A stretch of 64,000 bases of DNA, taken from contig CAJNOJ010000142.1 of assembly GCA_905250025.1 (NCBI GenBank), positions 43,523 through 107,522 on the forward strand, written 5' to 3'. The stretch is from Adineta ricciae. Lineage: Eukaryota > Rotifera > Eurotatoria > Adinetida > Adinetidae. Position 1 is the stretch's first letter, and every line of letters begins with the position of its first letter. Positions 1-64,000 of the stretch are shown here, piece by piece. A model generated the notes under the pieces. The model searched no databases. It worked only from the letters and a program-made list of their open reading frames with translations, and had not been told where the DNA came from. Both the position numbers and the translations under genes were made by a program.

Positions 1-843
1 TGTAACCGGACCGGTGCTGGGCGCTGTCCATTGAAAAGCCTGACAAGTGTAAGTGGTGGGACCAGTTGTTGCACTATGAAGAGTGCTCGAAGAGCCAACA
101 GAAACCGGTGGACACGGAGGTGTAGGAGTGGTCGCTAAAGAGATCCAAATAATCCTTTCGTGTGATTAGCTTGAGAAAATTTGCTTTCCTAGACCCACAA
201 GAGGTAGTTGTACTGGTCGTTGATGTTGAAGTTGTCGTTGTTTCAGTCGTTGTTGCTTGAAAAAAAGAGAAAACAAGATTATTGCTAGGAAATTAGAAAG
301 ACTCACAGGTGGTTGTCTCAGACGTTGATGAAGTACTGCTACTTGATGATGTTGAACTACTACTGGTCGATGTAGAAGAAGTGCTGCTACTTGATGATGT
401 CGAACTACTACTGGTCGATGTAGAAGAAGTGCTGCTACTAGACGATGTTGAACTACTGCTAGTTGATGTGGAAGAAGTACTGGTTGTCGTTGTGGCTAGA
501 AATGGATGAATGAAACGGAATTATCATTTGACTTTCAAAGTTCTATACTGGTAATTTTCATGACAAGTCCTTTATTTGTTAGAAGAGCGACAAGCAGAGC
601 AGTTAGACCGATAAGAAGCAATAGAAGTGCTAGAATAGACCCAACGCAACAACAACAAGGAGTACAACAGATAGGATATAATCCACAGCATCGGCGGCGG
701 CGGCGACGATCTTGTTTTTTCTTTGGTTCTTGCCTATCTTTTTCGTACATTTGTCGAGGAATTAGAAACACTTTTGACGAATTAGACCACCGCGTGATAT
801 TGCTAACTGAATCAAACGATACATCGGGTTTCAATTTCTTCAC
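1..843 (-). CDS. Type II membrane protein with poly-Arg/Cys membrane anchor and Ser/Thr stalk (partial)
   Basis: The 3' end runs off the left edge. Inferred exons on the minus strand are 549-843, 307-495, 199-255 and 134 to below 1. Introns are 50-65 bp with GT-AG ends, and the phases join in frame. The N-terminus is hydrophilic and basic, with six Arg just before a Cys-rich stretch (about residues 45-65). A roughly 22-residue Leu-rich span follows, so a signal anchor with the N-terminus in the cytosol is likely. Next come about 80 residues that are almost all Ser and Thr. The ectodomain then starts with a Pro/Cys segment and a TYTCQAFQW stretch. The family is unknown to me. The basic-Cys-span plus TTS-stalk layout recurs in rotifer surface proteins (my recollection). 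The start is the first ATG of the open frame. Confidence 0.62.
330..473. repeat. Three 48-bp tandem units encoding the Ser/Thr stalk
   Basis: Units start at 330, 378 and 426. They begin with GAAGTRCTGCTACT on the plus strand and differ by a few substitutions. On the minus strand they encode 16-residue Ser/Thr blocks of the membrane protein. The length keeps frame, so unit number can vary without breaking the gene. The plus-strand open frame through them is a shadow. Confidence 0.85.
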
Positions 844-1889
844 AACAACATATAATGATAGTAATAATAATACCTATAATAAGATGGAGCTTACTTTCGA
901 TAAGTGAGTATCGTGATCATCGTCTCTTGGCGTTAACGTTTTTGAACGCGACATAATTCCTCTTTGTTCGAATAACTGGTGTTTTTCGATTTTGTTCGCT
1001 GGCTGGCACGAAAGAGATGAATGAATTGTTATATCATCACCGTTCACTACAGATGATGATGTAGTCAGATTTTCGATAGTATAGTCGCTTTTTCTTTCCT
1101 AAATAGAAAGTATCATACTATTTCTTCAACAAATTCTATCAATTACTCTACATGATTTTTAGCATCACTCTGTTGTACCGCTGAAGGTACATACCTATTG
1201 GAAATGGCATTGACATGGATTACATTGACTGACATCTTCGAAACAAATAGTGCACATATATAATAGAACTATGACATTCACTACTAGATTACCTTTTTTC
1301 GAATGTTTGTCCGACGATGAGATGACTGATCACATCGTTTGACAGATGTTGCTTTCAACATTACTCTACAGACCGATCACACTGCTGCTAAATCAGCAGT
1401 CGAGACAGAACTGATGTGCTGTTATGTCCTTAGGATTCTTTTTTTTCTCTTGAATCCAGAATACACAATGATTATTTAACAATCGAAACTACATAAGACT
1501 CGATTTTTTTGAGGTTTCAAATCTTACATATTGTTTATTTATTTTTTTCAGTAATAGAAACTTAGTCGAATTGAGTTTGGTTTATTGAATACAAGCGCTT
1601 TCGAACATGTGACTATATATATAATTGTATGAAAAGAATACTTTCAACTTCTTTTCTTTCTTTCTACTGCATACAAGTCCTATAACTACGTGCAAAACAA
1701 TGTGCACTTTAAAGATATGAATAGAACATATATTTAATTAGTAGAGAATATACACTGCATCATATATACATGTAACATGAAAAATACTAACGTGAGAAGC
1801 AGATAGAGAAGTAACAAAATCTTTTATAGTTTCATTATGATGATCGTTCGTCGAGTGATCTAAATCGTACTGTTGAAAACGATTGTCTG
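844..1889. other. Intergenic, no gene seen
   Basis: AT-rich stretch between two minus-strand genes. It should hold the promoter of the type II membrane protein and the 3' flank of the PAN-like gene. Several T-runs are present, but I see no long open frame, RNA gene or repeat. Confidence 0.5.
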
Positions 1890-2775
1890 CTATGTGGCAC
1901 TATTGTAAACACCAGCCCCCGTAATGTTCTTTTTCAAATAACATGCGGCATTGGAGTTGCTATCTGAAGCGCTTTTAGCTCTAGTAAAGCCGACGCATGT
2001 AATATCTTTCAAGCACGCTTTTTGACAAAATTTAAAATTGCCGGTGTATGGATTTCCGGTGCAATCTGTACTGCTCGAGCTGTAAATATAAAAGTTCATA
2101 ACAGACCATCTGTTTAACTAATCTGGAAGGAAGTTCGAAAAATTCACTCGAGAACAGCCATCGCATTGATGGAAGTTTATTGTATCGTACGTCCAGTTCT
2201 GTGCAATATAACTTTGAATTTGCATACGGCGTGCTGTTGTATTGCATTGTGGAACTGATGTTGTTGTCTGAGTCTTCATACCTAAAACAATCACAAGAAT
2301 AATTACATGTCTCGAACTAAACGACTTTCTCCGATAAAATCACCTATATAAAAGATGGTAGTTAGATTTGGACTCGAAATCTTCGTAGTACGATGATTTG
2401 AAGATCTAAGATGATGAATGTTGATGAAATTAAAAGTACTTACGTACCGATAATTGTCGATCATCGGCAGCCACTAAAGTTACCATACCTGTTTGTGGTA
2501 TAATACTGCCAAATTCACTTGAAATGTCATCATACATCTCACACTGATAAGTAGATTGATCGTAATTGAGTGTACGACAGTTCATATTCTGTAGACAGGC
2601 CATTTCACAGCGTCTCAAACCGAATGAAAAGAAAATGGTAGACGATAAACAGCTTGAATCAGTGCATTGATATCGAACATCGTTCTGCTTAATTAATAGT
2701 AGAGTTCTCGAATTTTGCGACGTGACTAGTGTATGCAATGAGAATCGATGAAAGCGGTACAATGATGTGTCTCAT
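1890..2775 (-). CDS. Secreted Cys-rich protein with two PAN/apple-like modules
   Basis: Inferred exons on the minus strand are 2722-2775, 2444-2684, 2119-2281 and 1890-2079. They join in frame to 215 residues. The first 15 or so residues form a plausible signal peptide (MRHIIVPLSSILIA). Two similar segments follow: one with CEMACLQNMNC and a later Cys, and one with CQKACLKDITC and a later Cys. A short Thr-rich linker (KTQTTTS) separates them. The C-x3-C-x5-C spacing recalls the PAN/apple fold, used for protein or carbohydrate binding. The first intron would be only 37 nt with a weak GTCGCA donor, so the start is the least certain part; an ATG at 2762 gives an intron-free alternative without a signal peptide. 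Function is not known. Confidence 0.5.
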
Positions 2776-3164
2776 AATGAATAAATTCCAACTGTCGTAA
2801 AATTAGTTTTCTAAAAAGAATGAAACGATTGCTGAACACCTGGTTTGCCGTTTATTTTTAGCTAACGGTTGATTTTTTAAAATCTTTTTAGATGTCCAAG
2901 TAATTTTATTCGTTTGAGATGCGCATACAATAGAAGTTTTTTCTCCGTTATTAAAAGCAGAACCAACTTAGACGCTAACATATTTTCAATTAGATCGATG
3001 AAAATTTCAAGTATTACTTAGAAATTGCTGCCCGAATTTTCAAGATACTAGAAGAATTGTGGCTTTGAAGAAAACACATTTAGATATCGTTGCGCGTTTT
3101 TTTCTTTTGATGTTCATAACCTTTGAGAGTGCATACTCTGTGCACAGCTGGCTATTATTCATCA
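2776..3164. other. Intergenic, no gene seen
   Basis: Lies between the 3' end of the PARG-like gene and the 5' end of the PAN-like gene, both on the minus strand. No supported feature is seen. Confidence 0.4.
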
Positions 3165-4125
3165 TCATTTTCCTTGGTATTGAGAAATGGCAAATACTTC
3201 CTCAAATACGTGATGCATGTCTGCATCGAAGATCGCAAAAATAATTCGACTAAAAACGTTTCGAAATTCGTCGGATTGCAAGTGTTCACGAAAAGCCAGT
3301 GCCACTTCTCGCGGATCGTTTTTAAAAACGCCGCAACCAAATGCGCCCAATACCACAACATCATGACGATGCATTTGGAAAACAGTCAGTAGACATCTGA
3401 TTCGTTCTTTCATTGTTTGTCGAGTTAGTTCAATATCTTGACAAATACTTGCATTGGGAGCTGCACATGTCACTATTCCAACATGATATGGTGAAGATAA
3501 CATTTTACCATTATCATCCTAAGTAGAAAAGAATAAATAAATAAGAAGAAGTTCTCTCTGATCAAACCTTAATGATTGTAATACGAGGTGAGTAAATGAT
3601 TCGATGAGTATAGAGTCCATTTTTTTCTCGTCGGTGATAACCGTAAAATTGAGGAAAGATTCGATCTTGTGACAGAGCGAGATAGAGAGATGATGATCTT
3701 GCTATCGATTCTTCTTGAGCATTTGAACCTTTGAGAAAACCACCGCCAGGATTCTTTGCTGATGCAAAATTCAATATTCCGATGCGATTATCATCGTCGA
3801 TTTCACTTGCCAATGATTCAGCTGCTTGTAAAGTTGTGCAATGACGAATCTCATACACTGGTGACGATGAAGATTTCATTAAAGTCGTTGTTATTAAATC
3901 ATCTTCTGTATAGACAATTGTATTTTCAATGGAAAATCGAAGATCATGTTGTAAATTGACATTCCGATGATTTCCGCGGGTGTTACTTAAACCAGCTTGG
4001 AATTTCTTCAAAGTATCATCCGCAATTGCTGCATATTTATCGCGCGGTAGGTGATGAACATCAGTAGCATCTTTACAATCCAGTTGGTTTCGTTTTCTCG
4101 TTTTGTCAAAACTTTGTTCCGCCAT
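3165..4125 (-). CDS. TIGR02452-family / microbial-type PARG-like ADP-ribose hydrolase (haplotype 1)
   Basis: Two exons, 3568-4125 and 3165-3518, are split by a 49-bp intron and encode 303 residues. Residues 117-139 read NFASAKNPGGG, then seven residues, then QEE. This is the GGG-x6-8-QEE catalytic signature of bacterial-type poly(ADP-ribose) glycohydrolases (macrodomain fold), with the catalytic Glu at 138/139. After the splice site come DDNG, SSPY and TCAAPNA blocks, then FGCGVFKNDP, all typical of TIGR02452 proteins. No signal peptide or membrane span is present, so it is probably cytosolic or nuclear. The family is widespread in bacteria, fungi and plants and patchy in animals. The gene is head-to-head with FkbM. 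A second, truncated copy on the other haplotype lies at 5330-5830. Confidence 0.82.
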
Positions 4126-4771
4126 TTGTAAATTAATCGTTTTATTTGCGCAAATAAATACTTCACATGTTAACGATATATGTAGAAAGGTAGATATTTT
4201 TCAGTGACGCATACATCGATTGCGAAATTACATGAATAACGATTTCCGTTTAATTCTGATTGCGTAAATCATAACTGAAAATTCGCAAGCACAAATCGAT
4301 TCGCCGAACGGAGAAACAAAATAACGTAGAAACACCATTAATGATGTGCACAAAAAATAGTGCGAAAAGTTCTAAAATTAAGCGCAAGACAGATATAAAA
4401 ACATCATTGTATAGAGAATTTCTTTTTTCTAAACATAAAAACAGTATTTGTTAGCAAAACACGCCTTTCTTTTCACCGCTCATGATTATAACGTGGACAA
4501 ATGTATTTACATTTCTTTATTTGAAGAACAGTAGCTTCTCACCTTGACTGACGTATTTAAGAGTAGCACATTCTGCATTTAAGACATAAATATCAATTTC
4601 TTCGATCGATTTTAATCGAGAGTTTGTATTGATGAATGTTTTTATCTGATATATAATTCCGTGTATGGTTCTAAAATTTGGTATTTGACACTGTCAAGTT
4701 TAAATTTTATTACGCTGTACTGTATTCAACATCGCATTCGATTATTACAAATTGAGTAAAACCTTTACAAC
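4126..4771. other. Shared upstream region between divergent PARG-like and FkbM genes
   Basis: 646 bases between two start codons facing away from each other, so both promoters must lie here. A closely similar copy is at 5831-6504 on the other haplotype, with small indels (for example about 25 extra bases near 6000-6025). No clear TATA box could be chosen. Confidence 0.45.
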
Positions 4772-5328
4772 ATGAAAGAACACAAAGGTTTTTTCTACGG
4801 CATTCTCATTGGTTTATTTACAATGTATTACATTCGATCTTTTACATTCCGTGAAACCATCTTGCTTTATAGTAAAACTGAATCTGTAGCTAAGCCAAGT
4901 CTGGACATATACAACAAAGCATGTGGTGTGCGATATTGGCAAAAGAATGAAAATTTTGCAAATAAACATGACATAGTTTTCTTTTTCGTTTTAAGTTCAA
5001 TTTTGGATCCAACACGTGGAGAAATCATCATCATTGAATTTGGAGCAAATGTTGGCCAGTTTAGCGAAGTGATTTTAGCTACACCACATGAGATACCGTA
5101 TGTCGTACATTCTATAGAACCTGTTATATCTCTTTTTCAAACAATGACAAATCGATCATCGTCATTTCGAAAGCAAAAACATGATAAACATTTTCTTCAC
5201 AATATTGCCATTAGCGATCGAACCGGTCGCGTGCCGATCTATACACATGCACCAGACAAGCCAGGCGAAGCGTCAACACTGGGACAAGGTTCACGATTAG
5301 GTTATCGATTCATATCAGAAGTATCTGT
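4772..5328 (+). CDS. FkbM-type methyltransferase, 5' part only (haplotype 1)
   Basis: Same reading frame as the complete copy at 6505-7479, with scattered substitutions. It has the N-terminal signal-anchor span, the IEFGANVGQF nucleotide-binding motif and the HSIEP block. It stops dead at the N at 5329, just before the acidic DVEGFEPE motif. The matching 3' part of the same haplotype appears to be 24789-25139; 67 bases (equivalent to 7062-7128) lie between them. The gene is therefore probably intact in the organism and broken here by assembly. Confidence 0.75.
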
Positions 5329-5329
5329 N
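5329..5329. other. Single-N contig junction (left end of inserted haplotig)
   Basis: Before the N the sequence matches 7061 and earlier in FkbM. After it the sequence matches 3625 onward in the PARG-like gene. The jump backwards along the same locus falls exactly on the N, so this is an assembly join. Confidence 0.88.
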
Positions 5330-5830
5330 TTCTCGTCGATGATAACCGTAAAATTGAGGAAAGATTCGATCTTGTGACAGAGCGAGATAGAGAGATGATG
5401 ATCTTGCTATCGATTCTTCTTGAGCATTTGAACCTTTGAGAAAACCGCCGCCAGGATTCTTTGCTGATGCGAAATTCAATATACCGATGCGATTATCATC
5501 GTCGATTTCACTTGCCAATAATTCAGCTGCTTGTAAAGTTGTGCTATGACGAATTTCATACACTGGTGACGATGAAGATTTCATTAAAGTCTCTGTTATT
5601 AAATCATCTTCTGTATAAACAATTGTATTTTCAATGGAAAATCGAAGATCCTGTTGTAAATTGACATTCCGATGATTTCCGCGGGTGTTACTTGAACCAG
5701 TTTGAAATTTCTTCAAAGTATCATCTGCAATTGCTGCATATTTATCGCGTGATAAGTGATGAACACCACTAGCATCTTTCAAATCCAGTTGGTTTCGTTT
5801 TCTCGTTTTGTCAAAACTTTGTTCCGCCAT
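5330..5830 (-). CDS. PARG-like ADP-ribose hydrolase, N-terminal part (haplotype 2, cut by contig end)
   Basis: Allele of 3165-4125, starting at the ATG at 5830 (MAEQSFDK). The longer open frame from 5878 is rejected because the haplotype 1 ORF begins at MAEQ. The GGG-x7-QEE signature is intact. The second half of exon 1 and all of exon 2 are missing because the contig starts at 5330. This is an assembly truncation, not a pseudogene. Confidence 0.75.
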
Positions 5831-6504
5831 TTGCAAATTAATCGTTTTATTTGCGCAAATAAATACCGCACGTGTCAACGATATATATAGAAAAGAAAAT
5901 ATTTTTCAGTGACGTATACATCGATTGCGAAATTACATGAATAATGATTTCCGTTTAGTTCTGATTGCGTAAGCCATAACTGAAAATTCGCAAGCACAAA
6001 GTAATAGAACTAACATAAGTTCACACATCGATTCGCCGAACGGAGAAACAAAGTAACGTAGAAAATACCATTAACGATGTGTACAAAAAAGAAACGTGCG
6101 AAAAGTTCTAAAATTGAGCGCCAGACAGGTACAAAACATCATTGTATAGAGAATTTCTTTTTTCTAAACATAAAAACAGTATTTGTTAGCAAAACACGCC
6201 TTTCTTTTCACCGCTCATGATTATAACGTGGACAAATGTATTTACATTTCTTTATTTGAAGAACAGTAGCTTCTCACCTTGACTGATGTATTTAAGAGTA
6301 GTACATTCTGCATTTAAGACATAAATATCAGTTTCTTCGATCGATTTTAAACGAGATTTTGTATTGATGAATGTTTTTATCTGATATATAATTCCGTGTA
6401 TGGTTCTAAAATTTGGTATTCGACACTGTCAAGTTTAAATTTTATTACGCTACTGTATTCAACATCGCATTCGATTATTACGAATTGAGTAAAACATTTA
6501 CAGG
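5831..6504. other. Divergent promoter region, haplotype 2
   Basis: Allelic to 4126-4771, between the PARG-like and FkbM start codons. Nothing further was recognised. Confidence 0.4.
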
Positions 6505-7479
6505 ATGAAAGAATATAAAGGTTTTTTCTGCGGCATTCTCATTGGTTTATTCACAATGTATTACTTTCGATCTTTTACATTTCGTGAAACCATCTTGCTT
6601 TATCGTAAAACTGAATCTGCATCTAAGCCAAGTCTGGACATATACAATAAAGCATGTGGTGTGCGATACTGGCAAAAGAATGAAAATTTTGCAAATAAAC
6701 ATGACATACTTTTCTTTTTCGTTTTAAGTTCAATTTTGGATCCAGCACATGAAGAAATTATCATCATTGAATTTGGAGCAAATGTTGGCCAGTTTAGCGA
6801 AGTGATTCTAGCTACACCGCATGAGATACCGTATGTTGTGCATTCTATAGAACCTGTTATATCTCTTTTTCAAACAATGACAAATCGATCATCGTCATTT
6901 CGAAAGCAAAAACATGATAAACATTTTCTTCACAATATTGCCATTAGCGATCGAACCGGTCGCGTGCCGATCTATACACATGCACCAGACAAGCCAGGCG
7001 AAGCGTCAACACTGGGACACAGTTCACGATTAGGTTATCGATTCATATCAGAAGTATCTGTCACAACATTGCCTATGTTCATCAAAACTAATCACATCAA
7101 AACACCGATCTCTTTCGTTAAGATTGATGTTGAAGGATTCGAACCCGAGGTCATACGCGGTATGAATTTAACATTCAATTCTGCTCTATTTCCGTTATTC
7201 TTATTCGAAACCGGCGGTGCATGGCGCGATGATCGTTCAGTTCTGGCAAGAACGCACACCATCAAATCATTTGTAAGGATGCTCGACATCCTTGGGTACG
7301 ATTGCTTTTATGTTGGTAGTCCGTATCTTCTACCTATCACTGGAAAATACTGGGATGATTCATTCGAAGACATACCACGAAGTTGCAATATCCTATCGGT
7401 ATTGCGTATTTCACAGACTTGGAAAAATTTAGCTACGAAACTCGCACATATACCATTAAATTCTTGTCAATGGTTATGA
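6505..7479 (+). CDS. FkbM-family methyltransferase, membrane-anchored (complete, haplotype 2)
   Basis: Intron-free, 324 residues. Residues 6-24 are hydrophobic (GFFCGILIGLFTMYY), giving a type II signal anchor and suggesting a Golgi or ER lumenal enzyme. The catalytic region has a Rossmann motif IEFGANVGQF (about residue 90), HSIEPVISLF, and the FkbM acidic motif KIDVEGFEPEVIRGM, then FLFETGG. FkbM enzymes are SAM-dependent O-methyltransferases first known from bacterial macrolide synthesis; anchored animal relatives are thought to act on glycans or lipids. The substrate here is unknown. Lack of introns and the bacterial-type family are compatible with old horizontal gain, but not proof. Confidence 0.85.
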   Translation: MKEYKGFFCGILIGLFTMYYFRSFTFRETILLYRKTESASKPSLDIYNKACGVRYWQKNENFANKHDILFFFVLSSILDPAHEEIIIIEFGANVGQFSEVILATPHEIPYVVHSIEPVISLFQTMTNRSSSFRKQKHDKHFLHNIAISDRTGRVPIYTHAPDKPGEASTLGHSSRLGYRFISEVSVTTLPMFIKTNHIKTPISFVKIDVEGFEPEVIRGMNLTFNSALFPLFLFETGGAWRDDRSVLARTHTIKSFVRMLDILGYDCFYVGSPYLLPITGKYWDDSFEDIPRSCNILSVLRISQTWKNLATKLAHIPLNSCQWL

Positions 7480-8024
7480 AAGAGCAATGCATATGGATAG
7501 TTGTATTGTGTTAGCATGTTTTTTTTTATGTCACGATAGATGTGGAACAATATAAGAACATTTCTATAAATATAACAAAAAAAGTGCTGTGTCATCACTT
7601 TTATTTCCTCTTTCTCAATTGCTCTTCCACAACTTTGAGCACTCTTCTTCACGTCAAAGAATATCCCAACTCGTTTAATTAACGTTGTTCAATTACTAAT
7701 GGTTCCTAGGTTGAAGAAGCATGTGCATGTCTTTTTCTTTACAAAGTATCACATTCCGGATGGCTATTTAAATAACTACCAAATGCAGTGACGTTCTTTC
7801 TTTTTTTTTGCATCGTCATTATGTTGCACACAAAACATTAGGTACTCAAGAAAAGTACAAACATCACCTGAGCACGTTATTTGACGTTTTCTTTTCTGAC
7901 GATGGGTGGAGCGCGCATCATCATGATATATAAAGCAATGTGAAAAAGAAAATGCTTCGTCATTCTTATTCTTTCTTGCTTACGCTGCTTCTTGCTGTGT
8001 GAATCCAATAATTTCTATCTAAAG
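7480..8024. other. Intergenic with propeller promoter
   Basis: Contains the FkbM 3' flank and the upstream region of the secreted propeller gene. The homologous stretch on haplotype 1 is 25140-25686. A TATA-like element is listed separately. Confidence 0.45.
7926..7935 (+). promoter_or_regulatory. TATA-like element of the propeller gene
   Basis: ATATATAAAG lies 90 bases before the propeller start codon, on the coding strand. The haplotype 1 copy has a matching TTATAAAGC near 25590. Position and conservation fit a core promoter. Confidence 0.45.
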
Positions 8025-9314
8025 ATGCGACTCGTTATACTATATTCGGCATTTGTTCTGCTCTTAACAATACCTATCAATGGTCAAACACTGTATCCAA
8101 CAACAAGCGGTAGTGTTGGTGCTGTTTACACGATGTCAAATGCCGCAAGTATGAATCAAATATTGATTCATTCGTTGAATTCAACTGGTCAATTAACATT
8201 GACGAATTCAGTGAATACCAATGGAACTGGCGTCAATACTACAGCAGGAGATCCTCTATTCTCGCAAGGAGCTCTTGGAGTTTATTCAAATTATTTGTTT
8301 GCTGTCAATCCAGGATCAAATTCCTTGTCGATGTTTATGCTTAGTTCATCCGATGCAACACAAGTGATTTTAATATCAGTTCAACCTACATATGGTGTGT
8401 TTCCAGTTTCAGTCGCTGTTAATAATATGTATGCATGTGTTTTAACTGGTGGCAGTATGACAGGTATTCGTTGTTATACTTATAATTCATCTGGATTATT
8501 CATTGTAACATCATTTGATCGAAATCTTACATCGATCCTATCACAAAGTGTTCCACCGAGTGGTCCGCGACAAACATTCAGTCAAATTCTTTTCTCAGCA
8601 GACAATATGGCTTTGATCATCTCGATGAAAGGATTTAATGCGACATCAGCAGGTTCTCTCTTGTTCTATACATTGAACAGCGACAAAACGGTGTTAGCTG
8701 CAAATCCAATACAAATGACACCGACTGGTGGTATCTTACCGTTTTCCATGACTCTTGTCGGCATGAATGGCCTGTTGATTACTGATCCAGGTGCTGCAGG
8801 TGTTTTAACAATGACTTATTCATCAGCAAATGGGACGATAAGTAACAGTATGTTAACACCAGTTAATACAACACTTGCTAGTGCACTATGTTGGTCAACA
8901 TATTCACCAAATCTTGGAAATTACTATGCGATTGGCGCAGGAACAGTCACTATTGTTGAGCTTACTCTCAATCTCACTTCGACTTCGAACCCAGTTCAAA
9001 TTATTCAATATTATCAATTACCAAACAACACTGGGGCACTCGAAGCAACAGTTGTAAGTCTAGCAGGTACAGATTATCTATACGTTATAGGTACTACAGC
9101 ACATGTCATCACTGGTTATCAACTAAAGGCAGCTGGTCAAGCGATGGCCAATGGAATGGTCACATCACAACTGGGTGATACTACAAGCATCCCGAAACTG
9201 GCCGGTATAGCGGCATTTGTTAATACGAAATCATCCAAATCGCTGGCAACGTCTGTCTTTGTGTCAACAAAAATGGTGATAGTACTTTTCATTGTCTCTT
9301 TGTTCATGCTATAA
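8025..9314 (+). CDS. Secreted, probably GPI-anchored lactonase-like beta-propeller (haplotype 2)
   Basis: 429 residues, intron-free. The start is taken at MRLVIL because the haplotype 1 copy lacks the upstream in-frame ATG at 7992. Residues 1-21 form a signal peptide. The C-terminus ends in a hydrophobic tail (VIVLFIVSLFML) after a small Ser/Lys-rich region, as in GPI-anchored proteins. The body has blocks such as GAVYTMSN, DPLFSQGALGV, LFAVNPGSNSLSMF, FPVSVAVNN and CVLTGG. I recognise these from fungal secreted proteins annotated as 3-carboxymuconate cyclase / lactonase-type seven-bladed propellers. There are many Asn glycosylation sites. Enzymatic activity is not evident. Horizontal gain from fungi is an inference. 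Confidence 0.7.
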   Translation: MRLVILYSAFVLLLTIPINGQTLYPTTSGSVGAVYTMSNAASMNQILIHSLNSTGQLTLTNSVNTNGTGVNTTAGDPLFSQGALGVYSNYLFAVNPGSNSLSMFMLSSSDATQVILISVQPTYGVFPVSVAVNNMYACVLTGGSMTGIRCYTYNSSGLFIVTSFDRNLTSILSQSVPPSGPRQTFSQILFSADNMALIISMKGFNATSAGSLLFYTLNSDKTVLAANPIQMTPTGGILPFSMTLVGMNGLLITDPGAAGVLTMTYSSANGTISNSMLTPVNTTLASALCWSTYSPNLGNYYAIGAGTVTIVELTLNLTSTSNPVQIIQYYQLPNNTGALEATVVSLAGTDYLYVIGTTAHVITGYQLKAAGQAMANGMVTSQLGDTTSIPKLAGIAAFVNTKSSKSLATSVFVSTKMVIVLFIVSLFML

Positions 9315-9326
9315 TTTACTCCTCAA

Positions 9327-9332
9327 AATAAA
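9327..9332 (+). terminator. Polyadenylation signal AATAAA
   Basis: Perfect AATAAA 13 bases past the propeller stop codon. The convergent rhomboid gene stops at 9366, so the two 3' UTRs probably overlap. Confidence 0.55.
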
Positions 9333-9365
9333 TTCTTGCAGTATGTATAAAACATACTCTTTCAT

Positions 9366-10357
9366 TTAAAATTCGAACAACCAATGAGGAACTGGAGGGT
9401 CCATTAAGAAAAAGATGGTTACAGTTATCGTAAAATAAATAAAAAGAAGAGTAAATGCTATGCACCGGCACATTGTTCGAAAGTGGCATTGACGATAACT
9501 CCACGGCAAAGGGCAGCCGATCATACCAATTCCGAGCAGTAAACCAACTAAACCACCACCGATATGAGCTGAGTGCGCTGCATTGAGTTTGAAAATATAT
9601 ATCAAAATGATTGTAGGAGCATTAGGAAGTACTATTAGTACGATAATTTGCAAAAATATAAAAGCTCGGTGCTCAGTGTTTTCCTGCAATGCAACAAGTC
9701 GATCCACAGTCAAAAATATTATTAATCCATAGATAGAACCGGATGCGCCAAAACCGGCTAAAGAGGAGAAAACGAGCTTGACTATAGGTTTCAAAAAAGA
9801 CAATCGGCGACACACTTACGCGCTTCTCTATGTTCCAACATAAAAGTTAGACAACTGCTGAGCGCTGAAAGCCAATAAATGATGCTGACACGTATTGTAC
9901 CGTATTTACGTTCCAGGAGGAATCCGTAAAGAGCTTGTTTAGAAACATTTATGACTAAATGATACCAAACCATATGAAGAAGAGAAGCAGTGAAGAATCG
10001 CCATAATTGATATGGATACATGAATGAAGAGCAAATTTCTTTGAGCTTATCATCGTAATAGCACGTTTTGTTCGACTCTAGTGAGTTACAGCGAACATTA
10101 AGCAAACGAATTGCGTCAGATGCTGACCGCATACATGGAATAAAAAACATGAAAATATCAGATAAAGCATACCGAAACGGTCGACCTTGCCAGCTGATGT
10201 TGATATATGTTAGAAGGTAGATAAAAATGTTTATACTACTTATAGCAACAATGAACACAGTACGATGATGTTTTTGATTCAGTACGTTGTCGATGTTAAC
10301 AATACGCAAAAGGTCTGAAAAGATTTTACCTCTTCTATTTCCAGTCGCTTCCTTCAT
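9366..10357 (-). CDS. Rhomboid-family intramembrane serine protease (haplotype 2)
   Basis: Two exons, 9820-10357 and 9366-9781, are split by a 38-nt intron and encode 317 residues. Family marks appear in order: WRFFTASLLHMVWYHLVIN (WR and the HxxxN region), a basic LLERKYGTIR loop, GFGASGSIYGL with the nucleophile Ser193 in GASG, and HSAHIGGGLVG with His252. The Ser-His dyad is intact, so an active protease cutting membrane-protein substrates is expected. At least six hydrophobic spans are present. A Cys-containing lumenal loop separates span 1 from the core, as in secretory-pathway rhomboids. The allele is 27028-28019 with the same motifs. Confidence 0.87.
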
Positions 10358-10668
10358 TTCTATTTAGTATCTGTAGATCGTATCCGTCTTTTCTCTTCTC
10401 GATGAAATATGCTTCTTACACAAGTCAACGATATACCAAACTTATTTTTTCTTTCTGCCAGTAGAACGTAGAACGGAATTAACATGATAACATAAATATT
10501 ATTTTGCGTTACATTATACAACACATGACCTACGCGTGATGGTATCGGCACAAATACGTATATGATACAAGGTCACTTGATTCTATCGGAAATAGTTTAT
10601 TAGAAAAAAATGATAGTACACTGCACATCATTATCTGTATTTTTCAGTGCGTGACTTGTAATTCTATC
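10358..10668. other. Intergenic, rhomboid 5' flank
   Basis: 311 bases between two minus-strand genes. It holds a 63-codon open frame (10360-10551) that is present but fast-changing in the other haplotype; I do not call it a gene. Confidence 0.4.
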
Positions 10669-13600
10669 TCATTGTTTCCTTTTCTGTTGTGGATTTGATG
10701 AAATTGATGATAGTTTCGTTAAAGTATCGCCTGTGAATGAATGTGTATGAACATTGCTTTTTTGTAGACGAATAATGACGATATACAGAATAATTGACCA
10801 TAAGCCTTCGAGTCCATTAAAAATAATGAAAAGCCATGTGAAAGCTTGAACGCTCGTTGAGTTGATTACGGAAATTAACGGACCGAGAAGCCAAGCAACG
10901 CCTTGTGTCATACATGAGGAGAGAAGAACAATAACACACATTTTGCTTCGTTTGATCAATGGATTCAAAGTCGGTACACTTCGCGTATGACGGATTAAAT
11001 ATTTCGCCAGGAGAAGAATCATAATGATATTTAAAAAAAGGAAGATACCGATTGGAATCGTCAGAAAAAAATGAATCTTATTCGATGCAAACCAACAGAT
11101 TCTATATGGATACAATTGTGTCATTCCATACGATTGATTTGTGTTCAAACCAATCGCAAAACTCGAATAGATAATGGAAATGAGAAATGAAACAAATAAC
11201 AATGTTCGAAGTTGTTGAAATGAGGGTGGTGAAAGTGGATGAACGAAACGAAGATAATTGAAAAATCCAACACTTGTCTTCGTACAAAACATGAAAATCA
11301 AAAGAAAATAAACGATAAACATTAGAATATGAGCAGAAAGGAAACAATCTTTCTCATTCAATGATTCGCTTCGAGTGTAAACAATTAAAACGAGCGCGAT
11401 ATAGAAAGTAAACAGTAAAATGGTACTTGCGCAAGATATCAATGGGAGAAGATCACGTGCGGCGAGTTTGCTGTTAGCACAACAATTACGTTTGATTAAA
11501 CTATGAATGAAAACGATGAGAAAGCAAAGAATGGAGATGAATTGAAAGAGAAGCGAACAAATATCTTCGATATTTAATGATTGCTTTGCATTGTTTATCA
11601 GAGTCGCAGGTAACCAGATCAAAGCAAATGATGTTAAATGATTACACGAACATTCATATCGTTGAAAATCGAAATTATAGGTTGGAAATGTACATCCGGA
11701 TTCGTTCCAACTGGATGTGGTCATGTCGTAAAATGCACAATAATATTCTCCATCAGATTCTTGTTCGAACAAAACGCGAAAATATATTGAAATGTTCATT
11801 TCGTTCAAATAAGTTTGTTGTGTTTTAGCGACAATAATCGATGAGGAGAGAAGTTTTTCATTGGCGTGTTTTGACCGATAGTATTCAATTGGTGGTTGAT
11901 CGATAACAAGCATGTTGATGAAACTAACTTCATTCGAGAGAATCGAATCTCGACTGAATATTGCTGCGGCGGTTAAATTTGATTGAATCGCACCGTCCTC
12001 GGTTGAATTGAAAACTATGTCACCTCCGAAACCTGAATGAAATAAAATACCTATGGGCATATCTTCTTCATCGGTTGGTCGACAGGCGAGAAATGATGTT
12101 GAGGCATTGTGAGTTAAACTAGCATTGAAAATTCCAACTAAATTATCGATAATGTCGGGTGTTAACGTTCGATTCAATTGCTCTTGTTCAGTGGAATTCA
12201 TAGAGGACATGGTGCCAAAATAAGCTGTCAGAGCAGTGGCAACTGCAGTTAGATTTTCAGTATTGTCTTCATTGAGAAGAAAATCGACGATTTCATACTA
12301 GAATAAAACACAAGATGAGGAGATATTTGTCTACAAGCGAATTAACTTTACATGCGCGTCATGTTTTGGAACACACGAACCACTTAAATCAGGCACTAAC
12401 ATCGAATTATTACATGAATCTCGATCATAGAAAGTCGCGGTCGTCAATAGATTTGGCGTTGAAGTTGTTGTTGTAGAAATATCATTAAAAGCATTTAAGT
12501 CACCGATACGTACGATTAACTGATCGTTTATCTGAAATGAACTTTAAAATAGAGTAACTTCGACTATTGACAATTTTTACTTCGCGAAAAATTCGTGATC
12601 GAGAACAATCCGATGCGTGACACGGAATCGATACTTTCCAGAATTCTACGTTCAATTTTGATCGATTAAGATATAAAATACCTTGAATAGTAACTCGATG
12701 TATATCGTTTCCTGTCGGTCGACAGATTGACTGATTGCATTGCTGATCAGGTGTCATATGATTGTAGATATTCGATAGAAAACAAGTAGAATTACATTTT
12801 TCTACTGGACATATATCAACTGCGTAAGTTTCATTAAAAACACACTGAGTATTATTTAGACATTGATCACAGTCACGTGCCGACGAATCAATTGCTAACA
12901 CATTCGCATTCAACCAAGATGTATTTACTGCAAGATGAATACTTGCCAGAAGAGAAGATGTCAAACGAGGTTGATTGCAATAATCTCGATTACAACCATA
13001 TGAAATGTAATCTCTTGTAAAAATCCAGCTTTTCGATGTTTTGTTATAATCGATCGATTGTTCAAGAAAAATATAAGGGAATTCATATATGTAAGATTGA
13101 GTGGAATTGACAGGAACGGATGAAAATGTGACGCGATTCTCATCATAATAAATCCTACAATGTTTGGTACTGATCGAGTATTCATTACTTTCTGTACATG
13201 GCTGAGTAATGTTCGTCGAAGAACAGTTGTAACACTTAATACCAAAAGAGTCGGGTTTTCGAGTCGTAGAAGTTGTTGTGGGTGGTCGAGTTGGTGGAAA
13301 CGCTGTTAGATTGCCGATATTGACGGTGATTTGTTGTTTTATTTCGTGAAATATCGTTGTGCGCGAACAATTTTGTGCAATACAATAGACATTCATTCCA
13401 TGATAGTGAAAGTGCGAACGATTTTGTGCTAAATATAAGATGATTTCGGTTGAAACTTTATATTTTTCATCAGGTGGTTCGACCAATTGTTCTGGTATAC
13501 ATTTCGAATCAAAACATTGCTCGTTCGTCGAAGCGTTGACGATCCAATCGTGTAAAGAGCAGATTTCAAAACTTGAGCAGGATTCAAGTGGACAATCATC

Positions 13601-14068
13601 AAGATTGATTGTTTTATTACATATTTTCATTCCACAATCGTGACATCTCGTTTTTGTTCCTGTTCCATAGATGTTAATCCTAAACCATTCTTCATCAATC
13701 GATATGCTGATCACATCCGTTAATGATTTGATCAGTCTCGGATCATTACAGCAATCCCAATCACATCCAAAGATAATTTCGTCAGGTTTTATAAGCCAAT
13801 CGTTTGACATTGATCTATATACAATGGAATGTTTAACGATGATGTAGTAAAGATCTAGTGTTGAAAAATATTTTCTATGGGATAAATAAGAAAGTGATTC
13901 GAGTAGTGGATTATGTCGGGTTATTGTACAGTGAATATTGTCGTGCATTTCATTGACGGGTTCGCACTCGCATTGATCAACAAAGCAAGTACAGTCGTGA
14001 CAAATTAAACTGGAACTAGACGATACGCTTAAAAGAAGAAAGAAAACATGTGTCCAACGGAACGACAT
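10669..14068 (-). CDS. Adhesion-type GPCR with two Cys-rich (Ly6-like) modules, GAIN/GPS and 7TM (haplotype 2)
   Basis: Three exons, 12581-14068, 12352-12531 and 10669-12297, join in frame to 1098 residues. Residues 1-20 are a signal peptide. Two related modules (about 22-265 and 285-495) each carry a CYxC-like start, a GC-x3-YCN/CCN signature, a CPxxxC block, and end in GILYL or similar, then C-x-A-x(2)-CSR-x(2)-IF. The GC...CN pattern recalls three-finger/Ly6 proteins. They are separated by a Pro/Thr linker, and a STTTTS linker follows. The GAIN-type region ends in a full GPS, CSCNHLTSF, with predicted self-cleavage between Leu777 and Thr778. Seven spans follow (about 800-1060), of class B2 type. 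The split into two genes seen from open frames alone is false: the frames join through two clean introns. Confidence 0.85.
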
Positions 14069-14625
14069 TTGTCGAGATTAATGATTGTTAAAAGTATAAA
14101 ACGCAACCAAGAATGAAAAGAAATGTATATCAAGATAAAACATTTTATTGATCCCTTGTCTTTTATAATACAACCTCTCATGAGTATCAGAAGAAAACAA
14201 ATGAAGATTTCACTTGCGATTCATAGTCAACAAAATTTATAACTAAATTCGTGTGTAACAAGAAAAAAAGGACGTAGTTATCAACTGACTAGCTTTTTAC
14301 TGATCCTATTTTTAGTTAAATCGAATGCAAATTGAAATCCAGTGGAAGTTTCGCTAAATGGTGTGCCTTTTTTTCTAATCTAGCTGCTTTATGAATTGAT
14401 GAAAGACTTATCGGCTTCTCTGTAATGACAGTTTAGTCTCGATAGTTTTTTTTATACATGGATAATTTTGTCACTGAGTTTCATTATAATCACGGTGTTT
14501 TATTATTGATAATTACAGATGAACGATGAAATAAGATATAGATTTAAGAACACATACAAAACGTTGTATATGGGCACAAACATAAAACAGAAAAAGGAGA
14601 TTTCGGTTCGTTCAATTGCAGTCGA
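14069..14625. other. Intergenic, no gene seen
   Basis: AT-rich spacer between the aGPCR 5' end and the 3' end of GPCR-A, conserved on the other haplotype at 31732-32289. No supported feature. Confidence 0.4.
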
Positions 14626-15627
14626 TTAGTCTTGACGGATTCGAGTGTTTGTAGCTGGTATGATACGACCTATTTTTCTGCGCAGAAGATATTCGAACAT
14701 ATTCCTCACTCGAGTGCGTAGATTCGGTAAGGTATTCAAACATGCAAATGGAAATAAAAATACGATATAATTCGTAAAAAATGAGGCATATGTACTGTAA
14801 GTACTTGCAGCGGAAGATGAAAAACCAACCCGACGAGCAGTTCCTACCAATACAGGTGGTAAGTAAAAGATATAAAACAGAGCTGTGATTGACAAAAGTT
14901 GTATTGCCATCTTTCGATGTTTTCGCCAGTTAATATGTCGTCGTAAACGACGTTTCTGCAGAACAACACGCAGAATTAGACTACTACCTCCAAATCCAAT
15001 CAGAACAGAACACAGTAATCCACCAGTTGCATATTCATACAATGTAAATGTTGCACTATCATACACACAACTATAATATCCACACATTGCCATAAAATAG
15101 TAGAATGGCCTTTTACAATAATTTATCGGAGTGATGATCGAATAGAGCACAACACCATAGGTGACAATCAGGATGATTGGTGTGTAGTGAATGAAAAAGC
15201 GTCTTCTTCTTGTTGCGATCCAGTTCTCATGAAAAATGAGAATGTGTCGTTCAACTGATGCCCATCCAATAAGTTTGGCAGTTGATGTATACAGTGCTGC
15301 ATCAAGAATTTTCCATGTGAGACAGAATGTTGGTGTCTGAATCCAAACAACCCTATAGAGAAAAAGGTACATTTGAAAGGGTACGTCAGTGAAGTCATAT
15401 ATGAGGCAGATGATTAGCATAACAATAGAGATATGATAATGCAATCCATGACGAAGTGTCGAATCACCCAAACAGTGATAGAGCACAAATACAGCGCACA
15501 GAATTGAACAGATATTTGAGATGAGAAACATCCAAAAACGAACGATGTATGGTATGGCGATGCCGTCATCATAGACATAGACAGCTTTAATTATAGTACT
15601 AGATGCAGTAAGATTTGACGTTGACAT
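14626..15627 (-). CDS. Rhodopsin-like GPCR, paralogue A (haplotype 2)
   Basis: Single exon, 333 residues, seven hydrophobic spans and a basic C-tail. The end of TM3 reads WASVERHILIF (ERH in place of DRY). The third inner loop is very basic (RRLRRH, NWRKHRK), as expected for G-protein coupling. The TM6 region is FYIFYLPP. The N-terminus has Asn glycosylation sites and no signal peptide. It belongs to a lineage-type receptor group; the ligand is unknown. It is 3' of paralogue B in the same direction. The middle third is nearly identical to B while both ends differ strongly, which points to gene conversion. Confidence 0.85.
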   Translation of the reverse strand: MSTSNLTASSTIIKAVYVYDDGIAIPYIVRFWMFLISNICSILCAVFVLYHCLGDSTLRHGLHYHISIVMLIICLIYDFTDVPFQMYLFLYRVVWIQTPTFCLTWKILDAALYTSTAKLIGWASVERHILIFHENWIATRRRRFFIHYTPIILIVTYGVVLYSIITPINYCKRPFYYFMAMCGYYSCVYDSATFTLYEYATGGLLCSVLIGFGGSSLILRVVLQKRRLRRHINWRKHRKMAIQLLSITALFYIFYLPPVLVGTARRVGFSSSAASTYSTYASFFTNYIVFLFPFACLNTLPNLRTRVRNMFEYLLRRKIGRIIPATNTRIRQD

Positions 15628-15670
15628 GTCGTTGAAGATAGAGAATATGATGGATGCAAACGCGAAATGA

Positions 15671-15698
15671 TTTTATAAAAAAAGGGGAAAAGACGTCA
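15671..15698 (-). promoter_or_regulatory. TATA plus CRE-like TGACGTC element upstream of GPCR-A
   Basis: On the coding strand, TGACGTC (15692-15698) is followed closely by TTTTATAAAA (15671-15680), about 45 bases before the ATG. The same pair, with shared outer bases (CTAATGAGC), precedes paralogue B. The shared layout supports a real control module. Confidence 0.45.
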
Positions 15699-16256
15699 CA
15701 AGCGCTCATTAGTAGGTGATTATTAATGTAGTCTTTGATGTAAAATATGGATCAAATACACGCGGAAAACTGCTACAGCGGAATAATAGCGGAAAGTATT
15801 TTTAATCGCTATGCTCTCTGACACGAATCAAGTTATGAGAAGGCGCAAGAATCTGGGAATGGTCTTGGTAATAATGAAAAAACGCACATTATCATACGTT
15901 TAAACACAAATTATTTTGGCGACATAAATGCAGTGCGGTGTGAAAAATTATGGAATCACCTCTTCCTTCGCTTTTTTTTCTTGATTTTTTTTAATATCAT
16001 TGATGTTTTTCGTTCTACATTTTGCACTGGTACAACAATTCAAAAATATTCTTCCATATTCTATCTTGTGGATGAGGGTGTTGTAGTTGTGGATTATAAT
16101 AACAACCAGTTTGGAAATTTTAGGTCAGAATAGTGTTATGTTGTATTCGTCACCACATAGACCTCATCTGTTAGTTTTTATTTTCATTCAGTGTTTAGAC
16201 TTTTTAAAAATACTTGTTTGTTTGTATCTCTTTATTAGAATGAACTAACAATGTGA
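15699..16256. other. Spacer between GPCR-A and GPCR-B, present only on haplotype 2
   Basis: This DNA is absent from the other haplotype, where the two receptors are fused. A 66-codon plus-strand frame at 15933-16133 has no recognisable content. No gene is called. Confidence 0.45.
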
Positions 16257-17285
16257 TTAGAAAACGGTTGTTTTTCGTTGATTTCTTCGGGTAGAATTCA
16301 TTATTGTAGGTTTTTGCGGGCTGATACGACGTATTTGTTTCCGCAAAATATATCGGTACATATTCTTGAGTCGAATACGCAGTTTCGGTAAGGTATTCAA
16401 ACATGCAAATGGAAATAAGAATATGATATAATTAGCAAAGAACGAAGCATTTCGGGTGTAGTCACTTCCGACGTAAGATGGAACACCGAGTTGATGAGCG
16501 GTTGATAACACTACAGGTGGTAAGTAAAAGATATAAAACAGAGCTGTGATTGACAAAAGTTGTATTGCCATCTTTCGATGTTTCCGCCAGTTAACATGCC
16601 GTCGTAAACGACGTTTCTGCAGAACAACACGCAGAATTAGGCTACCACCTCCAAATCCAATCAGAACAGAACACAGTAATCCACCAGTTGCATATTCATA
16701 CAATGTAAATGTTGCACTATCATACACACAACTATAATATCCACACATTTCCACAAAATAATAGAATGGCCTTTTACAATAATTCATCGGAGTGATGATC
16801 GAATAGAGCACAACACCATAGGTGACAATCAGGATGATTGGTGTGTAGTGAATGAAAAAGCGTCTTCTTCTTGTTGTGATCCAGTTCTCATGAAAAATGA
16901 GAATGTGTCGTTCAACTGATGCCCATCCAATAAGTTTGGCAGTTGATGTATACAGTGCTGCATCAAGAATTTTCCATATGATACAGAATGTTGGTGTCTG
17001 AATCCAAACAACCCTATAGAGAAAAAGGTACATTTGAAAGGGTACGTCGGTTAACTCCCAGATGAGACAAATAATTAGAACAATAGTTAAAGTATGGTTG
17101 TGTAGTCCATGACGAAGTGTTGAATCAAAAAGGTAATGATAGAGCACAAATACAGCACACAGAAGTGAACAGATATTTGAGATGAGAAAGATCCAATAAC
17201 GCGCGACGTGTGGTATAGCAATACCATCATCATAGATAACAACTTTGACCATACTAATGGGTTGAGGGAGATTTAATGTCAACAT
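16257..17285 (-). CDS. Rhodopsin-like GPCR, paralogue B (haplotype 2)
   Basis: Single exon, 342 residues, seven spans. It shares with A the ERH motif, the basic third loop and the FYIFYLPP region. The N-terminus (MLTLNLPQPISMVKV) and the C-tail (RKQIRRISPQ onward) are its own. The tail is about nine residues longer and ends in a basic, Thr-rich stretch. It lies 5' of A in the same direction. On haplotype 1 its 5' half survives, joined to the 3' half of A. Confidence 0.85.
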   Translation of the reverse strand: MLTLNLPQPISMVKVVIYDDGIAIPHVARYWIFLISNICSLLCAVFVLYHYLFDSTLRHGLHNHTLTIVLIICLIWELTDVPFQMYLFLYRVVWIQTPTFCIIWKILDAALYTSTAKLIGWASVERHILIFHENWITTRRRRFFIHYTPIILIVTYGVVLYSIITPMNYCKRPFYYFVEMCGYYSCVYDSATFTLYEYATGGLLCSVLIGFGGGSLILRVVLQKRRLRRHVNWRKHRKMAIQLLSITALFYIFYLPPVVLSTAHQLGVPSYVGSDYTRNASFFANYIIFLFPFACLNTLPKLRIRLKNMYRYILRKQIRRISPQKPTIMNSTRRNQRKTTVF

Positions 17286-17330
17286 GTTATTGAGTATGTA
17301 GAAATATGATGAATAAAAGCATTAAGTGCT

Positions 17331-17355
17331 ATGTTATAAAATATGAAAGACGTCA
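17331..17355 (-). promoter_or_regulatory. TATA plus CRE-like element upstream of GPCR-B
   Basis: TGACGTC (17349-17355) precedes a TTTATAACAT stretch on the coding strand, matching the arrangement before GPCR-A. In the haplotype 1 fusion gene the core reads TGACGCC, a one-base change. Confidence 0.4.
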
Positions 17356-18047
17356 TAAGTGCTCATTAGTTGGCAACTATTAATATGGTTCTTCAAGCAG
17401 CACAAAGATCAAATACGTGTGCAAAGCGACCGCGTCATAATTGTGATAAAAAATGTTCTACTTCAATGTATTCCATGACACGAATTGGTTTATATAAAAG
17501 TGCACACTTTTACTAGCGACAGTGCGAATGAAGACACTTGCTACTTATTATTGACATAGAAGCTATTTTGATGATCTACATATTTCACATTACGCTTTTT
17601 ACTTTCAATCTGTAATGCGCAAGTGCTTGCTCGGTTGCCTTACTAAGGTGTTGATAACGAGTTTGTGCGTACTCTTATATACAAAAGAATGATATTCTTC
17701 GTCGAACATTCTTCTGACATCATTGAGTGCTGTTGAAATGAATGATGTATATAGGTAGATTGTACGACATGCTTCTAACATGTTTTTATTACTGAAAGAA
17801 ATGAAAAACAACGACGAAGACTACAGTGTTGATGAAGATCGATACTCAACAGAAAGAAAATGTTTCATGATCACGAATCATTTCGGTGCCAACGCAGTAA
17901 CCGCATATTTTTCGAAATTACCTATTACAATATAAAGTTATTTGAAAAAAAACACACAGTTGAATATTAAGGTAATGTAATTATAGAGAAAAAACAGTAG
18001 CATGAATATCTGTAAATCATTTTGATTTTCATTGTAGAAAATCGACT
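17356..18047. other. Intergenic, no gene seen
   Basis: Includes a plus-strand TATATAAAAG near 17490, conserved on the other haplotype, which could have served the F-box relic or be chance. A 68-codon minus frame at 17605-17811 is not kept open in the other haplotype. Confidence 0.35.
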
Positions 18048-19440
18048 TTGGAACAACTTCCAAATGAGTTTATTCACAAAATCTTTGTACATCTCCATTC
18101 ACACTATGCATTCCATAGCTTCTATGATCTTAATATACGATTTTGAAATCTTTTACTTCATGCAAACTTTTTACACAGCATTAATACGTCATCCATGCTC
18201 AAACCAGCGTTTGAACGTTACTGAAAAAAGAACATCGTTCCGCATACTCCGCGAGTCAAATCACTACGTGTATCTGAAATCTGTGCATCGTTGCTTTCTA
18301 TTATGGCAAACTTTACTCAACTGGGAAGATTTATCATGCACAATATTAACGATTACTTCGTCGGATCAACTTACAAATTCAGAAGTGCTGTTGAAAACGA
18401 TTTTTAATCTGCCCAGATTGACATATTGTGAAATGTTTTTAAACATAAACAAAACAGTATTATCGCCGGTGACAGATCAAGTGAATTCAATGTGAGTTTC
18501 GATGATTTTCAATCGCTGATGACAAAATATTTTCATCGAGTCGAAGTTTTACATATCGTAGTAGCTCATTATTGGTTGTCCGTGCGTGTTGCCTTTGATT
18601 ATCAACATATATTTTACGTTTTGCATCTTAAACAAAATCGATCATCTTATCAAACTTTAGCTGACAATTTTAATTCAGTATTTTGGATTGAACATGGATG
18701 TCTCTTTGAATATCAGTACAATTCACATTTCACTGTAGGCATTTTCTTCTCACGAAATTCATCGAATTGTGCAAGCGAATAACTATTCTATTTCTACTCA
18801 TGTATACGTTTTCATTCTATAGGCAAGCAGATTCCTCACAAACGAAAAACATGCGATCGGACTCAACATATTTATTTACAGGATTTGCAAACAGAACGTT
18901 TTCCTCGTGCAAAACAACTTACTTTTCTAGAAACGTTTCGCATTCCTCGTGAGTAATTAGCAAACATGATTCAGCACATTCTTCCTATGAATCAATTAAC
19001 TCAACTAACGCTGAACTCTCTCTATCTTTCGAACATATACCGAACGTTCATACATTCAAATTAAAATCCTTATCATTTCGCGCGGAGTCGAGTTTGCTTC
19101 AATTGAACAAAATGAACCATTTCAAATTGCGTCGAAAACAAATACGATGATGAAATTGTGTATTGAACAAACGATCCGATTCAAACAATTGAAATTGATC
19201 ACTGCTCTATTTCCTCGACTGAAATATCCTCTTAGTAATTTGTATAGAAAACATTTGAAATTGTTAGAAGAATGTCTATGATCGAGAAAGTGGAATACTT
19301 GTCAACATCTATGTTTACCGGATATGGTGAATGAAAATGAAGATTTAATGGGAGATTTGGAGCCTTTGATTCAAACTACAAGACGTCGTTCGATTTGTTT
19401 TGTTAAAGTTATGAACAAAAATTTGTATTTGTGGTGGTCA
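18048..19440 (+). pseudogene. Degenerate F-box/LRR-type gene (haplotype 2)
   Basis: From 18048 the plus strand reads LEQLPNEFIHKIFVHLH and then a Phe/Leu-rich stretch, a recognisable F-box, ending in a stop (TGA) after about 32 codons. Beyond it, frames with FDDFQSL, YLSTSMF and LTFLETFRIP alternate with frameshifts and stops, as in a decayed F-box/leucine-rich protein of the type common in rotifers. The same lesions are mostly shared by the other haplotype, so decay began before the haplotypes diverged. Confidence 0.55.
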
Positions 19441-19474
19441 AGACTTATTCTACCGAAGACCGATAAGCAATTTT

Positions 19475-20596
19475 TTATTTGACTGAATAAAATGATATTC
19501 GTGGATTTTCTAATTTCAAAAGAAAACCTGATGTTTTCAGATGTCGTCTTCTATGTAGATAACGTCCTTGAAGTGTTTTTGCCCATTTTTTCAACATGAT
19601 TGCCAATTCTTCTTTGTACACATTGGATGGCAAAACAAACACTGGAAAGATAAGCATTGGTGGAACGAACGAGATATAGTACTCGATAAGGAATAACCAT
19701 GGATCTCGAACTGATTTCATACAGCTCGAAAGAAAAGAAATGATTATACGAGGTAAAGTCAGAATCGCTAAAATACAAGGTGAAATGAGCAGATGTTTAT
19801 TCTGCCAAAATTGATCATATACATAGTATTCGCCCTTTTCTTGTTTACGAGCAAATGATCGTTTTCGAGCTAACATGACAATGATGATCATAGCAGAAAT
19901 TAGATTGACAAGAAAAAGAAGATGAGAATGAACCAAATTAACAATTATATCCACTGTTTGTAGAATTGGTGTATATTTGACAACGCAACAAGTTTGTTGT
20001 TGTTCTTCTTCATCGTCAATGAGATGTCGATGAAATGGTTCATACACTGCTGTGGATATGCTTATTAACAAAATTATCAGAATAATACATTTCGTCATAT
20101 TTTTACTCTTCTTCCTGTTAAAGTTGACACCTTTGATCGGAGTTACAGTTCGTTCGATTGCAACACAAGCATTCAACCAATCAACTGTGGTTAAATGTAT
20201 CCGAAGAAGAGAATCTAAGGATATACAACTAATAAATGTAAGTAAATCATTGTTTATCAATGTCAATTGTATGAGAGCGAAAAGCCAAAATTTTAGGATC
20301 AGTAATGTTGTCAGAACTAAAGAGACAATGGATGCCACTTGAAGGTAGGTACCGTTACTCATTATTCGACAATTTTCTGCACTGAACGTCATAATCGATA
20401 AGCCGCTAGGAATAATATTTAAAACAAAAATAGTAGTGTTGGTTAATGCAGTTGCTTTTGAATCCCAATCTCTGTTCACTCCATGATGTGTTGGGCCGTA
20501 TCTGCTGACCAAGAATATAATTCTCCGAGCTGTGTGCGAGTCGGCGATATAAATAACGACGGTAAATTCGACTTTGTTATTACTTATTCTAACCAT
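19475..20596 (-). CDS. Rhodopsin-like GPCR-C, open but with doubtful 5' end (haplotype 2)
   Basis: An open frame of 373 residues. From about residue 43 (DWDSKATALTNTTIF) it is a seven-span receptor with CRIMSNGTYL, ACVAIERTVTPIKG (ERT in place of DRY), long basic loops and a PP-containing TM7 region. This receptor type normally has upstream Cys-rich exons. Here the first 40 or so residues are only the reverse strand of an FG-GAP relic, so the true 5' exons are lost or elsewhere. The allele at 35391-36485 is clearly dead. It may be a recent pseudogene that still keeps an open frame. Confidence 0.6.
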   Translation of the reverse strand: MVRISNNKVEFTVVIYIADSHTARRIIFLVSRYGPTHHGVNRDWDSKATALTNTTIFVLNIIPSGLSIMTFSAENCRIMSNGTYLQVASIVSLVLTTLLILKFWLFALIQLTLINNDLLTFISCISLDSLLRIHLTTVDWLNACVAIERTVTPIKGVNFNRKKSKNMTKCIILIILLISISTAVYEPFHRHLIDDEEEQQQTCCVVKYTPILQTVDIIVNLVHSHLLFLVNLISAMIIIVMLARKRSFARKQEKGEYYVYDQFWQNKHLLISPCILAILTLPRIIISFLSSCMKSVRDPWLFLIEYYISFVPPMLIFPVFVLPSNVYKEELAIMLKKWAKTLQGRYLHRRRHLKTSGFLLKLENPRISFYSVK

Positions 20597-20965
20597 AACA
20601 ATTTTGGAATACTATTCAACAACGCTGCTAACCAATTTCTCACCCAAATCATGTATGACACCGATGCGGAACCAATCTCAGCACTGATTGCCGATGTTAA
20701 TTACGATAAGAAATCAGATATTCTCATAGTCAATCGTAAATCTCACAGTATCGATATCTATTTCAACAATAGTCATAAACCTAAATTTCCTTCCGTAACT
20801 TACTCGACACAAATTGAATCCGATTTTTGTTGGCGTCGCTCATGTCAATGACGATGATCAAGTCGACATTATTATTGTGCACGACCAGAGTATCGGCGTT
20901 CTGTTTACTCATTGTCAACCATGGTCAAATCTCAGTTCTCAAACTGATATCGTATAATGAAATTT
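20483..20965 (+). pseudogene. FG-GAP/VCBS-repeat gene fragment (haplotype 2)
   Basis: The plus strand encodes calcium-loop-like repeats: VGDINNDGKFDFVITYSN, then IADVNYDKKSDILIVN, then after a frameshift near 20825 VAHVNDDDQVDIII. The D-x-N-x-D-x-x-x-D pattern is typical of integrin-type FG-GAP/VCBS repeats, which occur in large rotifer families. About three repeats remain, with no start context or downstream exons. The frameshift is shared by the other haplotype. Confidence 0.6.
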
Positions 20966-21165
20966 ACTTCAAAATATCATCAGACGACGGCATTAGTTAT
21001 CTCCGGCAAATTGACTTACAGTTTCTCCATTCAAGTCAAAACGTCGGTTGAAGGTGCGAGTGAAAGTGAATCTCTAAATTTTGTAGTTGAAGCTTGAAGA
21101 CAATATCGAATTGAGCTTTATTACAAAATACGAAGGAGACTCGTACTGAACTACAGAAAAACAAG

Positions 21166-23304
21166 TTATTTGTTAGCGAATATGTTCGCGAGTCCTCCAC
21201 GTAGCTCAATGACCTCTTTCGACCTGTTCTTCTTTCGTTTCTGAACAATATAAATACTAACTGAAGACAGAACAACAATAATAACTGTTAGAGGAAGCAT
21301 TATTGCCAAAATTGTTTTCCATTTGCCATCATCCTTTGCTGCTGTTGCTCCTAATGTAGTGACGATAGTTGTCATCGTAACCGAGGTTGTCGATTCTTCT
21401 GTTTTCGTGGTAGTCGTTACTTTAGTTGTAGTTGTTGTCATAGATGCTGTCGTTGTTGTTGCCGTCGTAGTTGTTATTGTAGCTGGGATTGTAGTTGTCG
21501 TAGGTATTGTAGTTATTACAGTAGTGATCGGTATAGTACTGTCTATAGTTGTAAAACTTGTACTTGACAACAAGGGCGTTGATGACATAGTTGTGCTACT
21601 AGTCGGAAATGCACATGACACATCGATGTTCATACACTGTTGACTTAATTCGTCGATAATCGATTGATTCGATAAACAGATCGGTGGCACTCTCATTTGA
21701 AGTATGTTTCTCATCATAAATACAAAACAGTTGCATGGGTGATTGCTGTCAAGTAGTAAAATAGTATGATTAAGTATTTGAAATACTGGCTTAAATAAAC
21801 AATAATCATTATTAGTAAAATTAATACTCATGACAGTAACTATAAATTGTCTCATCTGACCTTGAACTGCCGAGTCGTTATAATTTCTAGGTTGATATAA
21901 CCAGAATTTGTCTGTTTTTGGTGTTCCAGATAGATCCAAGTTGTATAATATATTTGTATTTTTAAAAAGAAACCAATTGATTTCTAATAAATTTGTGCAA
22001 TTTTTTAATAGTAAATTCGTCAATGTCGATGTAATATGTTCAAGAAACGAATTCGTTTGATTTTTACGTTTGAAGTCTTCGTCATAGACTATTTTCGTTG
22101 TTTCAAGTGACGAGAATGGATTCGATGACAAATCCAAATGTTTCACCTTGGTTGCCTTAAAAGTCAACGGATGAATTGAGCCAATATGATTCGAACTCAA
22201 ATCAATTATTTCCAACTGACGTGCATTTTGAAATGAATCCTCATATAAGCCTTTAATCTGATTACAACATAATTGCAGTGTGTTCAAATGCGTTAGATTT
22301 CGGATCGGATCAAAATCATGAAGTAAATTATTCGATAAAACCAGTGTCGTCAATGATTGGTTCAATGGATTTAGAAACGATGTTTTTTCATTATGAATGG
22401 TTACAGTTTCCAGGGAAGTCAAATGATTATCATTCAATGTTAATATGGTTAAATGCAGTTCAGCAAAAGCTTCGTGTGATATTCGTTTCATTCGGTTATA
22501 CGATAAGTTCAGTCGAAGTAAACGAGTTAAATTTATAAATGTATTCGCATGAATTTCTTCGATCAAGTTCTTGTGTAAATCAATGTCAGTTAATCCAGTG
22601 AATTTGGCCAATGATGGAACATGAACGAGTTGGTTGGAAGATAAGTCTAACTTAGTTAATGAATTCGAAAGACTTTGAATAAGAAGGTCAGCATTTGCCA
22701 GCAAAGATTTTTTTATTTCAACTTCCTGAATCGTTAATGATAATGGTTCATTTCGGATCAGTTGAATATTGTTACAGTTTACAATACTAAGTCCAGAAAT
22801 ATTTGCACGGTCAAATGCTTTTAGATTGAGTTGGTACGTTTGTTGTTGTTGTCCATCCGCAATGAGAATTTGATGGTATTTTGACTGGCCAAATGCATGA
22901 TCAGCAAGCTGGAAATTTCCTGGTGAATTAAAGGTTAAAGAAATATGTGTTTCTGAATAGTTACTCAACATTTGAAACGTATTTTCAGCTATCTCATCAA
23001 CACCATTCGTAAATCGGAATTGTAAACTATTAAGCGAAGAAAATCTTGATCGAAAGTTTGTAAACGTATCAGGTGTTAAACGGGTAATGTTAATAAAATC
23101 AAATATATAACTCTCATATTCAGGAGACGAAAACGTTAACCAATCGATAGAAGTGTCGTTGCTTGCATGACTTTGAATACAAGTGACTGAGCCTGTACCA
23201 CTTTGACAATGGCAAATGATGATGGGATTATTGAGACATAGAGTGTCTGATTTGCTGTTCGAAATCAGCGAAACAACGAGAAACAACAACCATAAGAGAA
23301 ACAT
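21166..23304 (-). CDS. Leucine-rich-repeat single-span membrane receptor-like protein (haplotype 2)
   Basis: Single exon, 712 residues. It has a signal peptide (1-19), an N-terminal Cys cap (CLNN, CHCQSGTGSVTC), and a divergent then regular LRR region (about 60-440) with motifs such as LTKLDLSSNQLVHVP, LLRLNLSYN and LEIIDLSSNHIGSI. A Cys-rich LRR cap follows (HPCNCF, CLSNQ, QQCMNI, SCAF). Then comes a Thr/Ser-rich stalk (about 565-650), a span at about 664-688 and a short basic tail (KRKKNRSK). There is no TIR or kinase domain, so it is likely an adhesion or pattern-binding surface protein. The plus-strand Val-rich frame across the stalk is a shadow. Confidence 0.88.
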   Translation of the reverse strand: MFLLWLLFLVVSLISNSKSDTLCLNNPIIICHCQSGTGSVTCIQSHASNDTSIDWLTFSSPEYESYIFDFINITRLTPDTFTNFRSRFSSLNSLQFRFTNGVDEIAENTFQMLSNYSETHISLTFNSPGNFQLADHAFGQSKYHQILIADGQQQQTYQLNLKAFDRANISGLSIVNCNNIQLIRNEPLSLTIQEVEIKKSLLANADLLIQSLSNSLTKLDLSSNQLVHVPSLAKFTGLTDIDLHKNLIEEIHANTFINLTRLLRLNLSYNRMKRISHEAFAELHLTILTLNDNHLTSLETVTIHNEKTSFLNPLNQSLTTLVLSNNLLHDFDPIRNLTHLNTLQLCCNQIKGLYEDSFQNARQLEIIDLSSNHIGSIHPLTFKATKVKHLDLSSNPFSSLETTKIVYDEDFKRKNQTNSFLEHITSTLTNLLLKNCTNLLEINWFLFKNTNILYNLDLSGTPKTDKFWLYQPRNYNDSAVQGQMRQFIVTVMSINFTNNDYCLFKPVFQILNHTILLLDSNHPCNCFVFMMRNILQMRVPPICLSNQSIIDELSQQCMNIDVSCAFPTSSTTMSSTPLLSSTSFTTIDSTIPITTVITTIPTTTTIPATITTTTATTTTASMTTTTTKVTTTTKTEESTTSVTMTTIVTTLGATAAKDDGKWKTILAIMLPLTVIIVVLSSVSIYIVQKRKKNRSKEVIELRGGLANIFANK

Positions 23305-23544
23305 TTATATAAGTAAAAAGTTCTTGTGAAGTGTAACTATATCTTTGCTTGTTATCTGTTACAATGCATGTTTATTATTAGGTTTGTTACGATGCAACCA
23401 TCTTTCAGCTTTGCATGAATCATTGATAGAGGTAGATAATATATAGCAACTATCGCTTAATTTTTCTCTGTGAGACACGAAACTAATAAAACTGCAGAGA
23501 CTATCTCTAGAATTTTATTCGTTCATTTCTTATACTGTTTATAT

Positions 23545-24787
23545 TTAACATTCACATAAACCAATGTCATCGATGACTAGGTCGTTTCTGGCGTTGCTAT
23601 GACAATTCGATATAATTAATAGCATGACAGAAGTACTTGGCGCAACGAATGATATTTCATTTTTGCTCCAAGTGATATTGGCGTATTCAGGTATATCACT
23701 AGAATTTCTTTGAGTGATCAAATTATTGTCTGGTGTCACAGTTCGAACTTCAAACAGTATGTTCGGCAGAACAGACCGCTCTGGCTTGTTTAAATTGGCT
23801 GCATACATCGAAAATTCATAGATTTTGCCGACCGTTAAGTTATCGATCGTTTTGTTAAAATACAGTCCAGGATATGTTAATGCATTCACAACATACATAT
23901 ATCCACCGTTTTCATCAGCTGCATGATCTTTCTTTACGACAAGCCAATAAAAAGTTTCAGGAAGAGCATTGGCAATAACAAAATAACCATCACTTGGTGT
24001 TCCTGAAAACATTTGTATGTGTCCTGTTGTGAAGCCGAAATCAGCCGGGGTTTTGTTAGAATACTGGTCAAAACCATATCCGAATGTGATCAAGAAATGT
24101 TCAGTTCCATTTGTTGAATTTGTACCATTGAGGTCAATGGTACAAAGGCATTTATTTGCTGAATTGTATGGCACTGAATAAAATGTAAAAATATGATTTG
24201 TGCGTGTAAAATAAAAAGTCATTTACCTGCCGTTGTCGGGATTGTACTAGTCGCTGGTTCCCTTGTAATGCTGATTGTTGTAGTAGCTAAAATTTAGAGT
24301 ATTCATTGTAGTGTATTCGATCAAATCTTTATCTGTACGGTGAATGACAATGGTTTCTTAAGCACTACTATTACCTACGGTGGTAGCAAGATAGTGTTGC
24401 TTCAACCTGTACGTCATTACTAATAGTTCGCACAATATCGACACATTTTTCTTTCATGATGAAAAATTCAGTTGTTTGATAAGAGAAAGTTAGAGGTTAA
24501 ATGCGGTCTATTATTTAACAAAAACACTTACTAGTGCTCGAATTGAGAAAGTAGCAGAACTGAATCGGAACTAAACGATAATCACCGTTCGCTATTTGTA
24601 GAGTGACTCTTAAAGCGAAACTAAAACACATTTCGATAGATCTTTTTATATGGGCTGTATAAGTTTCTTTGCAACTTTCAGTTTTGCAAACAGAACTAGG
24701 AAACTTTTGAATATGAAGCTTGATTGTCAATAAGCCACATTTCTGACTTTTCACAATAATTTGGTCACGAACACTGTCACCCGAGAG
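23545..24787 (-). CDS. Secreted Cys-rich protein with carbohydrate-binding-like C-domain (haplotype 2, 5' end cut)
   Basis: Exons 24532-24787 (cut by the N), 24227-24286 and 23545-24173 match exons 4-6 of the complete copy at 39476-41188. The C-domain has blocks DGYFVIANA, TVGKIYEFSMYAANLNKP, SFVAPSTSVMLLI and NDLVIDDIGLC, resembling jelly-roll carbohydrate-binding modules common in bacterial surface proteins. Signal-peptide exons are missing because the contig ends. Confidence 0.6.
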
Positions 24788-24788
24788 N
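24788..24788. other. Single-N contig junction (right end of inserted haplotig)
   Basis: Before the N the sequence matches 40718 and earlier. After it the sequence matches 7129 onward in FkbM. The jump falls exactly on the N. Confidence 0.88.
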
Positions 24789-25139
24789 GTTGAAGGATTC
24801 GAACCCGAAGTCATACGCGGTATGAATTTAACATTGAATTCTGCTTTATTTCCATTATTCTTATTCGAAACCGGTGGTGCATGGCGCGATGATCGTTCAG
24901 TTCTGGCAAGAACGCACACCATCAAATCATTTGTAAGGATGCTCGACATCCTTGGGTACGATTGCTTTTATGTTGGTAGTCCGTATCTTCTACCTATCAC
25001 TGGAAAATATTGGGATGATTCATTCGAAGACATACCACGAAGCTGCAATATCCTATCAGTATTGCGTACTTCACAGACTTGGAAAAATTTAGCTGCGAAA
25101 CTCGCACATATACCATTAAATTCTTGTCAATGGTTATGA
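24789..25139 (+). CDS. FkbM methyltransferase, 3' part (haplotype 1)
   Basis: Begins inside the acidic motif (VEGFEPEVI) and runs to the normal stop, 116 codons, with a few substitutions against 7129-7479. Together with 4772-5328 it would make one FkbM allele lacking only 67 unsequenced bases. It has no start codon of its own. Confidence 0.75.
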   Translation, partial: VEGFEPEVIRGMNLTLNSALFPLFLFETGGAWRDDRSVLARTHTIKSFVRMLDILGYDCFYVGSPYLLPITGKYWDDSFEDIPRSCNILSVLRTSQTWKNLAAKLAHIPLNSCQWL

Positions 25140-25686
25140 AAGAGCAGTGCATATGGATTATGGATAGTTGTATTTTGTTATCATGGTTTTTTTGTGTCAT
25201 GATAGATGTAGAACAATATAAGAAAATTTCTATGAATGTAACAAAAAAGTGCTGTGTCATCACTTTTATTTCCTCTTTCTCAATTGCTCTTCCACGACTT
25301 TGAGCACGCTTCTTGACGTCAAAGAATATCACAACTCGTTTAATTAATGTTTTTCAATTAATAATCGGTCCTAGATTGAAGAAGCATGTGCATGTCTTTT
25401 TCTTTACAGAGAATCACATTCTGGATGGTTATTTAAATAACTATCAAACACAGTGACGTTCTTCCTTTTTTTTGCATCGTCATTATGTTGCACACGAAAC
25501 ATTAGGTGCTCATGAAAAGTACAAACACTACCTGAGCACGTTATTTGACGTTTTCTTTCCTGACGATGGGTGAAGCGCATCAAAATGATTTATAAAGCAA
25601 TGTAAACAAGAATCTGCTTCGTCATTCTCATTCTTTCTTATTTAAGTTACTTCTTGCTGTGTTAATCCAATAATTTCTATCTAAAG
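25140..25686. other. Intergenic with propeller promoter (haplotype 1)
   Basis: Allelic to 7480-8024, including a TTATAAAGC element near 25590. A perfect TGACGTCA palindrome occurs near 25315; the other haplotype has one base changed there. Confidence 0.4.
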
Positions 25687-26976
25687 ATGCGACTCGTTAT
25701 ACTATATTCGGCATTTGTTTTGCTCTTAACAAAACCTATCAATGGTCAAACACTGTATCCAACAACAAGCGGTAGTGTTGGTGCTGTTTACACGATGTCA
25801 AATGCCGCAAGTATGAATCAAATATTGATTCATTCGTTGAATTCAACTGGTCAATTAACATTGACGAATTCAGTGAATACCAATGGAACTGGCGTCAATA
25901 CTACAGCAGGAGATCCTCTATTCTCGCAAGGAGCTCTTGGAGTTTATTCAAATTATTTGTTTGCTGTCAATCCAGGATCAAATTCCTTGTCGATGTTTAT
26001 GCTTAGTTCCTCCGATGCAACACAAGTGACTTTAATATCAGTTCAACCTGCATATGGTGTGTTTCCAGTTTCAGTCGCTGTTAATAATATGTATGCATGT
26101 GTCTTAACTGGTGGCAGTATGACAGGTATTCGATGTTATACTTATAATTCATCTGGATTATTCATTGTAACATCATTCGATCGAAATCTTACATCGATCC
26201 TATCACAAAGCGTTCCACCGAGTGGTCCGCGACAAACATTCAGTGAAATTCTTTTCTCAGCAGACAATATGGCTTTGATCATCTCGATCAAAGGTTTTAA
26301 TGCAACATCACCAGGCTCTCTCTTGTTCTATACATTCAATAGCGACAAAACGGTGCTAGCTGCAAATCCAATACAAACGATACCGACTGGTGGTATCTTA
26401 CCGTTTTCCATGACTCTTGTCGGCATGAATGGTCTGTTGATTACTGATCCAGGTGCTGCAGGTGTTTTAACAATGACTTATTCATCAACAAGCGGCACGA
26501 TAAGTAACATTATGTTAACATCGGTTAATACAACACTTGCTAGTGCACTATGTTGGTCAACATATTCACCAAATGTTGGAAATTACTATGTGATTGGTGC
26601 AGGAACAGCCACTATTGTAGAGCTGGCTCTCAATCTCACTTCGACTTCGAACCCAGTTCAAATTATTCAATATTATCAATTACCAAGCAACACCGGGGCA
26701 CTCGAAGCAACAGTTGTAAGTCTAGCAGGTACAGATTACCTATATGTTATAGGTACTACAGCACATGTCATCACTGGTTATCAACTAAAGGCAGCTGGTC
26801 AAGCGATGGCCAATGGAATGGTCACATCACAACTGGGTGATACTACAAGCATCCCGAAACTAGCCGGTATAGCGGCATTCGTTAATACGAAATCATCCAA
26901 ATCGCTGGCAACGTCTGTCTTTGTCTCGACAAAAATTATGATAGTACTTGTCGTTGTCTCTTTGTTCATGCTATAA
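25687..26976 (+). CDS. Secreted lactonase-like beta-propeller (haplotype 1)
   Basis: 429 residues, same length as the allele at 8025-9314, with the signal peptide and hydrophobic tail kept. Differences are scattered substitutions without indels in the coding frame, consistent with both alleles being functional. An AATAAA follows the stop near 26989. Confidence 0.7.
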   Translation: MRLVILYSAFVLLLTKPINGQTLYPTTSGSVGAVYTMSNAASMNQILIHSLNSTGQLTLTNSVNTNGTGVNTTAGDPLFSQGALGVYSNYLFAVNPGSNSLSMFMLSSSDATQVTLISVQPAYGVFPVSVAVNNMYACVLTGGSMTGIRCYTYNSSGLFIVTSFDRNLTSILSQSVPPSGPRQTFSEILFSADNMALIISIKGFNATSPGSLLFYTFNSDKTVLAANPIQTIPTGGILPFSMTLVGMNGLLITDPGAAGVLTMTYSSTSGTISNIMLTSVNTTLASALCWSTYSPNVGNYYVIGAGTATIVELALNLTSTSNPVQIIQYYQLPSNTGALEATVVSLAGTDYLYVIGTTAHVITGYQLKAAGQAMANGMVTSQLGDTTSIPKLAGIAAFVNTKSSKSLATSVFVSTKIMIVLVVVSLFML

Positions 26977-27027
26977 TGTATTCCTCAAAATAAATTCTTG
27001 CAGTATATATAAAACATAATCTTTCAT

Positions 27028-28019
27028 CTACAATGCGAAAAGCCAATGACAAACTGGAGCGTCCATTAAAAAAAAGGTGGATACAGTTATCGTAAAATAA
27101 ATAAAAAGAAGAGTAAATGCTATGCACCGGCACATTGTTCGAAAGTGACATTGACGATAATTCCACGGCAAAGGGCAGCCTATCATACCAATCCCAAGTA
27201 GTAAACCAACTAAACCACCACCGACATGAGCTGAGTGTGCTACATTTAGTTTGAAAATATATATCGAAATGATTGTAGGAGCATTAGGAAGTACTATTAG
27301 TACGATAATTTGCAAAAGTATAAAAGTTCGGTGCTCAGTGTTTTCCTGCAATGCAACAAGCCGATCCACAATCAAAAATATTATTAATCCATAGATAGAA
27401 CCGGATGCGCCAAAACCGGCTAAAGAGGAGAAAACGAGCTCAACTATAGGTTTCAAAAAAGACAATCGGCGACACACTTACGCGCTTCTCTATGCTCCAA
27501 CATAAAAGTTAGACAACTGCTGAGCGCTGAAAGCCAATAAATGATGCTAACACGTATTGTACCGTATTTACGTTCCAGGAGGAATCCGTAAAGAGCTTGT
27601 TTAGAAACATTTATGACTAAATGATACCAAACCATATGAAAAAGAGAAGCAGTGAAGAATCGCCATAATTGATATGGATACATGAATGAAGAGCAGATTC
27701 CTTGGAGCCTATCATTGTAATAGCATGTTTTGTTCGACTCTAGTGAGTTACAGCGGATATTAAGCAAGCGAATCGCGTCAGATGTTGGCCGCATACATGG
27801 AATGAAAAACATGAAAATAGAAGATAAAGCGTACCGAAACGGTTGACCTTGCCAGCTGATGTTGATATATGTTAGAAGGTGGATAAAGATGTTTAAACTA
27901 CTTATAGCAACAATGAACACAGTACGATGATGCTTTTGATTCGGTACGTTGTCGATGTCAATAATACGCAAAAAGCCTGAACAGACTTTACGTCTTTTAT
28001 TTTCAGTCGGTTCCTCCAT
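27028..28019 (-). CDS. Rhomboid-family intramembrane protease (haplotype 1)
   Basis: Exons 27482-28019 and 27028-27443 around the same 38-nt intron encode 317 residues. The GASG serine and the HSAHVGGG histidine are intact. Substitutions cluster in the N-terminal tail and the first loop, away from the catalytic core. Confidence 0.87.
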
Positions 28020-28332
28020 TTCTATTTAGTATCTGTAGATCGCATCCGTCTTTTCTCTTCTCGATGAAATATACTTCTTACACAAGTCGAAGATATACCA
28101 GACTTATTTTTTCTTTCTACCATTAGAACGTAGAAAGGAATTAACATGATAACATACATATTATTTTGCGTTATATTATACAGCATATGGCCTACACGTG
28201 ATGGTATCAGCACAAATACGTATATGATACAAGGTCTCTTGATTCTATCGGAAATAGTTTATTAGAAGAAAAAACGATAGTACACTGCACATCATTATCT
28301 GTATTTTTCAGTGCGTGACTTGTAATTCTATC
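28020..28332. other. Intergenic, rhomboid 5' flank (haplotype 1)
   Basis: Allelic to 10358-10668. Nothing further seen. Confidence 0.35.
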
Positions 28333-31300
28333 TCATTGTTTCCTTTTCTGTTGTGGATTTGATGAAATTGATGATAATTTCGTTAAAGTATCACCTGTGA
28401 ACGAATGTGTATGAACATCGCTTTTTTGTAGACGAATAATGACGATATACAGAATAATTGACCATAAGCCTTCGAGTCCATTAAAAATAATGAAAAGCCA
28501 TGTGAAAGCTCGAACGCTCGTTGAGTTGATTACGGAAATTAATGGACCGAGAAGCCAAGCAACGCCTTGCGTCATACATGAGGAGAGAAGAACAATAACA
28601 CACATTTTGGTTCGTTTGTTCAATGGATTCAAAGTCGGTGCACTTCGCGTATGACTGATTAAATATTTCGCCAGGAGAAGAATCATAATGATATTCAAAA
28701 AAAGGAAGATACCGATTGGAATCGTCAGAAAAAAATGAAGCTTATTCGATGCAAACCAACAGATTCTATATGGATACAATTGTGTCATTCCATACGATTG
28801 ATTTGTGCTCAAACCAATCGCAAAACTCGAATAGATAATGGAAATGAGAAATGAAACAAATAACAATATTCGAAGTTGTTGAAATGAGGGTGGTGGAAGT
28901 GGACGAACGAAACGAAGATAATTGAAAAATCCGACACTTGTCTTCGCACAAAACATGAAAATCAAAAGAAAATAAACGGTAAACATCAGAATATGAGCAG
29001 AAAGGAAACAATCTTTCTCATCCAATGATTCACTTCGAGTGTAAACAATTAAAACGAGCGCAATATAGAAAGTAAACAGTAGAATGGTACTTGCGCAAGA
29101 TATCAATGGAAGAAGATCACGTGCGGCGAGTTTGCTGTTAACACAACAATTACGTTTGATTAAACTATGAATGAAAATGATGAGAAAGCAAAGAATGGAG
29201 ATGAATTGAAAGAGAAGCGAACAAATATCTTCGATATTTAACGATTGATTTGCATTGTGTATCAGAGTCGTAGGTAACCAGATCAAAGCAAATGATGTTA
29301 AATGATTACACGAACATTCATATCGTTGAAAATCGAAATTGTAGGTTGGAGACGTACATCCGGACTCGTTCCAACTGGATGTGATCATGTCGTAAAATGC
29401 ACAATAATATTCTCCAATCGATTCTTGTTCAAACAAAACGCGAAAATAGATTGAAATGTTCATTTCGTTGAAATAAGTTTGTTGTGTTTTAGCGACAATA
29501 ATCGATGAAGAGAGAAGTTTTTCATTGACGTGTTTTGAACGATAGTATTCAATTGGTGGTTGATCGATAACAAGTATGCTGATGAAACTAACTTCATTCG
29601 AGAGAATCGAATCTCGACTGAGTATTGCTGCAGCAGTTAAATTTGATTGAATCGCATCGTTCTCGGTTGAATTGAAAACCATTTCACCTCCGAAACCTGA
29701 ATGAAATAAAATACCTATTGGCATATCTTCTTCATCGGTTGGTCGACAGGCGAGAAATGATGTTGAGGCATTGTAAGTTAAACTAGCATTGAAAATTCCA
29801 ACTAAATTGTCGGTGATCTCGGGTGTTAATGTTCGATTCAATTGCTCTTGTTCACTGGAATTCATAGAGGACATGGTGCCAAAATAAGCTGTCAGAGCAG
29901 TGGCAACTGCAGTTAGATTTTCAGTATTGTCTTCATTAAGGAGAAAATCGACGATTTCATACTAGAATAAAACACAAGATGAGGAGATATTTTCACCGAA
30001 CAAATCAACTTTACATGCGCGTCGTGTTTTGGAACACACGAACCACTTAAATCAGGCACTAACATCGAATTATTACATGAATCTCGATCATAGAAAGTCG
30101 CGGTCGTCAATAGATTCGGCGTTGAAGTTGTTGTTGTAGAAATATCGCTAAAAGCGTTTAAGTCACCGATACGTACGATTAACTGATCGTTTATCTGAAA
30201 TGAACTTTAAAATAGAGTAACTTCGACTATTTACAATTTTTACCTCGTTAAAAATTCGTGACCGAGAACAATCCGATGCGTGGCAGGGAATCGATACTTT
30301 CCAGAATTCTACCTTCAATTTCGGTCGATTAAGATATAAAATTCCTTGAATAGTAACTCGATGCATATCGTTTCCTGCCGGTCGACAGATTGACTGATTG
30401 CATTGCTGATCAGTGGTCATATGATTATAAATATTCGATAGAAAACAAGTAGAGTTACATTTTCTTACTGGACATATATCAACTCCGTAAGTTTCATTTG
30501 AAACACACTGAGTATTATTTAGACATTGATCACAGTCGCGCGGCGAAGAACCAGTTGCTAATACATTTGCATTCAACCAAGATGTATTTACTGCAAGATG
30601 AATACTTGCCAGAAGAGAAGATGTCAAACGAGGTTGATTGCAATAATTTCGATTACAGCCATATGAAATGGAATCTCTTGTAAAAATCCAGCTTTTCGAT
30701 GTTTGGTTATAGTCGATCGATTGTTCAAGAAAAATATAAGGGAATTCATATATGTAAGATTGAGTGGAATTGATAGGAACGGATGAAAATGTGACGTGAT
30801 TCTCATCATAATAAATCCTACAATGTTTGGTACTGATCGAGTATTCGTTACTTCCTGTACATGGCTGAGTGATGTTCGTCGAAGTACAGTTGTAACACCT
30901 AATACCAAAAGAGTCGGGTTTTCGAGTCGTAGAAGTTGTTGTGGGTGGCCGAGTTGGTGGAAACGCTGTTAGATTGCCGATAGTGACGGTGATTTGTTGT
31001 CTTATTTCGTGAAATATCGTTGTACGCGAGCAATTTTTTGCAATACAATAAACATTCATTCCATGGTAGTGAAAGTTCGAACGATTTTGTGCTAAATATA
31101 GGATTATTTCGGTTGAAACTTTATATTTTTCATCAGGTGGTTCGACCAATTGTTCTGGTATACATTTCGAATCAAAGCATTGCTCGTTCGTCGAAGCGTT
31201 GACGATCCAATCGTGTAAAGAGCAGATTTCAAAACTTGAGCAGGATTCAAGTGGACAATCATCAAGATTGATTGTTTGATTACATATTTTCATTCCACAA

Positions 31301-31731
31301 TCGTGACATCTCGTTTTTGTTCCTGTTCCATAAATGTTTACCCTAAACCATTCTTCATCAATCGATATGTTGATTACATCCGTTAAAGATCTAATCAGTC
31401 TATGATCATTACAGTAATCCCAATCACATCCAAAGATAATTTCGTCTGGTTTTATAAGCCAATCGTTTGACATTGACCTATATACAATGGAATGTTTAAC
31501 GGTGATGTAGTAAACATCTAATGTTGAAGAATATTTTCTGTGAGATAAATAAGAAAGTGATTCGAGCAGTGGATCATGTTGGGTTATTGTACAGTGAATA
31601 TTGTCGTGCACCTCATTGACGGGTTCGCACTCGCATTCATCAAGAAAGCAAATACATTCGTAACAAATTAAACTGAAACTAGACGACACGCTTAAAAGAA
31701 GAAAGAAAACATGCGTCCAACGTAACGACAT
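28333..31731 (-). CDS. Adhesion-type GPCR with two Ly6-like modules (haplotype 1)
   Basis: Exons 30244-31731, 30015-30194 and 28333-29961 have the same lengths as in the allele at 10669-14068 and give 1098 residues. The start is taken at MSLRWTH, aligned with the allele. The open frame upstream to 31923 is unlikely to be coding because the other haplotype is closed there. The GPS CSCNHLTSF and the seven spans are intact. The module Cys pattern is kept, with minor changes in and around Cys-rich blocks (for example CVNS for CANS after TM1). Confidence 0.84.
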
Positions 31732-32289
31732 TTGTCGAGATTGCTGATTGATAAAAGTATAAAACGCAACCAAGAATGGAAAGAAATGTACATCAAGATA
31801 AAACGTTTTATTGATCCCTTGTCTTTTATAATGCAACCACTCATGAGTATCAGCAGAAAACAAATGAAGGTTTCGCTTGCGATTCATAGTCAATAAATTT
31901 ATAACTAAATTCGTTTTTAACAAGAAAAAAGAACGTGGTTATCAACTGACTGCTTTTTTACTGATCTTATTTTTAGTTAAATCGCATGCGAATTAAAATC
32001 CAATGGATGTCTCACTAAATGGTGTACCTTTTGTTCTAATCTAACTGTTTTATGAATTAATGAAAGACTTAGCGGCTTCTCTCCGATGACATTTTAGTCT
32101 CGATACTTTTTTATACATGGCTATTTTTGTCATTCAGTTTCATTATAATCACGATAAATGTTTTATTATTGATAATTACAGGCGAACGATGAAATAAGAT
32201 ATAGATGTAAGAACAGATACAAAACGTTGTATATGGGCACAAACATAAAACAGAAAAAAGGAGATTTCGGTTCGTTCAATTGCAATCGA
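31732..32289. other. Intergenic, no gene seen
   Basis: Allelic to 14069-14625. Confidence 0.35.
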
Positions 32290-33288
32290 TTAGTCTTGAC
32301 GGATATGCGTTTTTGTAGTTGGAACGATACGACGTACTTTTCTGCGCAAAAAATATTCGAACATATTCCTCACTCGACCGCGCAAATTCGGTAAGGTATT
32401 CAAACATGCAAATGGAAATAAAAAGATGATATAGTTCGTGAAAAATGAGGCATATGTACTGTAAGTACTTGCAGCGGAAGATGAAAAACCAACCCGACGA
32501 GCAGTTCCTACCAATACAGGTGGTAAGTAAAAGATATAAAACAGAGCTGTGATTGACAAAAGTTGTATTGCCATCTTTCGATGTTTTCGCCAGTTAACGT
32601 GTCGTCGTAAACGACGTTTCTGCAGAACAACACGCAGAATTAGACTACCACCTCCAAATCCAATCAGAACAGAACACAGTAATCCACCAGATGCATATTC
32701 ATACAATGTAAATGTTGCACTATCATACACACAACTATAATATCCACACATTTCCACAAAATAATAGAATGGCCTGTTGCAATAATTCATCGGAGTGATG
32801 ATCGAATAGAGTACAACACCATAGGTCACAATCAGTATGATTGGTGTGTAGTGAATGAAAAAGCGTCTTCTTCTTGTTGCGATCCAGTTCTCATGAAAAA
32901 TGAGAATGTGTCGCTCAACTGATGCCCATCCAATAAGTTTGGCAGTTGATGTGTACAGTGCTGCATCAAGAATTTTCCATAGGATACAGAATGTTGGTGT
33001 CTGAATCCAAACAATCCTATAGAGAAAAAGGTACATTTGAAAGGGTACGTCGGTTAACTCCCAGATGAGACAAATAATTAGAACAATAGTTAAAGTATGG
33101 TTGTGTAGTCCACGACGAAGTGTTGAATCAAAAAGGTAATGATAGAGCACAAATACAGCACACAGAAGTGAACAGATATTTGAGATGAGAAAGATCCAAT
33201 AACGCGCGACGTGTGGTATAGCAATACCATCATCATAGATAAAAACTTTGACCATACTAATGAGTTGAGGGAGATTTAATGTCAACAT
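32290..33288 (-). CDS. Recombinant GPCR: 5' half of paralogue B fused to 3' half of paralogue A (haplotype 1)
   Basis: 332 residues, one exon, fully open. From the start through about residue 235 it follows B (MLTLNLPQ, MNYC, FVEMCGYY, GGGSLIL, HVNWRK). After FYLPP it follows A (VLVGTARRVGFSSS, FFTNYI, FEYFLRRK, and the IRQD end). The 5' flank matches that of B and the 3' flank matches that of A. Diagnostic bases switch within about 32580-32600. The missing DNA is about 1.66 kb: the 3' half of B, the spacer and the 5' half of A. All seven spans are present, so the fusion is probably a working receptor. Confidence 0.85.
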   Translation of the reverse strand: MLTLNLPQLISMVKVFIYDDGIAIPHVARYWIFLISNICSLLCAVFVLYHYLFDSTLRRGLHNHTLTIVLIICLIWELTDVPFQMYLFLYRIVWIQTPTFCILWKILDAALYTSTAKLIGWASVERHILIFHENWIATRRRRFFIHYTPIILIVTYGVVLYSIITPMNYCNRPFYYFVEMCGYYSCVYDSATFTLYEYASGGLLCSVLIGFGGGSLILRVVLQKRRLRRHVNWRKHRKMAIQLLSITALFYIFYLPPVLVGTARRVGFSSSAASTYSTYASFFTNYIIFLFPFACLNTLPNLRGRVRNMFEYFLRRKVRRIVPTTKTHIRQD

Positions 33289-34050
33289 GTTATTGAGTAT
33301 GTAGAAATATGATGAATGAAAGCATTAAGTGCTATGTTATAAAATATGAAAGGCGTCATAAGTGCTCATTAGTTGGCAACTATTAATATGGTTCTTAAAG
33401 CAGCAAAAATATCAAATACGTGTGCGAAGCGACTGCGTCATAATTGTGATAAAAAATGTTTTCCTTCAATGTATTCCATGACACGAATTGATTTATATAA
33501 AAGTGCACACTTTTACTAGCGACAGTGGGAATGAAGACACTTGCTACTTATTATTGACACAGAAGCTATTTTGACGATCTGCATATTTCACATTACGCTT
33601 TTTTACTTTCAATCCGTAAGGCGCAAGTGCTTGCTGAGCCGCCTTACTAAGGTGTTGATAACGAGTTTGTGCGTACTCTTATATACAAAAGAATGATATT
33701 CTTCGTCGAACATTCTGCTGACATCATTGAGTGCTGTTGAAATGAATGATGTCTATAGGTAGATTGTACGACATGCTTCTAACATGTTTTTATTACTGAA
33801 AGAAATGAAAAACAACGACGAAGACTACAGTGTTGACGAAGAGCGATACTCAACAGAAAGACAATGTTTCATGATCACGAATCATTTCGGCGCCAACGCA
33901 ATAATCGCATATTTTTCGAAATTACCTATTACAATATAAAGTTATTTGGAAAAAACACACAGTTGAATATTAAGGTAATGTAATTATAGAGAAAGAACAG
34001 TAGCATGAATATCTGTAAATCATTTTGATTTTCATTGTAGAAAATCGACT
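33289..34050. other. Intergenic, no gene seen
   Basis: Allelic to 17286-18047. The CRE-like core upstream of the fusion GPCR reads TGACGCC here. Confidence 0.35.
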
Positions 34051-35360
34051 TAGGAACAACTTCCAAACGAGTTTATTCACAAAATCTTTGTACATCTGCA
34101 TTCACACTATGCATTCCATACCTTCCATAATCTTAATATACGATTTTGAAATCTTTTACTTCATGCAAACTGTTTTACACGGCATTAATACGTCATCCAT
34201 GCGCAAACCAGCGTTTGAACGATACTGAAAAGAGAACATCGTTCCGTATGCTCCGCGAGTCAAATCACTACGTGTATCTGAAATCTGTGCATCGTTGCTT
34301 TCTATCATGGCAAACTTTACTCAACTGGGAGGACTTATCGTGCACAATATTAACGATTACTTCGTCGGATCAACTTACAAATTCAGAAGTGCTATTGAAA
34401 ACGATTTTTAATCTGCCCAGATTGACATATTGTCAAATGTTTTTAAACATAAACAAAACAGTATTATCGCCGGTAACAAATCAAGTGAATTCAATGTGAG
34501 TTTCGATGATTTTCAATCGCTGATGGCAAAATATTTTCGTCGAGTCGAAGTTTTACATATCGTAGTAGCTCATTATTGGTTGTCCGCGCGTGTTGCCTTT
34601 GATTATCAACATATATTTTACGTTTTGTATCTTAAACAAAATCGATCATCTTATCAAACTTTAGCTGACAATTTTAATTCAGTATTTTGGATTGAACATA
34701 GATGGCTCTTTGAATATCAGTACAATTCAAATTTCACTGTAGGCATTTTCTTCTTACGAAATTCATCGCATTGTACAAGCGGATAACTATTCTATTTCTA
34801 CTCATGTATACGTTTTCCTCGTGCAAAATAACTTACTTTTCTAGAAACGTTTCGCATTCCTCGTGAGTAATTAGCAAACATGATTCAGCACATTCTTCCT
34901 ATGAATCAATTAACTCAACTAACGTGTTGAACTCTCTCTATCTTTTGAACATATACCGAACGTTCATACATTCAAATTCAAATTCTTATCATTTCGCGCG
35001 GAGTCGAGTTTACTTCAATTGAACAAAATGAACCATTTCAAATTGCGTCGAAAACAAATACAATGATGAAATTGTGTATTGAACAAACGATCCGATTCGA
35101 ACAATTGAAATTGATCACTGCTCTATTTCCTCGACTAAAATATCTTATTAGTGATTTGTATAGAAAAGATTTGAAATTGTTAGCAGAATGTCTATGATCG
35201 AGAAAGTGGAATACTTGTCAACATCTATGTTTACCGGATATGGTGAATGAAAATGAAGATTTAATGAGAGATTTGGAGCCTTTGATTCAAACTAGAAGGC
35301 GTCGTTCGATTTGTTTTGTTAAAGTTATGAACAAAAGTTTGTATTTGTGGTGGTCAAGAC
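34051..35360 (+). pseudogene. Degenerate F-box/LRR-type gene (haplotype 1)
   Basis: Allele of 18048-19440. The first F-box codon is already a stop here (TAG in place of TTG at 34051), the TGA after about 32 codons is shared, and further frameshifts follow. One short stretch present near 18820-18890 on the other haplotype is deleted. Confidence 0.55.
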
Positions 35361-35390
35361 TTATTCTACCGAAGACCGATAAGCAATTTT

Positions 35391-36485
35391 TTATTTGACT
35401 GAATAAAAAGATATTCGTGGATTTTCTAATTTCAAAAGAAAACCTGATGTTTTCAGATGTCGTCTTCTATGTAGATAACGTCCTTGAAGTGTTTTTGTCC
35501 TTTTTTTCAACATGATTGCCAATTCTTCTTTGTACACATTGGATGGCAAAACAAACACTGGAAAGATAAGCATTGGTGGAACGAACGAGATATAGTACTC
35601 GATAAGGAATAACCATGGATCTCGAAAGAAATGATTATACGAGGTAAAGTCAGAATTACTAAAATACAAGGAGAAATCAGCAGATGTTTATTCTGCCAAA
35701 ACTGATCATATACATAGTGGTCGCCCTTTTCTTGTTTACGAGTAAATGATCATTTTCGAGCTAACATGACAATGATGATCATAGCAGAAATTAGATTGAC
35801 AAGAAAAGGAAGATGAGAATGAACCAAGTTAACAATTATATCCACTGTTTATAGAATTGATGTATATTTGACAACGCAACAAGTTTGTTATTCTTCATCG
35901 TCAATGAGATGTCGATGAAATGGTTCATACACTGCTGTGGATATGCTCATTAACAAAATTATCAGAATAATACATTTCGTCATATTTTTACTCTTCTTCC
36001 TGTTAAAGTTGATACCTTTGATCAGAGTTACAGTTCGCTCGATTGTAACACCAGCATTCAACCAATCAACTGTGGTTAAATGTATCCGAAGAAGAGAATC
36101 TAAGGATATACAACTAATAAATGTAAGTAAATCATTGTTTATCGATGTCAAAAAATTGTAGGAGAGCGAAAATCCAAAATTTTAGGATCAGTAAAGTTGT
36201 CAGAACTAAAGAGTCAATGGATGCCACTTGAAGGTAGGTACCGTTACTCATTATTCGACAATTTTCTGCACTGAACGTCATAATCGATAAGCCGCTAGCA
36301 ATAATATTTAAAACAAAGATATTAGTGCTGGTTAATGCAGTTGCTTTTGAATCCCAATCTCTGTTCAGTCCACCATGTGTTGGGCCGTATCTGATGACCA
36401 AGAATATAATTCTCCGAGCTTTGTGCGAGTCGGCGATGTAAATAACGGCGGCAAATTCGACCTTGTTATTACTTATTCTAACCAT
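35391..36485 (-). pseudogene. GPCR-C, inactivated allele (haplotype 1)
   Basis: Homologous to 19475-20596 but broken. There is a 25-base deletion near 35620 (frameshift before TM7), with the repeated CTCGAA at its edges suggesting microhomology. A CAA-to-TAA nonsense change lies near 35850, an in-frame 6-base deletion near 35890, and a small insertion near 36147 shifts frame between TM2 and TM3. No single frame covers more than a third of the receptor. Confidence 0.75.
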
Positions 36486-36912
36486 AATAATTTTGGAATA
36501 CTATTCAACAACGCTGCTAACCAATTTCTCACTCAAATCTCGTATGATACCGATAAGGAACCAATCTCAGCACTGATTGCCGATCTTAATTACGATAAGA
36601 AATTAGATATTCTCATAGTCAATCGTAAATCTCACAGTATCGGTATCTATTTCAATAATAGTCATAAACCTGAATTTCCTTCCGTAACTTACTCGACACA
36701 AATTGAATCCGATTTTTGTTGGCGTCGCTCATGTCAATGACGATGATCAAGTCGACATTATTATTCTGCACGACCAAAGTATCGGCGTTCTGTTTACTCA
36801 TTGTCGACCATCATGGTCAAATCTTAGTTCTCAAATGATATTGTATAAAGAAATTTACTTCAAAATATCATTAGACGACGGCATTGGTTATCTCCGGCAA
36901 ATCGACTTATAG
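36375..36912 (+). pseudogene. FG-GAP/VCBS-repeat fragment (haplotype 1)
   Basis: Allele of 20483-20965 with the same frameshift near 36718. Calcium-loop repeats VGDVNNGGKFDLVI, ADLNYDKKLDILIV and AHVNDDDQVDIIIL are readable. The first has lost an Asp (NNGGK for NNDGK). Confidence 0.55.
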
Positions 36913-37056
36913 TTTCCCCATTCAACTCAAAACGTCGGTTGAAGGTGCGAGTGAAAGTGAATCTCTAAATTTTGTAGTTGAAACTTGAAGACAATATCGA
37001 ATTCAGCTTTATTAAAAATACGAAGGAGCTCCGTATCGAACTGCAGAAAAAAAAAG

Positions 37057-39231
37057 TTATTTATTAGCGAATATGTTCGTGAGTCCTCCACGTAGCTCAA
37101 TGGCCTCTTTCGACCTGTTCTTTTTTCGTTTCTGAACAATATAAATACCAGCTGAAGACAAAACAACAATAATAACTGTTAAAGGAATCATTATTGCCAA
37201 AATTGTTTTCCATTTGCCATCATCCTTTGGTGCTGCTCCTAATGTAGTGACGATAGTTGTCAGCGCAACGGATGTTGTCGATTCTTCTGTTTTCGTGGTA
37301 GTCGTTACTTTGGTTGTAGTTGCTGTCATAGATGTTGTGGTTGTTGTAGCTGGGCTTGTAGTTGTCGTAGGTATTGTAGTTGGGCTTGTAGTTGTCGTAG
37401 GTATTGTAGTTGGGATCGTAGTTGTCATAGGTATTGTAGTTATTATAGTAGTGATCGGTATAGTACTGTCCATAGTTGTAAAACTTGTACTTGACAACGA
37501 TAGCGTTGATGACATAGTTGTACTACTAGTCGGAAATGCACAAGACGCATCGATGTTCATACACTCTTGACTTAATTCGTCGATAATCGATTGATTCGAT
37601 AAACAGATCGGTGGCACTCTCATTTGAAGTATGTTTCTCATCATAAATACAAAACAGTTGCATGGGTGATCGTTGTCAAGTAGTAAAATAGTATGATTAA
37701 GTACTTGAAATACTGGTTTAAATAAACAATAATCATTATTAGTAAAATTAATACCCATGACAGTAACCATAAATTGTCTCATTTGACCTTGAACTGCCGA
37801 GTCGTTATAATTTCTAGGTTGATATAACCAGAATTTGTCTGTTTTTGGTGTTCCAGATAGATCTAAGTTGTATAATATATCTGTATGTTTAAAAAGAAAC
37901 CAATTGATTTCTAATAAATTCGTGCAATTCTTTAATAGTAAATTCGTCAATGTCGATGTAATATGTTCAAGAAACGAATTTGTTTGATTTTTACGTTTGA
38001 AGTCTTCGTCATAGACTATTTTTGTTGTTTCCAGTGACGAGAATGGATTTGATGACAAATCCAAATGTTTCACCTTGGTTGCCTTAAAAGTCAACGGATG
38101 AATCGAGCCAATATGATTCGAACTCAAATCAATTATTTCCAACTGATGTGCATTTTGAAATGAATCCTCATATAAGCCTCTAATCTGATTACAACATAAT
38201 TGCAGTGTGTTCAAATGCGTTAGATTTCGGATCGGATCAAAATCATGGAGTAAATTATTCGATAAAACCAGTGTCGTCAATGATTGATTCAATGGATTTA
38301 GAAACGATTTTTTTTCATTATGGATGGTTACAGTTTCCAGGGAAGTCAAATGATTATCATTCAATGTTAATATGGTTAAATGCAGTTCAGCAAAAGCTTC
38401 GTGTGATATTCGTTTCATTTGGTTATACGATAAGTTTAGTCGAAGTAAACGAGTTAAATTTATAAATGTATTCGCATGGATTTCTTCGATCAAGTTCTCG
38501 TGTAAATCAATGTCAGTTAATCCAGTGAATTTAGCCAATGATGGGACATGAACGAGTTTGTTGGAAGATAAGTCTAACTTAGTTAATGAGTTCGAAAGAC
38601 TTTGAATAAGAAGGTCAACATTTGTCAACGAAGATTTTTTTATTTCAACTTCCTGAATCGTTAATGATAATGGCTCATTTTGGATCAGTTGAATATTGTT
38701 ACAGTTTACAATACTAAGTCCTGAAATATTTGCACGCTCAAATGCTTTTAGATTGAGTTGATATGTCTGTTGTTGTTGTCCATCCACAATGAGAATTTGA
38801 TGGTACTTTGACTGGCCAAATGCATGATCAGCAAGCTGGAAATTTCCTGGTGAATTAAAGGTTAAAGAAATATGTGTTTCTGAATAGTTACTCAACATTT
38901 GAAACGTATTTTCAGCTATCTCATCAACACCATTCGTAAATCGGAATTGCAAACTATTAAGCGAAGAAAATCTTGATCGAAAGTTTGTGAACGTATCAGG
39001 TGTTAAACGGGTAATGTTAATAAAATCAAATATATAGCTCTCATATTCAGGAGACGAAAACGTTAACCAATCGATAGAAGTGTCGTTGCTTGCCTGACTT
39101 TGAACACAAGTGACTGAGCCTGTACCACTTTGACAATGGCAAATGATGATGGGATTATTGAGACAAAGAGTGTCTGATTTGCTGTTCGAAATCAGCGAAA
39201 CAACGAGAACCATCAACCATAAGAGAAACAT
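37057..39231 (-). CDS. LRR single-span membrane protein (haplotype 1)
   Basis: 724 residues, allele of 21166-23304. Signal peptide, Cys caps, LRRs, span and basic tail are all present. The Thr/Pro stalk is longer because of a 30-bp repeat expansion (37351-37440). The LRR region differs by scattered conservative changes only. Confidence 0.87.
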   Translation of the reverse strand: MFLLWLMVLVVSLISNSKSDTLCLNNPIIICHCQSGTGSVTCVQSQASNDTSIDWLTFSSPEYESYIFDFINITRLTPDTFTNFRSRFSSLNSLQFRFTNGVDEIAENTFQMLSNYSETHISLTFNSPGNFQLADHAFGQSKYHQILIVDGQQQQTYQLNLKAFERANISGLSIVNCNNIQLIQNEPLSLTIQEVEIKKSSLTNVDLLIQSLSNSLTKLDLSSNKLVHVPSLAKFTGLTDIDLHENLIEEIHANTFINLTRLLRLNLSYNQMKRISHEAFAELHLTILTLNDNHLTSLETVTIHNEKKSFLNPLNQSLTTLVLSNNLLHDFDPIRNLTHLNTLQLCCNQIRGLYEDSFQNAHQLEIIDLSSNHIGSIHPLTFKATKVKHLDLSSNPFSSLETTKIVYDEDFKRKNQTNSFLEHITSTLTNLLLKNCTNLLEINWFLFKHTDILYNLDLSGTPKTDKFWLYQPRNYNDSAVQGQMRQFMVTVMGINFTNNDYCLFKPVFQVLNHTILLLDNDHPCNCFVFMMRNILQMRVPPICLSNQSIIDELSQECMNIDASCAFPTSSTTMSSTLSLSSTSFTTMDSTIPITTIITTIPMTTTIPTTIPTTTTSPTTIPTTTTSPATTTTTSMTATTTKVTTTTKTEESTTSVALTTIVTTLGAAPKDDGKWKTILAIMIPLTVIIVVLSSAGIYIVQKRKKNRSKEAIELRGGLTNIFANK
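37351..37440. repeat. Three 30-bp units in the LRR-protein stalk (one unit in the other haplotype)
   Basis: Units start at 37351, 37381 and 37411 with TGGG-TYGTAGTTGTC patterns and encode a Thr/Pro/Ser decapeptide on the minus strand. The other haplotype has a single unit (21484-21513). It is an in-frame coding minisatellite that differs between haplotypes. Confidence 0.82.
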
Positions 39232-39475
39232 TTATGTAAGTAAAAAGTTCTTGTGATGTGTAACTACGTGTATCTTTGCTTGTTATCTGTTACAATGCAT
39301 GTTTATTATTAGGTTTGTTACGATGCATCCACCTTTCTGCTTTGTGCGAAGCATTGATAGAGGTAGATAATATATAGCAACTATCGCTTAATTTTTCTCT
39401 GTGAGAAACGAAACTAATCAAACTGCGGAGGCTATCTCTAGAATTTTATTCGTTCACTTTTTATACTGTTTATAT

Positions 39476-41188
39476 TTAACATTCACATAAACCAATGTCA
39501 TCGATGATTAGGTCGTTTCCGGCGTAGCTGTTACAATTCGATATCATTATTAGCATGACAGAAGTACTTGGCGCAACGAATGATATTCCATGTTTGCTCC
39601 AAGTGATACTGGCATATTCAGGTATATCACTAGAGTTTCTTTGAGCGATCAAACTATTGTCTGGTGTCACAGCTCGAACTTCAAACAGTATGTTCGGCAG
39701 AACAGACCACTCTGGCTTGTTTAAATTGGCTGCATACATCGAAAATTCATAGACTTTGCCGACAGTTAAGTTATCAATCGTTTTGTTAAAATACATTCCA
39801 GGATATGTTAATGCATTCACAACATACATATATCCACCGTTTTCACCAGCTGTATGATCTTTCTTTACGACAAGCCAATAAAAAGTTTCAGGAAGAGCAT
39901 TGGCAATAACAAAATAACCATCACTTGGTGTTCCTGAAAACAGTTGTATGTGTTCTGTTGTGAAGCCGAAATCAGCCGGGGTTTTGTTCGAATACTGATC
40001 AAAACCGTATCCGAATGTGATCAAGAAGTTTTCAGTTCCATTTGTTGAATTTGTACCATTGAGGTCAATGGTACAAAGGCATTTATTTGCTGAATTGTAT
40101 GTCACTGAATGAAATGTAAAAATGTGATTTTTGCGTGTAAAATAAAAAATCATTCACCTGCCGTTGTCGGGATTGTGCTAGTCGTTGGTTCGCGTGTAAT
40201 GCTGATTATTGTAGTAGCTAAAATTCAGAGTATTCATTGTAGTGTATTCAATCAAATCTTTATCTGTACGATGAATGACAATGGTTTCTTAAGCATTACT
40301 ATTACCTACGCTGGTAGCAAGATAGTGTTGCTTCAACCTGTACGTCACTACTAATAGTTCGCACAATCTCGACACAATTTTGTTTTATGAGGAAAAATTC
40401 AGTTGTTTGATAAGAAAAAGTTAGAGGTTAAATGCGGTCTGTTATTTAACAAAAACACTTACTAGTGCTCGCATTGAGAAAGTAGCAGAACTGAATCGGA
40501 ACTAAACGATAATCACCGTTCGCTATTTGTAGAGTGACTCTTAAAGCGAAACTAAAACACATTTCGATAGATCTTTTTATATGGGCTATATAAGTTTCTT
40601 TGCAACTGTCAGTTTTGCAAACAGAACTAGGAAACTTTTGAATATGAAGCTTGATTGTCAATAAGCCACATTTCTGACTTTTCACAATAATTTTGTCAAG
40701 AACAATGTCACACGATAAATCAACACTAAAATTAGCAACAGCAAAACTTATATCAAAACGAAGTGATAATAAATTCGACAAACAAACCCTGTGTATTGCT
40801 TCATCTCATTGGTATTGGTACTCGAAGTGAAATTGTCGATCAAGAAAATGGATTGAACTTGAACATATTCTGTTGAAATGCCGAGATATTTGTTTATCTG
40901 TACATTGAGAATTTACGTGAATATTATTTGATTGAATGAATGTTCACTTACTTGATCAATCATCGCGTCATAGTTTGTAATTTGCGTGATGTCGATGTTG
41001 GATAGACCAACAGCAAATGCTGTGTGTATAATTTGTTCACCTAAAACAAACATAATCAAAATTTAACAAAGTAGTCTTGCATCTGAAAGACTTTTGTCAC
41101 TACTATCAGAATTGTTTGTCGTTGATAAACAACCGGAAATAATCAATAAAAGAATAGGACTGATAATCAAAGCAAGATGGTTCTGCAT
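39476..41188 (-). CDS. Secreted Cys-containing protein with Thr linker and carbohydrate-binding-like domain (complete)
   Basis: Six inferred exons on the minus strand: 41104-41188, 40952-41040, 40788-40897, 40463-40725, 40158-40217 and 39476-40104. Phases close to 411 residues plus stop. Residues 1-22 are a signal peptide (MQNHLALIISPILLLIISG). A middle domain of about 160 residues has paired Cys (KCGLL, VCKTDSCKE, MCFSF, QFCYF). A linker TTISITREPTTSTIPTT has its own 60-bp exon. The last 210 residues resemble a jelly-roll carbohydrate-binding module: DGYFVIANA, GKVYEFSMYAANLN, and NDLIIDDIGLC. Not assigned to a named family. The intron at 40218-40462 is long for this locus (245 bp). Confidence 0.65.
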
Positions 41189-44100
41189 ACCGATTTTTAT
41201 ATAGTAGAACACGCAATATAGTTTGACTTTTTATATTCGTTTTTCGATCACATGCGTTTATCAAACATTGAATAGGCGTTCAAACCCAAGGTGCGTGATT
41301 TCTTCGGTAATAAACTATTACTACCTAGGAAAAATATAATATTTATTTTGATTGGTGATCAACTTTCAAAATCATAAGTCGGAACAAGACACTATCCCAT
41401 GTCGAATGTTCCGGTGTCCGGATCCCGAGGGAACTTGCAGGAAAGAAGCGAGAAAGTCATTGGAACCTGCAGGAAAGCACCGGAAATCGCTGGAACATGG
41501 AAGCAGTATTCCGAGCGGAAATTTTCGGATTTTTTTCCGGTGAATTCCAGCCAATTTCCTGTGGTTTCCAGCAGGAACCGACTGGCACCTGCCCGTACTA
41601 TTCGACTTGGGCCTTTATAAATACAAAAGAAGCAGAAACCAGAGGAATCGTACCTTTCGAAAGGATCAATCAATACAACATTGTTAATCACAAATTTTCG
41701 TAAGGGTGTAGAGAATATCACAGACTATCATATGCGTGTTTCTTGTCCGTACTGACAGTAGGATTTAATAGTATTGTATTGAAAATAGCATATCGAACTT
41801 TATTTGTATATGATAATATTCTGATAAAAATACATGTATATCGTTGAGAAAACTTTGTGCTGGCGAATGCAATTGTACAAGTTTTTGAAGACGTAAATCG
41901 ATGCATCTTGATACACTCTTTCACGAGAGACCGCTCTCGAAATTATCTACGGCGTTGATCCATTTGGTATCGCCTAGATATCTACCCCATTAATCCTGTG
42001 ATACGGACGACAGAAAATCTTGGTACTGGGTACCATCAGATACTTTTAATACCAACAAACGATAGCCCAACATCAATAGTATTCCTGGTAACAAAATCAC
42101 GGTTCTATCATCTATGGCTCGTAAGATATTCAAAACTTACGAAGGGTCGTTGCACAAGAGAAGTGATCGAAATGATTGTTACTCGTGACACTTGTAACGC
42201 TTATATCTCCTGAAAAGCTTATTCTTTCGAGCTGAAATTTTGGATTTATTCTTAACATGTCGTGGCTTACCTACTGTAAAAACATCAGCCAAATCGGAGA
42301 TGGTCGTTACGCAAGGTTATGCTAAATTGGGCGTGGCTTACGTGCAGTGCCTTAAATGCAGTTCACTTGGTGTATCCAACTTGATACCCATATCTATGTG
42401 TCTTGCGAAGCTGAGGAATATGAGTGAATTTGAGGTTTTCAGCCCCATCCTCACCCACACCCTATGAATCGATGATTGTGTTAAGATGTGGTTACTTTTT
42501 TGCGCTTATCTATAACTGCAACTTTTTTATCGCAGCAGCGCGCAACTGCGTCGCAATCGAGAACATGGATAAAATAGAAGAAACACTCTATTATATTTCC
42601 TATATCTTTTGAAAAGATTTTCGCCCATGCTGAATAAAGCAATTTGTCTTTTGAAATAAAGAAACAACTGGCAAGCATTTATAAGAAAATTGATTTTGCT
42701 CCGCATGACGTTGTTTGTTTTGACTGCATAAAAATCATGGATTGCGTGATTCGAATTTTCATACAGAAACACATTTCATTGTATAACCAAGTGATTCATT
42801 TTTCAAAAAAGAAATTCAACGTTTTTTAGCATAATGAGTAATAGTCTTAAACTTGTAACTTGAATTCAATTGAAACATAACGGTACAATTCAAATTTCCA
42901 ATATAGTGTAAAACTTTCAGGCGATTTATAACCACTTGTGCATGAAATGGTTGAGCGTCGCGGAATTCTCTATTCGATACAATAGTAAATTAAACAATAA
43001 TACCATCTCTAATTTATTAAAAAATATCAATATGTAGTCGTAGTTTATAACATAAAAGTTGACGATAGTTTCGTTCGATGCTCTTATATCTAATTATACC
43101 AGCGTTTTTATTAAAGTGCAAGAACTGAATGAAAATGCTTTTTCTTTTCTTTTTGATATGCAGGTAACATCTGTTATGATGAAAAAAAGTATTGGGTATA
43201 GAAACTGCTCTACAGTATGTTTTCTTACTTTTTCATGGGAGCAATACTCATGCAGTTTACACATCAATGACCACAGAAGCAAAGGAATAATAACGTTTTG
43301 TACTCGTCGAGATTTAATCTTAACTTATCTATATTTTTTTGTTGTGCGTAAAAAACGTAACAAAAAGGTACTCTTAGTCATCTACGCGCAATATGATTGC
43401 TTTGTTGTTTCTTTTTGCTAAAAAAGCCGTTGATTTATGCATCAGTGATCAAAGCGAAAAAAGAATGATAAAAGCTGTTGGAAACTCGCAATTTGATTCG
43501 TTGTTTTTTTCATTTGATTATACGCACAGGTATTACGTTCATTTTTTTCTCCCTATATCTCGATCCGTTATAGACATTCTTTCTATGTAACTACCACGAC
43601 ACTTCTTGCATAATTAAAAAATTCATTAAAATATTTTATATCTGTTAGAAATCCTTTCCTACGTATATGCCCTGTTTATTGAGTTTCTGCGATAGCTACG
43701 ATCACCAAATTTTCCCGAAGCTCCTGTAAGTAGCGTGGAATGCGGACGGAATGTGAGGATGAGAATTCATCTAGGTAATTCTGGGATACCTAACGTCATC
43801 AGGTTTTTCAGAGTGCTGCCACCATTAATAGGCGAAGAAAGGGGATGGCTAGGCGAAATTTCGACCAAAGCATATCAGAATTAAATTTGTGCTGATTTTC
43901 TCGAAATACAGCGAATTTATTATGATTCTAAGATCAATCATTCCGTATCTATAGCTGTTTGGTCTAAATATAAAAATCGAAGGTGCCTACTCTATATAAA
44001 GGCCAGATGAGTTTACAAATTACTTAAAAATTTAATCGGCTGGTTTCTGAACAGCTTCTGTCTGAAAGTATTGTCTTTAAAATCCATGCTTCTTCACTTA

Positions 44101-44697
44101 TAAGATGATATATGTGCCCCATGAAACTGAAAACTTATTTGGACAACATTCTATGACGCTTGTTCACAGCTCTCATATAGTGGCTCTCAGTAGCTTATAC
44201 TTTTTAACTAATTTAACAGTGGACTTACAAACCTGCAATCCATTTATTTATATATCTACATAATACATAGTGGCCCACGCTGAGTGTCAGGATGCCTCTC
44301 ATAGCTAAACTTTAACTATATAAATTTTGTTGAGTGACAACGCATCGTATTTTATGAAGAAGCCTGAATCATTCTGGTGCATCCATGCTTATGTAACTAA
44401 TATGACTTTATCTGTCCTGCTGTCGAGACCTGAAAGTCATTTATTGATTTCAATCAGTGTATTCCAAAATATTTCATATTCATTTTCCTATAAACAATCA
44501 TTACCCATTTGTACATACGATTATCGGACATTCGCTTCCAATTTTATAGATAACCAACATTATCACGTTTATCCTCTCTCTCTTGATCACAAGTGCCTAT
44601 TTATTTTTGTTTTTACTTTGAGATCTTATAAAATAACAATCGCTTGCATCACAAGTGTTGAAACTGCTCGATATACGAACGAACACATAAGTAAACA
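41189..44697. other. Gene-poor 3.5-kb stretch
   Basis: No gene is supported on either strand. Short open frames (for example 42424-42612, 43059-43421) lack recognisable content. Segments near 41.4-41.6, 41.9-42.5 and 43.7-44.1 kb are richer in GC and differ in texture from their surroundings, so old mobile-element remnants are possible, but no transposase or reverse transcriptase was seen. Confidence 0.4.
41405..41600. repeat. GC-rich island of degenerate GGAAC-TGCAGGAAAG direct and inverted repeats
   Basis: GGAACTTGCAGGAAAG (41431), GGAACCTGCAGGAAAG (41461) and GGAACATGGAAG (41491) recur about every 30 bases. Inverted versions (TTTCCTGTGG, TTTCCAGCAGGAACC) follow at 41555-41580. CCGGAAA and TTTCCGG motifs pair across the centre. 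Overlapping frames are open on both strands, as expected for low-stop GC-rich repeats. Confidence 0.5.
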
Positions 44698-47600
44698 ATG
44701 GAATCTGATATGAACGAGGTATGACACGTTTATTTCTACGTAAATAAAGTCTTCGTAGAAAATCTGAAACAAAAATATAAAGTGCTTTTACGTGTAAGTG
44801 TGTAAACATTGCCGTTAGTGTTTCTATCAGTTACATTATTGCGTTATCTTGAAGACGTTAGTTACCAATACTTACCATAGTCCTTATTTAAAGTTTGAAT
44901 GATTTTCGAACTGGTACACACTAATTAATCTAACTTTTCTCGCTAAACAAGTGTAATAGCAAGATAAGTAATTTGTTATTAATTTTTCAGCTTGAATATT
45001 TGCTAAGAAGACGAAACGTGCACAGCAATCGCGACAAGCAAGAATTATGCGCGGTAAGAAAAGTTGATGTTGAAGAGAAGCATGTCGCAGCAAAGTCCAA
45101 CGATAATGCACGGAACAATGGACAAAAACAAATGAAAAAAGAAGAAGATGAGAAGAAAAGTGATTCACCAAATATTTTGGTTGAAATTCAATCGAACTCG
45201 AACAATGTAGAAACAGGCAATGATAAACACGAGATAATTGAAATGGAGACTATTAAACAAACAAACATCGATTCAAAGACAAATAATCAACGAATGGTAG
45301 ATATTGGTATTCTGCATCAAAATCAGCAATGTACTACAAATGCTATAGCTGATATCGCCCCAAGTTCTGATCCTATATTGGAATATGCTGCAGAGCCTTT
45401 ATTGCCACTTGTTAAAGCATGTGCTCCACTTTCCGATATTATTCATGATATAGCATTCTATGTTGAGTTGGCGCTAAAGGAAACTCCAGAAAAACCACCC
45501 GACGGACTAACGGTCGATGAAAGTGCTGCGATTCGTCTTTATACCATTGAATGGTCAGGAGGACATCGAAGTCTCTATTCAATGCTTAATTTTACTCTTA
45601 AGAACGCGAGCCGTGAAAATCTTCGACCTTATTTCAAGTACATGAAATTGTTCATAACTGCTCTTGTTAAATTGCCATGTGTTCCACCCGTAACTGTTTG
45701 GCGAGGAGTGACTAAAGATTTGAGTGCAGAATTTCCTCCAGGTACTCCAGTCACATGGTGGGCATTTTCATCATGCACAACGGAACTAACTGTACTTGAG
45801 AACAACATGTATTTGGGTAATGAGGGTAGTAGAACATTATTTTCTGTAGAAGCCATTAATGGCCGAACAGTGCGTGAACATTCGCATTTTGTTACTGAAG
45901 ATGAGCTTCTTCTCTTACCTGGTACTCATATGATCGTCCAATCGCAATTTAGTCCAGCTTCTGATCTTCATATTATTCATTTGAAACAGGTGATACCTGA
46001 TGAAGTGTTATTGGAACCACCATTTGAAGGTAACATAAAGATTTTTAATGGTTTGCTTCAAACTAATAGTATGTCTGCATTTAGGTGCATGTCTTTATCC
46101 AAAAATCGAGTAAGTGTAGCGGCTTTTTTTTGTCTAACTGTGTTTGTGACGAATCGTTTCGTTAAATTTATAAGACGTCCATGGTATCGGAAAAAAAGAT
46201 TTGCCATTCCAATTTGTTTGCTAAGTCTTCTGGTAATTGCCGCAGTGGCCATCGGGGCAGTTCTGGGAACAAAATCTAGCCGCAACATACTAGGTATGCT
46301 TTTCAAAATATCTTTAATTCGAAAGTGATTAACAACTTGTTCCACAAAACTTAGATCATGATGAGGGTGTCATTTGTGTACTTTTCTTCTCTTCGTTTCT
46401 TCCAAAACTATCTCAAATAGGCTTTCATTTACGACGAAGCACTCATGAGTTAAGAATTATCATCAGTAATAAAACAAGGAGCGCTCATTAGAAAATTCCG
46501 AAATATAAAGCGTTCTCTTGTATAACATATGCAGAATTGCATACGTGTTAGTCATGCATATTTTCCGATAGCTGAAGACGCAGTTTCGAGTTACATTTAG
46601 CTCACATTAACATAAGATGCACTACAGTGACTACGCGAATAGGTCATAGAAACTTATTGCCTACTTTAACTGATAGCAAGTCGTTCGATATTCAGAATAA
46701 CTTCATCTAACATCATTTTTCTGATTATTTACTGTTTTTAGTTTTACCTCACAGAGAGATTAAGTATAGGTCATAAGTTTCGTTCATCAGAATCAACACA
46801 TTGTTCGACGCATATCTAATATGTCGTAAACTTTATCTCTTTTTTTGCAGGCCCAACTTGTAACGACGGCGTAAAAAATGGCGATGAGACTGATGTGGAT
46901 TGTGGTGGATCTTGTGCAGTACAAAAGAAATGTGCCGATTTGAAACGTTGTCTTAATTCCTATGATTGCATCAGCAGTGTTTGTACGGTGAACCTTTGTC
47001 AAGGTGAGTAAATTGATCTATCGTTTCAAGAGTTTGAATCGCTTCATTTCAGTGCCTACTTGCAATGATGGCGTCACGAATGGCAATGAAACTGATGCAG
47101 ACTGTGGTGGACCATGTTTACCCGTAAAACAATGTCATGACGGATTAAGATGTAGTAATGCATCAGATTGCGTTAGCAGTGTCTGTACATCAGGTTTTTG
47201 CCAAGGTGAGTGATAATCATTTGTAATGGCAAATATTTCAGGTTTTCTGCTCTAGTTTCTACATGTAACGATGGTGTCAGGAATGGAGATGAGACCGGCA
47301 TAGACTGTGGTGGATCCTGCGCATCGCAAAAGAAATGTGCCGATTACATAGGTTGTTTTAATTCCTTGGACTGCATCAACGGCATCTGTACAGCGAACCT
47401 TTGTCAAGGTGAGTAAATTGATCTGTTGCTTCAAGAGTTCGAATCATTTCATTTCAGTGCCTACGTGCAACGATGGTGTTATGAACGGAAATGAAACTGA
47501 TGTAGACTGTGGTGGACCATGCTTGCCCGCGAAACAGTGTCGTGACGGATTAAGATGCAGTAATGCATCAGATTGCGTTAGCAGTGTCTGTACATCAGGT

Positions 47601-50600
47601 TTTTGCCAAGGTGAGTGATAATCATTTGTAATGGCAAATATTTCAGGTTTTCTGCTCTAGTTCCTACATGTAATGATGGTGTCAAAAACGGAGATGAGAT
47701 AGACATAGACTGTGGTGGATCATGTCTTCCAGGTAAACAATGTGTTGATGGATCGAGATGTAAAACTACATCCGACTGTATCAGCACCGTGTGTATATTC
47801 AATAGTTGCCAAGGTGAGCAGCGTTACCTATAATGTAACGAATTCGAATGTTTATACTTCAGTACCCACTTGCAACGATCATGTCAAAAACGGAGATGAA
47901 ATTGATGTAGACTGTGGTGGATCATGTCTACCGGCAAAACAATGTGGAGATGGATTGAAATGTAATAATGCATCAGACTGCATTAGTGGCGTCTGTATTT
48001 CAAGTGTTTGTCAAGGTGAGTGAAGTCAGTTAGCCAGAATAAACGCAATCATAGAGGTATTATACTTATAACTTTAAACAACTACTTTTAGATCTATTCT
48101 TAAATATAAAAGAAAATGCTCTTTAGTTTCTATTCGAAGGGAGAAACAGTGCCATGTTACAGAACGATAATGTATTTCTGCTTAGTTGAAATTCTGAGTC
48201 TTCTTGATATTTCTAGACTGATCAACCGGAAGTTGAATTTCTCAGGCCGTTTTAATCATAACTAAATTCATATTTCTTTTTTGAACTTGAAATTCATTTT
48301 AAATTGGAAAATGATTCATGAGCTTGTATAAACGATATTCCAGGAATACCAGTACGAAATTGCGAAAGAGTTTCTACTTTATGAAAAATAAACTATTGAC
48401 GTTCATGTTCCGGTTTCATGCAGAAAACCAAAGCTGAAATTCTATTATTCAGAACATCAATCACTTTTTTGAAAGTCTGAAATTCGATGAAAGAATAATA
48501 AAAATTTCAAAATGCTAAAGGTATTTGAAAATCGTTTTTTTATAAAATTGACTTTAGAAAAAAGGTGATCTTTTGAATCTGAACAGGTATCTCATTATGT
48601 TTAAATTTCAAATGTTTCTGCAGAATAGCTCAGAGCTTGATGAGTCAAAAGAACTGGTTACTTCGTATGTGACGAATTTTATTATTGTTGTTATAGTTCC
48701 TAATTGTAACGATGGTGTCGCGAATGGAAACGAAACTGACATAGACTGCGGTGGTAGCTGTCATTCTATTAAAAAATGTAATGATGGAGAAAAATGCAAC
48801 GGTGTGTTAGACTGCAATAGTGGTGTGTGTACATCAAATATTTGCCAAAGTGAGTGTAATTATTTGTAATATTAATATTTGAACTTCTCTCTTATAGCTC
48901 CTACTTGTAATGATAGTGTCAAGAATGGAAACGAAACTGGTATTGATTGCGGCGGGTGGTGTGCATCGCAAAATAAATGCGTCGATAATGCAGTGTGTCG
49001 AAATCCCGACGATTGTATCAGTGGCGTCTGTAAATCAGATATATGTCAAAGTAATTATAGTACTTTGCCATATAAACTTTCTCTTTTTGAGTATCGTAGT
49101 TCCCACTTGCAACGACGGCGTCATGAATGGAAATGAGGGTGACGTGGATTGCGGAGCGGTATGTCTGCCACTTAAACCTTGTACAGATTTATCAAGATGT
49201 AGAATTGGTTTCGACTGCAAAAGCGGTGTTTGCACATCTAATCTTTGTCAAAGTATGTATGATTATCTATAATATGAGTTGTATCGCCCTGTGCATCCTA
49301 GTTCCTACTTGCAACGACGGCGTCAAAAATGCAGATGAGACTGATATCGACTGTGGTGGATCGTGTGTGCCGAATAAACGATGTGGTGAGCTCTTGAAAT
49401 GTATTAATCCATCCGATTGTAAAAGTGGTATCTGCATCTCAAATGTATGTCAAGGTAAGTTTAATGCTGAGCAACATGACGAGTACAATTAACATAAGTG
49501 TTGCCGGTATCGCTCTTACGTACTACTTTCATAGGGGATGTATGATAAGTTTTTTATTAGGATAAAGCGCATCTAAAATAGGATTTATTGTTATGGAATT
49601 GTAGGATTAACTAAGATATTTAATGCCAACGTTAGGACCTTTTTGAAAAATCTTCCTAATCTATCAAATAGAAAAATGCGTTAAAATTAATTTATTAAAT
49701 ACTTTAACATAGCTCAGCAAGTTTTACACAAAAATCGCATGTATTAATTTCTTACTCCGTTTTCCGAGATAAAAAGATCAATAAACCACTTGAAATTGTC
49801 TTAAAAAATGCAGTTTCCCATGGTAAGAAAGAAGTGTCTTTTATTACTACTATTTTCATCAACGAAAACGTTTCGCATTGCAACCAACATGTAGAGCTTA
49901 AAAATATCTCCTCAAATAAACATATAAAGAAAAGATTTTCCTGGGAAAATCGAGTAATAATTACCTAGAACGAAAAAGTGAACATTTCAGCGTGTTGTGC
50001 GTGATTTATTAATCTTCTTGTATTACAAGATTGGTTTTCAAAAAACTTCTCACGCTCTATGGAACCATGTAAACATGTCAAATGAATAAGTTTAAAATTT
50101 TTTACCGTGCCTTTCCATTTGGTATTATACATATTATTTGAAACTATAGAGTAACTTTCTTTGAACAACATATATGGTGGATTAAAAATCGAAAGTTAGA
50201 AAATAAATTCCTGCTTCTGTAACTGGATGCAGCAACTCAATGGCCATATTATTGCTCATGAAGACAAATACAGCAGCCTTTTTGTCTCCTTTAGTCTCCT
50301 ATACATGGTAAAAAATGAGTATAGAATAATAAATCCTACAGAAGGTTTTCCTAACCTCATGTGACCTTTTATTTATCGTCTAATATAATGAACCCTTTTA
50401 TAAACTCTGTTTCTCTATCAACCATATGAAAGATAATATATACGTTCCATTTGTATAAACGCTATAGGGTATATCATTAATAGTGAAGCTACAGGCGGTT
50501 TATCATACCAAACGATATATGAAAGGATTCATGAGGTTAAGAAACCACTTTGAAAGGTTCATTATTTAGTACGCATCTTTTTCCTGTGAAGAGCCCAGCG

Positions 50601-53600
50601 CTTTAAATAGATGTAAAAAAATATTCTGTCTCCAGTAACTGCTCTCCTATCCTTTTACCTCACCAAACATGTTAAAACATTCACGATTTCGCAGCTATAC
50701 CATTTTCATTTTGATTCTTCAAAAATATTTCACTTAACTAATTTTCTAAACTTAAACCGAGCTATCAAGACTCTCCATCAACAACCGATATGAAACGCCA
50801 TCATTTCTTATTAAGAGACAAACGAAGATATGTAATATACAGTTTTCTATTTGGATGTAGAAAAACCAATTCCCTTATCTGCACTTCCAATCACATACCC
50901 TTTGCAAAAACTCTTAGTTCATAAACCAGTATAACGAACGTTCTTACTCATATAACAAGGAGGCACAATATAAAATAAAACTTCCGAGAAGTTACAAAGC
51001 GTTTACATTAAACGCTATTCCAACACACCTTTTCCATAAAACGCTCACCATTCTTTTCCTTGCAACAAGTGTGACCTTTCCTACCAGTGCATTCCCTTTT
51101 CGAGAATTAAACAAACAAACCTCACACTTTCCAAACACTACTTCCTCGATCATAGAATTACTCAAAACACCCCCATTTCACAGACCATCAAAATCATAAA
51201 TTAAACCTTTCTATTAAACTCTTCTCCAACAGGATGGACAATTACTAGTAGCATGTCTGCTCCAAGAACCAAACACGCAGCAACCATATTAACGAATGGA
51301 AAGGTCTTAGTTACTGGTGGATATGATAATACTTATTCTACTCTAAATAGTGCTCAGTTGTATGATCCAACATTAAATACTTGGACATCTATTAGTAACA
51401 TGAGTACTGCACGATTCGACCACACAGCAACAGTATTAAAAAATGGAAAAATATTAGTTACTGGTGGTTCAGGCACTTATGGTGGTACCCCGAACAGAGC
51501 TGAGTTATATGATCCAATATTCAATACTTGGACACCTGTCGCTGACATGAATTCTGAAAGATCTGTTCACACAGCAACCCTATTAACAAATGGAAAAGTG
51601 TTAGTTGCTGGTGGTACAGTCCCTGATGGTACCCACGGCAGTGCAGAGTTATATGATCCAAGGTTCAATACTTGGACACCTACCGCCGACATGAATTCTG
51701 CACGGTTAGGTCACACAGCAACCATATTAACGAACGGAAAAGTGTTGGTTACTGGTGGATATGACACTGATGGTTCTCTGAACAGTGCTGAGTTATATGA
51801 TCCAATATTCGATACATGGACACCTATCAGCAACATGAATTCTGCACGATCTGCTCACACAGCAACCATACTAACAAATGGAAAAGTGTTAGTTACTGGC
51901 GGGTCTGATGGTGCTAAACCACTCAACACTGCTCAGTTATATGATCCAGCATTCGATACCTGGACGCCTATCAGTAACATGAATACTGCACGATCGGCTC
52001 ACACAGCAACTCTATTAACAAATGGAAAAGTGTTAGTTACTGGTGGATATGATGGTGCTAAACCACTCAGCAGTGTCCAGTTGTATGATCCAATATTCAA
52101 TACTTGGACAACTATCAGTGACATGAATACTGCACGATCCGCTCATACAGCAACCATGTTAACGAATGGAAAAGTGTTAGTTACTGGTGGTACAGGCGGT
52201 GTTGGTCCTTTGAGTAGTGCTGCGTTGTATGATACAACACTGAGCGCTTGGACACCTATCAGTAACACAAACACTGCACGATACCATCACACAGCAACTA
52301 TGTTAACAAATGGAAAAGTATTAATTACTGGTGGTTCAGGCACTTATGACAACCAGAACAGTACTGAGTTATATGATCCAATATTGGACACTTGGACACC
52401 TGTCGCTGACATGAATTCTGGACGATCTTCTCACACAGCAACCCTATTAAGAAATGGAAAACTGTTAGTTGCTGGTGGTTCAGGCGCTGATGGCACCCAG
52501 AACAGTGCTGAGTTATATGATCCGACGTTCAACACTTGGACACCCACCGCTGACATGAATTCTGACCGTTCATCTCACACAGCAACCCTGTTAACAAATG
52601 GGAAAGTGTTAGTTACTGGTGGATATAGCAGTATTGGTTCTACGACAAGCGCTGAGTTGTATGATCCATCATCCAATACTTGGACACCTACCGCTGACAT
52701 GAATACTGACCGTTCATCTCACACAGCAACCATATTAACAAATGGAAAAGTGTTAGTTACTGGAGGTTCAGGCACTTTTCATCTTCTGAACGATGCTGAG
52801 TTATATGATCCAGCATTAAATATTTGGACACCAGTCACTAGCATGAATTGTGCACGAAAATCTCACGCGGCAACAATATTAACCAATGGAAAAGTATTAG
52901 TTACTGGTGGAGAGGACATTACTAGTTCTCTGAACTGCGCTGAGTTGTATGATCCAAGATTCAATACTTGGACACTTGTCAGTAACATGAATTCTGCACG
53001 ATCTTCTCACAGAGCAATCATACTAACAAATGGAAAAGTGTTAGTTATTGGTGGTTCAGGTGCTGCAGGTCTTCTGAACAGTGCTGAGTTATATGATCCA
53101 ACATTCAATACTTGGGCACCTATCAGTAACTTGAATTCTGCACGATGGTTTCACACCGCAACCATATTGATAAATGGAAAAGTGTTAGTGACTGGCGGAC
53201 ATGGTGTTGCTAAGCCGCTGAACAGTGCTGAGTTGTATGATGCAACATTGAGCACCTGGATACCTATCACTAACATAAACACTGCACGATACTATCACAC
53301 AGCAACTATGTTAACAAGTGGAAAAGTGTTAGTTACTGGTGGATATGACGGTGGCACTTCTGTGAACAGTGCCCAGTTGTTTGATCCGACATTAAATACT
53401 CGAACACCTGCCGCTAATATGAATTGTGCACGAAGATCTCACACGGCAACAATATTAACAAATGGGAAAGTGCTGGTTACTGGTGGATTTGACAACGGTG
53501 CTTCTCTGAACAGTGCTGAGTTGTATGATCCAATATTCGATGCTTGGACACCTGCCGCTAACATGAATAACGCACGATCCGCTCATACAGCAACCATATT

Positions 53601-55266
53601 AACAAATGGGAAAGTCTTAGTAACTGGTGGATATGGTGGTATTGGTTTTAGTAGCAGCGCTGAGTTGTATGATCCATCATCCAATACTTGGACACCTATC
53701 AGTGATATGAATACTACACGATCTGCTCACACAGCAACCACATTAACAAATGGAAAAGTGTTAGTTACTGGCGGTTCAGGCATTGGTGGTACCCGGGACA
53801 GTGCTGAACTATATGATCCGGGATTAAGTATATGGACACCGGCTACTGACATGGATTGTGCACGATCTTCTCACACAGCAACCATATTAACGAATGGAAA
53901 AGTATTGGTTACTGGTGGATATGACACTGGTGGTTCTCTGAACTGTGCTGAGGTGTATGATCAGGCATCAAATACTTGGACACTTATTAGTAGCATGAAT
54001 ACTGCGCGATCTTCTCACGCGGCAACCATAGTAACTAATGGGAAAGTCTTAGTAACTGGTGGATATGACACTGCTGGTTCTCTGAACAGTGCTGAGTTAT
54101 ATGATCCAACATTCAATACTTGGACACTTGTCAGTAACATGAGTTTTGCCCGATCTTTTCACACGGCAACCATATTAATAAATGGAAAAGTGTTAGTTAC
54201 TGATGGATATGCTAATGGTGCTTCTCTGGATAGAGCTGAGGTATATGATGCATTATTAAATACTTGGACACCTATCCGTAACACGAATACTGGACGATAC
54301 TATCACACAGCAACTATATTAACAAATGGAAAAGTGTTAGTTACTGGTGGATATGATGGTATTGCTTCTTTGAACAGTGCTCAATTGTTTGATCCAACGT
54401 TAAATACTTGGATACCTACGAGTAACATGAGTACTGCACGATACTCTCACACAGCAACCATGTTAATAAACGGAAAGGTGCTAGTTGCTGGTGGATATGC
54501 CAATGGTGCTTCGCTGAACAGTAGTGAGTTGTATGATCCAGCATTAAATACTTGGACACCTATCAGTAACATGAATAATGCACGATCTTCTCACACGGCA
54601 ACCGTATTAACCGATGGAAAGGTGTTAGTTAGTGGCGGTTTTAACAATGCTAGTTTTCTCAGAACTGCTGAGTTTTACGATACGGTGTGGAATAATTGGA
54701 CAACTATAAATAGCATGAAATGGTCTCGAGGATTCCACACAGCGAACGTTTTACAGAATGGAAAGATCTTAGTTGCAGGCGGATATGACGGAAGTGACTT
54801 TTTAGCCAGCGTTGAAATATATGATCCGTTGGTGGACAGTTGGTTACCTATGGGTAGTATGTTGGCGAAGCGTGGATATCACACAGGAATCGTTTTAGGG
54901 AACGGCAAGGTGCTATATGCGGGTGGATTCAATGGCAATAATTCTTTGGTTAGTGCGGAAATATATGACGTGACGTGGAATAACTGGACAAGCACTGGTA
55001 GCATGAATGTTGCGCGATACTCTCACACAGCAACTATGTTAACAAATGGGAAAGTGTTAGTTGTTGGCGGATATACCGGAAGGCAGGCTGTAAATAGTGC
55101 TGAGTTGTACGATCCATTACTGAATATCTGGCCAACTATCAGTGCCATGAATTCCGCGAGATACTTTCATACAGCAACCATGTTAGCCGATAGAAATGTG
55201 TTAGTTACGGGCGGTTATAATGGCAATGATTTGGTGATCAATGCGGAATATTATTTGTGGACATAA
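44698..55266 (+). CDS. Receptor-like arginine ADP-ribosyltransferase: ART, membrane span, 10 Cys modules, 28 kelch motifs
   Basis: Inferred exons are 44698-44718, 44991-46029, 46085-46109, 46175-46293, ten of 153 bp (46851-49454) and 51233-55266. They sum to 6768 nt in frame (2255 residues). There is no signal peptide. Residues 8-150 are charged. The ART domain (about 165-350) has the R-S-ExE triad: Arg245 in VWRGV, Ser267 in AFSSCT, Glu310/Glu312 in EDELLLLPG. A strongly basic PWYRKKR precedes a single span (about 371-395), so the ART should face the cytosol and the rest outside. Ten 51-residue modules with eight Cys (C-x13-C-x3-C-x5-C-x5-C-x5-C-x4-C-x4-C, usually CNDGVKNG..TD.DCGG) follow. 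Then 28 kelch motifs of 48 residues fill 919-2255. Known ARTs modify arginines using NAD; target unknown. Exon 1 is the least certain part. Confidence 0.78.
46851..49454 (+). repeat. Ten tandem 153-bp exons encoding eight-Cys modules
   Basis: Exons 46851-47003, 47053-47205, 47256-47408, 47458-47610, 47661-47813, 47863-48015, 48697-48849, 48898-49050, 49100-49252 and 49302-49454 are all 153 bp, all phase 1 at both ends. Introns are about 49 bp, except 681 bp between the sixth and seventh. The introns after exons 1 and 3 are near-identical, as are those after exons 2 and 4, showing a recent two-exon (405-bp) duplication. Confidence 0.85.
49455..51232 (+). other. 1.78-kb intron before the kelch exon
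   Basis: By far the longest intron in the window. Bases 50344-50394 and 50497-50546 form an imperfect inverted repeat (GGTTT-C-TAACCTCATG type arms). The last 600 bases are strikingly poor in G on the coding strand. No open frame of note. Confidence 0.55.
51253..55263 (+). repeat. 28 tandem 144-bp kelch motifs with a seven-motif super-period
   Basis: Each unit follows the pattern M-N-x-A-R-x-x-HTATxLTNGKVLVTGG, then a variable loop, then a SAELYDPxxNTWTP block. Motifs spaced by seven share private features: 7/14/21 (TLS or LLN before W), 8/15/22 (NTARYHH / YYH), 10/17 (SAELYDPSSNTW), 11/18 (NIWTP / SIWTP), 12/19 (N- or D-CAR plus LNCAE), 14/21 (ILINGKVL), 16/23 (NGASLNS) and 17/24 (MNNARS). 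The last motif is incomplete. Motifs 24-28 are the most diverged. Confidence 0.85.
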
Positions 55267-57405
55267 ACATCATGAGATATTTTTTCCCACTTCGAAAAAG
55301 AAAATGTATTCTAGAGCTGGTCGTGAGATTTTTTAATTATATATCAATACTACTTATATTGCTCTGTTCGTTCATTGCTTTGGAAGGGCTGATGGCGTAA
55401 CTGAATATTATGAAAGGATGTGGTGCATCTTTCGAAGATGTGATCTAACTGTCGAATTTGAACGTTCAGTCATTAGTTTAGCTCTTAGGTCCAAATTACT
55501 TCAAGTGTAGTATATAGTATGCTCTATGTGCGACTAGTTACAGAGTCGAACTTTTACGAACGCAGTTTATATATGCGTTTGAAGTAAAAAAAGCAACTAC
55601 CAAGTGTTAGCCTAGAATAAATAGAGTGAGACTGAACGTGAATGCGTTCAGTATTTTGCAAAGTTTAGATGATTTTTGGACAAATTCAATGATTATCAGA
55701 TTCGGTGACTAGCACGATTACTGTATTTTATTCTGGAAAAAGAGGAAAGTTGCATTTTTATTCATTCAGAAGCAGTTGGATTAGTCCTTTTATGTTGTAT
55801 TTTATTGAGTTGCTTCGTACACTTTTTGGCTTGTCGCCGTCATACGGATCGTACGAGTAGATCAGGATTGTTTCTATTAACGATAATGAGTGCCGTATAA
55901 ATTGCTAGAGTTTGACGAAAAAGATCGTTGCACATGCAGTGAATGTGTTTTTTTGTAATCGTCTACTCGGTTCTCACATGTGTAATGAATAATCAAATAA
56001 TTATCCCATTTGGATGATTTCTCCTGAGCCATTATTGTAGTAGTTTGTGGTATTTGAGACTTGTGTTTGAAATGCAACTTTTGTAAGTGTAACTTGTTTC
56101 ATTAGGTTCCGACATACAGTTTCGAAATCGTTTTTTGTCGTCGATGGTGTATGCCAATATGTTTTAAGTTTGTTCTCCGCAGAGATCTTTTGAACTCAGT
56201 GTGGATGAAACGGGGGTGAGGAGCTAAAAGTTTTGCAAAAGTAGAGGATTACAACTAATTCACATATGAAAGTTATCCATTGAACAGTAACTTTAGTTTG
56301 ATGGATTTTCTTTCTTCTTCGAATAATGCTAGTGTTGACAAATATTGAACGGCTCATAAAAGCGCGGAACTTATGAGATTCCTGAAGGCAGGTTTTCGAC
56401 GATGATACTGAATATTCAGATAGATTGAACAGTTCTCTTCAGTACCACATTATACTAGATTTCTGCAGTCTTAAGTTCATGAATACACAGAAAATGACTG
56501 AGCCTTCAAAACCTGCAATAGAACTGGTTTGATGTTCCTCAGGAAACATGTTTCTAGACTTTGTTTACATTTCTGAAAACTAAAAAATTCAGAAAAAAAA
56601 ACTTCTAAATGAGTTCCACGCTTTTTCTTTTCATTTTTCTATATACGAAAATACACCATAGGTGTTCCAAGAAAATGCTCGAAAACTCGGAGTTCTGTGG
56701 TAAGAGTACTTCATTTTGTTTAACCAAAAATGTTTTCCAGTCGCGATCAGCTTTTTGAACAAAAAAATCGAAAAGAAAGGTCTTTTCAAAAAGTGGCTGA
56801 GTTCTCATGGATTCACCCAAAGTTAAAATTTTGTAAATGGCCGCAAAATTTTTGCCCAATATAATATAATGTATCTTTTTGCTTGGGTTGAGAATGAAAT
56901 AGTCTCTCGACATTTACTTATGCTGCCGATGTGTGCTAAGTCAGTCATGTCCTCTACGCCAATATTAACTTTGCGTTGTTTCTTCACTCAAAAGAAAAAA
57001 ACAAAATTCTTCAATTCTTTCCAAACAATTCCCTTCACTCTGACTATAGTTGCTTGTTTATCTGCGTATATACATTACACACTTATGTGCTGTAATATTT
57101 TGTTGTGGTTCGTATGACTATTTGTCTTTACAAAACATTATCTCTTCCCTATGAAAACAACGCAACGATCTATGCGTTTGCACTCCGTATGTATTGTTTC
57201 ATTGTGGATTCTCAATGAGATACGACTTCTCCTCTTACGCGTTTCGTAATTTGACTGCTTTCTAGAAAATACTTCTTTTTTTACCTATGTCAATATGTGT
57301 CAATATCTTATCTTTACAAAACGAATACTGTAGTTGGAAAAAGCCAATGGACATTATTGCATATAATAGGATTCTCTTCCGAGATTTAATCATAACAACA
57401 GAATC
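55267..57405. other. Intergenic 2.1 kb, no gene seen
   Basis: AT-rich with no supported coding frame. The longest, 56605-56913 on the minus strand, has no recognisable motif. This holds the 3' flank of the ART-kelch gene and the 5' flank of the next gene. Confidence 0.4.
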
Positions 57406-58119
57406 ATGTCGTCGAATCAAATACGTACAAGAGATATGAATTTTGGCATCAATCGTAACAATAGTGTTGGCATTGTAGCTGCTAAAAATACTGATATCGA
57501 GATAGCCGTGGGTAATCCACGAAATACAACTACTCGAGTAGATGTCAATAAGAACTATTCATCGAGATACAATCATGCAGTGAAACAATGTAATTATTTC
57601 CGTCAAAATGGCCAAGCTACCAAAAGGAATATGCGTGGTGGTGATTTTTTCTTACGAACAAAACTGGCAATATTTCTTATACTTGTCAGTATTGTTTTTG
57701 CTGGTTTAAGTGTTCGGTGGAAGTATTTTGTGCCTATACCATTGGTAATTTCAATAGTCTACATGGTCTTATCAATTTTAAACTTACATATCGGTCGAAC
57801 AAATGGAAATCTCTTTACACTAGAAATGATACCTGTAACCGAAGGCAGTTTAACTCTAACAAATGAATTTTATAAAATACCGGTTCATGGACGTATACAA
57901 AATCAATTCGTACTTGGAATAATACAAAACAACTCAGCACTCATTGCTCAACTACAATCAGAACATCGTAATTCGATCGAAATTGAACTGATGTTCTACA
58001 CACCTACATATTACAGCTACACAAAATATGTCGCCAAAGCTTTGGGATACTTTTTTCTCTTTTTAGTTTTATTTGTTGTCGCGATTTTCTGTGTTGTTAC
58101 AAAAATAGATAATTCTTGA
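57406..58119 (+). CDS. Small multi-span membrane protein, family unknown
   Basis: Single exon, 237 residues. The first 85 residues are polar and rich in Asn and Arg, so probably cytosolic. Two spans are close together (about 87-105 FFLRTKLAIFLILVSIVFAG and 108-128), followed by a soluble stretch of about 85 residues and a third span near 211-232. There are no Cys-rich or catalytic motifs and I do not recognise the family. It lies 213 bases before the proton channel in the same direction. Confidence 0.55.
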   Translation: MSSNQIRTRDMNFGINRNNSVGIVAAKNTDIEIAVGNPRNTTTRVDVNKNYSSRYNHAVKQCNYFRQNGQATKRNMRGGDFFLRTKLAIFLILVSIVFAGLSVRWKYFVPIPLVISIVYMVLSILNLHIGRTNGNLFTLEMIPVTEGSLTLTNEFYKIPVHGRIQNQFVLGIIQNNSALIAQLQSEHRNSIEIELMFYTPTYYSYTKYVAKALGYFFLFLVLFVVAIFCVVTKIDNS

Positions 58120-58215
58120 TTGAATTTACTGCCGTCCATTTGTTCGAACGTAATGAGGGCACGCCCATCTACATTGTATAGAATATTGCGCGGAGTAGAG
58201 TATGACGGTAGAAGG

Positions 58216-58225
58216 TTATAAAAAG
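58216..58225 (+). promoter_or_regulatory. TATA-like element of the Hv1 gene
   Basis: TTATAAAAAG lies 108 bases before the start codon on the coding strand, between the two genes. Confidence 0.35.
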
Positions 58226-58332
58226 CGTACGGGTATACATACAAAAGAAAAAGAAAACGAAAAAAAAAACATGCATTACACGCTATCAAGTACGTTTATA
58301 CAGTTGTTCTTGATATTTCGTCTGGTGGAAAT

Positions 58333-59293
58333 ATGAAGAGTTCTAACGGAACCACGTCGACGTCTTATGGAACCAGTCATAGTCACATTGATCCAATCTT
58401 CGCTCTGCTTATGCCCGATCCGGAAAAGTTCAGTCCTGAATATGATGAAACCAATTTCAAAAAAGACTATTGTCTCGATGTTACAAACGAACACTGTTCG
58501 GTAATCAACCGTTGGTGGAATGTTCAATATAAATGTCAACAGACGATTATCCACAGTGTTGAGCAGCCATTATTCCATACAATCATCATCGTACTCGTTC
58601 TGATCGACTGTGTGTTTGTTAAAGCTGAATTGTTCTTTGATTTTCTCATACTTCATAAAGCGTGTCACTCGAACACAAGCAGCAACTATTCGATTGCACA
58701 CAATCATCATAATGATATGGAAACTGCCATTAAAGTTCTTGAATATTCATCCTTAGCAATCTTAACGGTATTTGTTATAGAATTATTTGTGAAAGTCTAT
58801 GCATATGGACGATTCTGGTGGAATCTCTCCGAGAGAAAAATGGAATGGATTGATGCCATCATTGTTCTGTTGTCTTACGTGATTGGTTTTAGTATCATAT
58901 ATCAAAATAATGTATTTGCGAAAACGACATTGCTCGTTATTTTTCTTCGTTTATGGCGTTCGGTAAGCCATAAACATGATTGTATTTTCATGTAATTAGT
59001 TTCTTTTTCAGGTACGAATCATTCACAGTATTGTGCACACACTCTTATTTCAACATGAACAGAAGAAAAAACGTCTATTTACAAGTTACCATGAGTTAGT
59101 CGAAATATTCTTGACTCTTTCGGAGAGAAAGACAGCAATCCTATCGAAATGTGCTGATAGCATCGTTGTGGAAAAATGTGAAGTCATCGATCATTCTTGC
59201 AGAGCAGTTCTACAACAATGTACTGATTCATCTTCGTTGAGTGTTGTTGATGATCTTACTCATGATTTACAAAATGCAGTAGAAGAACTGTAG
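58333..59293 (+). CDS. HVCN1-like: Hv1-type voltage-gated proton channel
   Basis: Exons 58333-58962 and 59012-59293, split by a 49-bp intron inside S4, encode 303 residues. S1 carries Asp92 in VLIDCVFVKAEL, at the site of the proton-selectivity Asp of known Hv1 channels. S2 carries Glu150 in FVIELFVKVYAYG. S3 carries Asp174 in EWIDAIIVLLSY. S4 reads FLRLWRSVRII with Arg206, Arg209 and Arg212. There is no pore domain, as in Hv1. A His/Asn-rich S1-S2 loop (HKACH, HNHHN) could bind zinc. The C-terminal tail has a coiled-coil-like Leu/Val heptad region suited to dimer formation. It should move protons out across the plasma or vacuole membrane. Length is near that of other animal Hv1 proteins. Confidence 0.9.
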
Positions 59294-59619
59294 TAGTTCT
59301 CAATCAAAACAGATATGAAACAGTTAAACCAATCCGCCCATTTTTCTATGCTAATGTTAGATAAACAAAAATATTTTTCGATATTTTCTGATTATTCATA
59401 TTTGTGAATAAAACCTCATGAATCATATATTAGGCGTTGTATATTTACTATCAATACGCTTCTATAATAACCTGTGATCCATGCGGTGATCATAATTACT
59501 AACCGACTCAATAAGCGAAACCCATTCTTATTCGTTCTGTGTGTGTTTATACATATATACTGTTTTCATCTCATTTGTTTGTATCGCGGTACCTCATACG
59601 TGCGTATAACGATATTCAA
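59294..59619. other. Intergenic, no gene seen
   Basis: Short spacer with an AATAAA near 59407 that could end the Hv1 transcript. Confidence 0.35.
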
Positions 59620-60062
59620 ATGTCGTTCTTTGAAAATCTATTTAATCACGATGAAAGCAGACAAGCTCACCAAGATATCTATGGAGATCAACCTCGACAT
59701 CATTCATCTTGGACGCATGAACTAATATCAGGTGCAGCAGGCTTCGAAGGTAAGATTTCTTTTACTTATCACTCTATACTTATATAAGTCCGGATAATTT
59801 AGCGATGAAAGCTTATGAAGATCATGTTCGTAGAACTGGCGAACAAGTCTCACATCCGCTGATGAAAGAAATGCTTGCCGGCTTTGCCGCTGCTGAAGTC
59901 GATAAACTTTTCGAAACGAAAGGACTTGATTTTATCGATCGAGAAGAAGCGAAACGACGTGCAGTACAACAAGCACATCAACTAGCGGATGAGAAATATG
60001 GACAAGGTGAAACATTTAACGAGGGTCAACATCATCATCACCACCACCATCTTTTCTCTTAA
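59620..60062 (+). CDS. CipC-like (DUF3759) small protein, fungal type
   Basis: Exons 59620-59749 and 59803-60062 around a 53-bp intron encode 129 residues. Blocks SSWTHELISGAAGFEAMKAYEDH, SHPLMKEMLAGFAAAEVDKL (read across) and ETKGLDFIDREEAKRRA match the CipC family, known almost only from fungi, where the Aspergillus member is induced by concanamycin. There is no signal peptide or span, so it is probably cytosolic. The C-terminus is His-rich (seven in a row before LFS). The role is unknown even in fungi; stress response is often proposed. The animal-type short intron shows the gene is settled in this genome. Confidence 0.85.
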
Positions 60063-60654
60063 ATCAGCATGATTAACATTGATTTTGATGTTTATTTATT
60101 CTTCATAAAACAATATAACAAATAATATTTTCCAGTGAGTTTATGTTTATCATTGATTCATTTTTATGTCAACATACACGTGAATGTGATCACTTCATGT
60201 AGAAACAAAAAAAGATTCTTTTTTTTTTCTTTCATCTGAAACAGACAAGTTAATTAGATGCATTGCCAACGGCTGTTGTTGGTGTTATTCGTAAGGATTT
60301 TTATTTTCTAGAGAATTCGCAAATGATCCCTGAGTTTACATTGAAGAAGTATAATAACTGCCTTGAAAAAGAAACCAAACTCTCATCTGTTTAATATTAC
60401 GTCACGTGCTCAGCTAGTTCATCCGCGTTCTTTCCTTTTTCTCTTTCTCTCGTTTTGGGATATTCTGAGTTGAACTTCTCAACATCGTTAATTCCAGCAT
60501 TCACGGCGTGATAAAAGATAAAAGAGAAGACTTGCACGACGATTATTTCTGATTATAATTGTCATCTGTTGAGAATCTCACACCTACCTTCTCTAATAAA
60601 TAAAATGTCGTCGTATATTTATTACATTCATAGGAGTTCCATACTTTTTCCGAA
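60063..60654. other. Intergenic, no gene seen
   Basis: A polypyrimidine stretch near 60220 and the GPCR upstream region. No clear promoter motif. Confidence 0.35.
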
Positions 60655-61803
60655 ATGAACTCTACATTCGTGACAAGCACATTAACATTCACATACGATG
60701 CATTGTCAATAAATATTCAAGCATGGTTCATCCCACTTGATATTCTCGCAATTACATCGATGATTTGTGTTATTCTTCTATCCATCGTTTATTTAGTTCT
60801 TCTTATTGTCGATAAAGCATGTCACACCGTTCCAATGTTGCTAATTGGTAATACTTGTTTCATTGCTTTTCTAGCTGCGTGTAGTATTCTCAGCATGTCG
60901 ATATTTACACTTCAAAATGATCTCAAACAAATTAAATATCAGGATTCATACTGCATCTTTCGAGGTTATACTGCTTATGTCGTTTGTACACTATTCAACT
61001 TCTCATTCGTTCTTCAAGCTGTACATAGATACTTGACCGTTGTTTATCCAACTCGTTTCTTTTTGCATTCAGCGAAATTCTATCTTTGCCTGATTATTTG
61101 CACATGGATATTTGGTATTGTATTCCCATTTCCGTTTGTATTTACAAATGAAATAACTTACAATGCCNCATACTGCATCTTTCGAGGTTATACTGCTTAT
61201 GTCGTTTGTACACTATTCAACTTCTCATTCGTTCTTCAAGCTGTACATAGATACTTGACCGTTGTTTATCCAACTCGTTTCTTTTTGCATTCAGCGAAAT
61301 TCTATCTTTGCCTGATTATTTGCACATGGATATTTGGTATTGTATTCCCATTTCCGTTTGTATTTACAAATGAAATAACTTACAATGCCGACAATCAAAT
61401 CTGTCAATTACCATTTCGACTCTCTTGGCCTATTCTTTACATCGTACATTGCGCTTATCTAATTCCTGTTCTGTTGATTATGTTCATTTACTTTAAATTA
61501 GTCCGATATGTTCGTCATATGAGTAGACGTATTACGCCAGTGAATACTTTACTTCGTGCACAACGAGGATTGAAAATGGTTCAACGTACAATTATCATCG
61601 TCGCGATTTTAGTTATACTTTGCTTTCCTTATGCTCTGTTCATTGGAATATCGTTCTTTACTCCGCCACCGAAGTATCACTTTCGAATTGCTTATATCTT
61701 TGCTGATTTATCAATAGTATCAGTTATGTTGGCTTTATTTCAATTTACTGATTCGCTCAAAGAATCTTTTATGAAAAGAATCAATGGAACGTCAAATACT
61801 TAG
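60655..61803 (+). CDS. Rhodopsin-like GPCR carrying an assembly duplication
   Basis: The frame reads through an N at 61168 and a 221-base exact duplication. Without the extra 222 bases the protein is 308 residues with seven spans. The N-terminus is glycosylatable. TM3 ends QAVHRYLTVVYP (HRY in place of DRY). The third loop is basic with RTIIIVAILVILCFPYALF as TM6. The tail is short and ends SNT. The ligand is unknown. As written, TM3 and TM4 appear twice, which is not a credible receptor. Confidence 0.82.
   Translation: MNSTFVTSTLTFTYDALSINIQAWFIPLDILAITSMICVILLSIVYLVLLIVDKACHTVPMLLIGNTCFIAFLAACSILSMSIFTLQNDLKQIKYQDSYCIFRGYTAYVVCTLFNFSFVLQAVHRYLTVVYPTRFFLHSAKFYLCLIICTWIFGIVFPFPFVFTNEITYNAXYCIFRGYTAYVVCTLFNFSFVLQAVHRYLTVVYPTRFFLHSAKFYLCLIICTWIFGIVFPFPFVFTNEITYNADNQICQLPFRLSWPILYIVHCAYLIPVLLIMFIYFKLVRYVRHMSRRITPVNTLLRAQRGLKMVQRTIIIVAILVILCFPYALFIGISFFTPPPKYHFRIAYIFADLSIVSVMLALFQFTDSLKESFMKRINGTSNT
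60947..61389. repeat. 221-bp exact direct duplication around a single N (assembly overlap)
   Basis: 60947-61167 equals 61169-61389 base for base as read, with N at 61168. The offset is 222. The same offset recurs at 62352-62794. Confidence 0.9.
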
Positions 61804-61900
61804 CAGATGAATGCGGCATAAAAGCCCATTAAATCTTGTTTTTTTTTCATACGTTTTTATCGAATAAAAATAGACCAAAGATGCACTTTGTGCATAAATA

Positions 61901-62107
61901 TCAAAGATCGAATTCAGTCGTTTCAAATTTGAGATCGCTACCTTTTATTTGCTTGTCAGAGGTTTGAATACTATCAATGATGAATCTGGATTTCATTGCG
62001 TAAGTATCAGTACCGAACACAAGAGGATCCGCTTCCAGCAGTAAAGCAGCACGATGAAAGGAACCACAATGGTTCTCTTTCTCTTTGATCAGTATCATAA
62101 TACACAC
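61901..62107 (-). other. Possible 3' exon of the B-box gene
   Basis: The minus frame ending at 61901 has protein-like text (NHCGSFHRAALLLEADPLVFG, TDTYAMKSRF) and could be joined to the B-box gene by an intron from the GTAAAGC after PRIQ to an AG near 62075. Equally, it may be untranslated 3' sequence. Confidence 0.25.
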
Positions 62108-62271
62108 TACTGTGCAAACTGACATTATGCATATGTATTTGTCTGTTAGAATTTTACAATGACACGTCAAAGACAGTGGAGAATGGATAAAAATGAAGTG
62201 GATATCGAGCTATTCATACCATTGATCGTAACGCACATATTAAGAAGATTGTTGTCGTATGTTTTCTCAAG

Positions 62272-63698
62272 TCAACGTTTATGCTTTACTTGAATTCTCG
62301 GTGCAGTACACGCAACATGAAACAATTGTTGATTGTCTTCGTTTAAAGCCTCCATATTGTTTTTCATGCGTTGAATATAAGGCAACACTTTGTCCAGTGA
62401 TAATTGTCGAAGTTGGAAACCCGAATCTTGCATATGTTTCATCTGTTGATGATACAGTTCATTGATCTGCATATATGCTTGATCACGTTCCACATTTGCT
62501 TGCTCGATAATTTTCTCCCGCTCAGCATTGACACGTTCTCTTGCTATAATAACCAATCGATCGAGTATACTGNCCATATTGTTTTTCATGCGTTGAATAT
62601 AAGGCAACACTTTATCCAGTGATAATTGTCGAAGTTGGAAACCCGAATCTTGCATATGTTTCATCTGTTGATGATACAGTTCATTGATCTGCATATATGC
62701 TTGATCACGTTCCACATTTGCTTGCTCGATAATTTTCTCCCGCTCAGCATTGACACGTTCTCTTGCTATAATAACCAATCGATCGAGTATACTGAGCTTG
62801 TTAGTAACAAATTCCTCGGCAATTTGGATCTGTTCATCAACCAATTTCACGTGTTTTTGTGCACATTCCATGCAAACTTGTTTGGAACAATGTAGACATT
62901 GCATTTGGGGTAGCTTACTGCAATCTGTGCAGCTCCGAATAGTGAACGGCGAAATGATTGATGCTGCGACAGTTGAACTTTTCTAAACAGTAGATGATAT
63001 TGAAGAAACGACACAGCTTGAATTTTGATACGTACATTTACATTCATGCCGTTGACACAATCGTTCAGTCCTTGTACCGCGAGAGCTAGAATGAAATTAT
63101 TTTAAAGTATTACTTTTGTTGTGAGGCGCTCACTGTACCAAAATTATTTGCCAATGTAGTCAATGATTGCGATGGACAATGTTCATTTTCAGAAGCAAAA
63201 CTATTGATCGGAGTATTCTGAAAATCAAACGTTCACTACAGTTGGTTCTATGAATAAAAGTAGATATTGATATTACGGGTACAGTTAGAACTCCAAATGA
63301 AAAATTCATATTTAATGGCAGAGAGAAGTTTGCAGCTGTTATCCATGAAGGTTTTAGATGATTTAAATAATACTTAAATCGAAGTTCCTACAAATGATCA
63401 GTTGAAACTGCATTGGAAAACGATCGTTTCTTACCTCTGGTGATTTATTCTCATGTGCTGGTGTGGCACATATATTGATATGTTTTGTGTGGATCGGCGT
63501 CGGAACATCCTCAACGTCTATTTTGTCTATACCTTCAACAGGAACAAACAACGTGTTCGTGGCTTTAGCTGAAATTTCCACTGATGACAATTGTGATTTT
63601 CTTCTATCTAAAGACAAAATCGAGTTTCTTTTTTAGAAATATGTCAAAGAAACTGAAGTTTGATTTTATATACTTTTTATTATTGTTCGATCATTCAT
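62272..63698 (-). CDS. B-box zinc finger and coiled-coil protein without RING (TRIM-like), carrying an assembly duplication
   Basis: Inferred exons on the minus strand: 63674-63698, 63435-63607, 63139-63217, 63036-63085 and 62272-62982. Phases close to 271 residues once the 222-base duplication at the N (62573) is discounted. The N-terminal 110 residues are polar. A B-box-like zinc finger follows: CTDC, then CLHCSKQVCMEC, then AQKH. Then comes a long coiled coil (about 145-240) with REKIIEQANVERDQAYMQINEL-type heptads, read in parts. There is no RING upstream and no SPRY or NHL domain after, so it is likely a cytosolic scaffold or dimer-forming regulator, not a ubiquitin ligase by itself. The first, 8-codon exon is the least sure. 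Confidence 0.68.
62352..62794. repeat. 221-bp direct duplication around a single N with one SNP (assembly overlap)
   Basis: 62352-62572 matches 62574-62794 except 62392 (g) against 62614 (a), a silent change in an Asp codon. N is at 62573. Offset 222, identical to the duplication in the upstream GPCR. The contig between the two Ns, 61169-62572, is 1404 bases. Confidence 0.9.
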
Positions 63699-64000
63699 AC
63701 TTTTAATTCTTCTTCTCTCGCGTCTCCGCACAAAACAAATTTACGAATGAAACAAAACGCTCCGTCGGTCGAAGAATGTTGTAGATGAGAAAGAAAACAG
63801 AACTACACAAGCAGAATTATATTTGCACGTGTTTTCAATTGCTGGCAAACAAAAGAGTATCTTGACAATATAGTGACTGGCAAACATCCAAAGAATAAAT
63901 TCTATATTTATTTTCATCGTTAGTTTTATTTGAAACACAAAAATTGAAAAGAAACAAGATTATGACAATGTCTGATAACTATGAAAGTCATGGAGAAGGA
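63699..64000. other. Right edge, no gene seen
   Basis: Upstream flank of the B-box gene; AT-rich. No supported coding frame. Confidence 0.35.

Follow-up and report, generated by a model that had tools for sequence, protein, structure and literature searches.

Receptor kinases and guanylyl cyclases join an ectodomain, one membrane span and an intracellular enzyme. Vertebrate ARTC ecto-ADP-ribosyltransferases (ART1 to ART5) are GPI-anchored or secreted, with the ADP-ribosyltransferase (ART) domain outside the cell or lumenal (PMC10789625, in excerpt). In PARP16/ARTD15, a single-pass protein, the ART domain is cytosolic and the span comes after it (PMC3372510, in excerpt). This protein is of the ARTD type (H-Y-E) and is tail-anchored in the ER, with a lumenal tail of about 20 residues. 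Here, we report a locus of the bdelloid rotifer Adineta ricciae, within a window of 64,000 nt (the whole stretch of DNA analysed), that is predicted from its sequence to encode an ART domain, one span, Cys modules and a kelch array as one protein. A PF01129 domain with an R-S-ExE active site is common to this protein and the ARTCs, but it has no signal peptide, and its ART domain precedes a span and a large ectodomain. It shares the order of ART domain and span with PARP16, whereas its active site is R-S-E and about 1,850 residues lie beyond the span in the full model. The layout is like that of receptors with cytosolic catalytic domains, except that the enzyme is an ADP-ribosyltransferase and N-terminal, in a type II protein. 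The preliminary description knew of no such receptor, and no ART-span-ectodomain architecture was found described in the literature searched (open-licence papers, by the titles and starts of abstracts listed); the gene does not stand alone, however, belonging to a family whose usual ectodomain in this genome is FG-GAP.

Splicing of 15 exons at GT..AG sites (44698 to 55266, forward strand; Table 1) gave 6,768 nt (2,255 codons plus stop), divisible by 3 and with a single stop, at the very end. This total reproduced that of the preliminary description, which had reported an unbroken chain of exon phases and a whole number of codons, and its inventory of an ART domain with the four active-site residues, a span, ten Cys modules and 28 kelch motifs was confirmed throughout. 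A 4-kb open frame together with ten phase-matched exons is far beyond chance. The introns at 46030 to 46084 and 46110 to 46174 contain no in-frame stop, so the open reading frame list runs through both; the stretch matching them holds stops in many paralogs, 19 of the 39 DNA matches other than the gene itself break off 3 to 5 nt beyond the end of the ART exon, and P0001, the 924-aa model deposited for A. ricciae, also splices both introns out.

Table 1. Features of the ART-span-Cys-kelch locus, in window positions
Feature	Position	Strand	Description
Exon 1	44698..44718	+	MESDMNE; opens the hydrophilic N terminus, which lacks a signal peptide; P0001 start identical
Exon 2	44991..46029	+	N-terminal region, predicted cytosolic, plus ART domain (R245, S267, E310/E312); Pfam PF01129
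Exon 3	46085..46109	+	25-nt linker exon, ACLYPKIE; homologous ACLYPKN in P0002, ALLYPPE in P0004
Exon 4	46175..46293	+	Basic flank RPWYRKKRF and the one membrane span, at about residues 373-393
Cys module exon 1 of 10	46851..47003	+	153 nt, 8 Cys
Cys module exon 2	47053..47205	+	153 nt, 8 Cys
Cys module exon 3	47256..47408	+	153 nt, 8 Cys
Cys module exon 4	47458..47610	+	153 nt, 8 Cys
Cys module exon 5	47661..47813	+	153 nt, 8 Cys; P0001 splices differently
Cys module exon 6	47863..48015	+	153 nt, 8 Cys
Cys module exon 7	48697..48849	+	153 nt, 8 Cys
Cys module exon 8	48898..49050	+	153 nt, 8 Cys
Cys module exon 9	49100..49252	+	153 nt, 8 Cys
Cys module exon 10	49302..49454	+	153 nt, 8 Cys; donor CAAG|GTAAGT; P0001 continues to stop at 49492
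Intron preceding kelch exon	49455..51232	+	1.78 kb; 0 hydrophobic (signal-peptide/span) first-exon candidates
Kelch exon	51233..55266	+	4,034 nt, 28 kelch motifs, stop codon at end

The ART domain matched Pfam PF01129 above the curated cut-off (E = 2e-6; 27.6 bits against 22.3). The R, the S and both E of the active site were unchanged across a 12-row alignment (11 distinct genes), and the domain is predicted to be enzymatically active, with an intact arginine-type (R-S-ExE) triad. One Cys alone is invariant in this alignment, and the domain therefore has no conserved disulfide pair. Structure prediction, proposed in the preliminary description as a check, bore out the kelch part: a 1,200-residue model reached pLDDT 85 and matched kelch structures of the PDB at E = 2e-23. 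For the ART exon, AlphaFold2 gave a poor model from the 12-row alignment (pLDDT 48), with the best ART row in Foldseek at rank 4 (E = 1.5). No relative of the ART exon was found among PDB sequences at E ≤ 1 (phmmer). The head (the ART-span part) is under purifying selection, with dN/dS of 0.07 to 0.22 against 16 of 19 paralogs (those where it was computable) and in none of the 19 is the head core interrupted by a stop.

All ten Cys exons are of phase 1-1 and together encode 80 Cys. The kelch count comprises 21 anchors found by pattern and 7 found by inspection of the 48-residue period; the exon matched Pfam Kelch_1 at E = 3e-245 in 24 stretches, and the repeats are predicted by the structure model to form beta-propeller blades. 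Comparison of 21 kelch repeats gave a pN lower than pS in 202 of 210 pairs.

Hydropathy over 19 residues peaked at positions 375 to 393 (mean 2.8), and elsewhere did not exceed 1.46. RPWYRKKRF lies N-terminal of this peak, as expected from the single span with basic residues on the ART side described earlier. The signal peptide said to be absent was likewise not detected by hydropathy, rather than a dedicated signal-peptide predictor (the first 60 residues peak at −0.3). In the 18 of 19 paralogs caught by pattern, the nine residues that precede the span include 4 to 6 basic and no acidic ones, and the eight that follow it fewer basic ones (1 to 3). One span, no signal peptide and a more basic N side are the marks of a type II single-pass protein, and a topology with the enzyme inside the cell and the ectodomain outside is a well-supported prediction. 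The relatives strengthen this reading, since the ART-span pair recurs, before other ectodomains, at 33 loci of this genome and in further bdelloids.

A probe made from the span exon matched the genome 34 times, and 33 of these matches have a same-strand ART match beside them; at two of these 33 loci, the ART matches are short DNA matches (84 and 292 nt). Behind the span, 30 loci carry FG-GAP-type ectodomains (called by repeat motif; Pfam, run on four of the 30, gave FG-GAP_3 in all four), one, the window locus, carries Cys modules and kelch, and two show nothing recognisable in 1.75 kb. Four reads were uninformative, with nothing recognisable at L054 and L055, a gap after the span at L039 and an unclear picture at L043. 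Ten more deposited relatives (P0002 to P0011; named sources Adineta and Rotaria) hold ART and span in one protein, followed by FG-GAP (2) or Laminin_G_3 (8). The FG-GAP and Laminin-G genes have homologous ART, linker (P0002 and P0004) and span exons in the same order and an invariant triad, and differ from the window gene in the ectodomain; an Adineta vaga match (P0012) retains only the ends of the head. The family thus appears, by sequence comparison, to combine one conserved ART-span head with an exchangeable ectodomain (mostly FG-GAP here, Laminin-G elsewhere, Cys-kelch in the window). Of 40 DNA matches to the window gene, one is the gene itself and 39 are 65 to 87% identical (the 87% match spans 47 nt); no allele or second copy was found by DNA search of the assembly, and some of the roughly thirty family loci are perhaps allelic copies. 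Some gene pairs have nearly identical heads and strongly diverged ectodomains. Uniform homogenisation of heads was rejected, the lower dS lying in the ectodomain in L014/L015, L016/L017 and L021/L026; with ectodomain dN/dS of 0.14 to 0.54 (computed for 19 of 21 close pairs), diversifying selection is unsupported. The same genome has 58 matches to PF03747 (an eraser family) and 40 to Macro, exon fragments included. At C739, an ART match (37% identical) and kelch matches lie 8 kb apart on one strand.

We consider it probable that the product of the locus is a type II protein crossing the membrane once, with a cytosolic ART domain, a signal-anchor span, a ten-module stalk and a 28-kelch ectodomain, within a family of exchangeable ectodomains, from which we infer ligand sensing and signalling. 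The span would serve as signal anchor with the R-S-ExE domain facing the cytosol, and the ten disulfide-type modules would form a stalk bearing the 28 kelch motifs, as beta-propellers, outside the cell. Cytosolic ART domains would be brought together, or to their targets, when the ectodomain binds a ligand or clusters, the output would be NAD-dependent arginine ADP-ribosylation of cytosolic proteins, and the many ADP-ribosylhydrolase-type genes of the genome could reverse it. It is possible, though on balance somewhat unlikely, that the ectodomain serves adhesion or localisation alone and that the enzyme acts constitutively, free of ligand gating, on cytosolic proteins in its vicinity, as may be the case for PARP16 at the ER. 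The sequence carries no sign of gating, and kelch, FG-GAP and Laminin-G folds are also found in adhesion proteins. PARP16 itself functions as a membrane-anchored ART in the cytosol, and its lumenal tail is very short (PMC3372510, in excerpt). That one head is found with three or more kinds of large ectodomain is nevertheless easier to understand as different inputs to one output, which is an argument only.

The weakest part of the gene model is the predicted join of Cys and kelch exons. Two genes, one for an ART-span-Cys protein of 924 aa whose frame stops at 49492 and another for kelch starting within 49455 to 51232, are an unlikely alternative, suggested by the end of P0001 after the Cys modules and without kelch, by the 1.78-kb interval between Cys exon 10 and the kelch exon and by the many open frames of about 340 aa in the genome that bear kelch. 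Because the A. ricciae annotation was made with RNA-seq and BRAKER (PMC5916493 and PMC7943196, in excerpt), the join missing from P0001 could reflect reads. However, the C terminus of P0001 comes from reading past a GTAAGT donor at the position that the other nine Cys exons use for splicing, and the model splices module 5 otherwise, losing part of the module. The interval offered no hydrophobic alternative first exon for kelch (a search blind to a cytosolic start). The order of Cys exon(s), long intron and kelch exon, all in phase 1, recurs at two loci, C315 and C418. At C315 (L038), the phase-1 kelch exon starts with GATGG, as in the window; there, by contrast, a frame resembling a signal peptide, not necessarily spliced to the Cys exons, is present upstream, three modules were found and no ART was seen in the 6 kb read. 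Against the full model, no kelch domain is listed for any of the ten other deposited ART-span relatives. Among the 120 matches listed to the kelch exon (8,000 candidates scored; proteins of 739 to 2,350 aa only), none was rotifer-named or above 51% identity, and therefore no deposited protein of that length covering the exon appeared.

Placement of the ART domain outside the cell or in a lumen, as for human ARTCs (PMC10789625, in excerpt), is very improbable: there is no signal peptide by hydropathy, the basic residues stand right before the span, the ART domain has no invariant Cys pair, and the cytosol would then hold 80 Cys of disulfide-type modules. An assembly chimera or decaying gene, which a single copy with no allele by DNA might suggest, is scarcely credible given zero N in 44 to 56 kb, a frame and splice sites intact over 6.8 kb, head dN/dS far below 1 and the excess of pS over pN among kelch repeats.

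Human R-S-E ADP-ribosyltransferases are enzymes of the cell exterior or ER lumen (PMC10789625, in excerpt). In a desiccation and radiation study of Adineta vaga, ADP-ribosylation was among the processes enriched in over-expressed genes under both conditions (PMC10809525, in excerpt); the enzymes are not named there, and PARPs may be the explanation. We tentatively propose a bdelloid receptor class in which a cytosolic ART-span cassette, partly homogenised by conversion, is combined with interchangeable and partly bacterial-looking ectodomains (FG-GAP, Laminin-G, Cys-kelch) and opposed by expanded ADP-ribosylhydrolases in a write-and-erase-like manner. Membrane-dependent arginine ADP-ribosylation of cytosolic proteins is predicted. 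If true, a family of about thirty loci that places an R-S-E enzyme inside the cell, behind large and varied ectodomains, would give single-pass receptors a new output and link sensing in an animal to arginine ADP-ribosylation.

We conclude that the window gene is the Cys-kelch variant of a bdelloid family of receptor-shaped ADP-ribosyltransferases; the observations of the preliminary description stand, and its interpretation is supported in part and broadened from one gene to that family. The searched genome comprised 130 Mb in 1033 contigs, with the window in C142 (261,286 bases), and the top deposited protein match of the gene came from A. ricciae (100% identity).

The exon model first proposed was right in detail (15 spliced exons, 44698 to 55266; 6768 nt, divisible by 3; sole stop at the end). 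Introns 46030-46084 (55 nt) and 46110-46174 (65 nt) are in-frame and free of stops, so a stop-to-stop list gives one long ART frame. The splicing is accepted because the corresponding intron stretch contains stops in many relatives, 19 of 39 non-self DNA matches end 3 to 5 nt beyond the ART exon, and the deposited model splices out both introns.

Residues 175 to 339 matched PF01129 (ART) over the Pfam cut-off, and the R-S-ExE triad was found intact (R245, S267, E310, E312). As had been claimed, there is no signal peptide and one span with a basic flank: residues 1 to 60 are without a hydrophobic window (best 19-residue hydropathy mean, -0.3), and the top window of the whole protein (375-393; mean, 2.8) is preceded by RPWYRKKRF. 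Ten Cys modules (51 residues each, exactly eight Cys per module) were recovered after the span, followed by 28 kelch motifs with a period of 48 residues (21 from the pattern, 7 more from the period). AlphaFold2 modeling of kelch exon residues 1 to 1200 (mean pLDDT, 85; low-confidence breaks near 335-373 and 848-865) predicted an initial part with seven repeats, a long central part in which propellers were not resolved, and a final part truncated by the end of the modeled piece; kelch domains in the PDB matched this model at an E value of 2e-23. Modeling of the ART exon gave a poor result, on which no reading rests. Among the matches listed for the Cys modules and kelch array, bacterial proteins and metagenomic proteins without a name predominate (identity, 32-57%; a single row is from A. 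steineri), and both parts of the ectodomain may therefore have a foreign source.

The pattern caught 18 of the 19 paralogs; in these, the N-side flank of the span has 4 to 6 basic and 0 acidic residues among nine, and the C-side flank has 1 to 3 basic among eight. The basic N-side flank, the nonhydrophobic N terminus, the disulfide-type modules after the span, and the lack of an invariant Cys pair in the ART domain (12-row alignment) point, at the level of sequence, to an ART inside the cell. ART domains of human ARTCs are described as lumenal or outside, and PARP16 as the sole human PARP known to be membrane associated, in one review (PMC10789625).

That the kelch exon belongs to the same gene is likely. 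Two separate genes would fit the deposited model (924 aa), which stops at 49492, and passages of PMC5916493 and PMC7943196 state that A. ricciae annotation made use of RNA-seq. However, ending at 49492 reads through a GTAAGT donor where the nine other Cys exons splice, and module 5 is spliced differently, with part of the module lost; the deposited model was thus not careful here. No kelch first exon (ATG, phase-1 donor, 15-residue mean hydropathy of >1.6) was found in the 1.78-kb intron by a scan blind to a cytosolic start. On contig C315, a kelch exon starting GATGG, as in the window, comes after three Cys exons that each end in phase 1, and a signal-peptide-like frame lies upstream; on C418, a long intron separates a Cys exon from a short kelch frame, with matching phases.

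The ART-span region as query gave at least 131 matches in the genome. A span-exon probe found 34 places, 33 of them adjoined by a same-strand ART match, a count that includes fragments (two matches of 84 and 292 nt). Since A. ricciae homologous copies are often assembled apart, according to PMC5916493, the 33 may include allelic pairs. The other place, L057, has a span and an FG-GAP-type ectodomain with no listed ART match upstream; its head may have been lost, replaced, or missed. Downstream DNA was inspected at all 33 loci (window plus 32 others): the head is followed by an FG-GAP-type repeat frame in 30, classed from repeat motifs in translation (Pfam, run on 4 of these, gave FG-GAP_3 in all 4), by Cys modules and kelch in the window only, and by no recognizable ectodomain within 1.75 kb in L054 and L055. 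At C211, an ART paralog outside the 33, Laminin_G_3 follows.

A public protein search returned 30 rows, including the deposited copy of the window gene. Ten more proteins carry the head, with FG-GAP (2) or Laminin_G_3 (8), from Rotaria sordida, Rotaria sp. Silwood1, Silwood2, Adineta steineri, and A. ricciae (P0003 and P0010 are without a name). In one A. vaga protein, the head is reduced to its two ends; the other 18 rows, of which the named ones are bacterial, align over a short stretch only, which is probably the beginning of the first Cys module, part of the query region. All 12 aligned rows, one of them the deposited copy, share the four catalytic residues. P0006 and P0008, with Laminin-G ectodomains, end in a further, incomplete ART copy at the C terminus, perhaps two genes merged by annotation.

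Compared with 19 paralogs, none with stop codons in the ART core, the core gave dN/dS of 0.07 to 0.22 in the 16 with computable dS. In a tree of 38 cores, all 30 ART-span heads form one group (support, 97/98) apart from eight other genome ARTs, among which the program warns of long branches. Within the group, branching order among the window gene and the FG-GAP heads is unresolved, and Laminin-G heads do not all cluster together. In those eight ARTs (L001-L008; 36-41% identical), neither a span exon in the flanks nor, by eye, an obvious signal peptide was seen; a soluble cytosolic form may thus be common among A. ricciae ARTs.

Some pairs carry near-identical heads on strongly differing ectodomains (core/ectodomain dS: L010/L011, 0.019/1.84; L016/L026, 0.062/1.17; L017/L021, 0.115/1.11). 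L010 and L011 are inverted ART-span genes ~12 kb apart; in 150-base blocks, DNA identity is 99 to 100% from ART core start to span exon end, introns included, and 33 to 67% upstream and 21 to 67% downstream. The best reading is probable gene conversion, with the enzyme-span cassette copied between genes whose outside parts differ. The pattern is not universal: three close pairs (among 21 with core dS of <0.9) have lower dS in the ectodomain.

Elsewhere in the window, two similar series of frames look like a tandem duplication, judged by frame sizes; two frames of the first are without a counterpart in the list for the second. The first has a GPS motif in its 542-aa frame and LRRs in its 712-aa frame.

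Coordinates of features in the window (w) and on other contigs
Feature	Position	Strand	Content
First series	w 9791-24222	-	frames 190, 542, 525, 348 ... 712, 225 aa
Second series	w 27453-40153	-	frames 190, 542, 591, 344, 724, 225 aa
Rhodopsin-type 7TM receptor match	w 16257-17321	-	below cut-off only
Rhodopsin-type 7TM receptor match	w 60634-61803	+	
Cys modules	w 46851-49454	+	
Kelch array	w 51233-55266	+	
L010	C81:161321	-	
L011	C81:149043	+	
L047	C470:5400-8100		ART frame, PF03747 match
L048	C360:22500-25100		ART frame, PF03747 match
Third such place	C470:18623-20391		ART frame, PF03747 match
L057	C350:13900-16600		span at C350:15406

The same genome has 58 matches to PF03747 (ADP-ribosylhydrolase family) and 40 to Macro, exon fragments counted; therefore, both erasers and readers are numerous. 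At three places, a PF03747 match lies within ~0.5 kb after an ART frame and on its strand, a putative writer adjoining, or fused with, an eraser. Kelch, NHL, and FG-GAP are among the repeat families expanded in bdelloids, with defense and signaling roles suggested, according to PMC3846280, whose text has no words beginning "ribosyl"; no description of the ART-span-ectodomain architecture was found in the open-licence literature searched. A constitutive membrane ART without gating is a real rival. The joining of a single enzyme head to different binding folds would be expected of ectodomains that act as different inputs to one output, predicted to be the transfer of ADP-ribose from NAD onto arginine of cytosolic proteins.
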